Of a stretch of 64,000 nt of DNA, positions 1 through 64,000 are shown in pieces. Every line of letters begins with the position of its first letter. The stretch's first letter is position 1. Under the pieces are notes generated by a model. It was not told where the DNA came from. It did not search any database and saw only the letters and a program-made list of their open reading frames with translations. The DNA lies in NCBI GenBank assembly GCA_037043015.1, contig CM073322.1:33191364-33255363 (forward strand), in the 5' to 3' direction. Source of the stretch: Bryum argenteum. Lineage: Eukaryota > Streptophyta > Bryopsida > Bryales > Bryaceae. The translations under genes and the position numbers were made by a program.

Positions 1-330
1 TGTAAAATTACTAGAAATTGTGAAGATTGTTTTTGAAAGTTTTGGAGGCTGCCCTTGCAAAATTGGTAAACTTTTTGACTTCGGACACTTTGGAATTTGA
101 ATAGTAATCTGGTGATGAACATATTTCCAAAAAAGAATGCTTCAAAAAAAATAATTTAAACTACCCGTTTTAGACTCGAAACCTAAAATGTTTAGATGAA
201 AGTTATAAAATTAAAATTTGGCTTTGCAAAATTTACCACATACACATTACAGTATAGAGAGCACCTAGTATAAATCTCAGGCAAAAATATCAATTTAACT
301 CCTTAAAATGAGTTGCCCGAAATCTCAAAA
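1..330 (+). repeat. dispersed AT-rich repeat R1, copy 1 (partial)
   Basis: This is the right-hand part of a non-coding repeat that recurs at about 52140-52460 in the same orientation. Shared stretches run in the same order, for example the wording around 'ggaggctgcccttg' and the segment ending in 'tttaccacatacac'. The copy is cut by the window start. No coding potential is seen, and the class of the element is not known. Confidence 0.75.
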
Positions 331-3310
331 AATCGAATCGGTTTTCTTGGATTTTTAGGGGTTAATTTATTCATTTTTTTCCACAATTTTACAATTTTCT
401 TAATATAGAAATTATCATTTGATAGTTTGATTAATGTCAAACTTTGCTTAAAATTGATAGTAATTTAAAGACTTCATTTTATTTTATTTTTGTCATTCAT
501 ATTGATGAAACAAAAATAACTTTGATAACCTTAGTGAATACATTATATCTATAACACTCTTACAATCCTTTCATGCTGTACATTTAAGTGGATTTAATAT
601 TGAGTCGAGTCTAGCATAATATATAGGTAACAACTGAAAGACATGTAATTATTTTTCAAGTTTTACATTATATGAAAATTATACGCATGCAATATCATAT
701 ATAATGTTAGGAATGATATCAATGAAGACGTTGCATATTGTAAAATGATAATATAATGAACGATACTCCAGACAGCTTTATAGTCAACATAACGATGCGA
801 ATTATATACACCATGTTGCTTGACAAACGTGTCAAACTTTCAACACCGCTTAAATGCAACTTTCACTCAACAATGTTGTTACCAGTGCAACATTTTTAAA
901 ACATTAAATTTGTAAAAGAAAGTAGTCATGCAAATTAATCAAATTTCTTTAAACAATATAGTGTTAAATTTTGGAGTGCTTGGAGGATGTGGTTGTAGTA
1001 TTCATATTTTGAATATTTTAGGACTATTTTAGGTTTTTTAATTTTATTGGATAGATATTATATCATATACGCGATAAAGTATCAAGTCTTTGCCAAATTG
1101 AATTCGCTATGGGTGATGTTTACTAGCGGGTTGGTAATTCAAAATAAAATTCTAGAGTTCTTTATTTTAAAAAGGTTAATTAGGTCAACAATCTTATATT
1201 CTCTTTTTAGATATGTTCGAGTGCTTCCTCGAGTTTCTTGACGCGCACCTCCTATTGATTATCTTCTTCCTCTACCCCGATAACATGTGTATGATTGTTT
1301 GTCATGATGCCTTGTGTAAATTTTAAAAGAGCGACTCGACCAAAAAAGAGTCAAGTTGTTTCTATAAAGGATGTGAGATTTTTACGTGCACTATCATCCA
1401 CATTGCCATCATTTTTGCAAGTGGACTTACTGAACTCTGCATCGGATTTAGCTCTTTCTTTATTGATAAATCTTTTGGACATTTAAACTGTAAGCTTTTG
1501 CAGTATTCTCATTTTATTTTGCTCCTCATGGTTGAAATGAAAATTATTGTTTGCTTCTTTATTTAGTATCTTTCTCGATGTTGATTATTGTGTGCAGTTA
1601 TTCCGTGAGTTTACAGGTCAATATATCTTCTCCACACCTCCCCTTCTAGATTTGTGCCAATCGTTGAAAATAATTAGAGTTAACCTTAATGATAGTTCTT
1701 ACATTGTAAAGGATTGCATTTCTTATGTTGATGCAGGCTTCATGTCTTTCTTTTACACAAACAAATGCAACATCTTGATGATTAGAATGTTGTTTTAATC
1801 CCAAAAGTTTAAGCTTTATTTTTTAAATGAGACTTTTAAACGCATCTACATCTAAAGATAATTGATGGATCTTTAGGCAAACTCCTTCTCTTGATGACTC
1901 TTTTTAACATTTGTCTCTAGTGACACCAATAAGTGTAATTGTTTGGCTATAACAATAAACATTCTTAGCAATGCAAGACACTGATTTTTTATTTGTATTA
2001 TAAATTTTATCCTGACAAATAATCATACATGAGTTTGGTAATTTTTGAATTCAATTTCTTACATTTATCCACTCATAAGAATATGAGCAATTGTTTGAAT
2101 AAAAAGACCCGAATTCCGTTTCTCCTTAAACAACTAATAATAAGTTCATTGTTATAAAAATATTCGTTAAAAGAAATGAATTCTTTTTCGTTTTTTTTAG
2201 GATACATAAAAGTGCATAATTCTATTTTATTCATCAATTCCCAGCAATTTGAATTGCAATATAAAATTTAATGTTATCACCATTAAAATTTAAGCTAAGA
2301 ATTATATTTTTTTGATGTTATTAGAATAATGATTATATTATTGATAATGTAGGATACCCAAATAATCATAAAGTTTAGATATATCTAGTTCTTATGCTTC
2401 ATATGTCTAATAAAACCATGTAAATTGAGACTCATATTACTGTCTACTTATGTAAATAGGTCCATTAGTAAATAAAAGATAGTAAGATAAGATTGGAAGT
2501 TAAACTTCAAATGTATTCAAGAAAACAATCAAAAGTTATTAAAGATCCAATTTTAAATGAGATGATGTGCCAAGAGAAATGAATTGAGTAAATAAGAGGC
2601 ATCAAAAATAAAAACTTAATGAAAAATTCAAATTTACAAATTTGAATTTTAAAGATAAAAAGTCAAAAAATTGATGAGAAGAAGACTTTCTCTTATATGA
2701 CAACAAAAATATGACTTTAAAAACACTTTGTTGGATGTCATGCGTACTTAAATAAAATGGGTGTCACGCAAATATTAGATGACCGTTAGAACTTAATTTC
2801 TTCTAATCCTAATTATAAATAACTGTATTTTAAATATATTTATTTGCATTGGTTAAAAAATTTCATTATTGGTCCATGTTTTTTTTACGATCTCTTTTTC
2901 TGTATATTTACAATTAATTTCATTCTCTTAATAGATTTTGCATGCCTCTTGACAAGATATTTATATCTTAAATATATGTTAATTATTCTTTATTCATGTA
3001 CATAAGTAATAATTAGTTCCACTTCCATACTTAATAATCTAATAATTCAAATGTTTGGAGTTCTTCTTTTGTTTGAGGAATATTAATGCTTGGTGTTGTC
3101 ATTTTGAAAAATGAGAAGATAGAGATATATTATTTTTTTTACAGAACCTTCAGTCAATAGCTAGAATCGTATGTAGCAAACTAAATTATAAAATAGAAAG
3201 CTAGTATATATTGGGTTTCATACTTCATTATAAACCGAAATTGAGTTGGAAGTAAGAGTATATTTTTAATTGTAATGTAAGTAAAAGGATTTTTCAATAT
3301 TAAATATATA
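331..3310. other. AT-rich intergenic DNA, no gene recognised
   Basis: Only short open frames occur here, of 60-85 codons, for example near 1047, 1295 and 1547. None shows a recognisable domain. The stretch is rich in A/T runs and looks like decayed repeat DNA. Confidence 0.6.
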
Positions 3311-3319
3311 TTGACTTTC

Positions 3320-3523
3320 AAGCGAACTGTTTGATTTGTTAATTTTGTCATGCAGAATGTAAAAAATGTGATGGAATCACAAATAAAACCATGCATGTAA
3401 TAGCAACTTCATAATAAATATCTTTGAAATTCTTTGTGAGTGTGGTGGTTGCAAACACGAGTACGATATCTGTAATGATTTTTTGCAATTAAAACCCTTG
3501 TGATACTAAAGTTCAAGACAAGA
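3320..3523 (+). repeat. junction-like repeat matching both flanks of the DUF7869 element
   Basis: The first ~120 bp (to about 3443) match 4547-4677 almost exactly. The next ~80 bp match 8486-8559. In this copy the two parts are directly joined, whereas at 4677/8486 they are separated by about 3.8 kb carrying the DUF7869-type gene. It is either a copy of the empty target or a deletion derivative of the element. Confidence 0.75.
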
Positions 3524-4546
3524 TATTATTCATTCTACTAGGCCAAATTGATAGAAATATTCATGTTTTCAACTTTATTATAAGCTTGTTAAATTCAAAT
3601 AAAAATCATCACCACATACCTTGTTACAAAATGCATGAATATCTGATAAAGTTAACGTACATTATTTATTGAACCTAGCATTGGTACTATCAGTAATTTT
3701 TTCTTTTGCTGTCGGTGGATAAGGAAATTCCAGTGGTCATGGATGATAAAAAAGGCATGATCTACCATAAGTACAAACTTCTCCGCGTGCATATGGTTTA
3801 CATAAATTCTCTCTCTACAAAATAAATAAAAATTAATTGGTATTAAACAACAATAAAAATAAATTTAATTTTTGAAAATTTAACTTTTTAAGAGGAATTT
3901 GATTGACTTACCGGTCGATGTGGTAATCCATTTATGGGATTAATGCTCGCAAGAGGGCCTCTTGTTGACATCATATAAGATGAAAATCCTAGTTCAATTT
4001 CTAAGTTTTGTGATTGTGTATCTTGCTCTCCCTGTAAAACAACATTAGAACGATTAATTAGATTCTTTAAATGAACAAAAGTGTTTGGTTTTTATACACG
4101 TGAAAGATTATACATAAACGTTTTTGGACAGACAAAAATGTTGATCTTATCTAAGCGTTGACCATAACGAAACAATGTCTTTTTTTGTCAACCAATATTT
4201 CAAGTTTAATCGTATTTTAATTAATATGAGCTACTTATGTATTCAAAAGACGTAATTATTTTTAAAGCAAAACTAAGTCTTTAATATAATTAACAACATA
4301 GGAGTATTTTTCATATCTTACCAAATAAAAGAACATATTCAAAATGATTATAACAATCTCACTTTTACTTATGTGATTACAGTACAGTGTTCACACTCAG
4401 AGAGGTCATACTTCGAACATTGTAGAATTAGTTGAACGAACACTCTATTTAGGCTAGCCTGAAATGAGTTGGAGTTTTTTTTCTTCTTCTTCTTAATTAA
4501 GTGAACTAAAATAAACGATAATCATCGAGGATTAATACATTGAACT
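3524..4546. other. AT-rich intergenic DNA, no gene recognised
   Basis: No open frame of useful length and no RNA gene are seen. It lies between the two copies of the 130-bp repeat. Confidence 0.6.
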
Positions 4547-4677
4547 GTTTCAAGTGAACTGTTTGGTTTGTTAATTTTGACATGCAGAATGTAAAAAATG
4601 TGATGGAATCACAAATAAAACCATGCATGTAATAGCAACTTCATAATAAATAACTTTGAAATTCTTTGTGAGTGTCA
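4547..4677 (+). repeat. left flank repeat of the DUF7869 element
   Basis: This ~130-bp segment is nearly identical to 3320-3443, including the string 'gtgatggaatcacaaataaa'. It ends at 'gagtgt', where the similarity to the 3.3 kb copy stops and the element-specific sequence begins. Confidence 0.75.
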
Positions 4678-4791
4678 CATAATGTAGATGATGAAGCTTG
4701 TTACATAATTTACATACTACCACGTTGACCAATTCTTACCCTTTTATTACTATTTTCTGAATATCAGGTTGATAGTCAAGCGATAGCAACT

Positions 4792-7700
4792 ATGATGGAA
4801 AACAATACTAAAGAAACTCATGTCGCAATCGGAGACATCCCAGGAGGTGATATCTTGTTCAATAGTTCAATAGGTTCACGATTACTGCGGGCGGCACGAG
4901 CGAGACAACTACATGATGGATTAAATGAGATATGCAAATCTCAACAAAATAGTAGGGTAGAATTGCTTTCCGGTACGGGAGCGGTGGTGGGCATGGCGTT
5001 TATGGACAATGCATTCAAAAGTGGCATGGAATTGAACGGAATGAGATTGTTTCCTCTCGAGGGTGGCGATGACGTGTCACTCATGTAGATGATGAATTAC
5101 ACTGGACCGGAGATGTAGTTGGAGAACGATTAGGATTGTCTAGGGGACAGACGATCCGTTGGGACCGCTCTTTGGTACGTGTAGTGGCTTTGGATTCCAA
5201 TATTCTACACGCACGAGGTGAAGACGGATCTCAAATGCCACATGTACCGATGATGACTCCAATATTTGATTTCCATGAGGAGTTTCACACACCAAGCTCC
5301 AATGAGACATCACAAAGAAGTAGTCAAGCTTCAAATCCCGTACATGAAAATTCACCATTTTCCCAGCCTCCTTCTAACAACATCCGAGATCTACCACATG
5401 TAGATGGGCTGGCATTTGTAAGACAAACGCGTCGACGGTATTCTATGCAGAATCGGACAAGTCGAGTCGCAAGGGAGAGAAGACCAACTGATGGTGCACA
5501 AGCAAAAGTAACATTGATAAGCGTGCAAGATGCAATAGCAAAAGGTGGATGCAAGAGAAATTGTTTAACAAATATTCCGGCAAGGTACATCTTGGACGTG
5601 TGGTATAATGCATGGGGGTCTATGTATTCAATCCGGAGTACATGGGTGAGGCAGATGTTGGTTTCATTCTATACACAAACCAATGGAAATCGTAGAGATA
5701 AGTTTGTGACAAAGTTGGACGGCAAAGAGGTTTGCAATGCATGCTACGCTGTAGCGGTTGGATATTCACAACGGCGTTTCAAGGACTTGAAAAAAAGATT
5801 GTTTGATATATGGTAGGGTGACAGCTATTCACGGTAATACCCTTTCAGATCCAGTTAGAGAGAGTACTAGAATGTCTGCTGCCGAGGCATGCTTTAAGTG
5901 CTTTGTGGATGAAGCCGGTTGTCCTCAACCCCACCGATCCATTCGACGCAAGAGTGACAAGGAAGTCCTGCCGCTTATTCTTCTCCCCATGAACACAGTA
6001 AAATCTGATGTATTCAATTACGTGAACGAGGAGGTGAAGAGAATTTGCAACGGCGAAACCATATCCATGAGCTCATTTCGGAGGATGTGGCGCCTAAGGT
6101 ATCCCCATGTCCAAGTACCCCCATTCTCTAGGTTCTCAAAATGTTATCATTGTTGGGAGTACAAATGTGCCATGGAAGGGACAACCAATGCCGATGCCAA
6201 GATAAGGATTAAAGAGGTGTTCATGTTACATTTGCTCAATCAAATGGAGGAACGTAGACATTATTGGATATTCAAGAGGTCTTGTTATATCAACCCTGAG
6301 ATGTACATGTGTATCATAGTAGATGGCATGGATCAGAATACAACCATGATACCCGGATACGCTGGACCGTGAAGAATATCGAAAGCACCGGTTCGTGAAG
6401 ACCCATCTATGCGGGGCCTTGGTGCATGGGATTGGATTGTACTGTGATGTGTGGTTCGGAGCTCACCACAAGCATGATAGCAACCAAGTCGTGAGCACAT
6501 TATTACATGTGATAGGGGACGTATTACGGAGGAAGGGATTCTTGCCACCAACATTACGCATCCAAGCGGACAACTGCACACGCGAAAACAAAAATATTTA
6601 TATGTTCGCAATGTGTGCAACTTTGGTTGGATTGGGATTTTTCCAGGAAGTGGAACTATCCTTCCTCATCGTGGGTCATACGCACGAAGATATCGATCAA
6701 CGGTTTAGTTGTATCTCAAACACCTTGAAGAGGTCAGACGTGAACTCTTTAAAGGAAATGTTTACTCTCATTGAACGGGGAACGTCCCCCACGGAGGCAT
6801 TCGTAAGCGTACGACTATTAGAGAATGTATGGGATTGGAAGAAGTTCGTAACTCCGCACCTATTGACGGGATCAGATTCATTGGTTGGCATTACATTTCC
6901 ACACCACATGAGATTCTATTCTAGCAATCGGGAGGGTGCTTGTAAGGTCCGGGTTCAACATAAGCACTATTGCAAGGATGCTTGGGGACCGGAGAGAGGA
7001 GATCAAACTTTGAGATCCATCCCGAATAGGGTCGACCGACCCGATTTCGCAACTTTATATGCAGCGGATGAGCGGGAGCTCAAGGCGTTGGACGATTTTA
7101 TTGCGTACAAAGATAGGTGTATTCAAAGATTGCAATACGTGGAAGTCAACCGTGATGCAAAACATGAGGCACAGAGATTGAAACAATATTTAGCAGAGTT
7201 TCCAAAAAAAGACCGCAAGGCCGATCACGAGACATCACCGTTTTGGCCATCCTATGAGTCCAACGCCCAACCTTCAGGATGCTTCTCTTCGATACCGAGG
7301 GAGAATACTATTGCTGAAACTCGCGAGATAACCGTTGTTGATCAGATTGTAGACATGCTCCCGAGTGCAGAGGCTCGTGGATACTTTGGGCCACGAAGGG
7401 AGAGACCATCAAATCAAGCACTGCATACTGCACGACGAACTAGTCGACATTGCGTCTACGAAGAAATCTCAGTACGAGACCAAGAAGGAGGTAGCAACGA
7501 TCTGTTTCCATCATTTAATCCCGATACTGACATCAATACTGGTCAATTTGTTGCATTGAGTGTTGTTCGAGAGGAGGTAGAAGCAGGCATACCCTTTTAT
7601 TTAGGAAAGGTGATTGAAGAGGGGAAAAACTCATGGAGATTAAAGATAAAAGTATGTTGGTATTGCCCTATTATGAGAGAAGGGTTCGTTGAAGAACCGG

Positions 7701-7990
7701 GGTCCACCAGACAACGCTATGCGAATTGCATGGAGTCCTCGTGGCAGCCATCTGGTGAGAGACACAGTTGGGTACCGAAGGAGGCGTGTATCTTTTCATG
7801 GTTTGACGAACAACCCGTATCGGATAATGTCGTTCAACCGTCGGAGAAGCGCATAGTACACGGAGTGCAGGTAGAGAAGAGAGTTTGTATTCCTCAATCC
7901 ACAAAGGCACACATTCTGGAATATATAGCCATGCAAACGGAAGCTATTGACGACGAACGCTTACAAGCAGCCTTAAATACCAAGGAGTAG
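4792..7990 (+). pseudogene. DUF7869-type protein, frame-broken
   Basis: Four consecutive open segments (4792-5088, 5136-5816, 5803-6372, 6395-7990) read as one protein if small indels near 5080, 5810 and 6352 are allowed for. Middle segments have cysteine clusters, for example CKCFVDEAG-like and KCYHCWEYKC. The last segment (531 codons) has the string GHTHEDIDQRFS, preceded by QADNCTRENKN and, across the break, VDGMDQ. From memory this signature is typical of proteins annotated DUF7869 in plants and some animals, whose function is unknown. The ordered acidic residues (D in VDGMDQ, D in QADN, E/D in HTHEDID) resemble an RNase H-fold DDE transposase, but that is my inference. The stop is at 7988-7990. 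An intron explanation was considered, but the decayed copy at 16.2 kb aligns across the 6352 break with a one-base offset, which favours an indel. Confidence 0.7.
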
Positions 7991-8151
7991 GTTATTATCA
8001 TAGTACATTTACCGCGGTTTGTATGGTAATTGATATGAAGTGTTCATGTATGAACAAGTTAAATGTTTCCAATGAAGGTATAGAGGTAGACGTAGAGTCA
8101 GAAATGATTACAATGATTGGGGTAATACCAATATTTGTATCTACAAGTATA

Positions 8152-8239
8152 CTTACAAATGTATTATGTTTATTATTTTCCGGGTACTATGTATGCTTAC
8201 AAATGTATCATGTTTATTATTTTCCGTGTACTATGTCTC
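8152..8239 (+). repeat. 44-bp tandem duplication
   Basis: Two copies of a 44-bp unit containing 'cttacaaatgtat' and 'tttattattttccg' lie downstream of the DUF7869 gene. They differ at only a few positions. Confidence 0.85.
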
Positions 8240-8485
8240 ATGTTGCAAGTAGGACTTCACCATATTAAGTGACAAATATTACAAATGATTCTTGAGGACA
8301 TTGGGTAGAACTATTCATTCTCTAAGATGTATCATTGTACAAAACTATAATTGTGGTTTTCAACTACTGGAATTTTTTACAAAAGAACCCATCCTCCAAG
8401 CCATATATTTGGGTTTTGAAGTGCACATTCAAGATTACTTACATAAGTGCACTTTTATACATACAAGTGCACGATTGCTTAATTG

Positions 8486-8559
8486 AGTGTTTGTGGTGGT
8501 TGCAGACAAGAGTACGATATTTGTAATGATTTTTTGCAATTAAAACCCTTGTGATTGGA
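8486..8559 (+). repeat. right flank repeat of the DUF7869 element
   Basis: This matches 3440-3520, sharing 'gtaatgattttttgcaatta' and its surroundings. The match ends around 'cccttgtgat'. Confidence 0.7.
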
Positions 8560-11500
8560 TACTAAGTACCTTCACATTAAGAACCGTGTAGATTTGTAAT
8601 CTTGTACATGAATGCTGCTTTTTACAATTATGTTGTTGTGGTAATGATTAGTTCACGAATCTAAGTACAATTAAAATTCAATATGTAATAAATAAGAACA
8701 TTATATATTAAAAATATTCACTTTTAAAAACTAGAGATTGAAAAACTTGACGAAATTCTTGTCTAAATTGTACTTTATATGTATACTCAATTAAGTAAAT
8801 TTATCTTAATTGAAAACTAATATGCTTTAAAGAAAATTTTAAGGCATAATTATTATGTGTTTCTTTAGATATACCATTTAAGCTTGTATGAAAGATTTTA
8901 AACTTTATCTTAATTAAAGAAAAAAGTTCTTGTTATGTAATTTATAATTAAAATATAAAAATTAATTAAAAAAACTACAAAAAGAGATTAAAATATGTAA
9001 AAAAAAAGATAATATGGTTGATCAAGATTAATTCTTACGAAAATGTATAACTTTTTTGGTATCTTTCATCTCCTCTTACCGAGCACACATAAAGTTACTT
9101 CTGTTGTCTCATAGTTGATGTGCCATGATCAAAATGAAGTTTGGTTGAAATTTTTCTGAATCCTATACAAAAGGTGTAGTATAAATCTTCAGAAGCTTTT
9201 AAAATAATTGTAAAACTTTTTTGCAAATCTGAATATTTTCTCATGTTTTTTAAAATTATATTTTTAAGTATGCATAATTAATATACTAATGAGAATTTAA
9301 TAATATAAATCATATCTGAAAAAGATATAATGCTCGATGGATGAAGGAGATGAATGAAAACGGTTAAGCAATAGAATTTTGCTGAAAAACAGAAATAAAA
9401 TTTTGACGTTTAAAGGTTGTTTAGGATATAAACTCGCTTTTAAACCATACTTTCTCCAATATGTATGATTTTGAACTCGTTTCTTAATTATTAATAGATG
9501 GTACATAGTGCGTCAATCGTAAAGTCATCTTATTTACTGTAAAAAATTCAATTTTTTTTATTCACTTCTAAATAGAGTTTGCATTTGCAACATTTAGCAT
9601 GTGTTAATTTGTTAAAATATTGCTTGTTGTTCGTATCTTTGCAACATTTACACTGAATGGGAAATTCCTTCCAAAATACAAGTTCCGAATCAAGTTGAAA
9701 ATATTATTAAATGATTCTTGAGAGCTTTCAGAAAATCAATATCAGCAGAAAGTAGTGTTAAATCGACTTTACATGGATGATTGTATGGTTTAATCAAAAG
9801 CATACTCTATGAATTTTTCATTTTCACGTTCAACTTGTGCTCCATCTAGAGTTTGAGATAATCGAGAAGTTCTTCTATCTTTTGTCTTATTTAATTTGAA
9901 GTCAATCGACAATGAAGTTGATTGTGATTCTGCAAACTGACAAGCATCTCGTGCGGAAAAAAACAAGAACCCATACATTATAGCATCATCAGCAGCCAAT
10001 ACTGCAATTTCATCTGATGATGTTCTTGTCCCATGCATTCGCCTCTCGTACTATTAAATAAAAATCCTTAATTTTTCAATTTCCAGTTCGCTCATACTTG
10101 TTATGGAGACCAAAATCTTCATACGCAATTCTTGTTGATTAACATCAATAGTTTTCCACAATTTAAAAATATTTTGAAAGTCCGAAGAATCGCAATCCAG
10201 AGTAATCCGCAAATCAAAGAATGTTTTTCGTCTTCAAGGTATACAATGAAGACTCATCTTTATTTAAACCGCGTAAAAAAACTTCACATAAGCATTTACC
10301 ATTCGTCGGAGCAAGCTCAACAATTTTAATCACTTTGTCATCTGAATCTCTCAACCAACACCAGGAGCCGTTGTTTAGCCATGCATATTCCGAAATGAGC
10401 AAAATTAGTATTTTTTTGACTCGAGACAACTACCATTCGTTGTCGTGTTGTATATGGTTCCAACATGTACACCTTAGTATGTAGTAAGTTTTAGTATAAT
10501 GCTAGTTATTAAAAAAAAACCACTTAGATCGTAATTAAAATTACGATGACTTAGGTTTAACAACTTTGATATTAAATATATGTCACATGCACACCTCAGA
10601 TATAGATAAGTCGATGGTTAGATTTCCTACTTCACGGGTGTGCCAAGCCGCGGCCACTCGATTCGCTTAATTGGATTCAAACCACTGACCGTCGATACGA
10701 CAATTGACCACTGATTACAAGTTACTAACTTCACGACTCGGCGATTCGAATATGCAATCAATAATACTTATACGTCTTAGATTTTGTCATATAATTTTCA
10801 TCTTTAAATTTGTATAATAAATTTATTTTTTTACCGATATTTTGATAATTGTCTTCTAATAAATAAAGACAGTTAGAACCTAGAACTACCGCCATTTGAA
10901 TAGTGTAGTTTTATTTTAATGATGTTTTTAGACTTCTATAGGGGACCAAACTAGGGGTATGGGCTTATGAAGAGTCACTCTTATGTCTTAAGAGGAGTAG
11001 AAATGGAAGAATATGAGAAAGAGATAAATTTTCTTAAAATTTGTGTCAAGGCGGTTTCTATGAGATATAAAGGAAGAAGAATTGTGAAGTGTGTGGAGGT
11101 TGAGATGTGAGAAGTTTGTGAAAAATAAAGTTGATGGAGTTGTTTTTTGTGTAATTATCTTTTTGTAGGTACCTTTCATGCATAATTTAGAATGTGAGCA
11201 AGAAGTTATGAGAGTTAAAATTTTTAAGAATCAACGGACTTTTCAAACATTTGTAGGTGATATAGTTTTTGAAGCCTTCTTTCTATAAACACCTTGCACT
11301 TATGATTCGGAGCATTGTAGAGAGTTTTATGATGATTTGAAGAAAGAGAGGTCCAGAGTACACTTAGTCTCGTATTACATCCTTAGAGGCGTATAGTTTG
11401 TGGACATGAATTTGAATTGTTTTGAGATTTGATGGGAAGTTAGAAGGTGTTGTTGGATTTGATCATTGAATTTGTAAGGTGTTTTTGACAAACATTTGAA

Positions 11501-12262
11501 GTTAAGAAACATTTTTTGGAGTTTAGATTTGCCTCTTCAAGAATTTTTATTAAGGTAGAGGTGAAAGTTGAGACTTAGACATGTAAAAACACCAAAACTT
11601 GAAGACTTAAAAGGGCATATAGGTTATTCTTTGCGTCGTGGTTTGAACTCCGATTTCTTTCTTGTTGTTCTCAGTCGGCTTTGGAGGTTAGTTGTATGTC
11701 TTTTATTTCATTTTAAACCCGTTGCGAGCTTTGTAAGTTTACGCTTAGATTCTTTTTGTGTTGTGGCAACAAGGTGAGATTAATAGCTGACGTGGTTGAT
11801 CTTATATATTGTTCTTGTTGGTGACAGCACTCCCTGATTTTTGGGTTTGAAATTTAAGGTCCATCTTGCGGACGGCAACTCGTGTCTCCTCTCTCGATCT
11901 ATCCGTTGGAGGACATTTGCTTTCTTATCACCTACCCAACCAAAATTCTTACATTGTAAACCGAGCCACAACATAGGCTAACGCGTCGGTGTTTAAAGAT
12001 TGAAGACTCAAGACAAAAGGTTGAAGATCGTTTATTTCACCTCATTTTACAGAGTTATTTCTAGAAGCAGCCAGACATCTTGTGTGTTCCCAAAGCGCGC
12101 TCTTCTCATACCCGACACCGTCTCTCTTGAAGTTACCCACAACTACATTGGAAATATTTGGTAATTTTTTGTTCTCCACTTTTTAGCAAATGACAACAAC
12201 AAAAAAATGATTGAGTTCTAAATTTTAATAATAAAACTTAATACAAACAAAAACGAAATGGC
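8560..12262. other. AT-rich DNA without a recognised gene
   Basis: The only frames worth mention are on the minus strand at 10214-10429 and 9790-10038 (71 and 82 codons). They lie near each other, read a mixed protein-like composition, and might be remnants of one decayed gene. I recognise no domain in them. The rest shows no gene, tRNA or rRNA. Confidence 0.5.
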
Positions 12263-12600
12263 GGTAAGCATGTACTCACCGTCTTAATCCATTAAAATCA
12301 ATTTCACTGCATATAAGAGGTAGGCATGTGCCTACCGTTCAGTCTCCTCACTCGAAAGAAAGAAAGAAAGTCTTGATGAGAACAAGGTAGGGATGTGCCA
12401 ACCCTCGTCATGCACCTAAATTCAATACAAAGAAGAGGTATGCATATGTCCATCATCTTTGTGCACCAAAAGTTAATTTTATTGCATAACGGAGGTAGCA
12501 TGTGCCTCTTCTTGAGTTTTCTGATACACGGAAACAAAGTCTTGATTAGAAGACGATAGGCATGTGCCCATCCTCCTTATGCACCAAAAATCAAACTTAA
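12263..12600. repeat. palindrome-bearing satellite, block 1 (~172-bp period)
   Basis: Degenerate forms of a palindrome GGTAGGCA-NN-TGCCTACC occur at about 12263, 12319, 12386, 12437, 12494 and 12555. The first three correspond to the last three at offsets of 169-175 bp, and the sequence between them also matches, for example 'aaagtcttgat' at both positions. So this is about two tandem units with three palindromes each. Confidence 0.75.
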
Positions 12601-13908
12601 TGAAAAGAAGTGGTACTTTTGTTATATTGAAGTTGAGGAGGAATCTATTACCGTTGTATTTTTCCATGGTCTTATTGATTCTTTAGAAATTCCAAAAATA
12701 ATAAGTTCTTGATGTCCATATTGCTATTTCTTCAAGCGAACATTGTAAATGCCGCTCAGAACTTGCAAACATTGTTTTGATTTTTGAATGTATAGACAGT
12801 AGATTTCCACTTCAAGACTCTGAAATTGTAGAATAAATTTCCCATTCAACAAGATTAGAGGTTGGTTCAGAAAAATACTTCAAACTAAATAGCAAGACGT
12901 ATCTAATTTTTTAATCGAAGTAAAGGTCACAACAATTACGTTTTCAATCATTCAAACTAAAATGCGATACCAAACTAGTTTGATTACCTAAGTGAAGGTC
13001 CTAGCAGATGTATCTTCCCAAGACCACAAGAGATGGCCTCTTTTGGTACAAATAAATCATTTTTTGAAATGTAATGCTTCTAGTCTAAGAAGTATTAGTT
13101 TTCCTTCCTTGCCCAATCTCAAACCCTGGAATTTGACTTAAAATTGAATTTTCCTGCAAACGAACAATTGCTTACTGAACTGAACATGTTTACTCTAAAT
13201 CTTGTCTTCTTTGCTTATGCAACTTAGGACTATCAAACAATAAAGAAGCGATTGTGTCTACATTGAAAGCATCTCCATCATTCTTATGATCTCTAAAGTA
13301 CAGAGAAATCACATGTCGTATATTTTTAAAGTCTGAAATAGAGAAAGTTATTGCTCCCACGAGATAGATGTAGATCTTTCCAAGTTCCAAATAAAGACAA
13401 AGTTGCGAGTTCCTAGTTCTAAGGTCCGGACAAAACATGGTAGCACATGCAAATCATCAATTAGAAGAACACTATTACATGGCTTAATATTGCTCCTCCA
13501 ACAAATACAAACGAATGACGACCTAAAATCTGGCCTTGGAAGTTTCTACTCGATTAGAAGTTCTAGGCACGAACGATAGTAATGGTTGAGTGCGCCCTCA
13601 GCAGTTCTGTAGTACCGCAGTGCATACGTAGCTCTCGCTCTGTGAATAATATGCCTACATAACAACCATGACAAATTTCCGTTGTGAGTAACATTCTAAC
13701 TTTTGAAAGCTGAGAAATCACTTTTATCTGCAGAAAAGCCCTCGTTTGCGCCCTAAAATTATTTTCAAGAATGACAGGCTTTTGGCATGTCCCTCTTCCT
13801 CATCCCATGACCGAAATGACTCGCAACAAACTCTGTTCTCTATCTCCATCGACATAGGCGAGAGCAAGATCTTGGCGCTTTGTGTAGAAGACGTGAATAA
13901 ATTACTGT
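12601..13908. other. intergenic DNA, no gene recognised
   Basis: Short frames only, for example minus 13190-13438 with 82 codons and no domain. It lies between the two palindrome satellite blocks. Confidence 0.5.
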
Positions 13909-14760
13909 GGTATGCACATGCCTACCACTATAAAATTTGATCACTTATATTTGCTATATGTCATCAGCTTGTATCCATTTTGGGACTTCTACCTATAAAA
14001 CCAACTATATTTAAATTATTGAAGTCCGGTAGATACATGCCTACCGTGCCTTCAATAATTGGATTTTTGTAAGTCACAGGAAGGGTAGGTACATACCAAC
14101 CCCTAAAACATTTGGTTACTTGTATTTGGGATTTCGGATTGAATCGTAGCATTGTACCGAGCCTTTAAGTTGTTGAACATTATTTATCCTCTAATTGTTG
14201 AATTATTGTGGTATATACATGCCTACCCCGCCTTCAATAATTGTATATTTGTAAGTTACATGAGGAGTAGGCATATATCAACCTCGATCAAATTTAGTCA
14301 CTTCAATCTTGATTTTGGGCGGAGTCGTACCTTCTATGTTACTTCTTTTACATGAAATCTTATGTTTATATGTCCATATGTTGTATTTGAGGTAGGCACG
14401 TGCCTACCCCGCTTTCAATAATTGTATATTTGTATGTTACATCAGGTGTAGACGCATGCTTACACTTATATAAATATTCACTTGTATTTGTGAGCTTTCA
14501 TCAAAACACAGATACTTTGTAACTATTTAACATGATTTACTTTACAATTAGTAAATGAGGAGTGAACTCAAAATTCACACCCCCTTCAACAATTGTATAT
14601 TTGTAAGTTACATGAAGGGTAAGCACATGCCCACCTTATAGAATTTGTTTACTTGGACTTGGATTTTGGGCCGCTTCTTCGTTACTTCTTTTAAATGAAT
14701 CTTTATATTTGTATGTCTACTTGTTTTATTAGAGGTAGGCACATGCCTAACCCTTTATTT
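13909..14760. repeat. palindrome-bearing satellite, block 2 (~181-bp period)
   Basis: Palindromes related to block 1 occur at 13909, 14028, 14084, 14210, 14266, 14391, 14447, 14618 and 14734. The 14391-14408 copy is a perfect 18-bp palindrome with CACGTG at its centre. Steps 14028-14210-14391 and 14084-14266-14447 are 181-182 bp. The spacer following the first palindrome of each unit keeps the string 'ttcaataattgtatatttgt', with changes. About four units are present. Confidence 0.85.
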
Positions 14761-15470
14761 GTTTGACATTCATTTTAATTTTTTTAATTTTTTTAATGTA
14801 GATATGAATGGGGCTTTACTTTGAAGTCCATCTTTGGGTGGTGGCCCTAGTCCAAGTGGAGAAGGAACATGCTCTGAATATCAAAACTAGTTTCCCTATT
14901 AAACATTGATGGCACAGAGATTGCTTGTGGTGTGGTCCAAGAAGAGACAGTTGAAAGTATTGTTGGATATCACTATGAATTATAGATGAAGTAGTTTGTG
15001 TGAAGAGTATTTTAGATGGAAGTGCACATGTATACAAATTACACATGGCAAAAATGGGAGAGTGTTTGGACAAAATTATAAGGTGGCCTAGATCTCAAGT
15101 AAAGAAAATGAGGCCCAATCCACCTTCCAATCAGGGGCAAAGACTTTCTTACCTACAACCATAAGTCCCACATGAAAGTTAATTTGGAAGCAACAATAGT
15201 ACAATTTGTCCAAGGTTTGTACACTCATTGGACGAGTTGCCTTTATCTCCTAAAAAAAACTCATACATTTCTAGGAATCGCAAAGATAAAGCTACAAAAG
15301 GTCCCCAAATCATTGGAGCTTCAAGAAAGGAGAAGGTGACATTGGCGACAATCACATTTACAAAAGGACAAAAAATTTGCTCGAAATGTTGTTTGGTTAC
15401 AATTGATTCCCTTGATATCTTGTCTCTGCATTATTAAGCTTGGAAAAGTAAAGAGTACAAACAAAGAGCA
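14761..15470. other. intergenic DNA, no gene recognised
   Basis: No domain is seen in the short frames (minus 14816-15073, plus 15228-15437). The right part may belong to the decayed DUF7869 relative. Confidence 0.45.
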
Positions 15471-16407
15471 GCTTGGTTACTTACTTGGCAAAGGGCATTG
15501 AAGGTAACTTCTTCAGATAGGTCAGAGCAATGCAAATTTGAGAAAAGGATTTGTGGAAGTCAGGATTGCAATAGTTGCTTTGCGCTAGCCATTGGATATT
15601 GCATGAGAAGATTAACCAAGGTCAAATTTAATATTTGAAAAATACATATGTATGGACTTATCCATCGTAACACATGTAGCCATTGAGAAACATTGCATAT
15701 ATCCATGGCAAGGCCAGAATTTGAATCATACATCAATATATCTCGTGAAATTCAACCTCGTAGGCAAGTTTGCCGAAAAATTCATGGTGCACTTATCCTT
15801 GTGGTTTGTTTGCCTATGATTGTACGTCGCCATGAAGTATGGAGAATTATCAACTCTAACTTTTCCAAATAGGAGAATCAAATAGGGTAGTCAACTTTTT
15901 CTAAACTGTGGAGAATTGAAGTTACTAATGTTCATGTTCCGACGAAGTCAAGGTTTTTAAAGTGCCAATATTGTTGGAAATACGAAGAAAATTGAAAATT
16001 GCTACCCAATGAACCATTGAAAGAAGCCGTAGATACAACCGTATACATTTAGATTTGGCTATAGAAGAGCGGAAAGATTATACTCGAGCAAGATTGGCTG
16101 CAATGGAGAGCACAGATGAGAGCATGAGTATAATTATTGATGGAATGGACCAAAATACAAACGTACGTGCCGAGAATCAAGGATAATGTGAAAGGAATTG
16201 AGTCTCGATACATGAAGACTCATCTATGTGGGGTACTGGTGCATGGAATAGGACTATGTTGCCGTGTGAGGGTGGATTCTCATTACAAACACAATAGCAA
16301 GTAGGTAGTAACATCAATCATGAAGGTTATCCAAGATGTGAAACGGCGTCGAGGTTAATACCTGCGCTTCTTTGCATTCAAGGAGATAATTGCAAAAGTG
16401 AAAACAA

Positions 16408-16443
<36 letters not shown>

Positions 16444-17480
16444 TTGCAATGTGTGCAACGTTGGTTGCATTGGGTTTTTTCAAGGAAATCCAGTTATCTT
16501 TTTAATAGTTGGTCACCCTTATGAAGATATTGATGAACGTTTCAGTTTCATATCTTCAACATTAAAGCGACAAGATATCAATAGTCTTCAGGATTTGTTG
16601 AAATGTGTCCGAAAGGCCAATACATACACAGCCTTTTGTACATGCCGAGCACTTGGAACACATAAAGGATTTGAAGAAATTTATTACCCCTTATTTAAAA
16701 TGAGATGCATTTGTTGGTATCAATCAACCTCATCATTTTGATTTTATATGCAAATCAAAAAGCCTCATATCCAATATAAGAGTTACGCAAGAACCCCTTT
16801 GTGGAAGACAGAAAATAAACACGAGTGTTTTTACTCAATTGAGTCCAAGGTAATATCGGCTTAAGTTCAGCATGCAAATGATAGGGAATTTTAAGGAGTT
16901 CAAGATTTCATCCTCTTAAAAGAACAACATATTGCTGGACATGTGAATGACTTTTCTCATCTGTCAAAAAAGTCTCGTAGTAATTGAAGAAGCTTAAAAA
17001 CTTATTTCTCATTTGATTGAGTTTCCCTTAAAGAATAGAAGTGAAGAGTCTTGAGCGCTATTTTGGCCACTTGGCTTGGAGAATCCTATTGCTATTGAGG
17101 CTTATAACAATGATATGGATGTACAAGAACATTCTGCAATCTCGAATGTTCAACAGTCTCTTCCTCCAGTATTGGTGATGAGAAACGCTCATAAATGCCT
17201 AAAGGTCATCGCGTCCGTAGAGTAAATATTGTACGTGGCCGAGTGGGGCAACAAGTTCAGAATCAAACTAGTATATCACAAGAATTGAATAGTGTGGCAT
17301 TGACAACCCTAAATCCTCACATGGATGTTGAAATAGGAATATTTGTTGCCGTGTGAACGAGGGAGGATGATATGACCAACAATATACCTTTTTTGTTGGA
17401 AAGGTGTTGACAATTATTAGACAAGAATTTGCTCATGGTGAGGTTAATGTTCTTTGGTACCAACCAAAAATGCCAACATG
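15470..17480 (+). pseudogene. decayed DUF7869-type gene, second copy
   Basis: Fragments in the same order as the 4.8-8.0 kb gene are visible: a stretch near 16130 reading DGMDQNTN, one near 16215 reading KTHLCGVLVHGIGLCC, a QGDNCKSENKN-like piece near 16380, and an open piece at 16451-16741 with GHPYEDIDERFS. Many stops and frame changes lie between them, so the copy is non-functional. The spelling differs enough from the first copy to suggest an old, separate insertion. Confidence 0.75.
16411..16441. repeat. (TA)n microsatellite inside the pseudogene
   Basis: About 15 TA units sit exactly where the intact relative has codons for Asn-Ile-Tyr-Met (aatatttatatg). The microsatellite therefore probably grew out of coding sequence after the gene died. 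Confidence 0.9.
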
Positions 17481-18966
17481 ATTGCGAGAAATACAATGAA
17501 ATTGATTGAACCTTAAGTTTATATTTTTTAAAATTTAGTTGTATTATATTTAAACCAATAAATAAAATTAGAGCCATGCATGAAGCGGTAAACAAAAATA
17601 GAAAACAACTAATTATAGTAAACACGAGAAAAATCCTCATGATAATATAACAAATTTAGTATACATCTTTTATAAAAAATTACCTAAAATTTTTATTACT
17701 TCAAAATTTATTAATGAAATATATTTTTTAATAATTTTAGATGTAACATTGAATTTATTTGATTCAATGCTTTTTTTATAGTAGCAGATTTCACTAATTT
17801 TATCACAATTTTACCTTTTTTTTAATAAAAATTTCAATTAAACTTTAATTAATTATATTAGTAATAAGCAAATTAAATTATCAATAAACTTTTTTATTAT
17901 ATAAATAATTTTTAGTAATCAAGTATTTTTATTAATTGAAAGGTAATTATTTTATTAAAAAGATGTTCTTCAAACGTTATAGAAATCGTATAGAAATTGT
18001 AAAGAACGTTCTTAGAAACCTTCATGGGAACCACATGATTTTGTACCTATAGGATTAGTTTTTTCATCATGAAAAGGTCTCATAGGGTCTTACTAGAAAC
18101 CTTGCAAGTGTTAGTTGCATAAGAACAATGGGGTTGAAGATACCTGACGATCAGAAGCTACTTCTGTATAGGCATTTAGAGTGAATAGAATGACAACACA
18201 TGGCACGTATTGACAAGGATTGACATTTGAACCTTGATCTTCAAAGTCATTCAGCTCTAATAAAAAACTTAAAATCTAATATGATATCATTGCATCATAT
18301 TATATTGCAAACTTAGTTTAGAGAGAATTTTCATACCGAAGTATTGATTTCATAATGGTATCAAATGTCATGAGTTGAATTATTTCTCTTACAACCTATA
18401 CCAGTTTGATATTGAATAGGACTATTCTATAGGACATTCATTAATTATGAATGTCATTTCCAAAAATTTGGCCCCAAATTGCCTTCTAATTTTGTCCAAT
18501 TGTAAAAATAATGACATGTGTACTTTTCAAAAATAATGACATGTGCACTTTTAACGAAGCTTGTGTTGTTTTTGAAATTAAGTGAAAAAGATAAAATAAT
18601 TCATCAAAGATGGAGATTCTATTTTTTGACATTGATATTTTATGAACACGTGAAGGGTCCATAACACAAAAGATTTACTAGGATAAATTTGATAAAATCC
18701 TCTCATGTTGAAATGAATTAGAGAATTTCAAGAGTTCACAAAATGGTTGCAACACTTTTTAGAGGATAGTGCACATTATGTTTTTTATGATGTAAGGGTA
18801 TCTTGTATCTTGGAGCACAAGCTAAAAGGGAGTCAAACCTAATAGTAAGAGATTGTAAGGGGTGATATTAGAGAGGTGTAAATAAAAATAAAAATATAAA
18901 TGCTCGTTGATGGAGAGTGATAGGGTGGTTTAGAAGCATAGTAGAAAACAACTCTTTCTTCCATAG
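17481..18966. other. AT-rich DNA, no gene recognised
   Basis: A minus-strand frame of 107 codons (17317-17640) is hydrophobic and low in complexity, with no recognisable domain. Nothing else is seen. Confidence 0.5.
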
Positions 18967-19117
18967 GCTTTTGAATTTTTCACTAAGTCTTTTTGAGCTT
19001 TAAATTGGGCAGCTTTTGAATTTTTCACTAAGTCTTTTTGAGCTTTAAATTGGGCAGAGTAAGTGATACATTGTAAGAGTTTGAAGGCAGAGTAAGTGAT
19101 ACATTGTAAGAGTTTGG
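18967..19117. repeat. two adjacent tandem duplications (45 bp and 33 bp)
   Basis: A 45-bp unit beginning 'gcttttgaatttttcac' is present at 18967 and 19012. It is followed at once by a 33-bp unit containing 'gtgatacattgtaagagttt' at 19054 and 19087. Confidence 0.9.
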
Positions 19118-20630
19118 CAAGATATAGGGCAATATTCAATGCAACCATTGGAATACAACTAATACTAAAACCAAATCTACATTAAAATAATTATAATTGC
19201 TCACACCCATACAACTAAGTTGAAATTTTCTCCATATTGCGACATAGACTAATTCATTTCAAAGAATACAAGCCTAGAATGTAACTTGAACATGCATGTG
19301 TACAATAAATCCTAGAGTCAAACTAATAGTAATTTGTGATTATAATATTTGATTATGAGGAATTGGGAAATCCAAACTGATACCAATGTCCAATGCAATT
19401 TTGAGCAAAAGTACTTCATTGCAATAAACTTGCGACATATTTGTTGCAACTCTTGGTACTAACAAACACATTGCTGCAAGCTTCTTTAAAAAAGCAATTA
19501 CCTTAATGCAAATCCTTGTGATATTAGTCTAAAATGCACTTAAGTAGTGCAACTCTTCTTATCAACTAGCCAAATGAGACCCATAACCATAAAATCAAAG
19601 AGATTGGTTGACCCTCCCGCATGAGCATAACGCCATTCAAAGTTACTGCTCTATAAAAGTCATTACAAACTATATTGATGTTAAAAATACATCAACATTG
19701 TGTACTCTACATAGTTCAAATTTAGGGCTTCAAAAAACAAGCTCTCATATACCTCAGTGACCATGAGTTCTCTCAAACTTCACTTTTGTAACACTTCAAG
19801 AATAATTTTGTTATGTATTTTTTTAACACCAATTAATATATTAATAAATTGACATAAAAATACATACAATTATATTCTTCATATGACCAAGTTGTCTTTA
19901 TACAACCTATTGGTACATTAATGAAGGAAAAAGAAAACAGAGCCAATTTCTGCTCTGAGAGTAATTCTTAGGGTTGCTTAACACTCTCGACCATGAAGAT
20001 TGACCATGGCCTTCTAAATCTTGTGATTGGAGAGTAAAGTGCTCATGGTCAGAGAGAATGGCATCACAGCGGCTCTAAGCTCCGCATGAACTGAGAGAAG
20101 GGCGTGATTCGGGAGGAAGCAAGACGTTTGATGCGTGTTCGTATTGCCTGTTCATGGTTGCAAGATTGCGTGAGCGAGGCGGCTGGGAAGTCTTGTAACG
20201 TAAGGAACGCAAGAACAGATCTCTCGTGAACTGGATCGGTGTTGGCTTGTGTCTTGATGTGGAGCAGTGTTGGCTCCTTTCAACTCATCTGCAGGCTGGG
20301 CTGCGGCACAAGTGAGATCCAGGTGCTTCCTCCCGCTCTTTCTTGCCCCGATCTTAGTTCACCGCGGCCGCACATCCAACTGTTCACCGCATGCTTTTTT
20401 AACCTCAACCATTAGTCTGTAACCGTTCGTAGCATACTCTTGAATCTTGTAGCACGCCCAGTTTGCTAGATCTGAAACACTAAAACCTAGCTCTAAATTA
20501 TCCCTGCTAGATAGTAGCACCCAACAGATTAACCTAGATCCGGAATTTCTGGATCACTACTCAACGATAGCCCCTCTCGAGACTTCACCGACACATAAGA
20601 GGACGACACATTACTGTTGCCCCGACCAAG
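19118..20630. other. no gene; right part may be a 5' leader
   Basis: 19118-19920 shows nothing. From about 19930 the GC content rises and stays higher to the ORF1-like gene, so 19930-20630 may be the untranslated leader of that element. This is an inference from composition only. Confidence 0.4.
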
Positions 20631-20981
20631 TTTTTGTATCTGGACGGCTACCTGCACAGTGCCACTAAGACGAAACACTTCACCAACCTCATTCAAGGTA
20701 CGCATCTAACACACTCTTTCAATTGTGTTGCCATGTTGTTGTTCCTCCTTATAAACTCCCTGTGTAGATCGAGCACCCCATGTAATGCTTGGAGGTTCCT
20801 AACCTCCAAGAGGGATAATGCTTCATCTCTCATGACATATGTTCACCACTGCAATCCTATGCTATCCTCATTACATGCCATACTCTATCAACATTGTCTT
20901 TTTGACTATACTTGCATTCTACAAAATTCAATTCACAAACGCAACATAACTTTGCCCTACTACATGACGAATTGTGTACAG

Positions 20982-22812
20982 ATGGGTGACCTCCGCTCCA
21001 ACGCTTCGCTGACTCTAAATGAGATAGACATGGAGGACGCAATCCACACCTACAAACGAGACTCTCCCATCACCAACAAATCTGCACACAAGAAGGCAAG
21101 AGCATCTATCAGCAAAGTTATGCTCCACACAGAATTCTGGTATGGTTTTCCTGTAATGGAGGCCTTAGCATACGAAGCTGGAATTCCTCCATTCAGCCCG
21201 ACAAAATCATTGGATGACCTAATCAGAGCGGGTTACATCGAAAGCGAAGCCCGAGACCTGCAAAAGGGGCGCATGTCATTTCCAAGGGTGGTACAGAAGC
21301 TCTGGCCAATGGCAAGACCAGATCACATTGAGGGACAACATTTCAACATAACGCAACTGCCATTTGACATTGAGGTAAACTCAAGCACAAACCTTTCCTT
21401 AGACTACCACATTCTCCTGCAATTTGAGAAACCCTCCACCCCGTTCAGTCAAGACCAGATCATGAAAAAAATCCTCTTGCGATTATCAGACATGAATATT
21501 TCCCTAGGTGATGACATAGGAGAACCTCTTGCAATCCTTTGCCATGGCCCAAAATCTGATAGGGTTTGGTCTGGAATGGCCAAAGTCCACCTGCAAAAAC
21601 CAGAAACAGACGGAATAGCATTACTGGAAGGTACAAGAGTTTTTGCCATTGCTCTAGACCATGATTTCCTCACCATTGCTAAAATTGCTAAATCCTACGA
21701 TCCTCTAGCCCCTAGTAACCTCTTGACCATAAAGGTACAAACAGAAAACATCAAAGGTTTAGAACCTCACCATTTGTTTCAAACTTTGGTAGAAGAGAGT
21801 TTCAATAGAGGCCATGAGTATGAGATTACCCAAGTGCAGAAAAACCCTAAAGAAACATATGGGTGGCTCACGACCACATCACCTGAACAAGTAGCAAAAG
21901 TAGGCAGGAACAAAATCCCGATCCTTGGTGAGCTCCTGTCTCCGATTGTCCCCACCGACGATCAACTGTCTAGAGAGGATGTCATGAAACGAAATTGCTT
22001 AGTACTCATTGCCAAAGGATTGAATCTCACAAAACCTATAGAACACACTACAGATCTAGCCTAAAAGCCCACATAGGACCCAACAATGTATCCTCAGTTT
22101 TCTATCCCAGAGCCAAGCATACAGTACACACCGGAGTTGCCAATATAGAGTGTTTGAATGCTACAGTCTACAAACAATTTTTACGAAAATCCGTGCGACT
22201 CAACGGGAAGTGGATAGAATTCCAGCCTCATCCTAATAGTCTTAACGGAAGTGCACGACCGGATGATGCTACCTTGAAGAGGCTAGGATTTGCGACATTG
22301 ATGATCTTGCTATGGCTAACACGGTGGAAGCTCTCAAGAACGCTCCCAACATCAAGCTCCGGCCGCTCACGAAGAAAGACATTACGGCAATTGTAGAAGA
22401 AGTGGTCACCAAGGAGAACAACAAGCTTAGACAGGAGTTCAAAGCTGACATGACTACACTGCACATCGATATGCGCAAAGAAGCCAATGACTATGCTGAT
22501 CAGAAGCATCTTGAGATTCAAACAGCACTCACAAACCTCAAGCAAGTTTTCGGCCAGAGCATGCTCGTATTGGAGAATATCATCCGCCCGGCTCTTCCGG
22601 CTCGAACCGTCGAACGCGGCGAAACGACAAGTGACACACAACGCCATCGCCCACCACTCCAAGCGACCTCGCAAGTACGGCGTTCATCACAGCGCAACTT
22701 CGAAAGCGGCTCTTCATCTCCACTGCACATGTTTGAAGTTGGCGCATGGAGCCTCGCCGGGAGCGCGCATTTACAAGGAACAACATGGCACCCAACAACA
22801 AACGAAAGGTGA
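20982..22812 (+). pseudogene. ORF1-like retroelement protein, frame-broken
   Basis: The main open frame runs to 22064. I prefer the ATG at 20982, because the upstream extension (from 20634) looks like leader sequence. The reading continues after one-base shifts near 22045 and 22285, ending at 22812. The second part has a compact module ending in LNGKWIEFQPHP. The last part begins MANTVEALKN and is rich in charged heptad-like sequence, suggesting a coiled coil. Order and position (same strand, upstream of an endonuclease/RT gene) suit a LINE ORF1 nucleic-acid-binding protein. I cannot name the family. It may belong to the LINE that follows or to a different element, because its base composition differs sharply. 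Confidence 0.5.
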
Positions 22813-22939
22813 AAAACGGAAACAAAAAACGAGCTTTCAAAAAAAATGTAGGAAGAACAGCCGAGAGCTGCAAATTGCATGCACAATCCGGCCTCACTTA
22901 GACATCATATCTGATGATGATGGGTTGATGGAGACGTGT

Positions 22940-24489
22940 GGAGACACCTGCCCTTGTCATCATCATTACTTATGTTTTTTATTTTTTCTTTTTTTATTGC
23001 TATTACTCCTGTCGAGCTAATCATTGCTTCTTCTACGTTTTAAATATACTATTAGGATATTTTTATAAATATATATACTTATTAAACATATTTCAATTAC
23101 ATTTATTCCCTTGTGCATGCCTTTATGTTCTCTTCATTCTCTTCTCTTTTTCTATTTTTTCATTACTTGACACCAAACTTTCTTATACAAAAACAAAAAA
23201 GTATATCTTCTTACACAACAAAACAACTACTCAAAACCCAATAATAAAAACAAATCTCACACACTTCTCAAAAAATAAAACAACTCTTAGACAAATTCTA
23301 TTTACAAAAACAATCTTCTTATCAAACCATTATACACACACTACTCTCACAAACCTCCCATTCACAACTATACACATCTTACTCTCAAAAACTACATATC
23401 CAAAGACATATACACAACATACAAAGACAAATATTCCTAAACATATGCATACAAAAACCACTCTACAAAACGCATCGCCATCACTAACTCTATATTCTTT
23501 GTTCCTCTCAATAGACACAAGACACAAACGCATAACCTCTTCGCAACGCAAACATTCCAAGGAAATAACAACAAACAACAATAAACTAACAACAAAGTAT
23601 AAACACTATTATATCACAAACATCAACATAACATTATCCCAAATACAATTAATTAGTGGATATTGGCTCATTGTCACAACGAACAAATTCTTTAGACACG
23701 TCGACCTCGAAAGAAGGTTGAAATTTACACCAAATTATCTTTCCCAAAACATAGAAAACACAACGCCATCACCAACTCTATCAACTTTATTACTCTCATT
23801 ACCTTGCCTTGCTTATAAATCAATAATCCAAATAACAAATAAATTGCACAAAGACCGCTTCACCAATGGCCACAAAATACTAGAAAACACAACTATCTAT
23901 AAACAATTACTTATCAACATTTCGAACCTATAAAAGACAGAAATGATGTACACACACTTATCTTTTAGTCACTTTAAAATATTACGAAAGACCAAGACAT
24001 TATATAGACAATTTTGCAATAAATTTTTCAAATACTTCCTAATTATTTCTTGTTGGATATTACATAGTACATCAAAAATACAAAGAGCTTTATCTCAAGT
24101 TGTTTTTGTAAAGAACCATACTATTGATCATAACAATATGATATTAAATACAAGAGTGTTTCAATTTTTCAAAAGTGATCATTTACTAATCATCTCAACC
24201 AAATCCACTTCAAAAACTATAAGTTCTCTAATTATTAAATTCTCAAACATGACACATTGCAATGCTTCATGTATATTTAGTTTTGATATCTTAAATAAAG
24301 AATCACTACAAACAAACACAATTGGAATAAAACTCTTTAAAATTACCAACAATCAAAGAGATGTAACTTTTCGTACAAGGTACAATGTACAATCTTGCTT
24401 GTTTGATGAAAAAACGCCTCTAGAGTATATTAAACATATCTACCAACCACAAGTATCATTATTAAACATTATATAAACATAAAAATAGT
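22940..24489. other. T-rich then A/C-rich tract with spurious open frames
   Basis: A pyrimidine-rich run at about 22960-23170 passes into a G-poor, A/C-rich stretch. Long open frames here (22938-23933 and 23943-24476) read low-complexity Lys/Thr/Asn/Leu sequence and are best explained by base composition. It may be the 5' untranslated part of the LINE. Confidence 0.5.
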
Positions 24490-24532
24490 ATGTATTTTTC
24501 CCCTACACAAAACAATAAGCACACAAATTATC

Positions 24533-25115
24533 AAGCTCGGCCTTTTCACCCCACAAACAATAAACATTTGCATCACACAATAAATCCTATGATGCGGCCA
24601 AAGTCCAAACCCACTAAATTAACACCAAACACTAAACACACAAACATTCAAGCTCGGCCTCCCGGCCTCGCCGATAAGAACATTACAAAAATAATAACAG
24701 AAATTAAAACAATAATAGCCAACACTACACCCACTCTAAAAGAAAAAAAAAACCCAACTTATTCGATCTCAAATACTAGCCAAAATAAACACAAAAGCTC
24801 CAAAATATCCCATCACAAGACAACATTTGCACCACAAAAAATATCCCAAGTTACCCAAAAACAAACAAACAAACCCTACACACAACTTTACAAAATATCG
24901 AGCTCGGCCTCCCGGCCTCGCCTATAAGCTAAATTTAATAAACTCATGCAAAATACACGTACTCTCTTCGCCTCAAAAACTAAACAAAAAGCCAAAACAC
25001 CCCATTACAAATCACCACTCAAAGCATACTAAAAATTCCAAACCAATCCCATCAAACCCCACTCAAAACACCATACTCACAAACAAACAAACCGAGCGTC
25101 CTGGACTTGCCTATG
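24533..25115 (+). repeat. GC-rich 26-bp motif repeated four times in the LINE 5' region
   Basis: The string 'gctcggcctcccggcctcgc' occurs at about 24652 and 24902, with shorter or diverged forms at about 24535 and 25093. Three copies run into a TATAAG- or TATGAA-like end. The copies lie in different reading frames, so the conservation is at DNA level. They stand out as G-containing islands in an otherwise G-poor tract. Confidence 0.7.
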
Positions 25116-25249
25116 AACCAACTGACCAAAATACAACTTATAAAACACACACAAACAACACTACATCCACAAAAATATCAAAAACATCAACCCACACTAC
25201 TAAAACATATCACTACACATACAAAGACAAATATCACTTACCAAAATGT

Positions 25250-25276
25250 GGAGATGTCGAAACTAACCCAGGGCCC
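25250..25276 (+). other. 2A-like ribosome-skipping motif
   Basis: The frame reads CGDVETNPGP followed by Met, an exact match to the known consensus D(V/I)ExNPGP. In other systems this consensus makes the ribosome release the upstream chain at the Gly-Pro junction. It lies before the endonuclease, so it would separate an N-terminal product from the catalytic polyprotein. 2A sequences at this place are known from trypanosome and some animal non-LTR elements. Confidence 0.85.
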
Positions 25277-25917
25277 ATGCCGAATGTACTCAAAACACAC
25301 CCAGCCGTCCACAAACGAAGATGCAAGAATTACTTCATACCATGCACAATTCGACTACACCCTGAGTACCAGCATTTATCAACACAATTTGCGCCATGTC
25401 TCATAAATACGCACCCAAAACATCCAGAAGCACAAATAAAATACCCATATCTCACAAACTACGTCCGGGAAAACTCTCATCATCCAGCACCACATATACT
25501 ATACGCTCTTATCACAACAATAAACCCATCACCCGAAACATGCAACCACATCCTTGAACATCCGAGTAATCCAAATTGGACCACTATATTACTTAACAAA
25601 ATGGCCACACTTCAAAACCCGCCGGAAAGACATCTTAACAACCCACATCCATATACACAATTCAAAAACACAAACTCTAATCTAATAAACCCTCCCAACA
25701 CCATACACAAACAATTATATGAATTCATTCAACAAAACAATACACCACCCAATCAAGAACAATTAAAGAACAAATTCCCATTTTTACCCGACAACCTACT
25801 TGCAGAAGTCCTAAAATTCAACGAACCCCTTCCCGAATATTCTCATCCCCCAAAGACCAAATACGCCTCCCCCCACAAAATACAACACCAATCACTACTA
25901 ACCATAAAACACATATA

Positions 25918-26690
25918 ATCACATGGAATGCCTCATCGCTCAACACCGCCCTCCCAAATCTACACGAACTAATCACTAACACTCCAACAAGCCCGGCAAT
26001 AATTGCAATACAAGAAACTAAACTAACTGCCACAAAATCTACCAAATATCTTCAAAATTTATTCCCTGATCACAAAATGATCTTCAATAATACACACGCA
26101 CTAACACGATGCATGCAACAACGAATGGAATATACACCCACAAGAGGAGGCCTTTTGATATTTATAAACAACAAATACACATATCCAGGTAATATTACCA
26201 AAATCCCAACTTCTGTCGCAATATCACCATACTTACAAATCATAAAAATAAAAAACGAACCCCTACAACCATGGTTACTCATACACATGTATATGCCGTC
26301 ACATCCAGAGGACACCCCTCACTTAGAAACAATTCAACAACAAATAACACAACAGATTATAGCACATCCTAACCACATTCAAATATTATGTGGGGATTTT
26401 AATAGAGACATAGCTCTCATAGGTCGTCAACACGAATTAAACACATCCCCACCTCAAATAGAAGACATAGATTGGCGCGCATTCACAGATTCGCTACAAC
26501 TAACATATATACCAACAAACACTATATATTCAAGACAAGGAGGACAAAATTACAACGAATCTAGCCTAATAGATGGATTTTTCATAAAAACCCGTAATAA
26601 TAATTTATACTCATCACAAACTATTACAGAACATAACCTAAACTCAGATCATTCTCCAATTACTCTTCAAATACCTCCAAACACACTACT
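25918..26690 (+). other. APE-type endonuclease domain of the LINE
   Basis: Motifs in order: ITWNASSL (Asn), AIQETKL (Glu), ILCGDFNRD (Asp/Asn), SSLIDGFF, and NSDHSPITL at the end (Asp/His). These are the expected catalytic positions of exonuclease III-like LINE nucleases, and all are kept in this copy. Confidence 0.85.
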
Positions 26691-27559
26691 CGCAAGACCC
26701 CCACAAAAACCAACAACCAAACCAATAAGGATTTTAAATCCTATACCACAAGAAAACCTTGATAAATTTAAAACAATATTTTACGAAGACAACTCAAGCG
26801 AAATCAACGACCTCACCTCTTTTCTCTCAAATACTCAACTAACAAATACACAATGGCAAACGGCATGCGAAAAACTAGATCACTTAATTCAAAAAACATC
26901 CAAGTTAATCGAAAGTACTTGCACTGCACCACCTTTGCCTACATTAACACCACGCACATCTGAACAAGGGGGGTTTCTACCAAGAAAACTCCAAAAACAA
27001 TGGAAAAAACACCTAACCACATACCATTTAATTCGCAAGGCTATATACATTACAAAAAACACCCCCAATTGGCAGAACCACCCCATAATAGAAGAACTAA
27101 GCAAACATACACACACAGACATCCCACCACTCCCGCCACAAACCAATAATCCACAAGAATGGATCCAAACCCTAGCAGAAATAGCAAAAACATCAAAAAA
27201 ACAAGCTCAAAAAATCACTACAAAATTCACTCAAACATGCATCAAGAAAGCTATCACGAAATATAGGCAGTTATACGACAAAAGTCCAAAAAAAATAAAT
27301 AAAAAAGTCTTCAAATATCAAGATACCCCACCACTTGATTGTATCACAGATAGATATAACAACCTCCTAACCAACCCCAAAGACATTGCACTTGAAATAC
27401 ATACACAACAATCACAAAGTAATAGACCCACAGTCCCAACATGCTATCACCAAATTTCAACACCCAACACTATGTATATGTAGCGTGAGACAATACCCAT
27501 GGCACGATTTAGACGGCTTTATAATAGATAAAAGGGGTAATCCACAAACCCCCTTACAT

Positions 27560-28325
27560 AAATACTTCAACGATGAAATATATGGTCAATGTTTAAAACA
27601 ATTATCCAATAATAAAGCACCTGGACCGGACAGAATCCCTAATTCTATTTTAAAAAACATGCCTGACAACTTTCATAAACTACTATCCATGTTTTTTCAC
27701 CACTCCTACAAACAACGACAAATACCATCATCATGGAAACTAAGCCTAACCATACTACTATACAAAAAAAGGGGATCCATCAGTACTACCAAACCACAGC
27801 CTATAGCGTTAGCCAATACAATCTACAAACTCTTCACGAGTACTCTCACACTTATACTTTCAACATACGGCGAACATCACCAAATACTACATGACAGCCA
27901 AGAAGGCTTCCGAGCAGAAAGAAGCACAAACAGACAAATACAGATTCATCATCAGACCTTTAGAGGACGAAAACTCACAAAACAAGACATCTACATATTA
28001 TATATAGATTTTAAAAACGCATTCGGCTCTCTAGACCATGCCGACTACTCGCATAATGAAAGACCTTGGTTACCACTGTAGACGCAGTAACACTTGTTGG
28101 TAACATATATTCAAACTCCTCCACAATATTCACAGGCGAATATTTCGGCAAGACAGAACCAATTTCAATACAAAGAGGAACCATTCAAGGCGACACATTA
28201 AGCCCTTACCTATTTCTTATATTTTTAGAACCACTACTCAGATGGCTACAAAGAGGGAATAATGGCTATACATTTGGCACATCAAAAATAAACATTACAA
28301 ATTGCCGCGATACGCAGACGATTTA
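27560..28325 (+). other. reverse transcriptase domain of the LINE, broken
   Basis: NNKAPGPDRIPNSIL and QEGFRAERSTNRQ precede motif A (YIDFKNAFGSLDH), motif B (RGTIQGDTLSPYLF) and motif C (RYADDLAG, YADD at 28311-28322). Motifs A, B and C are in three different frames, and a stop follows soon after YADD. Confidence 0.9.
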
Positions 28326-30159
28326 GCAGGGACTTGCAAACACCCTCCAATCCATAAAAACTCAAATATACAAAATAGATAAATTACAGCCAATGGGCGG
28401 TATGGACCTCGGTAGCAAAAAAATGTGCAATTACAGGGTGTCCAAACAAATCCAAAATAAAGCCTGATGAATTCAAGGAAAAAATACAGCAACACCACAT
28501 CACCTATAGAAACCAAGCAATTCCTATTCTTCACCAAAACGAACCTTATGTCTACCTTGGTATCCACATGGTACCCTCCCTAAAATGGAAAATTCAAACG
28601 CACATTGCGACAAACAAACTTATCGACCAATGTAAACAACTCGCAAAATGTCCCGCAACAATCAAACAAAAAATTAACATGGTTGATACAGTCATCAGAG
28701 CAGGGATCGCATATAGCTTCTATGCAGTCCCATTCTCATTACCAACCATCAAAAAACTTGACAAAAAAATTATAGGGATCCAAAAAACAATATGTGGCCT
28801 CCCAAAATGCACAGCGAATGTGATTACCCAACTCCCCCATAAACTCTTTGGTCTTCAAGCATTCTCACTAAAAAATGCATATCTACGATGCATCGGCGAA
28901 CAACTGAGAAATGCACTTAATGATCAAGGCAGACTAGGCAACATTTACAATGGCCTTATTCAACACATAACTTCCAAACACGGTGGCGCCGAAAACATCC
29001 CTAGATTAAAAGCCTCCGATTGTATAAGCTCCCCCATATCAAGAACACTATTTCTTCTCAAACAAGATGGTGGTATACATCTAAAAAGTACCAATGGCGA
29101 CTTCCAATTATACAAAACTGAACTAGAACGAGAGTGGATAGAACAAGCTACAATTGAACTCCCACACCTCAACCCGGAACTATCAATCAAGCTATTACAC
29201 AAGCTTTTAATACACAATATCTACAAAATCAAACACATCTCTCTCCCAAACGGCACAAGCCTCATGTCACCAACCGACTTTGCAACCTACCATAAACCAC
29301 CAACTAGACTTGAGAAAAGTGCGCTAGAAATAGCTGAAAAACTATTTTGCCAAACTAAATGCAACCCAAATTGCCCTAATACCTGCACTCAACACCCACT
29401 GGCCCGTACACTCAAACCAATATACATCTCAGACAATTTTGACCTAGTCCCAAGAAATTTAAACAACCGACCACAACCTACTACCCACCAAGCTACTCAC
29501 CAAATAAGTCCACCACCAAACATAAAAAACAACCCTCTTGAATATCCCATAAATACAATATTAAATCACAAAATAGTAACTACAAAAGACAAATACAAAA
29601 TACCTAAAACCTACAACACATACTTATGCAAATGGCATCACAACAACATCACATACCATAAATGGCTCCAACAGAGAGACCTATTCCCCTTAAATTATCC
29701 AACAGTCGTCTCACACAATATTGAACTACTTAAGGATTACTACACCAAATCGCAACATGCTCACTATCGAAACATGATCAACACTCACTTCATACAAGCA
29801 CAACTTAAGGATACCAGGTTCATACCACCACCATCAATTACCCCACTTACGCAAATACACTTTGCGAATGTAATCCGAAAGAGACATTATTACTAACAAA
29901 ACCACCATACAAATAAATACCGAAATAGCTCACCTATACGAAGACAATGGTCGATACCTCACCACCATACCCATTAACAGATTACAGTGGCTATGGCAAC
30001 AATTTAATAAATACTCAAACAACTCACACGGACTAATGCCATACACACAAACCTTCGAAACAGAAATAATATGGTTATACCAAAGATACAAAGCTCAATC
30101 CTCCAAGAAAAACCCGAAACTAACACCCCACCACACCCTTCCAACGAACATTCTTGATC

Positions 30160-30545
30160 ATATCACCACTAACCTCCAAATCAATCACTCATACTTCTCA
30201 TCACCAATAACGTGTTCCACTAAAATAACAGAATATTTCTCCACCTTCTCCCGAGACAAAATCTTTGGATCCCGAGGCAACGCTTTTGAATATAAATGGA
30301 CAGGCATAGGGTATGCGCATACACATAATCCCGAAACAACCCAACAAGCCATCCATTGGGCAAGATTAGCGGCCAAACACGACTCCAGTACAATTACCAT
30401 AATAGTCACCCCCGACCCAAACTGGTACCAAAACCCAACCCCATATAGTGGACCATTCCCAAATACACATATAATAACCCATTTTACCGCGGACTCAATC
30501 ACATACGAAATCCCAGCACCCCCACAAAAATACAAACCAACAACC
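30160..30545 (+). other. LINE domain of unknown function, methyltransferase-like
   Basis: Between RT and RNase H, a segment has the strings FGSRGNAFEYKWTG and AHTHNPE, then a hydrophobic strand ITIIVTPDPNWY. The pattern (FGS-x-G, an NP-x motif, then a strand and PDW-like sequence) recalls PCIF1-type N6-adenine methyltransferases, but the catalytic NPPF motif is not present as such. The assignment is tentative. Confidence 0.35.
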
Positions 30546-30825
30546 GAACCACATGCAATATCCATCATGTGCATACACCATCAAAACAATCACATTGGTA
30601 CATCAGAACAAACTAACAACATCAGAAATGCAATTGAGGCCATGGCAATCCCGCACTACTATATACAACAAGCTCCACCAACCCCATACAACACTATTGT
30701 CAAAAAAAATAAAAGATGGAATAAAATGTTATACCCCCCCACATACAAACTCTAACTCCGAACCCACATGTATACCCCCTCTACCAATGTTCGAAATCAA
30801 CCCCACTCTAAAATTTCAACCGCAA

Positions 30826-31265
30826 CACAGTTACTATACGGACGGCTCTTTCATACCACCTAAAGAAGCCGAAGATGGACATTGGAAAAAAGAAAAAGCT
30901 GGATACGGCATCTACAATTCCACAAAACCGTACATGCAAATATCGAAAAGACTTCCTGGACTTCAAACATGCTTTCGTGCAGAATTGATGGCTATACATA
31001 CAACCCTACACCTAATTAACACCAAATACCCAAATGAACCGGCTTATATCTTCACGGATTGTATAAATTGCCTATATAACCTAAATACTCACATATTACA
31101 CCCATCCACACACCAAAGTCATCCTGACATAACCATCCTAACAGAAATGGTTGAAATATTACAAAACCGTATCCAACCCACTATATTCCACAAAGTTAAA
31201 GTGCACATTAACATCACTGGCAATGAAGAAGCAGACAAACTTGCAAAAGCCGGAGCCACCAAGCA
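30826..31265 (+). other. RNase H domain of the LINE
   Basis: YYTDGSF (Asp), FRAELMAIH (Glu), YIFTDCIN (Asp) and NEEADKLAKAGA (Glu/Asp) are the four acidic motifs of type 1 RNase H, in order and well spaced. Confidence 0.85.
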
Positions 31266-31619
31266 ATATTCGGTAGCCACAAAACCCCACGACCCGCACA
31301 CACTACACACGTTCTACTACCGTAAATATGAATGGCCAGGTCCCTTAACACGCCCAGACAAGGGCCCGGTCAGATGCCTTCAAACATACCTACACAAACA
31401 AGACTACGACAACAACCTTACAATACTCGCTGACCAATTCCCCAATACCAACAAATGGACAACAAACCCGGATATTGACAATGAACTATCAAATGCCTAC
31501 TGGCTAAACCCCTTAATTACAGACTCACAAAAAACAATTATTCTAAAGCTACGACCGCCAATACATGGGGAACGCAAGGAAACAACTATTCTTCGGTAGA
31601 GAACGGTTCCCCTCAATAA

Positions 31620-32080
31620 CTTGCTCTATATGTAACTCCACGGACGCTGACACATGGCTACACGCACTACTTAAATGTGGCCACCACCACATACACGCCA
31701 TTAGAATCAAAAGACATAACAAAGCCGTATGGGAACTAAGAAAATTAATTCTCTCATCACAAAAGTCACGATGTTATATCCTCATGAACGCAGGTACATT
31801 TAATAACAACCCCCAAGAAAATACAGTCCCTACATGGCTATTACAATGCGAATGTACACAACAAAGATGTCATTGCAACGCTAGATTCAAACCGGATATA
31901 CTATGCATTAAAGGTCTACCACACAAAAACGACCCACCAACACACCCATCAGACAACCTCACACTTCAATTTATAGAATTCACATATTGTAACGATAGAT
32001 TCTCTCAAGAAACAATTAATAACAAAACTGACAAATATCAAACACTTCTTGATAATCTCCGTAATCTAGGATGGAAAGTA
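31620..32080 (+). other. CCHC zinc finger and restriction-like endonuclease of the LINE
   Basis: CSIC...H....C (C-x2-C-x9-H-x4-C) is followed by RIKRHNKAVW, then RFKPDILCI, then FIEFTYCNDRF, and a tail KYQTLLDNLRNLGW. The order (zinc finger, R-H-N/D, [RK]PD, E-x-[KT], K-x-Y helix) is that of the C-terminal nuclease of R2-like and Dualen-like elements. The usual E-x-K lysine appears as Thr here. Confidence 0.65.
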
Positions 32081-32092
32081 GACCCCTCATAG

Positions 32093-32757
32093 TCATCACA
32101 ATGGTGCTAGAGGCACAACACACAAACCATCAATGAAACTTCTTGCACAAAAATTTAATTTATCAGAAACATGCATAAAACGCACATTCCATGAAATAAA
32201 TACCATTGCCATTCAACACGCCGGTTCAATTATTTTACACAAAAGAAAAATTGAGAACAACCAAACAATTCCCACAATAATGTAACAATAAAAGGAGGAG
32301 GGCGTGAGAATTGGTGTAAACCACTTCCCACAAGTATAGTCACGCTTGTCTCGTAGAGATGGGACGGGGCCGATTGATTGGTACAAATTTCCTGCCTATG
32401 TATAATACACTAGCAGCACCAAGCCATGTACATCACATTAAACGCTCAAACGGATCCACCGAGTATCGAACCCGGACCGCTCATTTGTGACTCAAACATC
32501 CCTACCAATCAACCAGGAATCATGGCTTGGCGATCATACCCACGATAAAACCTTACACAAACTTAAGCAGTGTTTTGTTGACTATTTTAGGGTTACTTTT
32601 CTTTTTTCTGGCTACTATAGTGTCTAATCCCGAAAGGGGTGAGTAGTCTTGCATCAAGGTCCTTATGTCCAGTGGGCTTTAGGTCGTTGGCTTGACGAAC
32701 AGACACTCTAATCACGCCGGTCCTAAAAAAGGATTGGAGTTTTTATCTATCTATCTG
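32093..32757 (+). other. LINE 3' untranslated region and TCTA tail
   Basis: No open frame follows the stop at 32092. The last ~170 bp, from about 32590, match the end of the SINE at 53220-53390, and both end in repeated TCTA. The shared blocks include 'atagtgtc', a GGGG-rich hairpin-like part, 'tcacgccgg' and 'ggagttt'. A tRNA-like piece in reverse orientation lies inside at about 32460-32510. Confidence 0.7.
32462..32507 (-). repeat. tRNA-like promoter pair (SINE fragment or pseudo-tRNA), reverse
   Basis: On the minus strand an A-box-like TGGTAGGGATG is followed 24 nt later by a B-box-like GGTTCGATACT. Sequence around it does not fold into a full tRNA that I can confirm, so an inverted tRNA-derived SINE inserted in the LINE tail is the likeliest reading. 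Confidence 0.45.
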
Positions 32758-32861
32758 CTCATGGTCCCATTTGGATTTACACTACCTTGGAAAAAGGAGA
32801 ACGACTACTAATTTTGAGGTCCCAAAGTATGCTAAATTCTACATAGTAGATAATATTTCAA

Positions 32862-32923
32862 GGTTTCCTTGATTATAGTTGAGTTGACGCTAATACCGCG
32901 ACTCAACTACAATCAAGGAGACC
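32862..32923. repeat. 25-bp inverted repeat (hairpin)
   Basis: Arms 32862-32886 and 32899-32923 pair over 25 positions around a 12-nt loop. The three differences are all T/C or A/G changes that would still allow G-U pairs in RNA transcribed from one strand. Confidence 0.85.
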
Positions 32924-33199
32924 ATGAGGCTCAAAAATCATTGATTGGCTACTGTTCAATTATTCGAAATGAAAGGAGGAATAATGGGAGGGTAAGAGAG
33001 AGAATGATGAGGATTTATGTTAGAAAATTAAGTTTAAACTTCTCGTGGTCCAAATTCACTTCACACTACAAGAGTGATCAAGCCACTCAAAAATCCATTT
33101 TTGATTTATCATCATTACAGCTCTTGGCCAAGAGCTGTGACTATGAAAATGATTTTAATAATCTTGGTCATGGCTCCAAGTGGTCCATAGTGTAAAGGG

Positions 33200-33991
33200 A
33201 CCCTTATTGTATGAACACTTCCGTAAAATGCCACAAACAGCCGCGCAGGCATCATGGAGTGGGACGGCGGAAAGGGGTAGGAGACGAAGCAGATATCTTT
33301 GAAGCTTCAAGAAGGCCCGACTGCCCGACTGTTGACTGGTATACACGGACGGGGGGGCGGTATGTGAAGTATGTCAAAGGTGGTACCAAAGTCCAACGCC
33401 GTTGACGATCACGGCATGTATTCTCACCTGATGTTCCAATATTCTAAGCGTGAATTGCGGATATGCTACAAAACTGACAGGCAACCCATCGATGTCAACG
33501 AAAGTTGACTGATCTGCTGCTTGATTGACTCGGGACTAGTCTCCGATGGGCCACGCTCGCATGCTCCCAAGCGTTGACACTTCGTCCGATTGAAGGTTCC
33601 CGTATCTCGAAACTCGCTACCAATTGTGTATCAGGCTCTGAAAATGGTGCCAACCAAATCACGTCATGTTAATTACGGATATCGGTACCATTATTCCAGA
33701 AGTAGCATATTCAAACAGTGGCAGTTCTCAGATCTAATTCTAATCCTGAACATTTCCTGTCGCTAAACACTTGAATAATCACCTCCTTGTTGAAAAGCGT
33801 TCACAATCTGCCTCGGAATTCGGAATTAGTCACGGCGCCCCTTGACATTGGAGTACACGGAATGGACCGTGCGTGAGAGGGTGCACTACTTAATCCCATC
33901 GCAGGCTCTCACTTAATCATCAGCTAACATTCTTCCTCAGCTTGCTAGTTGCATCAACGCTCATCTGCCTTCTCGATCTTACTCAAAGACA
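33200..33991 (+). promoter_or_regulatory. upstream region of the Bet v 1-like gene
   Basis: No gene is seen in this stretch. It precedes the ATG at 33992 and should hold its promoter. I see no clear TATA box at the expected distance. Confidence 0.35.
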
Positions 33992-35025
33992 ATGTCTCAA
34001 ACTCTGTCTCACACCGAGTCTCTCAACATTGCTGCTCAGGATGCGTGGGAATGCTGCAAGCATTCGGACAAGATCTTGCCCGACCTTCTCCCTGAGTACT
34101 TCTGTGGCTCTGAGATCCTCGAAGGCAATGGTGGACCTGGGACTCTCCGCCTCTTGAAGTTCGGACCTGGTATGGACTCTGATGCTTGACTCATTTGGGT
34201 GATAATGTGAAGAGAGATTTAGCTAATTCATTTGAGATGCTTGTGCAGCCATCCCGCAAGCTGGAGCTGCGAAGGAGCGTCTTGACAAGGTCGACGAAGC
34301 CACCAAGACCTTGAGCTACACCGTCGTTGAGGGTGATCCGAGGTACACCAACTTCTCGGCTGAAGTGCACTTCGAGTCTACTGGCGAGAAGACGTCGACC
34401 GCGACGTGGACGGCCAAGTACGATCCCGCAGGTGACGCCGGTCCCCCGGAGCACATCAAGAACATCAGCATTCTGATGTTTAAGACGTTCGAGAAGGCCG
34501 TTCTGGCGAAGAAGACCGCGACCCACACCGAGGTTCTCAATGCATCTCCCGATGACATCTGGAGAGTGATCAAGGATGAGAACACGATTCTCCCCAAGGC
34601 CCTACCCCAGATCTTTCAGTCGATCGAATTCGTGGAGGGAAGCGGCGAGCCTGGCAGCGTCCGCCTCTGCAAGATGGGCCCTGGTACATCTCATTCCTAG
34701 TTTAGCCATTGCTCATTCTCTGATACGCTTGCGTGATTGCTAAGTGCTGGGAGTGATGATTGCAGCTATCCCCAACGGAGGAGAAGTCTTGGAGCGCTTG
34801 GATATGTTCGATGAAGCCACCAAGAAGGTGGGTTACACCGTTCTGAAGGGCGACCCTCGTTTCAAGCATGTGTCCGCCACGATGCAGTTTGCTCAGGGCC
34901 CCAACCCGTCCTCAACCACCGCGACCTGGACCGCGACGTACGTGCCTGTGACAGAGGGCGGCGTATTGGAGAACAAGTTTGTGATCGCAGTATGGAAGGC
35001 CTTGGAGTCTGCCGCTAGCTCCTAA
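33992..35025 (+). CDS. two-domain Bet v 1/MLP-like protein
   Basis: Three exons, 33992-34169, 34249-34683 and 34766-35025, join in frame to give about 290 residues. Both introns are GT..AG and short (about 80 bp), and both are in phase 1. Bet v 1/PR-10/MLP proteins are cytosolic START-like folds of about 155 residues that bind hydrophobic ligands such as hormones, flavonoids or alkaloid precursors. Here the fold is present twice. The halves share the Gly-rich turn (EGNGGPGTLRL and EGSGEPGSVRL), then KxGP-AIP, then a Y-T-V-(V/L)-x-GDPR strand and a TATWTA(K/T)Y strand. Each intron falls at the same place in its half, after the KxGP codons, so the gene arose by an internal duplication that copied the intron. 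The ligand is not predictable from sequence. Confidence 0.85.
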
Positions 35026-36336
35026 ATTCTGCTCATCAGCGAGCCTCCCTTTCGATTCCGGATATGAAATGTTGACTCACTTGAGGATTGCAGCGATACG
35101 GATGGATTCTAGTTAGTGTGATCATGATACTGCCGCGCCTGGGTGCTATTGCACCTGTAATGGCATCGTTATTACATTCATGTATAGGTTTACTCTGTTA
35201 TCAAAATAATTGTGAGTCGATTGACTACTTTTCAGGTACTAAGTTGCTCTGCTCACTTCAATTTCCAACTGATTAATGCATATGTGACAATCTCGGTTAA
35301 TCGGGTATTACAGTTATACACCAGAAGTGACGCTTCTGAAAGCCGAAGTGAACACCTTCAAGATGAAATAGCCACTTTTGATCCGATAAAGATGGATACT
35401 CATGAGCAGAGGTTCATTGATATTTAATTCTTGTTGAAGTCAAAACCTGGTTTGACAATTGAAGGGCAAGGACAATTGTCCATGAATGTGGACCATGAAG
35501 GAGAGGGATCGGATGTTGATGCTTGGACCATGAAGGAGAAACAGAGGATTCGAGTGTAACCAAGCTCCGATCTCTATTGCCCACTTTCAGAGCAGGGCGC
35601 CTAATTCAATCAAATCATATAAGTGACATTGTTAATTGAAAGGGCCTTAAACGGCAATCAGGAAAGTTTTGGAGTGCATTATGAACACATCGGTGCAATC
35701 AGAGAATTCTCAAATGGAATGGTAATACACCAGGTAAAGGAATTCGGAGAGGATTATGTTGAAGTACGTCACTGTAATAGTCTAACCCAGCAAGCGAATA
35801 GTCTTCCTGATTCTGGAATCAAGGTGAAGAGCTCCCTTGTTGAGAATTGATACATTAGATTTCTATGGGTCTTTTTGTTCTGACAAACGTCCATTGTGTA
35901 ATGCATGTGATCACTGTGAATGTCTCAAAAATTTCCTCCGTCAGGCCGAAAGCTCTGAGACCTCGTTAGTGTCACTTGAGGATAGGCCGCCGACACACAG
36001 TAGCAAAGATACCATCACAACGGGAGCCAATGAGTGCATAAAAGTAAATGGATATCCCATGCAGCATCGAAGAGCATTTGCGAAAGAAGTAGAAGTACAT
36101 CAATTATAATGGCAGCAAAATCCACATCAAGCTGGCTCAACGAATGCTCCATCTTCTCCACCTCGGAGAAAGAGGCAATTCTCAAAAATGACTACTCCTT
36201 CAGACGATGCTGCTACGGACTCTGCATTCTGGCTTGCAGTAGCGCTGAAGATCGCAGGATGATAACTAAACGCAGATATAAGATTGTAGTTCCCTTGGGT
36301 GGTTGCAAAATGGTACAAAAGGAGAGAATTGGGCTA
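35026..36336. other. no gene recognised
   Basis: Several short plus-strand frames (near 35212, 35623, 35837) are open for 70-90 codons without a known domain. The segment includes a Cys-rich string CNACDHCECLKNF at about 35900 that could be a relic of a mobile-element protein. Confidence 0.4.
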
Positions 36337-37389
36337 CTACGCTTTGGCAGCAGGCACAGCTTCCAGCAACCTGGAGAAGTAGAATTTGGTGCCCGTCATC
36401 TCTCGTCTCTTTACAACCCACCCGACTTCCTTGAGAGCAGCTTCGAGATCGTCCTCGGCGTGCAAGTAAGCGCGGGTGGCCTTGGACGGTCCAGGAAAGA
36501 GCTCGCCGATGCGCTTCAGAATGGCGTAGTACAAAGTGTATGGGGCGAAGCTGATGATGAGGCGGTTCTCCGCCAGCGAGGCCAGGTGCTGCACCATAAC
36601 GCCCGCTTCTTTTTGCGGATAATGGATGAACACGTCCAAGCATGCGACGGTGTCGTACTTCCCCGTGATAGACTCCAAGTCGCGCGCTTCAAATTCAGGG
36701 AGTTTGCAGTTGGGTTTCGATTTTAGGGCTTCCTCCGCGAGGCGAGCTGCTTCGTCCACCATAGCGGAGCTGATATCGCTAGCATAGACGTGCGCGCCTT
36801 GAAGCGCCAACGGGATTGACAGGCTGCCCGTGCCGCAGCCCGCGTCGCAGATGGTAACGCCTTCGAGGGGCCTGTCTCCGAGGAATTTGAGCACCTTCTC
36901 CACGGTTATGGCATGTCCTTGGCGAATGTCGAGCTGCACGCTGTTGACGTCGTCGGTCTCCCCGTAAATGCGCTTCCAGCGGTCGAAACCCGAGGTGTTG
37001 AAGTAGTTGCGTACCACGGCCTTCTCATCGCCCCCGGTCTCCGCAGCTTGTTTCTGCCTCCTCTTCTCAGGATCCGCTAGCGAGAGCGCGGCCGCCAGCG
37101 CGGCGATGACTCCCCCGCTCGCCACCGCGAATTGCAACCCCGACATTCCATCGCTCTCTAACACCGCCAGGCTTAGCGTCTGCGCCGCGAGTTCCACTAC
37201 GGGCAATGCAGCCGAGGCTTGGACACACCCACCCCTCGCCCTCCTCGACGACGAACCCACACGTACTCGCTTGCTGCTCAATGCCGGGCATAGCGACGAG
37301 GAGCTCAATGAACCCAATTCACGCTGAGCGGCGACCGCTCCTGTAGCCGCACCAGTGCACACGGCCGCAGCAGCCATCGCCACCATCAC
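36337..37389 (-). CDS. CHLM: Mg-protoporphyrin IX methyltransferase, chloroplast
   Basis: A single uninterrupted frame of 350 codons. The enzyme moves a methyl group from S-adenosylmethionine to the C13 propionate of Mg-protoporphyrin IX, one step in chlorophyll synthesis, at chloroplast membranes. Residues 1-60 are Ser/Ala/Arg-rich and look like a transit peptide. A hydrophobic patch lies at about 87-105, which suits the known membrane attachment. The methyltransferase core begins near residue 124 with VRNYFNTSGFDRWKRIYG, followed by the SAM-binding motif ICDAGCGTGSL (about 180-190). Later YDTVACLDVFIHYP and the C-terminal VGWVVKRREMTGTKFYFSR match plant CHLM. Length is close to that expected for plant CHLM. 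The start ATG was chosen because it opens the transit-peptide-like segment. It is head-to-head with ELP1. Confidence 0.95.
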   Translation of the reverse strand: MMVAMAAAAVCTGAATGAVAAQRELGSLSSSSLCPALSSKRVRVGSSSRRARGGCVQASAALPVVELAAQTLSLAVLESDGMSGLQFAVASGGVIAALAAALSLADPEKRRQKQAAETGGDEKAVVRNYFNTSGFDRWKRIYGETDDVNSVQLDIRQGHAITVEKVLKFLGDRPLEGVTICDAGCGTGSLSIPLALQGAHVYASDISSAMVDEAARLAEEALKSKPNCKLPEFEARDLESITGKYDTVACLDVFIHYPQKEAGVMVQHLASLAENRLIISFAPYTLYYAILKRIGELFPGPSKATRAYLHAEDDLEAALKEVGWVVKRREMTGTKFYFSRLLEAVPAAKA

Positions 37390-37946
37390 GAATTAGCCAA
37401 AAACGCCCCCCAAAAATCCTGTACCCCGCACCTTATCCAGAACCCCCTTCCTCTTTTCACCACAACAACAATGCCAGCTCCAAGTCCACTAACACTTCCA
37501 CGCAATCCTAGTTTCCCAAGCTCAGCTACACGTCCACGATCTCAAACTCACTTCGTACAGCACGCTCGAAAGCTCAGACAAGATCACGGCCGAACCACTC
37601 CTCTCGAAAACAATGAAAGCCAAGCGTGGAATGGCATTGGCTGATGAATGGATTACGCAGATGCCATGGTGGCAACTGTTAGGCGGATGGACGTATAGCG
37701 GCGCTGCCGGATGAAGAAGGCGAACTGACTAGTTCAACGAAAAAAAGATTCCGGAAGAGCAAAAAAAGCAAAAGTAGGTGATTAAGAACTGCCTTTTTTG
37801 AGATTGTGAGGGTTTTGGCGAAGGTTTTGAGTGAGGGTGGTGTGCGGAATTATTAGGGTAGTGGATTTTGCCACGAGATTCTGGTGTGTTTGTCGGGTTA
37901 GGGACAATGCCTTTTTGATGAAAGAGTGTGCAGGTAATTTGTAACA
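37390..37946. promoter_or_regulatory. shared upstream region of CHLM and ELP1
   Basis: 557 bp separate two start codons that point away from each other, so both promoters and 5' leaders must lie here. No shared motif was identified by eye. Confidence 0.6.
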
Positions 37947-40900
37947 ATGCGGAATTTGGTGGTGATCAGCGAGGTGCATGGCGTGGTGGAAGGCGACGAC
38001 GATGCCAAGCTGCAAGTAGCAGCCGCGGCTGTGGATGTGGACAATGGCCTCTTCTTCGTCGCGTCCCAATCGTCCGCCCTCATCTGCTACTCCCTTCCCT
38101 CCTCCAAGGTGATCCTCTTGCTGCATTGTAACAACCCGTCGATCCGGCACTCGATACAAGCTCGATCCTTGTATTATTGGATCGATCTCTTGCGATCTCT
38201 TTGCATCGATTGCAAATCAGTTTAGGTTTCTTCAATTTCGCTCCGGACAGCTTTGATTTTTTATTTTTAAAGTTAGGGTTGCCTGTGAGCTGCTTAGTCG
38301 CGGGAGAAATTCGAGCGTGTAATTGTGCTGGAGGGTCATTGTTTGGTTTGTTTCATGAGCAGGTCGAATGGGTCGTGGCGTTGGACGAGGAAGCGGGGCC
38401 TGTGGTGGCTATGGAGTGGAGGGTGGAAGTGGAATCCGTTGTTGTTGGGCGTTCCAGTGGACAGGTAAGTAATGGACCACGACTGAACTGCATTGGAATA
38501 GCACCTGAATCGGCCGATTCTAATCCGTGGACATCATCAGGTGGTGGAGGTGAGTGATTCTGGTCAGGAAGTGCAAGAAGTGGGCTCCTTGAAGGGAGGC
38601 CTCTTGGCGATGGCTGCCAGCCCTGATGGGGAGCTTCTGCTTCTAGCTACCGGTCTAGGTCAACTTCTGGTGATGACTCAAGACTGGGATCTTCTATACG
38701 AGGTCACTCTAGACCAGGACCTTGCTGCTTCAGTAAGTATTTCGTCATTTTCTTTCAGTTGTCGTGTTTCTGCTCTTGTATTCGGAGACGTACTTTAGGG
38801 TTAGTTACTTCGACAAGCATCTGTTTTAGCTGCAGAACTACCCAAACAGGTAGACAGGTGCTGCCTATTAGTGAATGCTGCCAATTGAGTTGAATTGTAA
38901 CGAGTTTTTGCTGGTGAACATATAGGTGGTGCTAAATTTGATGGTTTTATGTAGGGCAGCGTGCAACTAAGCTGGCGAGGAGATGGCAAGTATTTCGCGA
39001 CGCTGGTCACAGGAAGCGGTCCCGACACTTCCCAGCTGAAAATCTGGGAGAGGGATACTGGAGCTCTTCACGCATCCGGAGAGAAGGTGCCGTATGTGCA
39101 GACAGCGATGGCATGGTGTCCATCAGGGGCCCGGATTGCCTCTTCATGTATTCAAACCAATAATCCACCGCTTGTAATGTCCTTCGAAAAAAACGGTCTG
39201 AAGCGAGACAAGTTCCAGCTTGAAGGCCCTCTGGATACGCATGTAGGTTACCTCAAGTGGAACAGCAACTCCGAGCTTCTGGCCATGGTCGTGACCACAA
39301 AAGACTGGATTGGTGTCCAGGTCTGGAGCTGCAGCAACTTCCATTGGTACCTGAAACAGGAGCTGCGGTTTCCGAGCACGGATGAGCTGAATGTGCTATG
39401 GGATCCTGAAGATGCAATGAAACTCGTCTGCTGGACAGCGAGTGGGACCATACGCACTCTCAGGCTTGGCTGGAAGTCTGCAGTCCTGGACTCCAGCGTA
39501 GCGCTTGTGATAAATGGACACAGCTTGCTTGTCTCACCTCTCTCGCTCGCCCTCGTGCCTCCACCGATGTCACTCTTTACGATCACTTTCCAGGCCCCAG
39601 TGCAGGTTGTGGCGTTTCTGCAGGAGAGTGATCGAGGAACTTTGATAGCTGCTCGCCTTTCTGATAGCACGTTGAGCGTTGTGACGCTGCCTCGACTTAG
39701 TGAATGGCTAGAGCTCGAAGGGGAGAATCACACCGCGCGCTCTATCTCTGTTCTCTCTGACTTGAAGCAGAGCATAAGCGAGCTGCGGCATCTTTCATGG
39801 TTGAGCTCTCGAACACTTCTGGGCGTCCTCTCAGTGCAACCGGGCTCGGACAAGGTTGGCATTTCCGGGAACTTCTCGGGAACGCAGAATGGTGTTTTTT
39901 GGCAAACTTACCCTGGAAGCCGGGAGATTCTCGTTGAAGTTGATCTTGATATGGCAGCTGAGAAGCCTAGTGTGATCATGTCCGATGGATGTCAGATACA
40001 GGGAGTTCAAGAAACGCCTGTGAAACAGCCAGTGGTCAGCATAACGAAGAACCTGAGTGGGTTCACAAACCAGAATGGAGATGCTTTTGTCCAGCTGGGT
40101 GATGGCTCCATGGTATTGTATACTGAATCACAAGCAGCGTCACAGTTTGGGAGAACTGTGCTTGGAAAGTTCACGAGGCCGTGTCCGTGGGTGACCATGG
40201 TGCAATCTGGGGTTGGGGATGTCATTCTTTTTGGGCTCGATGACAAGGGCTCTTTGGAGCTTTTAGGTCATTGTGTTCTCTGTAAGGACTGCACAAGCTT
40301 TGCGATTCATACTGCGGCCGACTCTCGGTCCCATCTTCTATACACAACGCAGCGAGATTCCATGCACGTTGTTAGTTTATCAGACCCTTCTTCGCTCTCC
40401 GATCTACAGTCTAAGCAAGAGGTTAACATGAAGCCCGAATCATTGGGAGGGAGGAAACACAAAAGTGGAGGCGCTCAAGAAGAGAATTTGAAGGTTCGTC
40501 CCTTATGGGAACGAGGCGCTAGATTGGTGACAGCATTAGGTGGCCATGACGTCGCCGTAATAGTACAGACCATAAGAGGCAACCTGGAGACAGTGTACCC
40601 TCGAGGTCTCGTGCTCGGCGCCATTGCAGAAGCTTTGAAACAAGGTCGCTTTCGTGAGGCTATAGGATTAACACGGAGGCATCATATCAACCTGAATGTT
40701 TTAGTTGACTATGGCGGTTGGCGAAGCTTTTGCGTGAAGGCTTCTGAGTTCGTCAAGCAGGTATGCTGCCGCTTTGACTTCGTTTGAGATATGAACTGGA
40801 GTATGGACTTTCTCGATCTCGTTTTGTTTGTGAAGAATGATCCTGGAATGTGTTTTTAACATTCATGACAAGTGTTACTTTTCTTGCAGGTGGGTAGATT

Positions 40901-43000
40901 GAACCATATCACCGAGCTAGTATACGCTCTAAATGAGGAAGACATTGTCGAAACAACTTACAAGAATCTATTAACCCCTTTTACAGAGCCACTAAAACCT
41001 GCAGATGCTGCAACTGAGCTGCTTAAGTCTCAGCTTACAGCGAACAAGGTGCAAACTGTATTGAAAGCCTTGAGATTAGGTGTGGAAAAAGAAATTCCCG
41101 ACAGCCCCGCAAAGGAGCTCTGCATTCTAGCCACACTAGCTAAGAGCCGACCTCCAGAAATAAAAGAAGCCCTACAGCGCGTTAAGAGTTTGCGGGAAGC
41201 TGAGCTACAGGGCGAAGCTACTGTGGAGCTAGAGGCAATTGAGCAACCGGAAGAAGGGGCGAAGAAGGTTATATTAAGTGCCGAGGCCGCATTGAAGCAC
41301 TTATTGTGGTTATCAGATGCAGATATTGTTTTTAAAGAAGCTCTAGGATTGTATGACTTGCACTTGGCGGCAATGGTTGCTTCGCATGCGCAAAGAGATC
41401 CAAAAGAGTTTCTTCCTCTCTTAAAAGAGTTGGAGGAAATGCCATCACATATGATGCAATATAAGATTGATGTCAGGTACGTCGTGAGCATTGTCTATCT
41501 TCTACATATTGGGTTCGGAGTCGATCATGTTCGTCACCTTTAGTCATAAATTTGACTTATTAATGGTCTTCAGTCCGAGTTTCTGATGCACTTTGGCTGC
41601 AGATTGGGCTACTACGAGAGTGCTTTGCAGAACCTTTCTCAAGGGGGAGAAGCCAACTTCAATGAATGTCTTCAGTTGATGATGGACCATGCCGAATTAT
41701 TTCCACTTGGATTGCAAATCTTCAGTGAGTCCAAGTACCGGGTTGATATTTTGGAAGCGTGGGGAGATCATCTTGCGCAACAAGAGAAATTTGAGGATGC
41801 TGCTGCCGCTTACTGCTCGTGCAACAAATTCCAGAAGGCTATGGATTCATATAGGTCCGGTGGCTTATGGCGGGGAGTGATGACCATTGCAGGGCAGTTG
41901 AACCTTTCGCAAGGGGAGTGGTCGTCGCTTGCCAGTGATTTGGGCGAAGAATTGCAAGCGATGGGTAGGCCGGCTGAGGCTGCATGCGTGGCCCTAGAGT
42001 ATACCCATGATGTAGATTCCGGAGTCAGGTTACTGCTGGAAGCCAGGGAGTGGATGGAAGCTGTAAGAGTGGCTTCGTTATATTGCCGCTCGGACCTTGT
42101 GGCTTCGCTTATCGAACCCGCTGCTGTGGAATGTGCAAATGCCCTCATCGAAGAGTTCACAGAAGGTTTACAGAAGGTTAGAAAATATCTTGTTCGTTAT
42201 CAGACTGTCAGGCAGCGGCGACTGTCACTTGCAGCGAAATTGAAGGCAGAAGAAGAAGGAGAATGGCCTGACGACGATACGGTATCAGAAGCCAGCAGCA
42301 ATTTGAGCAGTATGAGTGCGTACACCCATGGGTATGTAACTCTTCCCCTTTCCCTTCCTTCGAAGGTAGAAGCTTTCCTTGCATGCTTTCGTGGTCAAAA
42401 ATGTGCTGCGTCTAGGATGTAATCATTCAGTTCGATGCTTTCAGATCCTAATACATGGGTCTTTTCATGTACTGTTCAGAACTGCTTCCCCAAGCAGTGT
42501 GACAACAGGGTCAGGAAGGGGAAGAAAGAACAACGCACGAAATCAGAAAAAGGCAAAAGGAGGTCGTATTCGAGCTGGCAGGTGGGTACTGCTTTTACTT
42601 TTTCATTTTCTACTTGCTCTGTGCTCTTCGGAAGGTTGTTTGCTTTTATTCTGTTGAGGGAAGGCAGATTGCTGAATGAGAGTGGTGGTGATGCAGTGCT
42701 GGAGAGGAATGGGGTCTTATAGAGCACATAAGAGGCATGGAAGTGAACGTTCGGATGTTAGAAGAGGTGCGACGGTTGCTCAGTGTGCTACTTCTACAAG
42801 GTCATTATTCTAGTGCACGTGATGTTCAATCGTCCCTAGCCGCATACCAGAAGGAGCAAAAGCTTGCGCTGGGAAGCATGGAAAAGGATGCTGAAACTGA
42901 TAGTACGCAAGTGGTCAATCCACCGCTGAGCACACCCCCTGCTTCCTCAGTAACGTGGAGGTTGGCCGTGTTGGAGCCTCCTGAAAGCCAATGTACATAA
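37947..43000 (+). CDS. ELP1: Elongator complex subunit 1
   Basis: Eight exons rebuild in frame to 1327 residues: 37947-38108, 38363-38464, 38541-38732, 38955-40760, 40890-41476, 41603-42331, 42480-42581, 42697-43000. ELP1 (IKI3; ELO2 in Arabidopsis) is the scaffold of Elongator, which modifies the wobble uridine of tRNAs at position 5 in the cytoplasm. The N-terminal half has WD40-type strands, for example SPDGELLLLATGLGQLLVMT and QLSWRGDGKYFATL. The C-terminal half is helical and TPR-like, with RLGYYESALQNL and EAWGDHLAQQEKFEDAAAAY. Exon 7 encodes a basic stretch (GRGRKNNARNQKKAKGGRIRAG) at the place of the tRNA-binding basic region known in yeast Elp1. The end reads EEWGLIEHIRGM and WRLAVLEPP, as expected. 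Length is close to that of the Arabidopsis protein. It converges with the AAA-ATPase gene 532 bp downstream. Confidence 0.95.
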
Positions 43001-43532
43001 TGAAGTGTCAATAGATCTCCGAATTCTTGCATACATGTACCGATATACAGTCACGCTACCTCCGCTAAGTGTTCCAGCTTTTGTTGGTGAGAGCTTTGTT
43101 GTGGTTTCTCTATGAATGATGTGGCTTACAGACATTGCTGCTGTAGTAAGTTTCATTGTTAGAGAACGTGGTCTCAAGAAAAGAAAATTAATGCAGTACA
43201 ATCTAAAGTAGAGTGTAAGTAGTTGTTACATGCACCAACTCAACTTATTCAAGAGTGATTCTTTTAGAGATTAGGTCAAATCCTGGCAGCAGTCTCGAAG
43301 TATCAAATAACAACTCTTTCTGTTCGAGATCCGTGACTATGATGAAGGTTCGTACATTACTGTAGATCCAACCAGGGGAAAATCGAATGATCTGATCTTC
43401 GTAAACGTTCAACAGGTCTTTTGAGTGTTTCAACTCGACTATCATACAGCTAATAAGGGACACAATCCTACTTTGCTTAAAATCTGGAGGCTTGTACAGG
43501 GTTTTAATTTTTTCTTTTAATTCTAAAAAGAT
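43001..43532. other. convergent intergenic region
   Basis: This 532-bp region holds the 3' ends of ELP1 and of the AAA-ATPase gene. No further gene is seen. Confidence 0.6.
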
Positions 43533-46487
43533 CTACTTGAAATGGACGCCATTATTAGACCCGCAGGTGTACATTTCGCCATTCTCTAAAACTTTGTGCA
43601 CGCCATTGAAGACTGCTGCTTTGGATGATGAGCCTACGTCAAAAAGCTTCCTGCAAGGAGTCCCAGGAGTCCCATTGTTTGACGGTAGCACATTGAAAAC
43701 CTGCTCGATCTCAGCCTTGGACAGCTTCGTTGCAAGGTTTTGAATGACACCTTCGATGGCCGAATCCAACGTCCCTTCACTAGCATTTTTAAAAAACGCA
43801 GACTGAATAGAAGGGACTAAGTCTTCCACATCAGAAGTGGAGGCCGCAGGAGGTTGGGCTTCGTTCTCCATCAGCATGTCGATCACATCCAGCATTGCCA
43901 TCACATCATCGTTGCACACCTTCCTTGAACCACCAGAGGCTTCGATATCCCTGCTGCAGGCTCCAAAGACATCAACATCCCTGCTGTTGCCTGGAGAGGC
44001 TTCAAAATCTCTGCTGCTGGCTCCAGAGACTTCAACATCCCTGCTGCTGGCTCCAGAGACTTCGACATCCCTGCTGCTGGCTCCGGAGATTTCGAAATCC
44101 CTGCTATTGGCTGCAGAGGCTTCAGAGTCCCTGCTGCTGGCTCCAGAGGCTTCGAAATCCCTGCCAGAGACTTCGATATCCCTGCCAGAGACTTCGACAT
44201 CCCTGCCAGAGACTTCGACATCCCTGCTGCTGGCTGCAGAGGCTTCGAGATCCCTGCTACTGGCTGCTGAGACTTCAATATCAGTGGCAAGTTCTGGAGT
44301 AGGGGCCTTCGCTTCAAGAGCATTAGTTTCTAGAGCTGAGAGCACACTCTCTAGGGCAGTGTCAACATCATTCTTGTCCTTGATGAGGAGTTCGGCGATG
44401 TATGCCGGTGTCAAGGTCGCCCCTACGAATGCTGACTCCAGTTTCTTAAACAACGGGTGCTCTTCCACTGACAAATAATTCCTGGCTAGCACTCGAAACG
44501 CCTCAAAGGTGCAGTACGAGAGCTCGATTTGCATGTCCATGCGGCCAGGCCGGAGTAAGGCCTTGTCCAGCGCCTCAATGTGGTTGGTGGTGAACACGAT
44601 GATCCGCTCATCGCCACAAACGGACCATAACCCGTCCACAAAATTCAACAGCCCAGATAGTGTCACTCTGTTCGGGTCGTCGTCTTCGACATGCTCACCT
44701 GAAGTATCAACACACTTACAATATCAACATCTGCCAACCTTGGATCTGATCGATCAAACGAAGCAAACTGAATCTCTGATGTAAGAGAAAGATCCTTATT
44801 CAAGCGGTGGGTTCAACACTTAACCTGGCTCGTACAGCATGACACTCTTGCCTGCTCCTCTATATGAGCGAGTTTTCGTGAACTTCACAGAACAATCAAT
44901 GTCTTCCAACACAATTATCGACCGGGCGGTTGTCTGCAACAACAGTTGCCGCAAATCGCCATTAGTGCGCACCTGATCAAAAACACATCTCCCATCAGCA
45001 ATCAAGGTTTCTGGCCTCATTCCATAATCTGGGGCACTACAAACAATGCAGAACAAAGCCCACTCGTCTATGTTCCGACAAAGGCAATTAATAGACGACA
45101 ATCCACATACCATGATCCCGAGAAAAATTGAGTGCGTTTTCTTATCGGAATGTTTACTGATTCCCGAAGGACGTTGTTAAGAATAGACAATCAAGCATCT
45201 AAGCTACATCCCAGTCTAGGTTGCACTTACAAGACTGAGTTCCAAGTCATAAATGTCGTACTTAAGGAAGTTGGCCATGGCAGCAATCATGGAGGACTTG
45301 CCAGTTCCAGGGGGGCCATACAACAAGTAGCCTCGCTTCCAGGCTCGCCCAGCCTTGGCATAGAACGATTTGTCCTTGCTGAAGCTGGTCAAATCTGCAA
45401 TGATCTTTTCTTTCAGAAACGGGTCCAAAGCAAGGGTGTCAAACGTCGACGGATGCTTGTACATCACCTCTTCCCACAACCGCCTCGCACCGGAACTCGT
45501 GTACTGGTGGAATCCATCCTTCCCGTTCGTGTGGATTTTGATTTCTCGAGTCTTGCCAGATTGCATGGCAGCGCTCTGAGTAATGAACTCCAGATACTCC
45601 GGCAGCAATTTGGCTTTATCCCGCTTCCGAATCTTCAACTGATATTCCTTCGTTGTTGTCGTCGTATTCCTGTAGGTTTTCTCTTTCCTATTTGTAAAGT
45701 GCATCCACCACACTGTCATCCCCTGCAGTTCCCGAACGAAAAGAAATAATCCCACAAACTAAGAAATCTAGCGATGAAAAAAAATTGATAATTCATAGTT
45801 TAAGGATTCCGAAATGTGTCTTGTAAAGAGACAAGCACTGTACTGGACTTGTAAGTGTCCTGTAAGTACAATCTAGACTGTGACGCAAGATCACTTAAAA
45901 GGCAAGTGTTGTAATTGCAGACTGACATGACAGACTGGCATGTAAGTGTCGTGTAAAAGAGTCAATCCAGACTGCCATGCCACGAAAGAGCACCTGGTAT
46001 ACTTGATTGTACTTAGCAGGAGAAAACACAAAAATAGCTCGCCGAGCAAGTGAACTGCTCTGGTTCGTGTTTATATTGATTTCTCAATAGATTCATACGT
46101 TGATTGGTTAAAAAAGATAAAAAAAAGATGCACCTTGTATTTATCGACAATGACATCGTTGGAACTGGATAAGCGCATGGTGATGGTGAGCGACTTAGGT
46201 TGCCTGAAAACAGCAAGGTTCTTGGCCTTGTTGTGAGCTTTGAACGACTCCAGGTGCAAGTGGACGTCATTGTAAAAATCGTTTGGCAGGTTTCCCTCGA
46301 ACTCATTGACGGTGATGATACAAAAGGGACTGAGCAAGTTGCGCATGAACCCACTCAAGCTTCGGAGCGCTTCGTGACCCTCGGGTGGCATTGTTTGCCT
46401 GATCAAGGTGATCAAGCCCAGCAATGGAAACAGCTGCGAAGCCGCTTTCTGCACATTCGGCACCCGTAACTTCGCCAACTGCTCCAT
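43533..46487 (-). CDS. BCS1-like AAA-ATPase with repetitive C-terminal tail
   Basis: Four exons on the minus strand (46487-46134, 45722-45231, 44972-44825, 44698-43533) join in frame to 719 residues. The N-terminal ~120 residues form the AAA-ATPase-ASD region typical of plant BCS1-like proteins, which sit in the membranes of mitochondria, ER or other organelles. The junction into exon 2 reads DKYKGMTVWWMHFTNRK, as in the family. Walker A GPPGTGKS is at about 254-261, Walker B IIVLEDIDCS at about 301-310, then TLSGLLNFVDGLWS, the second region of homology IIVFTTNHIEALDKALLRPGR and the family motif GRMDMQIELSYC. After the AAA core comes a tail of about 230 residues with 12 imperfect S/G-RD-(V/F/L/I)-E-(V/A) units, and a further Ser/Asn-rich end. 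This tail is much longer than usual. Substrate unknown. Confidence 0.9.
43926..44280 (-). repeat. in-frame coding minisatellite (30-bp and 21-bp units)
   Basis: Units of 30 bp (ten residues, like SGASSRDVEV) and a run of 21-bp units (seven residues, like SGRDVEV) alternate. All keep the reading frame of the AAA-ATPase gene. RD is constant, whereas the residue after it varies among V, I, F, L and S. Confidence 0.9.
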
Positions 46488-46564
46488 GGCAACTCCCCCT
46501 AGACACACACACACACTAATTCCAGGCCCTGAGCACCATAACTGCAAAAATACCATCACCACAC

Positions 46565-46965
46565 ACACGATGGTTACTTAAAACTCTCACCGATATTTTA
46601 CCATTTAGCCCTCTCGAAACAAAAGAGTTGCTCTCACCATCAAGAAAAGATCTAAACCCAACTGCCGCAGCACCGACAGCTATCTGCTCGAACAATAACA
46701 AGCACACCAAGCGCTTTAGAATCGAAATGGCGAACTCAGAAAGGCTGGAACCATCGACCACTCTCACGTCGCACACGATGGTTACTTAAAGCTTTACCCA
46801 AATTCTACCACTTAACTAGCACGCCTCTCCTCTCGAGGCAGAAGAGAGTTCTCACCATCTAGAAAAGATCTCTGCATACGGAACCCAACAACCATCTGCT
46901 TGGACCAGAATAACCACGCCCCCCCATCGAAAGCTGACATGGCGAACTCCGAGAGGCTAGACGAA
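46565..46965. repeat. ~198-bp imperfect tandem duplication upstream of the AAA gene
   Basis: 46567-46760 and 46765-46960 align along their length. Shared strings include 'cgatggttacttaaa', 'agaaaagatct' and 'atggcgaactc'. The duplication begins about 80 bp upstream of the AAA start codon, so it may hold duplicated promoter or leader sequence. Confidence 0.75.
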
Positions 46966-48538
46966 GAACATGGGTTCTGCAACTACAATTCCAGCTAGCA
47001 CTCAATGCCCGAAACTAGTCCAAATATAGCGCTCAGAGCCTGAAAGTTCGAATCCACGAGACCATTCAAGGACTCTCGGGATCGAGAGTGAGAAATGTGC
47101 GAGACGGGTGCACGGATGGGGCGACGGAGGAGTGCGTTGGGCATCGAACAGAGCTCCCGCGTGGCCGTGGGGCATCGAAGAGGGCTCCCCGCGTGGCCTT
47201 CGCTAGTCAAACCCCAGTCAAGCCTACTACGGAACCTTGCTCTTCATTCATTACGTTGAGTTTCTGAGCAGAGATTAGCATTTCTCCTTTCATTTCTCTT
47301 GTTTGTTGAACAAGCAATAAATGGAGATGGTACAACATGTACCGAAGCTGATGACTCAGCTCGGCTGGTTGGGATGAGACTAGCATCTAAAACTCTCTGG
47401 CTAGGCGGGCGGCATCTCAACGTTCTAGAGATATATAAAGAATACGGCAAAGTGAGCGCAGGGAATGTTGTGCAAGCCTTTTCGAATGACGGCTATTTGG
47501 AGTTGACTAAGAATTGTTCAGCAAGTACTCGCATGAGTCGCATCTGGAAACGAAGATGTTCGATTCTATCTTCGTTCCATATACCCTAGTATGCACTTAT
47601 TGCGATTCTGTTTCAACCATATCAATGAAGAGCTTGTTGCATTTTTACGCTGGTACAGCTTGTTGCATTCTTTGGTGGTATGGTCGGAACACTTATTTTC
47701 AAATTAAGTGATGTTGATTTCTTTACAGCTTAATTATTGGCAAAAAAAAAATTGAAAAATGTGAACCCAAACGGACTTTTATTTTTCTTGTTTGATATGA
47801 ATACATTATGTCCTCTACCATTGTTGTTATGTCCTGTGGGCAAATCATCAAGGGTAGGTCGAACGGACACTATATTCATAGGGGTTTGGTGATCTTCTTC
47901 TTCTACATTATGAATTTTCAAAGTCTTGTATGCCTAGACTCCTATTTGTGCGCATGAGGACAACAACTTCGAAAAGTGCGCATGAGGACCACTCACCTTT
48001 TGGTGGTTAGTGCCAATCAATGAATGCCTCTTGTTGGGTTTGTTTTAGAAGTATATTCTTGTGTGCACAGTAATGGGTGCGACACTGCTTGTAAATGCAT
48101 GCTTCTGCAAGGATTACCTTTAGGGGGGCGCTTTTGAGTATGGGTGTTCCTATCATGTAGTTTAATGCATTCTTTGATGATCTTTCCATGTGCAGTGAGA
48201 TGTTATGTGTATAGATAAGAACAAGATATACGTTGTAGTTGAATTTGTCTTAATTCTTTTTTGGGTTTCGAGGGGGGACTCTGGTCACCTTAGATGAAGT
48301 ATTAGATTTTGTTCTCCTCTTTTATAGTGCATGTGGAATGTTTGGAACTGCATTTGTTTCAAATTGAGTCATTGGAAAAAGAGAACATGTGATTTGGATA
48401 ACACCCTTTATCCCATGATGTAAGGCTTGCAGGTGGTACATACATGTGTAGATATGAGACCACCTACCACCCTTGTAATATGGGATCAAGGGAGTATGAA
48501 TCCTTTTAGGTTTAGGATTGAGATTAGGTAGTTAACCC
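46966..48538. other. no gene recognised
   Basis: Short frames only, on both strands (for example plus 47299-47589). None shows a domain. The distal promoter of the AAA gene may lie at its left edge. Confidence 0.45.
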
Positions 48539-49312
48539 TTAAGCGCCCAAGCGTGCCCCTGGGGCAAGTTCCGAAAGTTTGGGCCATTGTAGCTCCGTCA
48601 TCGTAGGACGGAATCGGGCGAGGCTAGAGTCAAACTGGTCGAGCGAGGACCATCTACCGAGAGCAACAATCTGTAAAAAGAATTCGGTTGTGGTTGATTT
48701 GCAATTTGCATACTGCTGGTTGGGGGAGAAGGGAGAGTGCGTATTGTTGGTGCCTTGTTGGTCAGCTTCGTTGCAAACTTGCTTTCCTCGCTCAGTCTTT
48801 GCAAGCCTGATCTCTTTTGAGAGATCATTTATTAGAGCCGTTGTTGTATTTGTAGGTTGTTCCGCTCTTGTGACTTCCTCTCGACCGTTGGGCAACGAGT
48901 TGCGAAAACGACAAGATGGTTGCTGAGTGGGTTCGACAACGACAGGAGAGTTGCGGAGACGGTTTCTGCAAAAAATTGCAACATTGCCTTGTCCATGAGC
49001 AGAATTATCCACAATCGATAGTCCATGAGTGTTCACGATTCTTGGACGAAGATTATCTCCTCTTACGTCCGCTACTACTTGGTGTTGTCTTGCCGCGAAT
49101 TCCCGGTCCCAGAAGCTTTGGCTTCTTGTTTTGTAGATATATCGCAGAGCTCCTGCGGTGGTCTGATTGACGCCGAGAAGGCAAAGCTCGTGGCTTCGCC
49201 TGACTCGATCAATAAGTTTATTTGGGAATCCTGGTGGCGGGATGGAGAAGTAGAGGCGCTCAATGGCGAACGTACCCTCTGACAAGACTCCAAGTGAGAA
49301 TGAAACCACCAA
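48539..49312 (-). other. 257-codon open frame of unknown nature
   Basis: An uninterrupted minus-strand frame of 257 codons in a repeat-rich region. It reads no domain I recognise and has no signal peptide. On the plus strand the same segment starts with a TIR-like string (TTAACCCTTAAGCGCCC, 48535-48551) and is followed at about 49383 by GGTATCAG, which resembles the start of a common copia primer-binding site. It could therefore be a mobile-element leader or LTR read in antisense. Coding status is undecided. Confidence 0.3.
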
Positions 49313-50040
49313 TTCTAGTTTTCATGAAGTAGGGTTCATGAGCAATCTAGTTATTGGTGAGTCTGGTTGCTTGCATAGTAGGGTATCAGCTGGACAAGGG
49401 AAGTAAAAGGATTTTGCACCGGCACTAGATTCAGCCATCATTCGTGATGGCGTCGTGATCGCCCTTCAGTTTGCGACTCGAACTCACCATCGTCCTCCTC
49501 GCAGACAGAGCCATCGAGCTTAAGCATCTACGGTTAGGTTCAAACTTCTACGCGGGGTGACACTGCTACAAGCCGGGCACTCCACATCCGACCCATCCCC
49601 CTCCAACTACTACACGGTACGACTCCCATTTTTCTACTTGGTTTTTGCAGCCGGACCCCACTACATTGCATGTCCGATTCTGCATAGATCCTTCATAGAT
49701 GCTCCGGGCTGCCCGCCTCACCAGCCTTGGGCGTTTAAGGATTAAGGAACTATTTGAGTTCGAGATATTGATTTTCAATGTTTCTTGCAGTGTTTCTAAG
49801 TGCCTTTGTTTTCGATATAAGGTATGAACACCTATTATCTGTGAATTTAAGGGACTCACTATACTTAAAGTAGTGGAATGAGTGGCTTATTATTCTTTTG
49901 TGCTTAACAAATAGAAAGACAAGGTTCCCCTATTTTTAAAGTATTTATGAGCACTTACAATAATTACTACAAATTTAAGAAGAGATGAGTATAGGTTAAC
50001 ATATAACCAGACACTCTATTGAATGTACACATGAGGTATA
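49313..50040. other. no gene recognised
   Basis: Short frames without domains. An inverted repeat follows at 50049. Confidence 0.45.
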
Positions 50041-50048
50041 GTGAGATG

Positions 50049-50079
50049 TTGCTGCATAGTGACCTTCACTATGCAGCAA
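50049..50079. repeat. perfect 13-bp hairpin
   Basis: TTGCTGCATAGTG (50049-50061) is followed after 5 nt by its exact reverse complement (50067-50079). The context is AT-rich. Confidence 0.95.
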
Positions 50080-50344
50080 TATTAATTAATTAGTCCGAAG
50101 CCTTTTTTTTGCCACATGGACCCCCTTGAGAGGATGCCACATGCACCCACGAGTGATATTACATAATATTCACATTTTATTCCATGAGTGAGCCCCCAAC
50201 CCCAACCCTCTTGTACTTTCCATGGAAGGAAGCAGTTACAAACAATAGGGGATAAATCTCCTCCCCCAAGACTCCCCACCCGAGACCCCCGCCTCCACGA
50301 CCCCAAGACCCCCGCCTTAAGACCCCTGCTCCCAAGACCCCGCC

Positions 50345-50475
50345 CAAGACCCTGCACCAAGACTCCCCCGCCCCAAGACCCTGCACCAAGACTCCCCCGC
50401 CCCAAGACCCTGCACCAAGACTCCCCCGCCCCAAGACCCTGCACCAAGACTCCCCCGCCCCAAGACCCCCAACTG
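50345..50475. repeat. 29-bp C-rich minisatellite, four copies
   Basis: Units start at 50345, 50374, 50403 and 50432, each containing 'caagaccctgcaccaagact' and a run of C. A degenerate C-rich tract of related sequence precedes it from about 50265. Long open frames on both strands here are by-products of the repeat. Confidence 0.95.
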
Positions 50476-50743
50476 GACCCTCTTCTCCGCATTTCCAGGC
50501 GTAAAATGTGGACCACATTTCTGGAGCATAAGTGAGATTTTGGGAGATAGTGAAGGTAATCATAGGGTGATGAAATCTATATCAAAGCATGGGGTACATG
50601 TCTTTAGGTGCTTATACCTTAATTATGCTGTCAGGATAGGATTTGTAGTTTGAAAAAAATAAAAATTAAACTCCTCTGACAATTGGAAAATTTTGAACCC
50701 ACCTTTATCACTATAATCTCATAGATTAACCCCTAACTATACC

Positions 50744-51010
50744 TTAACCCCTGAGCGCCCCAACGGACTAAATTTGTCCGCCAAGAATTTGTCCGATCAA
50801 AGTCAACCCAACTTTGACTAGTATAATAAATAAATCCATACGGTTATGTTGACTCAAATTTTCAGCACACATTCATACCCTAATCATAATCCAACTTCAA
50901 CGGTTGGATCTACTTGATCCCATGTTTCTTTGCGCCACGTCATTTTTAAACAGATCAAGGTTCACCACAGCCTAATTTTGCTTGATATGGAGGGGGCGCT
51001 CAGGGGCTAA
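50744..51010. mobile_element. 267-bp MITE with 18-bp terminal inverted repeats
   Basis: Left end TTAACCCCTGAGCGCCCC (50744-50761) and right end 50993-51010 are reverse complements with a single difference. No coding capacity. If TTAA (CTAA on the right) is the target duplication and the inverted repeat starts CCCC, the ends have the form of piggyBac-type elements. The class is therefore a suggestion. Confidence 0.7.
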
Positions 51011-51039
51011 AGCTAAACCGGCTTTTTGATGTTTCGGCG

Positions 51040-52470
51040 GGCTAGTTGAAAGTGTTAAAATCAATAATTTTTCTTGAGATTTTTACTGACTATTCCCTAT
51101 ACGACAAGGTGTGTGTGTGAAACAAATTGCAAGGTCGAATTCCAATTTGGGTCGTTTGGGGTTTGTTCATCCTCTGATTTATCATATCCAGCTCACATGA
51201 AGTTGAAGTTTTTGTAGGTTGTAGAGTAATATCACGCTTCAAATGTTCTCATAATTTAGGAGACATTCTCAATCAAATTTTGAAAACTCTATGTGAATCC
51301 CCCTAAAACCGCCCAAACTGTTGTATATGCTTGTATATACTCAAAACCTGCCTTAAACCAATTAGATTGCAAAGCTTCAAAAATTCACAAAAAAAATTGA
51401 GATTTAACTTTCTTACAGTTTTTGAATTCTGTACATGTAAATAAGGTTTTAAGGCATGATCATGGATTTTCTATCTGATTATTTTTCATTTGCCAATTTT
51501 TTTTGACAAAGACTGACCTTTGTATTCAAATTTCAACATACCTCCATGTAAATAGTCAAACACTTCTTTAGGTTTTTAGCGGTCATACGAGGGTAAAAAT
51601 TGCAAAGGAACATTGAAATTGAAGACCCTTATATCAAATATTCTACCAAAATGGGTTTTTTGCCCTCATAAAACTAGTTACCCTTTTTACAACATGGAAA
51701 AAAACTCTCTCTAACTTTGAACATTATGATCTCACAATTGCTAAGGAATTTGGATATGAGACTTGCTATGGACATGCATGTACAAGTTAAGTACTAGAAG
51801 TTGCAATTACGTACCTAAAAATACGTCAATTTTTGAAAACTCTAACTTTGGATCAAAGGAGGGTAGTTTTTGCAAGTTTTGAGACTTTTGGTGGTTTGAG
51901 AGTGGTGAATTATAGGGGTTCACCCCTTACTTTCCTTGGTGTTTTTTGGGAGCTTGAAACCTCAAAACTGCAATTATCTACTTCTATGCACTCCCGGGGG
52001 TGTGAATAGCTTTGTTTCCTTTTTTAAACTTCCAACTGTAAGATCTTCTACCTAAGACTATTTTAAGTTGTTGTTACAAAATTTGACGGTTGGATGTTTA
52101 CCGTTTGAGAGATCGTAACATCCAAAGTTTGTCTCCCAAGTTTTTTTGGGCATTGCAAAGATTGGTTTTGAAAATTCTGGAGGCTGCCCTTCTAAAATTG
52201 GTAAGCTTTTTGACTTGGATCACTTTGAAATTTGAGTAGTGATTTAGTAATAAAAATATTTCCACAAAAAAATTCAAGAAATTTACTTTTTTAAGCTGCC
52301 CTTTTTAAACTTGAAACCTAAAATTTCTAGATGAAGGTTTTAAAATTGGAATTTGACTTTGCAAATTTTACCACATACACTTTGCAGTATCAGGAGCACC
52401 GAGTAAAAATCTTAGGCAAAATATTACTCTTGACTACTTCATCTAGGCTACCCGAAAGTGCAAAAACCCG
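51040..52470 (+). repeat. dispersed AT-rich repeat R1, copy 2 (longest)
   Basis: Its right part (about 52140-52460) matches 1-330 of the window. Its left and middle part (about 51290-51800) matches, in reverse complement, 60150-60790. No open frame is conserved, so it appears non-coding. Confidence 0.75.
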
Positions 52471-53027
52471 TTTTGGGCTTTAAGGAAGGTTAGGGTTAAA
52501 CGTAACATTTCTCTCTCTCTATATATATATAGTACATGGTAACACATTGACATTTAATTATATATATGCACTTGTTGATGGGTAGACACAAAACATATAA
52601 GTATTGTTGAACTTGGTTTAGGCTAGGTACAAGTTTTATCATGACAAGAAGCCCCCTTCTATATAATGTATTCTCCATTTTATGTAATAGGAGTAGATTT
52701 CATTGACAGCTTGCCAACGATGATTCATGTTCATAAGGACTTTCCACAATCTTTTTTTGATTTGTTCCTTAGGGTCTTCGGTAGTAATATTTATAATGTT
52801 TTGTCCTATACATGAATCTTTGATAGCAACATTCATGATGTTTTCGATAGAAGATAGAGAGGTTTGGTTTACACTACAAAAGAGAAGTTCATTGGTGAGT
52901 CAAGAATTTTTTATTTCAACCAATCACATTCCAAGAGCCTCAATTTCAACCAATCACATTTGAGTATACTCCTTAGTTTCTTGACTGCTGGACTTCTACC
53001 CTGTAGTGTAAATCAGCCAAGGCACCA
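52471..53027. other. no gene recognised
   Basis: AT-rich; a short CT/TA microsatellite lies at about 52508-52532. Confidence 0.5.
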
Positions 53028-53390
53028 CAAGCCTTGGCTTGGTGGTTGGGGCTCATGGCCCCCATTGAGGAGGTCGTGGGTTCCATTCCCCATGCCGGCG
53101 TGGTGCTCACCACTATAGTCCACCCAACTATTGTGGGGGGTTCTTGAACCTTGTTGTATGGGTACCTCAAAGTCCTTTGGGGGGATACTATGTCAAGTAT
53201 CCTCAAGGCACTAGTAACTAGGCTAGAAACTAGCGTAGTTATAGTGTCCACCCTCGAGAGGGGGAAGTAGTATTGTTCCAATTTCCCCTTGTCCGGTGGC
53301 CATCGGGATATTAGCATTACGAACGGACACTTCATTCACGCCGGCCCCTTAGGTAGGGACCGGAGTTTCTATCTATCTATCTATCTAAAT
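53028..53390 (+). mobile_element. tRNA-derived SINE sharing the LINE 3' end
   Basis: The head has an A-box-like TGGCTTGGTGG (53035-53045) and a B-box-like GGTTCCATTCC (53079-53089), 33 nt apart, the layout of a Pol III tRNA promoter. The last ~170 bp resemble the end of the LINE at 32590-32757, and both end in (TCTA)n. This is the pattern of a SINE that borrows a LINE's 3' end for mobilisation. Confidence 0.75.
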
Positions 53391-53572
53391 CAGCCCTAAT
53401 ATCCATGATGTTTTATCCCGTGCATGAAGAGGAACTCACTAAAGTAAGTATGGTATGGCAAGTATGGTATTCTTCAGATGCAACATCCTTGGTACTTTCA
53501 AGAGTCTCTTATCCTGCATAGAACATTCTAAATTGAGTTCTGTAGGAACTGATAATCCTGAATGCTTAAAAT

Positions 53573-53662
53573 ACTGGTAAAAACCAAGATGACCTTTGAC
53601 TACCTCGAGTTCTAAACACTGGCAAAAACCAAGATGACTTTTGACTACCTCGAGTTCTGAAG
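53573..53662. repeat. 45-bp tandem duplication
   Basis: Two copies of a 45-bp unit starting at 53573 and 53618, each containing 'aaaaaccaagatgac' and 'ctacctcgagttct', with few differences. Confidence 0.9.
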
Positions 53663-54386
53663 ATCAGACCAACTTAAATGTATAAGTACATTTTCACGAG
53701 AGTACTTGCAGTTTCATAATTTGAAAGTACATTCTCATGTGAGTATCCGTATTTCCGTCAACTTGATAAGATCTCTGTATCATTCAATTTGCCTGGAGAA
53801 ACGTACCTCCAGTACTAACAGCGCGACACTTTGCATTGAAATGACCCATTGCACACGTTAAGACAAGTCAGGTCCCCACATGTTATTTCATTCCGCTATC
53901 TTCAAAGAAAAGTTTAGGTTCGTCAAATGCCAAGCTTAGTGGTACTAGTTTTATTTCCATAAACAACACCTGACTGTACTTTTATGGAAAAAAACAAACA
54001 AGAACAAACAATGTCTCCACAAAGACCAGGTTTTAACGTAAATTGAAGCAGGTACACTCCATATCAAAATTGCTTCAGTTCCAAAACCTTGAACAGTGAG
54101 CCATGGAATTCAGAATCGTCACAAAATTAACGCCAATTGGCGTTCTCCAGTACTTTCGATGGTTGTTATGATTCAGTTAAAAGTTACTGTATCGACCCTT
54201 AGTAGGGCTTTACTATGGCACAAAACATCTACTTGCTAGAATCTCAGATTGATAAGCTACTCAGTTTCGGCAGTAAGACCTAGTAATGCTAGTAAGTAGC
54301 GAGGCTCCTTCGACCTCCAAGATCCACGTATTGTGTCCAATGCCGTTAATTGTTCACAACCGATGCCCATAGCATGATCGTGCTCA
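53663..54386. other. 3' flank of the PFC1-like gene, no gene seen
   Basis: No open frame of note. The part near 54250-54386 is likely the 3' untranslated region of the minus-strand gene. Confidence 0.5.
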
Positions 54387-56816
54387 TCACGTGGTCGTTT
54401 GCTTTGACAAGGCATTGTGAAGTGCCACGAACTGGTCCAGCGTAAGCTCATCTGGCCTCGCCTGCAACCACAGCACCACGTTCAGTGCAGAAAGAGAGCA
54501 AAATGCTGCTTTGTCACAAAGACTCGATCCCTGGAGACGGCGTGCAAATTCTACTAAACATCGGCAAGTAAATGGTTGCATATGCGATGGATACAATGAA
54601 AGCAGTTCTACGTACAGTTTCCAAGAGTCCTATGGACGTCAAGGCAGCTTGGGTCGTTGCAGGAGTGTGAAGATGCTGTAGCGACTTCCGCAGCATCTTG
54701 CGCTTCCCATTGAATGCTGAGTTGACCTATCATTGAAAGAAAAAGTAGGGGACATTAAGAATCACTCGTTATTGCCAGCTGTAGTTGATCAACTAACTAG
54801 CTGTAGCCTGGTTTATACAGCAGATTTCCTACATTTGAAAGGCATTATGTAAACCCTGCTTAGTAACTCATTTAGACCGCTACACTCTACAAACCATCCT
54901 GGGAGCCAGCTGAGGTAATATAGCTTCAAGTTACGGAAGAAGTTAAAACATAGGCACTCACAAGAGTGAAGAAGGATTTAGTTGATGAAACGCATGGATA
55001 CTCCGAGGCTTGCTTCAAGGCAAACGAAACCACGCCTGCATCTACCTGGCAGGAACATCAAAAAAATAATATCGTGGTGAGGTAAATACGGGAGGTTGCA
55101 AAGCAAATCGCAAACAAACACGAGATCCTATGTGCTGCATCAATTGTAAGCTGATCTCACATCAAGTTTGAGCCTCAGAGTTCTTATCAAGCAGTAAAGT
55201 CTGATAATCCAACGAAATAATTACAACATCAGCACTTACATTTGGTATTGGGAAAAAGTTGTCACGCTCTACCCTGAATTTGTACTCCGGAACTGGATAA
55301 AGACATCAACATCATGTAAGTGACCAAGGATATGCACCACCATGTTCGAACTTTACGGCAGCTTCATACTAAGTAATACTCAAGTCGCTGAAGTCACATA
55401 ACACTTTCCCAAGACATAGAGCTCTTTTCTTCATATCACATAACCAAACTAACAGTGCTCCTGATACTAATATGCATTCCAGTCAGATGTACACAAGACA
55501 GGTAGTACAGATTGTGCCAACCTGAAAAGTAGTTGATCAGAATGCTAATAGGTCTATACTCATCACAATCAGGAGAGGCGTCCACAAACCGAATCGCAGC
55601 TTCATCCTGAAATATTATCAAGTAATGAAACCACATCGTAAATTGTGTTATCGTTTTACCAACCTCACAAGTATTGAGCTTCAAATCTAACTAAGTCGAT
55701 AGCTGACATCCATTTCCGTTCAATCAGAAATGATTAGTTCAAGGCATCCAATTTCAAGCCATTAATTTTGAGGTAAAATGAAACCAGCAAGAGCAACGTA
55801 CCTGGAGGAGAAGAATGATATGTGAGAACGTGCTTCCAAGGGGAAGAAGCTGTTTCACGACTTGGGTGGTGATGTTGAAGGGCAGGTTAGCTATAACCTG
55901 CAGGAAGAACCATTCGTTCAAGTTTGCCTTACTTCTTCAAAGTTTAAGAATGTACGATTCTGGACTTCGAAATACCTTAGCTCGACGAGGAGGTTCTGAT
56001 AGGCCAAAGCGATTTTCCAAGGCTTTTTGCATGTACAAGGCCGCTGGCCACTTCACAAAGTCCTCCTTAATAATCTGTCCTCAACAAAACGATAGTGATG
56101 AAATTGATGAATCGTACAGGCATGCCTAGAAGAAGTCAAGTACTTGCTGTGCACATACCTCAACTTGACCAGTGTGACCAAATCGTTCCTCGATCAAAAC
56201 TGCCATGTCAGGATCCTGCTTGACGTGAAGTAGATACATGACACATTAATTACAGAACCTTCACCATAGATCTCAAAAACATAAGTCAGACATGAAACCT
56301 CCAAGCTGATAACATTATGAAATGGCGATTAGAACAATGGAAGTGGAGACTTAGAGCACCTTTTCCACAGCAATGACATTGGCACCGGCCTGTACAAGAG
56401 CATGGGTCAAAGAGCCCGTTCCTGGACCTATTTCCAGCACGAGTTCGCCCGGTTGAATTCCCGCAGCTTCAACCATATCAATATTTACTTGTTCATTCAC
56501 CATGTAATGCTGCCAATGACAAAACACAACCAGATTAGCATATACATCTAATCATGAGGAAACGAAATGTTGAATAACAAATGAACTCTCTCCGCGGTCT
56601 TGGGCAAAGAATGCACGATAGACTTACTTGCCCAAGCCATTTCTTAGGGCGGTGATTTTGAGATTTGAGGGCTTTCAAAGTGGTACGAACGGCGTCTCCT
56701 TTGCTTTGCACCGCGCACGTAATTCGCAAGCTGTTGGAGTCACGACATTTCCTGCTGGTGACGACGCCTGCAGTAACAAAATTTGTGGGACTGCAAATTC
56801 CTATACTCAGCGCCAT
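54387..56816 (-). CDS. PFC1: chloroplast rRNA dimethyladenosine transferase
   Basis: Ten exons on the minus strand rebuild in frame to 332 residues: 56816-56628, 56509-56360, 56215-56159, 56074-55976, 55897-55802, 55606-55522, 55292-55240, 55045-54962, 54726-54616, 54461-54387. The KsgA/Dim1 family dimethylates two adjacent adenines near the 3' end of small-subunit rRNA; PFC1 does this for plastid 16S rRNA and matters for chloroplast development in the cold. Residues 1-45 look like a transit peptide. Motifs: PKKWLGQHYMVNEQV, then the SAM site LVLEIGPGTGSL (about 86-97), IAVEKDPDM, and the catalytic IANLPFNIT (about 167-175). LVNSAFNGKRKMLRKSL and the end RPDELTLDQFVALHNAL also fit. Length is near the Arabidopsis protein. 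It is head-to-head with RPS9. Confidence 0.93.
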
Positions 56817-57333
56817 GGCTTGCGTTTTTACTTCAACGCCACCTTCATCTTAAGCCCAATTCCCAGTAAAATTGATCCTCCAACTTCGCGGTTCGCTAAA
56901 AGCTGGGGTTGCTTTCTCCAAATCAAAAAAACTAAGCACAATCTCTCCCTCAGGAGACTTCAACCCGAAAAGAGACTCTGATGTTTTGTATGGAAATTGC
57001 GCAGAGACCAAGAGACGAGGCGGAATTCACTAAACCTTCACAGAACCTCAGAGCGAGTTTTGAGTGAACCCAATCTCAGTAGACCTCTTTAATGTCACAT
57101 CCTTTAATATCACTATACTGAGATGGTTTGCGATGAGAAACTATTTCATCCATTAATGAAACAACGAGCGAGGAAGAACTTGGAGCTTGAGTTCGTGCTG
57201 CTCCGCTGCTGTGCGAAATTGTGGACATTCGGGGGTCGAAGTGGAGGTGCGGTAATGGTTGCAATCTTCATCGCAGCTGCCGCAGCATCCTGGAGGACCG
57301 CATCAAGGATTCGGCGTTGATCGATTTATCGTA
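56817..57333. promoter_or_regulatory. shared upstream region of PFC1 and RPS9
   Basis: 517 bp between divergent start codons of two organelle-translation genes. No shared motif was identified by eye. Confidence 0.55.
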
Positions 57334-59154
57334 ATGGCTGCCCTTGGCAAGCTACGCAGCCTTCTCCGACTTCCGCTTCGCCACAATTCACCCTCCGTCT
57401 GGGATAGGTCATCGATTCTCCCCATCTTCCACCAAAACAAGTCGACTTTCAGAGCTTTCTCGGGAGGTACATGCATCGCCCTCTCAATCACTCTGTTCAT
57501 GAATGTTGAAAATTTAGGGTTTAGGGTTTAGGCTGCAATGCCTTCGGCGAGCTGAGATCGGCTCGATGCATCATCACTCATTTGCGATTTTGAAAGATCT
57601 AGGGTGTAGGGTTTTGTGCTCGGATTAAGATTTGAGGCCAGGACTTTAGTATTATTGCTGGTGTAAGGTCGATAATACTCTGGGATACTATAATCTAGAC
57701 AGGCACCATTGAAACGGGTGTATGATATCAAAAGATCCTTTTCAAGAACTTCGAGGAGGGCAGTCACCGCTTATTTGTATGAAGAATGGGGTATTTGTAT
57801 GAAGCATCCATTTGCGATTTTGGAGATTCAGGGTTTAGGGTTTTGTGTTCAGATAGAAATTAGGGCTTATCAATAGAACCAGGACTTGAATATCATCGCT
57901 GGCTTATGATCGATGATACTCTGGGAGAATACAATTTAGTTAGCTCCGTTAGAATGGGTGTAACATATTAGAGAATCCTGTTAAAAAACCTCGGGGCTGG
58001 GTCAGTCATCGCTTATTTGTATTATGAATGTGGTGGCAGATGGAGAAAGAGAGCCCCCTCCCGCTCCAGGCACGTTCGGCTATCTATTAGCACAGTCAGG
58101 GTTAACGGAGGATGCGCTAGACAGCTTGATAGCGTTGAAGGATTTTACGGGCATAGAGGGCTTGCCACCGCTGGAGCTGATCGAAGAGATGGACCCCGAG
58201 GGGGAGAAGAAAGCCATGCGGAGAGAGATTGAACGACGCAAGCAGGAAGAGATTGACAAAACGCGAGTGAAGACGGTGGACGAGTTCGGACGAGCCTACG
58301 CCACGGGGAAGAGGAAGGAAAGCATCGCCAGAGTGTGGCTTTCGCAAGGACAAGGGAAGTTTCTCATCAATGGAAAAGCATTTGATCACTACTTCCCCGA
58401 CATTGCCAATCGTGTCCACATGCTGGAGCCCTTCGTCCAGACCAACACCGTTGGCGCTTTCGATGTGCGCTCTACTGTCAAAGGAGGCGGCACCACAGGT
58501 TGGACTCTCACAGATTTTCGCAGATACCCCCACATTCATACCTGTCCCAGTTTTCGGCGCTGTAGGTAACTGAGCATCCTCGGCGTGTATCGAGGCATGT
58601 CACGATAGATATAAAGGCAATCTGGATCCACTACTAACGCTATCAATGGGTCGTATATCAAGTTATGTTAGTCTCAGGCCGTGTCCAAGTCTTTGAAGAC
58701 CTTGCAGTACCCAGGTCATGATGGTTTCCATTCTTCTAGCTGGTCGTGGAGTGACTGCTGTGGAGATTACATGATCACGCTATAGAGTTTAACCGGGTCC
58801 ATTTCTGTTGTGACTGACTTATTCTATTTGGATACAGGTCAATCAGGTGCTATTCGACATGGAATCAGTAAAGCGCTGCAACTTTATGAACCCAGTCTTC
58901 GACCGCTTCTGAAGACAGGTGCATGACGAATCTATTCTTTCTTTTCTTCTGTTATAAATGCTTTTCTGTTTGTGATTTTTAGAGAGTATTATAGAGGATG
59001 TCTGTAGGACCTGAAGGGGTGTCTTATAAGCATGAAAGTAACAATATGGCTGGCTGCAACAGCTGGTATGTTGACGAGGGATGCGAGAGTAGTGGAGCGG
59101 AAGAAACCTGGAAAGGCGAAGGCTCGAAAGAGTTACCAGTGGGTCAAGAGATAG
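57334..59154 (+). CDS. RPS9: mitochondrial-type ribosomal protein uS9
   Basis: Four exons, 57334-57466, 58040-58498, 58838-58918 and 59063-59154, give 254 residues in frame. All introns are in phase 1. uS9 sits in the head of the small ribosomal subunit, and its C-terminal tail reaches the P-site tRNA. Exon 1 encodes an Arg/Leu/Ser-rich, acid-free start ([19 protein letters not shown]) typical of a mitochondrial presequence. The S9 domain starts near residue 120 with [18 protein letters not shown]. It continues with [19 protein letters not shown] across the exon 2/3 junction and ends [17 protein letters not shown], the conserved basic tail. The domain between exon 1 and S9 (about 45-115) is acidic and specific to plant mitochondrial forms. 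The exon 2 acceptor at 58039 was chosen because it keeps the frame; another acceptor cannot be excluded. Confidence 0.9.
57513..57532 (+). promoter_or_regulatory. telomere-like TTTAGGG repeats in RPS9 intron 1
   Basis: About 2.5 TTTAGGG units lie at 57513-57532, and a further GGGTTTAGGGTTTTG at about 57830. In plants, telo-boxes (AAACCCTA) near the 5' end are common in genes for ribosomal proteins. Here they lie within intron 1 and may act as such. Confidence 0.6.
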
Positions 59155-59543
59155 TCCTGCAAAAACAACACTATTTTTATGATTGCCTCAAGGATCAATC
59201 CTGCCTATCGATCTGCATTCTGCTCCTGATCATGTGCTGTGCATCAAGGCAGCTTCGCTTTATCTCTCCATTAGAAAGGAGCACATTGTAGAGTATTCCG
59301 AAGTGAGGATTGTATCCGAGGAGATCGTTTTAGGCTTGTTTTTAGGCACTTTTGACTGCTACCTTACATTCTGAAGGATAAATCTGAGAGTTTAAGTCGA
59401 TGACCCATTCTAGTTACAACAACGGTATTATGTAATCTCTGCAGTTGCATGCTGTCAACCATATCAAGGATCATTCTGGTCACCAGGAATACTTGACAAC
59501 CATATCAAGGATCGTTGCTTGTAGCATGTGTTGCTTATGGCCA
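59155..59543. other. 3' flank of RPS9, no further gene
   Basis: Short frames continue past the stop but show no domain. It is likely 3' untranslated sequence and spacer. Confidence 0.5.
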
Positions 59544-59660
59544 AGCTCAAGTGTTTCCACTAGTATTGCCTAGCTCAAGTGTTTCCACTAGTATTGCCTA
59601 GCTCAAGTGTTTCCACTAGTATTGCCTAGCTCAAGTGTTTCCACTAGTATTGCCTGGCTC
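59544..59660. repeat. 28-bp minisatellite, four copies
   Basis: Units begin at 59544, 59572, 59600 and 59628. They contain 'ctcaagtgtttccactagta' and are essentially identical, so recent. Confidence 0.95.
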
Positions 59661-60149
59661 AAGGAAAGGTTCATTTGTGCACCTTAAGGATCAACTGAAA
59701 CCTTATGAAGACTATACTACATGCCAAAGAATAAACAGGAATCCATACCAATAAGCTCAAAAACCTTCAACATTTTTGGTTTCATGGATATCGTAGCAGA
59801 AGCAATAGCAATTGAGTACATATAGAATTTTCAAAGTTAGTGAAGTATCTCCCTTACGAGGAGATTGCGTTTGCACTCGAGTATGATCCAAATTGAATAT
59901 TCTACAGCAGGTTGCAAACACATGTAAATCTGCTACAATGTCAACATGAATTTCCACTATTATTTTGAAAGATCCATAAAAGGTATACACAGTTTACCAA
60001 CAAGTAATCCCATCTATTGTTTGAGTTGATCCAGACATTGTTCTTGAGATATTTGAGCTCATATCTGTTGCACAATCTGAATCATCACCTCTTCATATCT
60101 TAACGTGAGCAAGCTCAAATAATGGCTCAATTTTTAGCATGAGAAATTT

Positions 60150-60790
60150 ACATCAAAGTTTTGGTGAGTAGCCTAAAAAAACCAAAAACCTTTGAAGCTG
60201 TCTCTTTTTGATGCAAAATGGAAAATTTTGAATTTCTACTAGTTTTGGAATATGTAATCATAGGATCTAGTACATAAGTTGTACATGTACTTGTATATTG
60301 AATCTTAGATTCAAATTCCTTACCATTTGTGTGCTCATAATGTTCAAATTTGTAAAAAAGTTCTTTTTCATGTTGTAAAATGGCAAAGTAATCTTTTGGG
60401 GGCCAGAAAAACCATTTTTGGTATGAAACTCTTCACATTCTTGTTCCTAAGTAAGTAGGAATATGTCTACGCAAGTTTTACCTCATACAATTTGTAAAAC
60501 CTATAGAAATGCTTGATTATGCACATCGATGTATGCTGAAATCAAAATACAAAGGCCTGTCTTTAACAATTAAAAATACAAGTAAAAATAATTGGATTAA
60601 GAATCCAAACAACTATATCATGCCTTACTACCTTTACTACATGCATAAACAACAAAATGCATAAAATCTTAATTTTCGGTGAATTTTTAAAGTTAATCGG
60701 TTTTAATCAATTTTGGGCAGATTTTGAGAATAAATGAGCATAAACTACAGTTTGGGCAATTTTGGGCAGATTTGAATAGTGTTTTCGAAC
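60150..60790 (-). repeat. dispersed AT-rich repeat R1, copy 3 (inverted)
   Basis: Its reverse complement follows 51290-51800 in order: the 'cccaaactg' part, then 'aaggcatgat', then 'cctttgtatt', then 'tttacaacatg' and 'tttgaacattatga'. It ends near the copia element's left side. Confidence 0.7.
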
Positions 60791-61200
60791 TTTGACTCTA
60801 GATATCATATAAAGTATTGTTGAAGAATAGATTGCTCGTAGTTTATAAGAGCAATTAGTACTTGTTAGAGTATATATATATGGAAGCTTATACTTAGTAT
60901 TCTAGAGTGTGGAAAGGGGCTGGTCGTAAGAGCAATAGTGAGGGAAGAGAAGACCAGCCCACTTTGTTGACTTTAGGAGGCGAGTAAGTGGTGGCAAAGA
61001 TTAAAGGGGCACACATGTGAACCATGTGGGCCAAAGGCACTTGGAAAATGTACAAGAAGGCACTAGGAAGGTGCCAATAAGGAAGTATAAGTAAAGGCCT
61101 TTGCTAGAAGGCAATATCTCATTTCAAGCATTCATTGCTCTACTTGTTTGTAAGCTTTGAGTGTGTTGTATTCTCTCTCTTCCTCTATTGAATCTCAATA

Positions 61201-61214
61201 GGTTATGGGCCCAC
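61201..61214 (+). other. half-tRNA(iMet) primer-binding site
   Basis: GGTTATGGGCCCAC is the reverse complement of the anticodon arm of initiator methionine tRNA (GUGGGCCCAUAACC), not of its 3' end. The same type is known for Drosophila copia and yeast Ty5, which prime from a tRNA cut in the anticodon loop. Confidence 0.75.
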
Positions 61215-61899
61215 TACTCTTGTAGTGAGGTTGAGTTTGAATACTTTTGGAGGCTTGGGGAGGTCAAGGAGGTGTTGCAAGCACGTGGAGGGCTGATTTG
61301 CACATGTTGGAGGTCCTTGGAGCTTTGGAGGTGCACTTAGAGCCATTTGGAGGTGTTTGCAACCATTTGGAGTCAATTGAAGTTGATTTGGAGCATTTGG
61401 AGGCAAAAGGAGCAATTTGGAGGTGTTTGGAGGTGTTTTGAAGGCATTGGGTGCTTGTAAGTGTCCATTGTAGTTGAATTGAGTCCTCCTTGCACATTGT
61501 AGGTGCTGATTTGCATTAAGGGCTCCCAAGTCATTTGTTTGAAGTGATTGTGAGCTTAGAAGGGTGGTTTGTGATCTATTAGTGCACCTTTTGATTTGTA
61601 AGAGCTAGATCTAGCATTTGGAGTGCTTGTGTGCACACTAGGGGCTGATTTGAGCTAGTGAGGTGCTAAGGAGGTCAATTGAGGCTCTTCTACTTACATT
61701 TGAGTGATTTGGAGTTGTAGAAGCTTGTTTATGATCTGATTTGAGTGGGAGCAAGTGGATCTTGCTTGCTTGAGTGTAGAGAAGGACTTTTGTGCATTGT
61801 TTTGTGCGCAAGTGTGTTTACACACTAGTAGGGGGCTGATTTGAGTGTTTGGTAGCTCGTTTGAGTTGTTGGTGTTGTAAGGGCGTGTGTGTCTTGGCT
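61215..61899 (+). other. copia leader rich in TTGGAGG motifs
   Basis: The 5' leader before gag has many loose copies of TTGGAGG and TTTGGAGNNG spaced by 10-20 bp, strongest at 61240-61450. Open frames here on both strands result from this simple composition. Confidence 0.55.
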
Positions 61900-64000
61900 A
61901 TGGCCACTTTGGAGGGTGAGAGTGTTAGGGTGCTTGAGAAGTTCAATGGCACCAACTTCAACTTGTGGAAGTTCAAGATGAACTTGGCCCTCTCTTCCAT
62001 GGACTTGTGGGAGATTGTTGAAGGCGCGGAGGAGGCTCCACCATCCGATCAAGTGACAAGGACAAGAAGGAGTACCAAAGGAGGGTGAGGAAGGCCATGT
62101 CCATGATTGGGCTCAATTTGGTGGATGCCCAACTTGCTCACATCAAAAGTTGCAAAGGACCAGCGGAAGCATGGAGGGTGCTTTGCAACATTCATGAGAC
62201 AAGAAGTTTGGCCAACATCCTCTTCTTGAGGCGCAAGTTCTTCACAATCAAGATGGAGGAAGGCGCTGACTTGTTGGAGCACATCAACAACATCAAGGCA
62301 CTCGCCGATCAGCTCGCTTGCTTGGAAGTGCCCATGAAGGAGGACGATATAGTGATGACGTTGTTGGATAGCTTGCCACCTTCATTTGAGAGTTTGATCA
62401 CCGCTTTAGAGACCTTAAACCTTGCTGACCTTACAATGGAGTTTGTGGTGTCAAGGTTGATGCATGAAGTGTCCAAGCGGAAGGAGAAGGGTGCTCAAAG
62501 TGGTGAGGCAGCGTTGGTGGCGGCCCAAAACAAAGCGAGAATGCAAAATGGCCCAAGGTTGTGCTTCAATTGTGGCAAACCGGGCCACATTGCAAGGCAT
62601 TGCTTCTTAAACAAGAAGAAGGAGAAGGAGAGTGCAAACCTAGCAAGCAACAAAGACAATGGAGAGGACTATGCGTTTCTAAGCGCCTTTGTTGCAAGCA
62701 AGGTGGAGAAAGAGGAGGAGCATGCTATAGCAATCAACGATGGAGATGACAACACCATGGCCACGTGGGTCATGGATTCGGGAGCCACCAAACACATGAC
62801 GCCGCATAGGGCAGCGTTCCAAACGTATGAGGTAATTTCACCACCACGCAATGTGCACTTGGGAGATGATAGCATTGTGCATGCGGTTGGTGTTGGTACA
62901 ATTATTGAGGAGGTGATGGTGATGGGAGTGAAGCACAAGATCCACATGAAGGAGGTGCTCCATATCCCTAAGTTCAAGAGGAACTTGATTTCGGTTGTAA
63001 AACTTGCTTTAAACGGTTTAAAGGTAGAATTTGATGATGATGCATGCCTTGTAAGGGCAGCCAATAGGAAGGTGATTGCTAGATTGCCTAGAGTGGGGAG
63101 TTTGTATGAAATGCCCTTCTCCATGCATGAAATGGCACATGTGGCGCTTCCAATGCCACAATCAGCGCCTTTGGAGCTATGGCATAGACGCCTTGGGCAT
63201 TTGAATGAGAAGAGTGTCAAGGCTCTTGAAAGCATGGTGAATGGCATGCAAATCAAGGATGGTGCATCAAATTCAGCGCTTTGTGAGGGTTGCATTGAAG
63301 GCAAGCTTTCAAGGACTCCATTTCCAAGTGAGGGAGGTCAGCGTGCAAGCAAGTCATTGGAGTTGATTCATTCGGATGTGTGTGGTCCATTCAAGACCAT
63401 TTCCATGGGTGGTTGCTTGTATTTTGTCTCCTTCATAGATGACTTCTCTCGAAAGGTGTGGGTGTATGTGTTGAAGTCCAAGGGAGAGGTGTTTGCCAAG
63501 TTTGTGGAGTTCAAGGCGCTTGTGGAGAAGCAATCGGAGCACAAGATCAAGGCGTTTCGATCGGACAATGGAGGAGTTCACTTCAAGGCGTTTGAGCGCT
63601 TCTTCCAAGCACATGGCATTGATAGGCAACTATCAACACCCTACACACCACAACAAAATGGAGTGGCGGAGCGTGCAAAGTGCACAATTGTGGAGATGGC
63701 AAGGAGCATGCTACACCACCAAAACCTCAACAAGAACCTTTGGGCGGAAGCGGTGGTTACAAAAGTGTACACAAGAAATAGGTGCCCAACTAGCGCGATT
63801 GTTGGTAAGACACCCAAGAGGCATGGAGTGGTAGGAGGCCTTCGATCGCACACATGCGTGTATTTGGTTGTATTGCTTATCTGAAGTGCCGGATGAGAAG
63901 AGGACTAAACTTGATGCAAAGGGCACAAGGTGTTTGTTCCTTGGTTTATTGTGAAGGCACCCAAGGCATATAGGTTGATGTGTTTGGAGACTAAGAAGAT
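61900..64000 (+). pseudogene. copia gag-pol, two frame breaks, truncated by window end
   Basis: Translation starts at the ATG at 61900 (MATLEGESVRVLEKFNGTNF). A one-base shift near 62055 moves reading to the frame open until 63884, and another near 63815 leads into a third frame. Domains: gag of the UBN2/retrotran_gag type (ILFLRRKFFTIKM, ADQLACLEVP); zinc knuckle CFNCGKPGHIARHC; aspartic protease WVMDSGATKHM; the integrase zinc-binding part LWHRRLGHLN...CEGCIEGK; and the integrase core with IHSDVCGPF, FRSDNGGVHF and TPYTPQQNGVAERAKC. These carry the D, D and E catalytic positions. RT and RNase H lie beyond the window. Confidence 0.88.

Follow-up and report, generated by a model that had tools for sequence, protein, structure and literature searches.

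A LINE of RandI/Dualen-like architecture with a PCIF1/CAPAM-like domain in the Bryum argenteum genome

What kind of retrotransposon occupies this 64,000-nucleotide stretch of the Bryum argenteum genome (the window), and what might a domain related to a cap methyltransferase do inside its polyprotein? A preliminary description made from the letters of the window had reported a plant LINE with two endonucleases, RNase H and a 2A motif. What it observed is confirmed and its interpretation is supported in part; it missed ORF1, the true 5′ end, the cap-methyltransferase-like domain and a SINE partner. From sequence comparison, we consider it rather probable that the element is a green-plant non-LTR retrotransposon of RandI/Dualen type, in which the PCIF1-like domain most likely does not methylate and instead holds a capped 5′ end or another RNA site. 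How LINEs achieve full-length copying and cis-preference, and how they handle their 5′ ends, is poorly understood, and a LINE with a selected-looking cap-methyltransferase fold that lacks the catalytic motif makes a model of 5′-cap recognition directly testable.

Extent and coding capacity of the element

The features of the element and of its partner are collected in Table 1. The preliminary description had started the LINE at 24490; the flanking copies of TGCTCATGGTC and the 5′ module upstream move the start to 20051, and the interval 20051–22100 is found again upstream of ORF2 in other copies in the genome. Target duplications are present in all three LINE copies checked, and no common target was seen when the flanks of 10 distinct copies were compared. 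The LINE is made up of ORF1 and ORF2, a 2A-like motif, short target duplications, a tetranucleotide tail and a structured 3′ end. Several frameshifts interrupt the window copy, while relatives elsewhere in the genome are open, with a single ORF of 2941 aa that holds, in this order and in one frame, the APE, the R2-like RT, the PCIF1/CAPAM-like domain, RNase H, the zinc knuckle and the RLE motifs. The family appears to be large in this plant genome; relatives were also sought in viral contigs, other genome contigs and phages, where none was confirmed. The neighbouring genes in the window are CHLM, ELP1 and At3g28540-like AAA genes, as in green-plant DNA.

Table 1. Positions of the LINE, its parts and the SINE in the window
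Feature	Position	Strand	Basis or detail
Target-site duplication, left	20040..20050	.	11 bp, TGCTCATGGTC
Whole LINE insertion	20051..32755	+	12,705 bp; 11-bp flanking duplication, (TATC)n tail, recurring 5′ module
ORF1 piece	20571..22064	+	~34% identity with the ORF1 sequences from two other copies
2A-like motif CGDVETNPGP	25247..25276	+	Sequence string
APE (EEP) endonuclease domain	25918..26661	+	Pfam PF03372 E 1.2e-8, PF14529 3.7e-5
APE motifs	ITWNAS 25918-25935; IQETK 26008-26022; GDFN 26392-26403; NSDHSP 26641-26658
Reverse transcriptase and following linker	27458..29869	+	Frameshifted; RVT_1 at 27764-28045 and 28144-28257
RT motifs	A 28001-28039; B 28186-28215; YADD 28311-28328		YADD out of motif B frame
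PCIF1/CAPAM-like domain	30012..30404	+	Pfam PF12237 E 1.1e-12
AHTHN where the catalytic NPPF loop would be	30315..30329	+	Sequence comparison
RNase H domain	30829..31257	+	Pfam PF00075 E 6.3e-12; motifs between 30835 and 31254
CCHC zinc knuckle	31622..31678	+	Sequence motif
Restriction-like endonuclease (RLE) motif set RHN, KPD, EFTY, K..KY, GARG	31709..32114	+	GARG in shifted frame
RLE-region strings	FKPD 31886-31897; IEFTYCNDR 31973-31999
3′ RNA structure (conserved, with covariation) and (TATC)n tail	32616..32755	+
Target-site duplication, right	32756..32766	.	TGCTCATGGTC again
tRNA-derived SINE	53020..53386	+	LINE 3′ end shared; flanked by AAATCAGCC; tRNA-like head read by eye

The ORF1 piece matched no Pfam family at E<=1. 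The motif D[VI]ExNPGP is found in 11 of the 14 long copies examined (13 ten-kb loci and the window), no 2A-like motif being found in L011, L015 and L021, and in the window, L012, L017 and L018 no AUG stands ahead of it within its open frame. 2A motifs are known from the LINE L1Tc and from LINEs of sea urchin, which likewise carry D[VI]ExNPGP but belong to clades and hosts other than those of the present LINE (PMC4981915).

Endonucleases, reverse transcriptase and class assignment

All motif strings named in the preliminary description were located in the window sequence, and they exceed chance because of the Pfam E-values obtained on pieces of the broken window copy (Exo_endo_phos 1.2e-8, RVT_1 1.8e-7, RNase_H 6.3e-12) and on the open relative L009 (RVT_1 at 2e-27); the profile search that it had suggested for EEP, RT and RNase H returned all three. 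PF03372/PF14529 precede RVT_1 in L009, L010 and L012, placing the APE N-terminal to the RT, and PF00075 (RNase H) lies after the RT. When the RT was compared with PDB chains by phmmer, the best R2 chain scored 118.9 bits and the best human L1 chain 75.8, with the R2 chain set 8gh6/8ibw at 67-71 bits, under human L1. An RT firmly in L1, the outcome named earlier as contrary to the original reading, was not what the tree returned: among reference RTs comprising human L1 (on a long branch) and three L1s of the same genome, and without RandI, Dualen or I-clade RTs, the LINE RT fell outside the L1 clade (support 97/95), and the three L1s of the same genome grouped in another clade. Human L1, found by phmmer, was not among the matches of the search with the RT-to-end profile (A3).

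The claim of two endonucleases stands for the APE, by Pfam; the RLE is at present a conserved motif set with a sub-threshold R2 alignment, and it has no significant PDB match. Conserved among copies are CCHC, RHN, PD, E (13/15), K..KY and GARG, and the C-terminus aligns colinearly, below significance, with the zinc-knuckle/RLE region of R2. As a single sequence the RLE region gave 0 matches in the PDB, and the one row returned for a profile of the C-terminus (3g4d, E 0.76) was taken as chance. Two AlphaFold models built from window pieces alone, with mean pLDDT of 37 (C-terminus, single-sequence) and 35, were discarded, and a shuffle test on R2 fragments, biased by fragments picked with the same profile, serves as illustration only. 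Across ORF2, median dN/dS from pairs that are not independent was 0.066 for the RT, 0.082 for CCHC-RLE, 0.094 for RNase H, 0.106 for the PCIF1-like domain, 0.138 for EN, 0.168 for the linker and 0.258 for the region after 2A. A rival reading makes the element an APE LINE of I or L1 type that has RNase H and ends in a zinc knuckle, with no RLE; it would accommodate both the RLE without a significant PDB match and a tree without an I-clade reference. We regard it as very unlikely, since L1 forms a separate supported clade, R2 chains give the highest RT scores, RHN, PD, E, K..KY and GARG are conserved and colinear with R2, and among the seven regions compared only the RT shows a lower dN/dS than this C-terminal region.

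The predicted architecture fits RandI/Dualen, whose RT clade lies between the RLE-only and the APE-only groups. RandI/Dualen LINEs of green algae were reportedly described by Kojima and Fujiwara in 2005, and the first Dualen report is said to have included a cysteine protease as part of Dualen; in the Pfam-scanned pieces of the present element no cysteine protease reached a meaningful score, only Peptidase_C39_2 appearing at E 0.21 and 1.9, below the cut-off. The algal elements are treated in PMC8226300, PMC4640811 and PMC3636483, the last two of which describe APE and RLE together in one element, plus RNase H. Like the present LINE, RandI/Dualen elements have an APE N-terminal to the RT, RNase H and an RT apart from L1; as described, they differ from it in the PCIF1-like domain, the 2A-like motif and the plant host, and in the cysteine protease, which was not found here. 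With R2 the element shares RT similarity beyond the palm, and a zinc knuckle, RHN, K..KY and GARG in the same order. The 3′ end of R2 is structured, as is that of the present LINE, which additionally has an APE, RNase H and a PCIF1-like domain and, unlike R2, shows no common target in the flanks of the 10 copies compared. In its available text, a review of land plants lists L1 and RTE as the sole LINE superfamilies and does not contain the words Dualen or RandI (PMC9033089). Plant L1 and RTE LINEs likewise have APE and RT, often with RNase H, but no RLE or PCIF1-like domain is named for them in that text (PMC9033089). Dual-endonuclease LINEs bear on the replacement of RLE by APE (PMC4640811).

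The PCIF1/CAPAM-like domain

Between the RT and RNase H lies a domain resembling PCIF1/CAPAM, the cap adenosine N6-methyltransferase. A genome search with PF12237 gave 209 candidates, of which 150 were scored (best 2.4e-14), and the same search found matches in none of 14 control genomes. By phmmer the domain matched PCIF1 6irx at 1.4e-4, and its profile matched 6irx at 3.8e-4 and 6irv at 5.5e-3. A generic Rossmann-fold or chance match would be compatible with the 24-35% identity to a vertebrate PCIF1 fragment and with the weakening of the match to E 0.07 when the longer RT-to-end profile is used, but it is extremely improbable given that all 150 scored places lie over Pfam's curated cut-off and that, at E<=10, the domain profile matches no PDB chains other than those of PCIF1. 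The vertebrate fragment hit 133 places in the genome (best 1.8e-6), of which the best row and many others are element copies, and no separate host PCIF1 gene was distinguished in this search, from which an intron-split gene could escape. A limited literature search found no report of a PCIF1-bearing LINE, and earlier publication is possible. DIRS elements carry a Dam-like methyltransferase and are thus also retroelements with an adenine-methyltransferase-like domain, but both the methyltransferase family and the retroelement order differ.

The catalytic NPPF is absent from all 50 distinct copies examined; its position reads AH[PT][HYN] in 49 of them, and FGSxG is likewise retained in 49 of the 50. 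Because the catalytic loop is altered in every copy examined, the domain most likely no longer methylates. The core domain with FGSxG is common to PCIF1/CAPAM and the LINE, but in the LINE NPPF is replaced, the domain is embedded in a polyprotein, and no WW domain was matched by Pfam among the pieces scanned. Selection appears to act on the domain, whose median dN/dS differs little from the RNase H value. This, together with the retained FGSxG and AH pair, would be expected of a methyltransferase that is active despite its unusual AHPH loop and modifies the element's own cap or another RNA or DNA site. We judge such activity unlikely: NPPF is missing in 50 of 50 copies, it has been named as key for catalysis (PMC11345611), its Asn and Phe are the residues altered to make inactive PCIF1 (PMC10544176), and for Drosophila PCIF1, where Phe is changed to His, no cap mark was detected (PMC9479742). 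By analogy with the catalytically dead fly protein, the domain might instead tether the protein to transcription or chromatin and not to RNA caps, given that catalytic-dead Pcif1 regulates gene expression in Drosophila according to a title in the reference list of PMC10544176. This too seems improbable, as the WW domain, for which binding to the Pol II tail is reported (PMC11345611), was not found in the scanned pieces. The PCIF1-like domain is probably a repurposed, non-catalytic module that binds RNA or the cap.

The 3′ end, a proposed mechanism and the SINE partner

Strong covariation argues for the 3′ structure, with 94.9% of cells paired versus 31.5-47.0% when the structure is slid; an Rfam search of 20000-33500 gave three matches, all under the gathering score. 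In the mechanism that we propose, the ORF2 protein would bind the structured 3′ ends of its own RNA and of the partner SINE's RNA, the target would be nicked by one or both nucleases, reverse transcription would be primed at the (TATC)n tail, and RNase H would remove the RNA. The PCIF1-like domain may hold the capped 5′ end of the element RNA, serving cis-preference, translation or full-length copying, or may hold another RNA site, and the 2A-like motif would separate the upstream sequence from the enzyme polyprotein. A bolder and more tentative version, possible but on balance doubtful, is that the PCIF1 core was captured by a LINE lineage, in which it became a reader of the lineage's own capped RNA that does not methylate (or acquired a new chemistry by way of the AHPH loop), so that recognition of the 5′ end is coupled to the target-primed reverse transcription that a dual-endonuclease protein carries out.

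The shared 3′ structure provides a plant LINE/SINE pair for study, in which the tRNA-derived SINE was probably mobilised by the LINE that shares its 3′ end.

Domain content and the PCIF1-like domain

The preliminary description had read the window element as a LINE with both an APE and a restriction-like endonuclease (RLE), and all of the motif strings that it listed are found in the window sequence. Frameshifts interrupt this copy, and a Pfam scan of its separate open pieces recovered the APE endonuclease (E 1.2e-8), the RT in two frames (E 1.8e-7 and 2e-4) and RNase H (E 6.3e-12), the last open piece (31547-32089) matching no Pfam family at E≤10. An unexpected match was PF12237 PCIF1_WW (E 1.1e-12, window 30012-30404). 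The longest open frames among the genome copies reach 2941 aa, and the open relative L009 carries the domains in a single unbroken ORF, with its Pfam domain order repeated in L010 and L012.

Positions of features (aa of the L009 ORF unless marked) and median dN/dS between pairs of copies (Nei-Gojobori method; dS limited to 0.15-1.6; only stop-free copies covering at least 93% of the domain)
Feature	Position	dN/dS	Copies	Pairs
2A-like motif	596-605			
Region after 2A		0.258	11	22
APE (EN)	821-1064	0.138	8	11
RT	1435-1698	0.066	10	18
RT-PCIF1 linker		0.168	29	265
PCIF1-like domain	2191-2318	0.106	34	381
RNase H	2452-2594	0.094	34	361
Zinc knuckle and RLE motifs (CCHC-RLE)	after RNase H	0.082	18	41
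tRNA-derived SINE: tRNA-like head (by eye), LINE-like tail	window 53020-53386			

The PCIF1-like domain resembles the enzymatic domains in dN/dS; because pairs are non-independent and the exclusion of stop-bearing copies lowers the values, these figures serve as a comparison between domains and not as a test. Within the genome, all 150 scored places (209 candidates) lie above the Pfam cut-off for PF12237 (best 2.4e-14), and none of 14 control genomes matched this family. L009 alone aligns with PCIF1 (PDB chain 6irx) at 1.4e-4, and for a profile of 22 domain sequences PCIF1 chains are the only matches at E≤10 (3.8e-4 and 5.5e-3), with 6irx falling to 0.07 when the longer RT-to-end profile is used. 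PF12237 is described as a family of CAPAM-like methyltransferases rather than a WW domain (PMC7641849), and the catalytic motif of PCIF1 is given as NPPF (PMC11345611; PMC10544176). In both the L009 and the profile alignments, the NPPF position falls on AHPHN/AHTHN of the LINE. Among 50 distinct copies (57 covering loci, 7 being repeat views of one copy or another), NPPF occurs in none, AH[PT][HYN] in 49 and ACRN in one, while FGSxG is retained in 49, with a stop at that place in the remaining one. The Drosophila PCIF1 offers a parallel in that its NPPF is also altered, Phe being replaced by His; in the passages cited, cap m6Am was not detected in that fly, which the authors suggest the change could explain (PMC9479742).

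Reverse transcriptase affinity and C-terminal motifs

Among PDB chains, three of R2 (9nl2, 9nl3 and 9dou, the last two identical in printed sequence across the match) match the RT at 112-119 bits, human L1 matches it at 73-76 bits, and 8gh6/8ibw, which we take to be silk-moth R2, at 67-71 bits. A maximum-likelihood tree of 16 rows separates three clades, one uniting human L1 with three L1s from this genome (97/95), one of R2 (98/94) and one of the nine element rows (100/99), with long branches flagged for human L1 and 8gh6. Placement in L1 or I clades had been named as counting against a RandI/Dualen assignment; in this tree of L1, R2 and element rows the element stands outside L1, and RandI/Dualen is a putative placement.

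The C-terminal piece matched at all 150 scored places (573 candidates; identity 63-100%). Its motifs, C-x2-C-x9-H-x4-C, RHN, [KR]PD, EFTY, K..KY and GARG, are mostly invariant among 15 sequences, with the Glu of EFTY substituted in two and GARG variable in a few. With the RT-to-end profile, the five R2 chains shown gave further weak alignments in the right order, covering part or all of the knuckle and RHN in all five, and K..KY and GARG in 9nl3 and 9dou (-0.7 to -2.3 bits). These alignments are individually insignificant, and their weight as a sign of an R2-like knuckle and RLE rests on order and place.

Insertion boundaries, the 3′ end and a probable partner SINE

At the 3′ boundary, ...GTTTTTATC gives way to a short (TATC)n tail, which varies in L007, and then to unrelated DNA. 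This comparison covers 12 rows that represent 10 distinct copies, since L003 and L013 are one copy, as are L005 and L018. TGCTCATGGTC lies directly behind the window tail and again at 20040-20050, thus delimiting an insertion of 12,705 bp (20051-32755). An 11-mer is common to the flank and any part of a 5.5-kb stretch in 41 of 2000 random flanks, and that of the window, beyond mere sharing, also adjoins the tail. Both other copies tested have duplications (13 and 15 bp), right behind the tail or a few bases away. As independent support for the 5′ boundary, 20051-22100 recurs in the genome with 43 matches in all, including C2:21469442 (96% identity), C10:15435760-15437523 (two pieces, 99%) and C1:36335984 (84%), those on contigs C2 and C10 lying ~10 kb upstream of same-orientation ORF2 parts. 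The ORF1 piece 20571-22064 shares only ~34% identity with ORF1 of the L012/L052 and L013/L053 copies, despite 89.6% and 93.3% identity in ORF2 DNA, and the 5′ modules (window 20051-24549) therefore seem to have been exchanged between subfamilies.

The final ~140 nt are kept across subfamilies (70-100% identity) and are predicted to fold into a long stem and terminal hairpin of 38 pairs, with 94.9% of 532 cells paired and both-side changes at 16 pairs. The alignment comprised 14 (12 from LINE and 2 from SINE copies) of the 21 listed stretches that exceed 110 nt. Its covariation score was 0.353, versus 0.209 in shuffles (0/500 as high) and 0.037-0.147 when slid, a control biased in favour of the structure, which derives from the same alignment; of the five measures used, that for further pair types was not above shuffles (449/500 as high). 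The final ~142 nt of the SINE share 71% identity with this 3′ end, and AAATCAGCC duplications flank the SINE. The best 40 of 2748 candidate places, those scored, are all 98-100% identical, with one additional partial match (83%). The simplest reading of these sequences is that the SINE is mobilised by the LINE. Read by eye, the 3′ untranslated region (32455-32525) also holds a tRNA-like stretch in antisense orientation, which includes a B-box-like GGTTCGATACTCGG and persists, with changes, across the compared 3′-end rows.

Domain content, dN/dS, duplications, tail and the covarying 3′ end make up the established part of the mechanism. By analogy with LINE biology, insertion would proceed by target-primed reverse transcription with 3′ recognition. 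More tentatively, APE and RLE may divide the labour, and the PCIF1-like domain may bind cap or RNA.

Translation and neighbouring genes

The 2A-like motif (definition in PMC4981915), as GD[VI]ExNPGP, is present in 11 of 14 long copies, none being found in L011, L015 and L021. Upstream of it, L009, L010, L014, L016 and L019 have an open frame of 222-605 aa that contains AUGs, and L013 likewise has AUGs; in the window copy, L012, L017, L018 and L020, the open frame of the motif lacks an AUG ahead of it. Since ORF1 and the 2A frame overlap shortly in L012, the latter may possibly be reached by frameshifting or reinitiation. L019 (minus strand) has two 2A-like motifs, which lie at nt 661 and 2176 when its reverse complement is read. 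A short GC-rich repeat unit, GAGCTCGGCCTCCCGGCCTCGCC-like, occupies window 24533-25115 upstream of the motif, with a 23-nt exact match in L019.

Genes flanking the LINE (CHLM, ELP1 and an At3g28540-like AAA protein), together with 90 LHC-family matches in the genome, indicate a green plant host, probably a land plant and not a streptophyte alga. On contigs C5, C2 and C3 of genome G000, weak matches to the chlorophyll-binding family lie in tandem arrays and may represent ELIP genes. The window further contains a gag-integrase ORF of a Copia-type LTR retrotransposon (62022-63884) and a DUF7869 ORF (6350-7990; Pfam 5.1e-52), possibly a DNA transposon protein; an ORF with the same initial residues adjoins copy L020.
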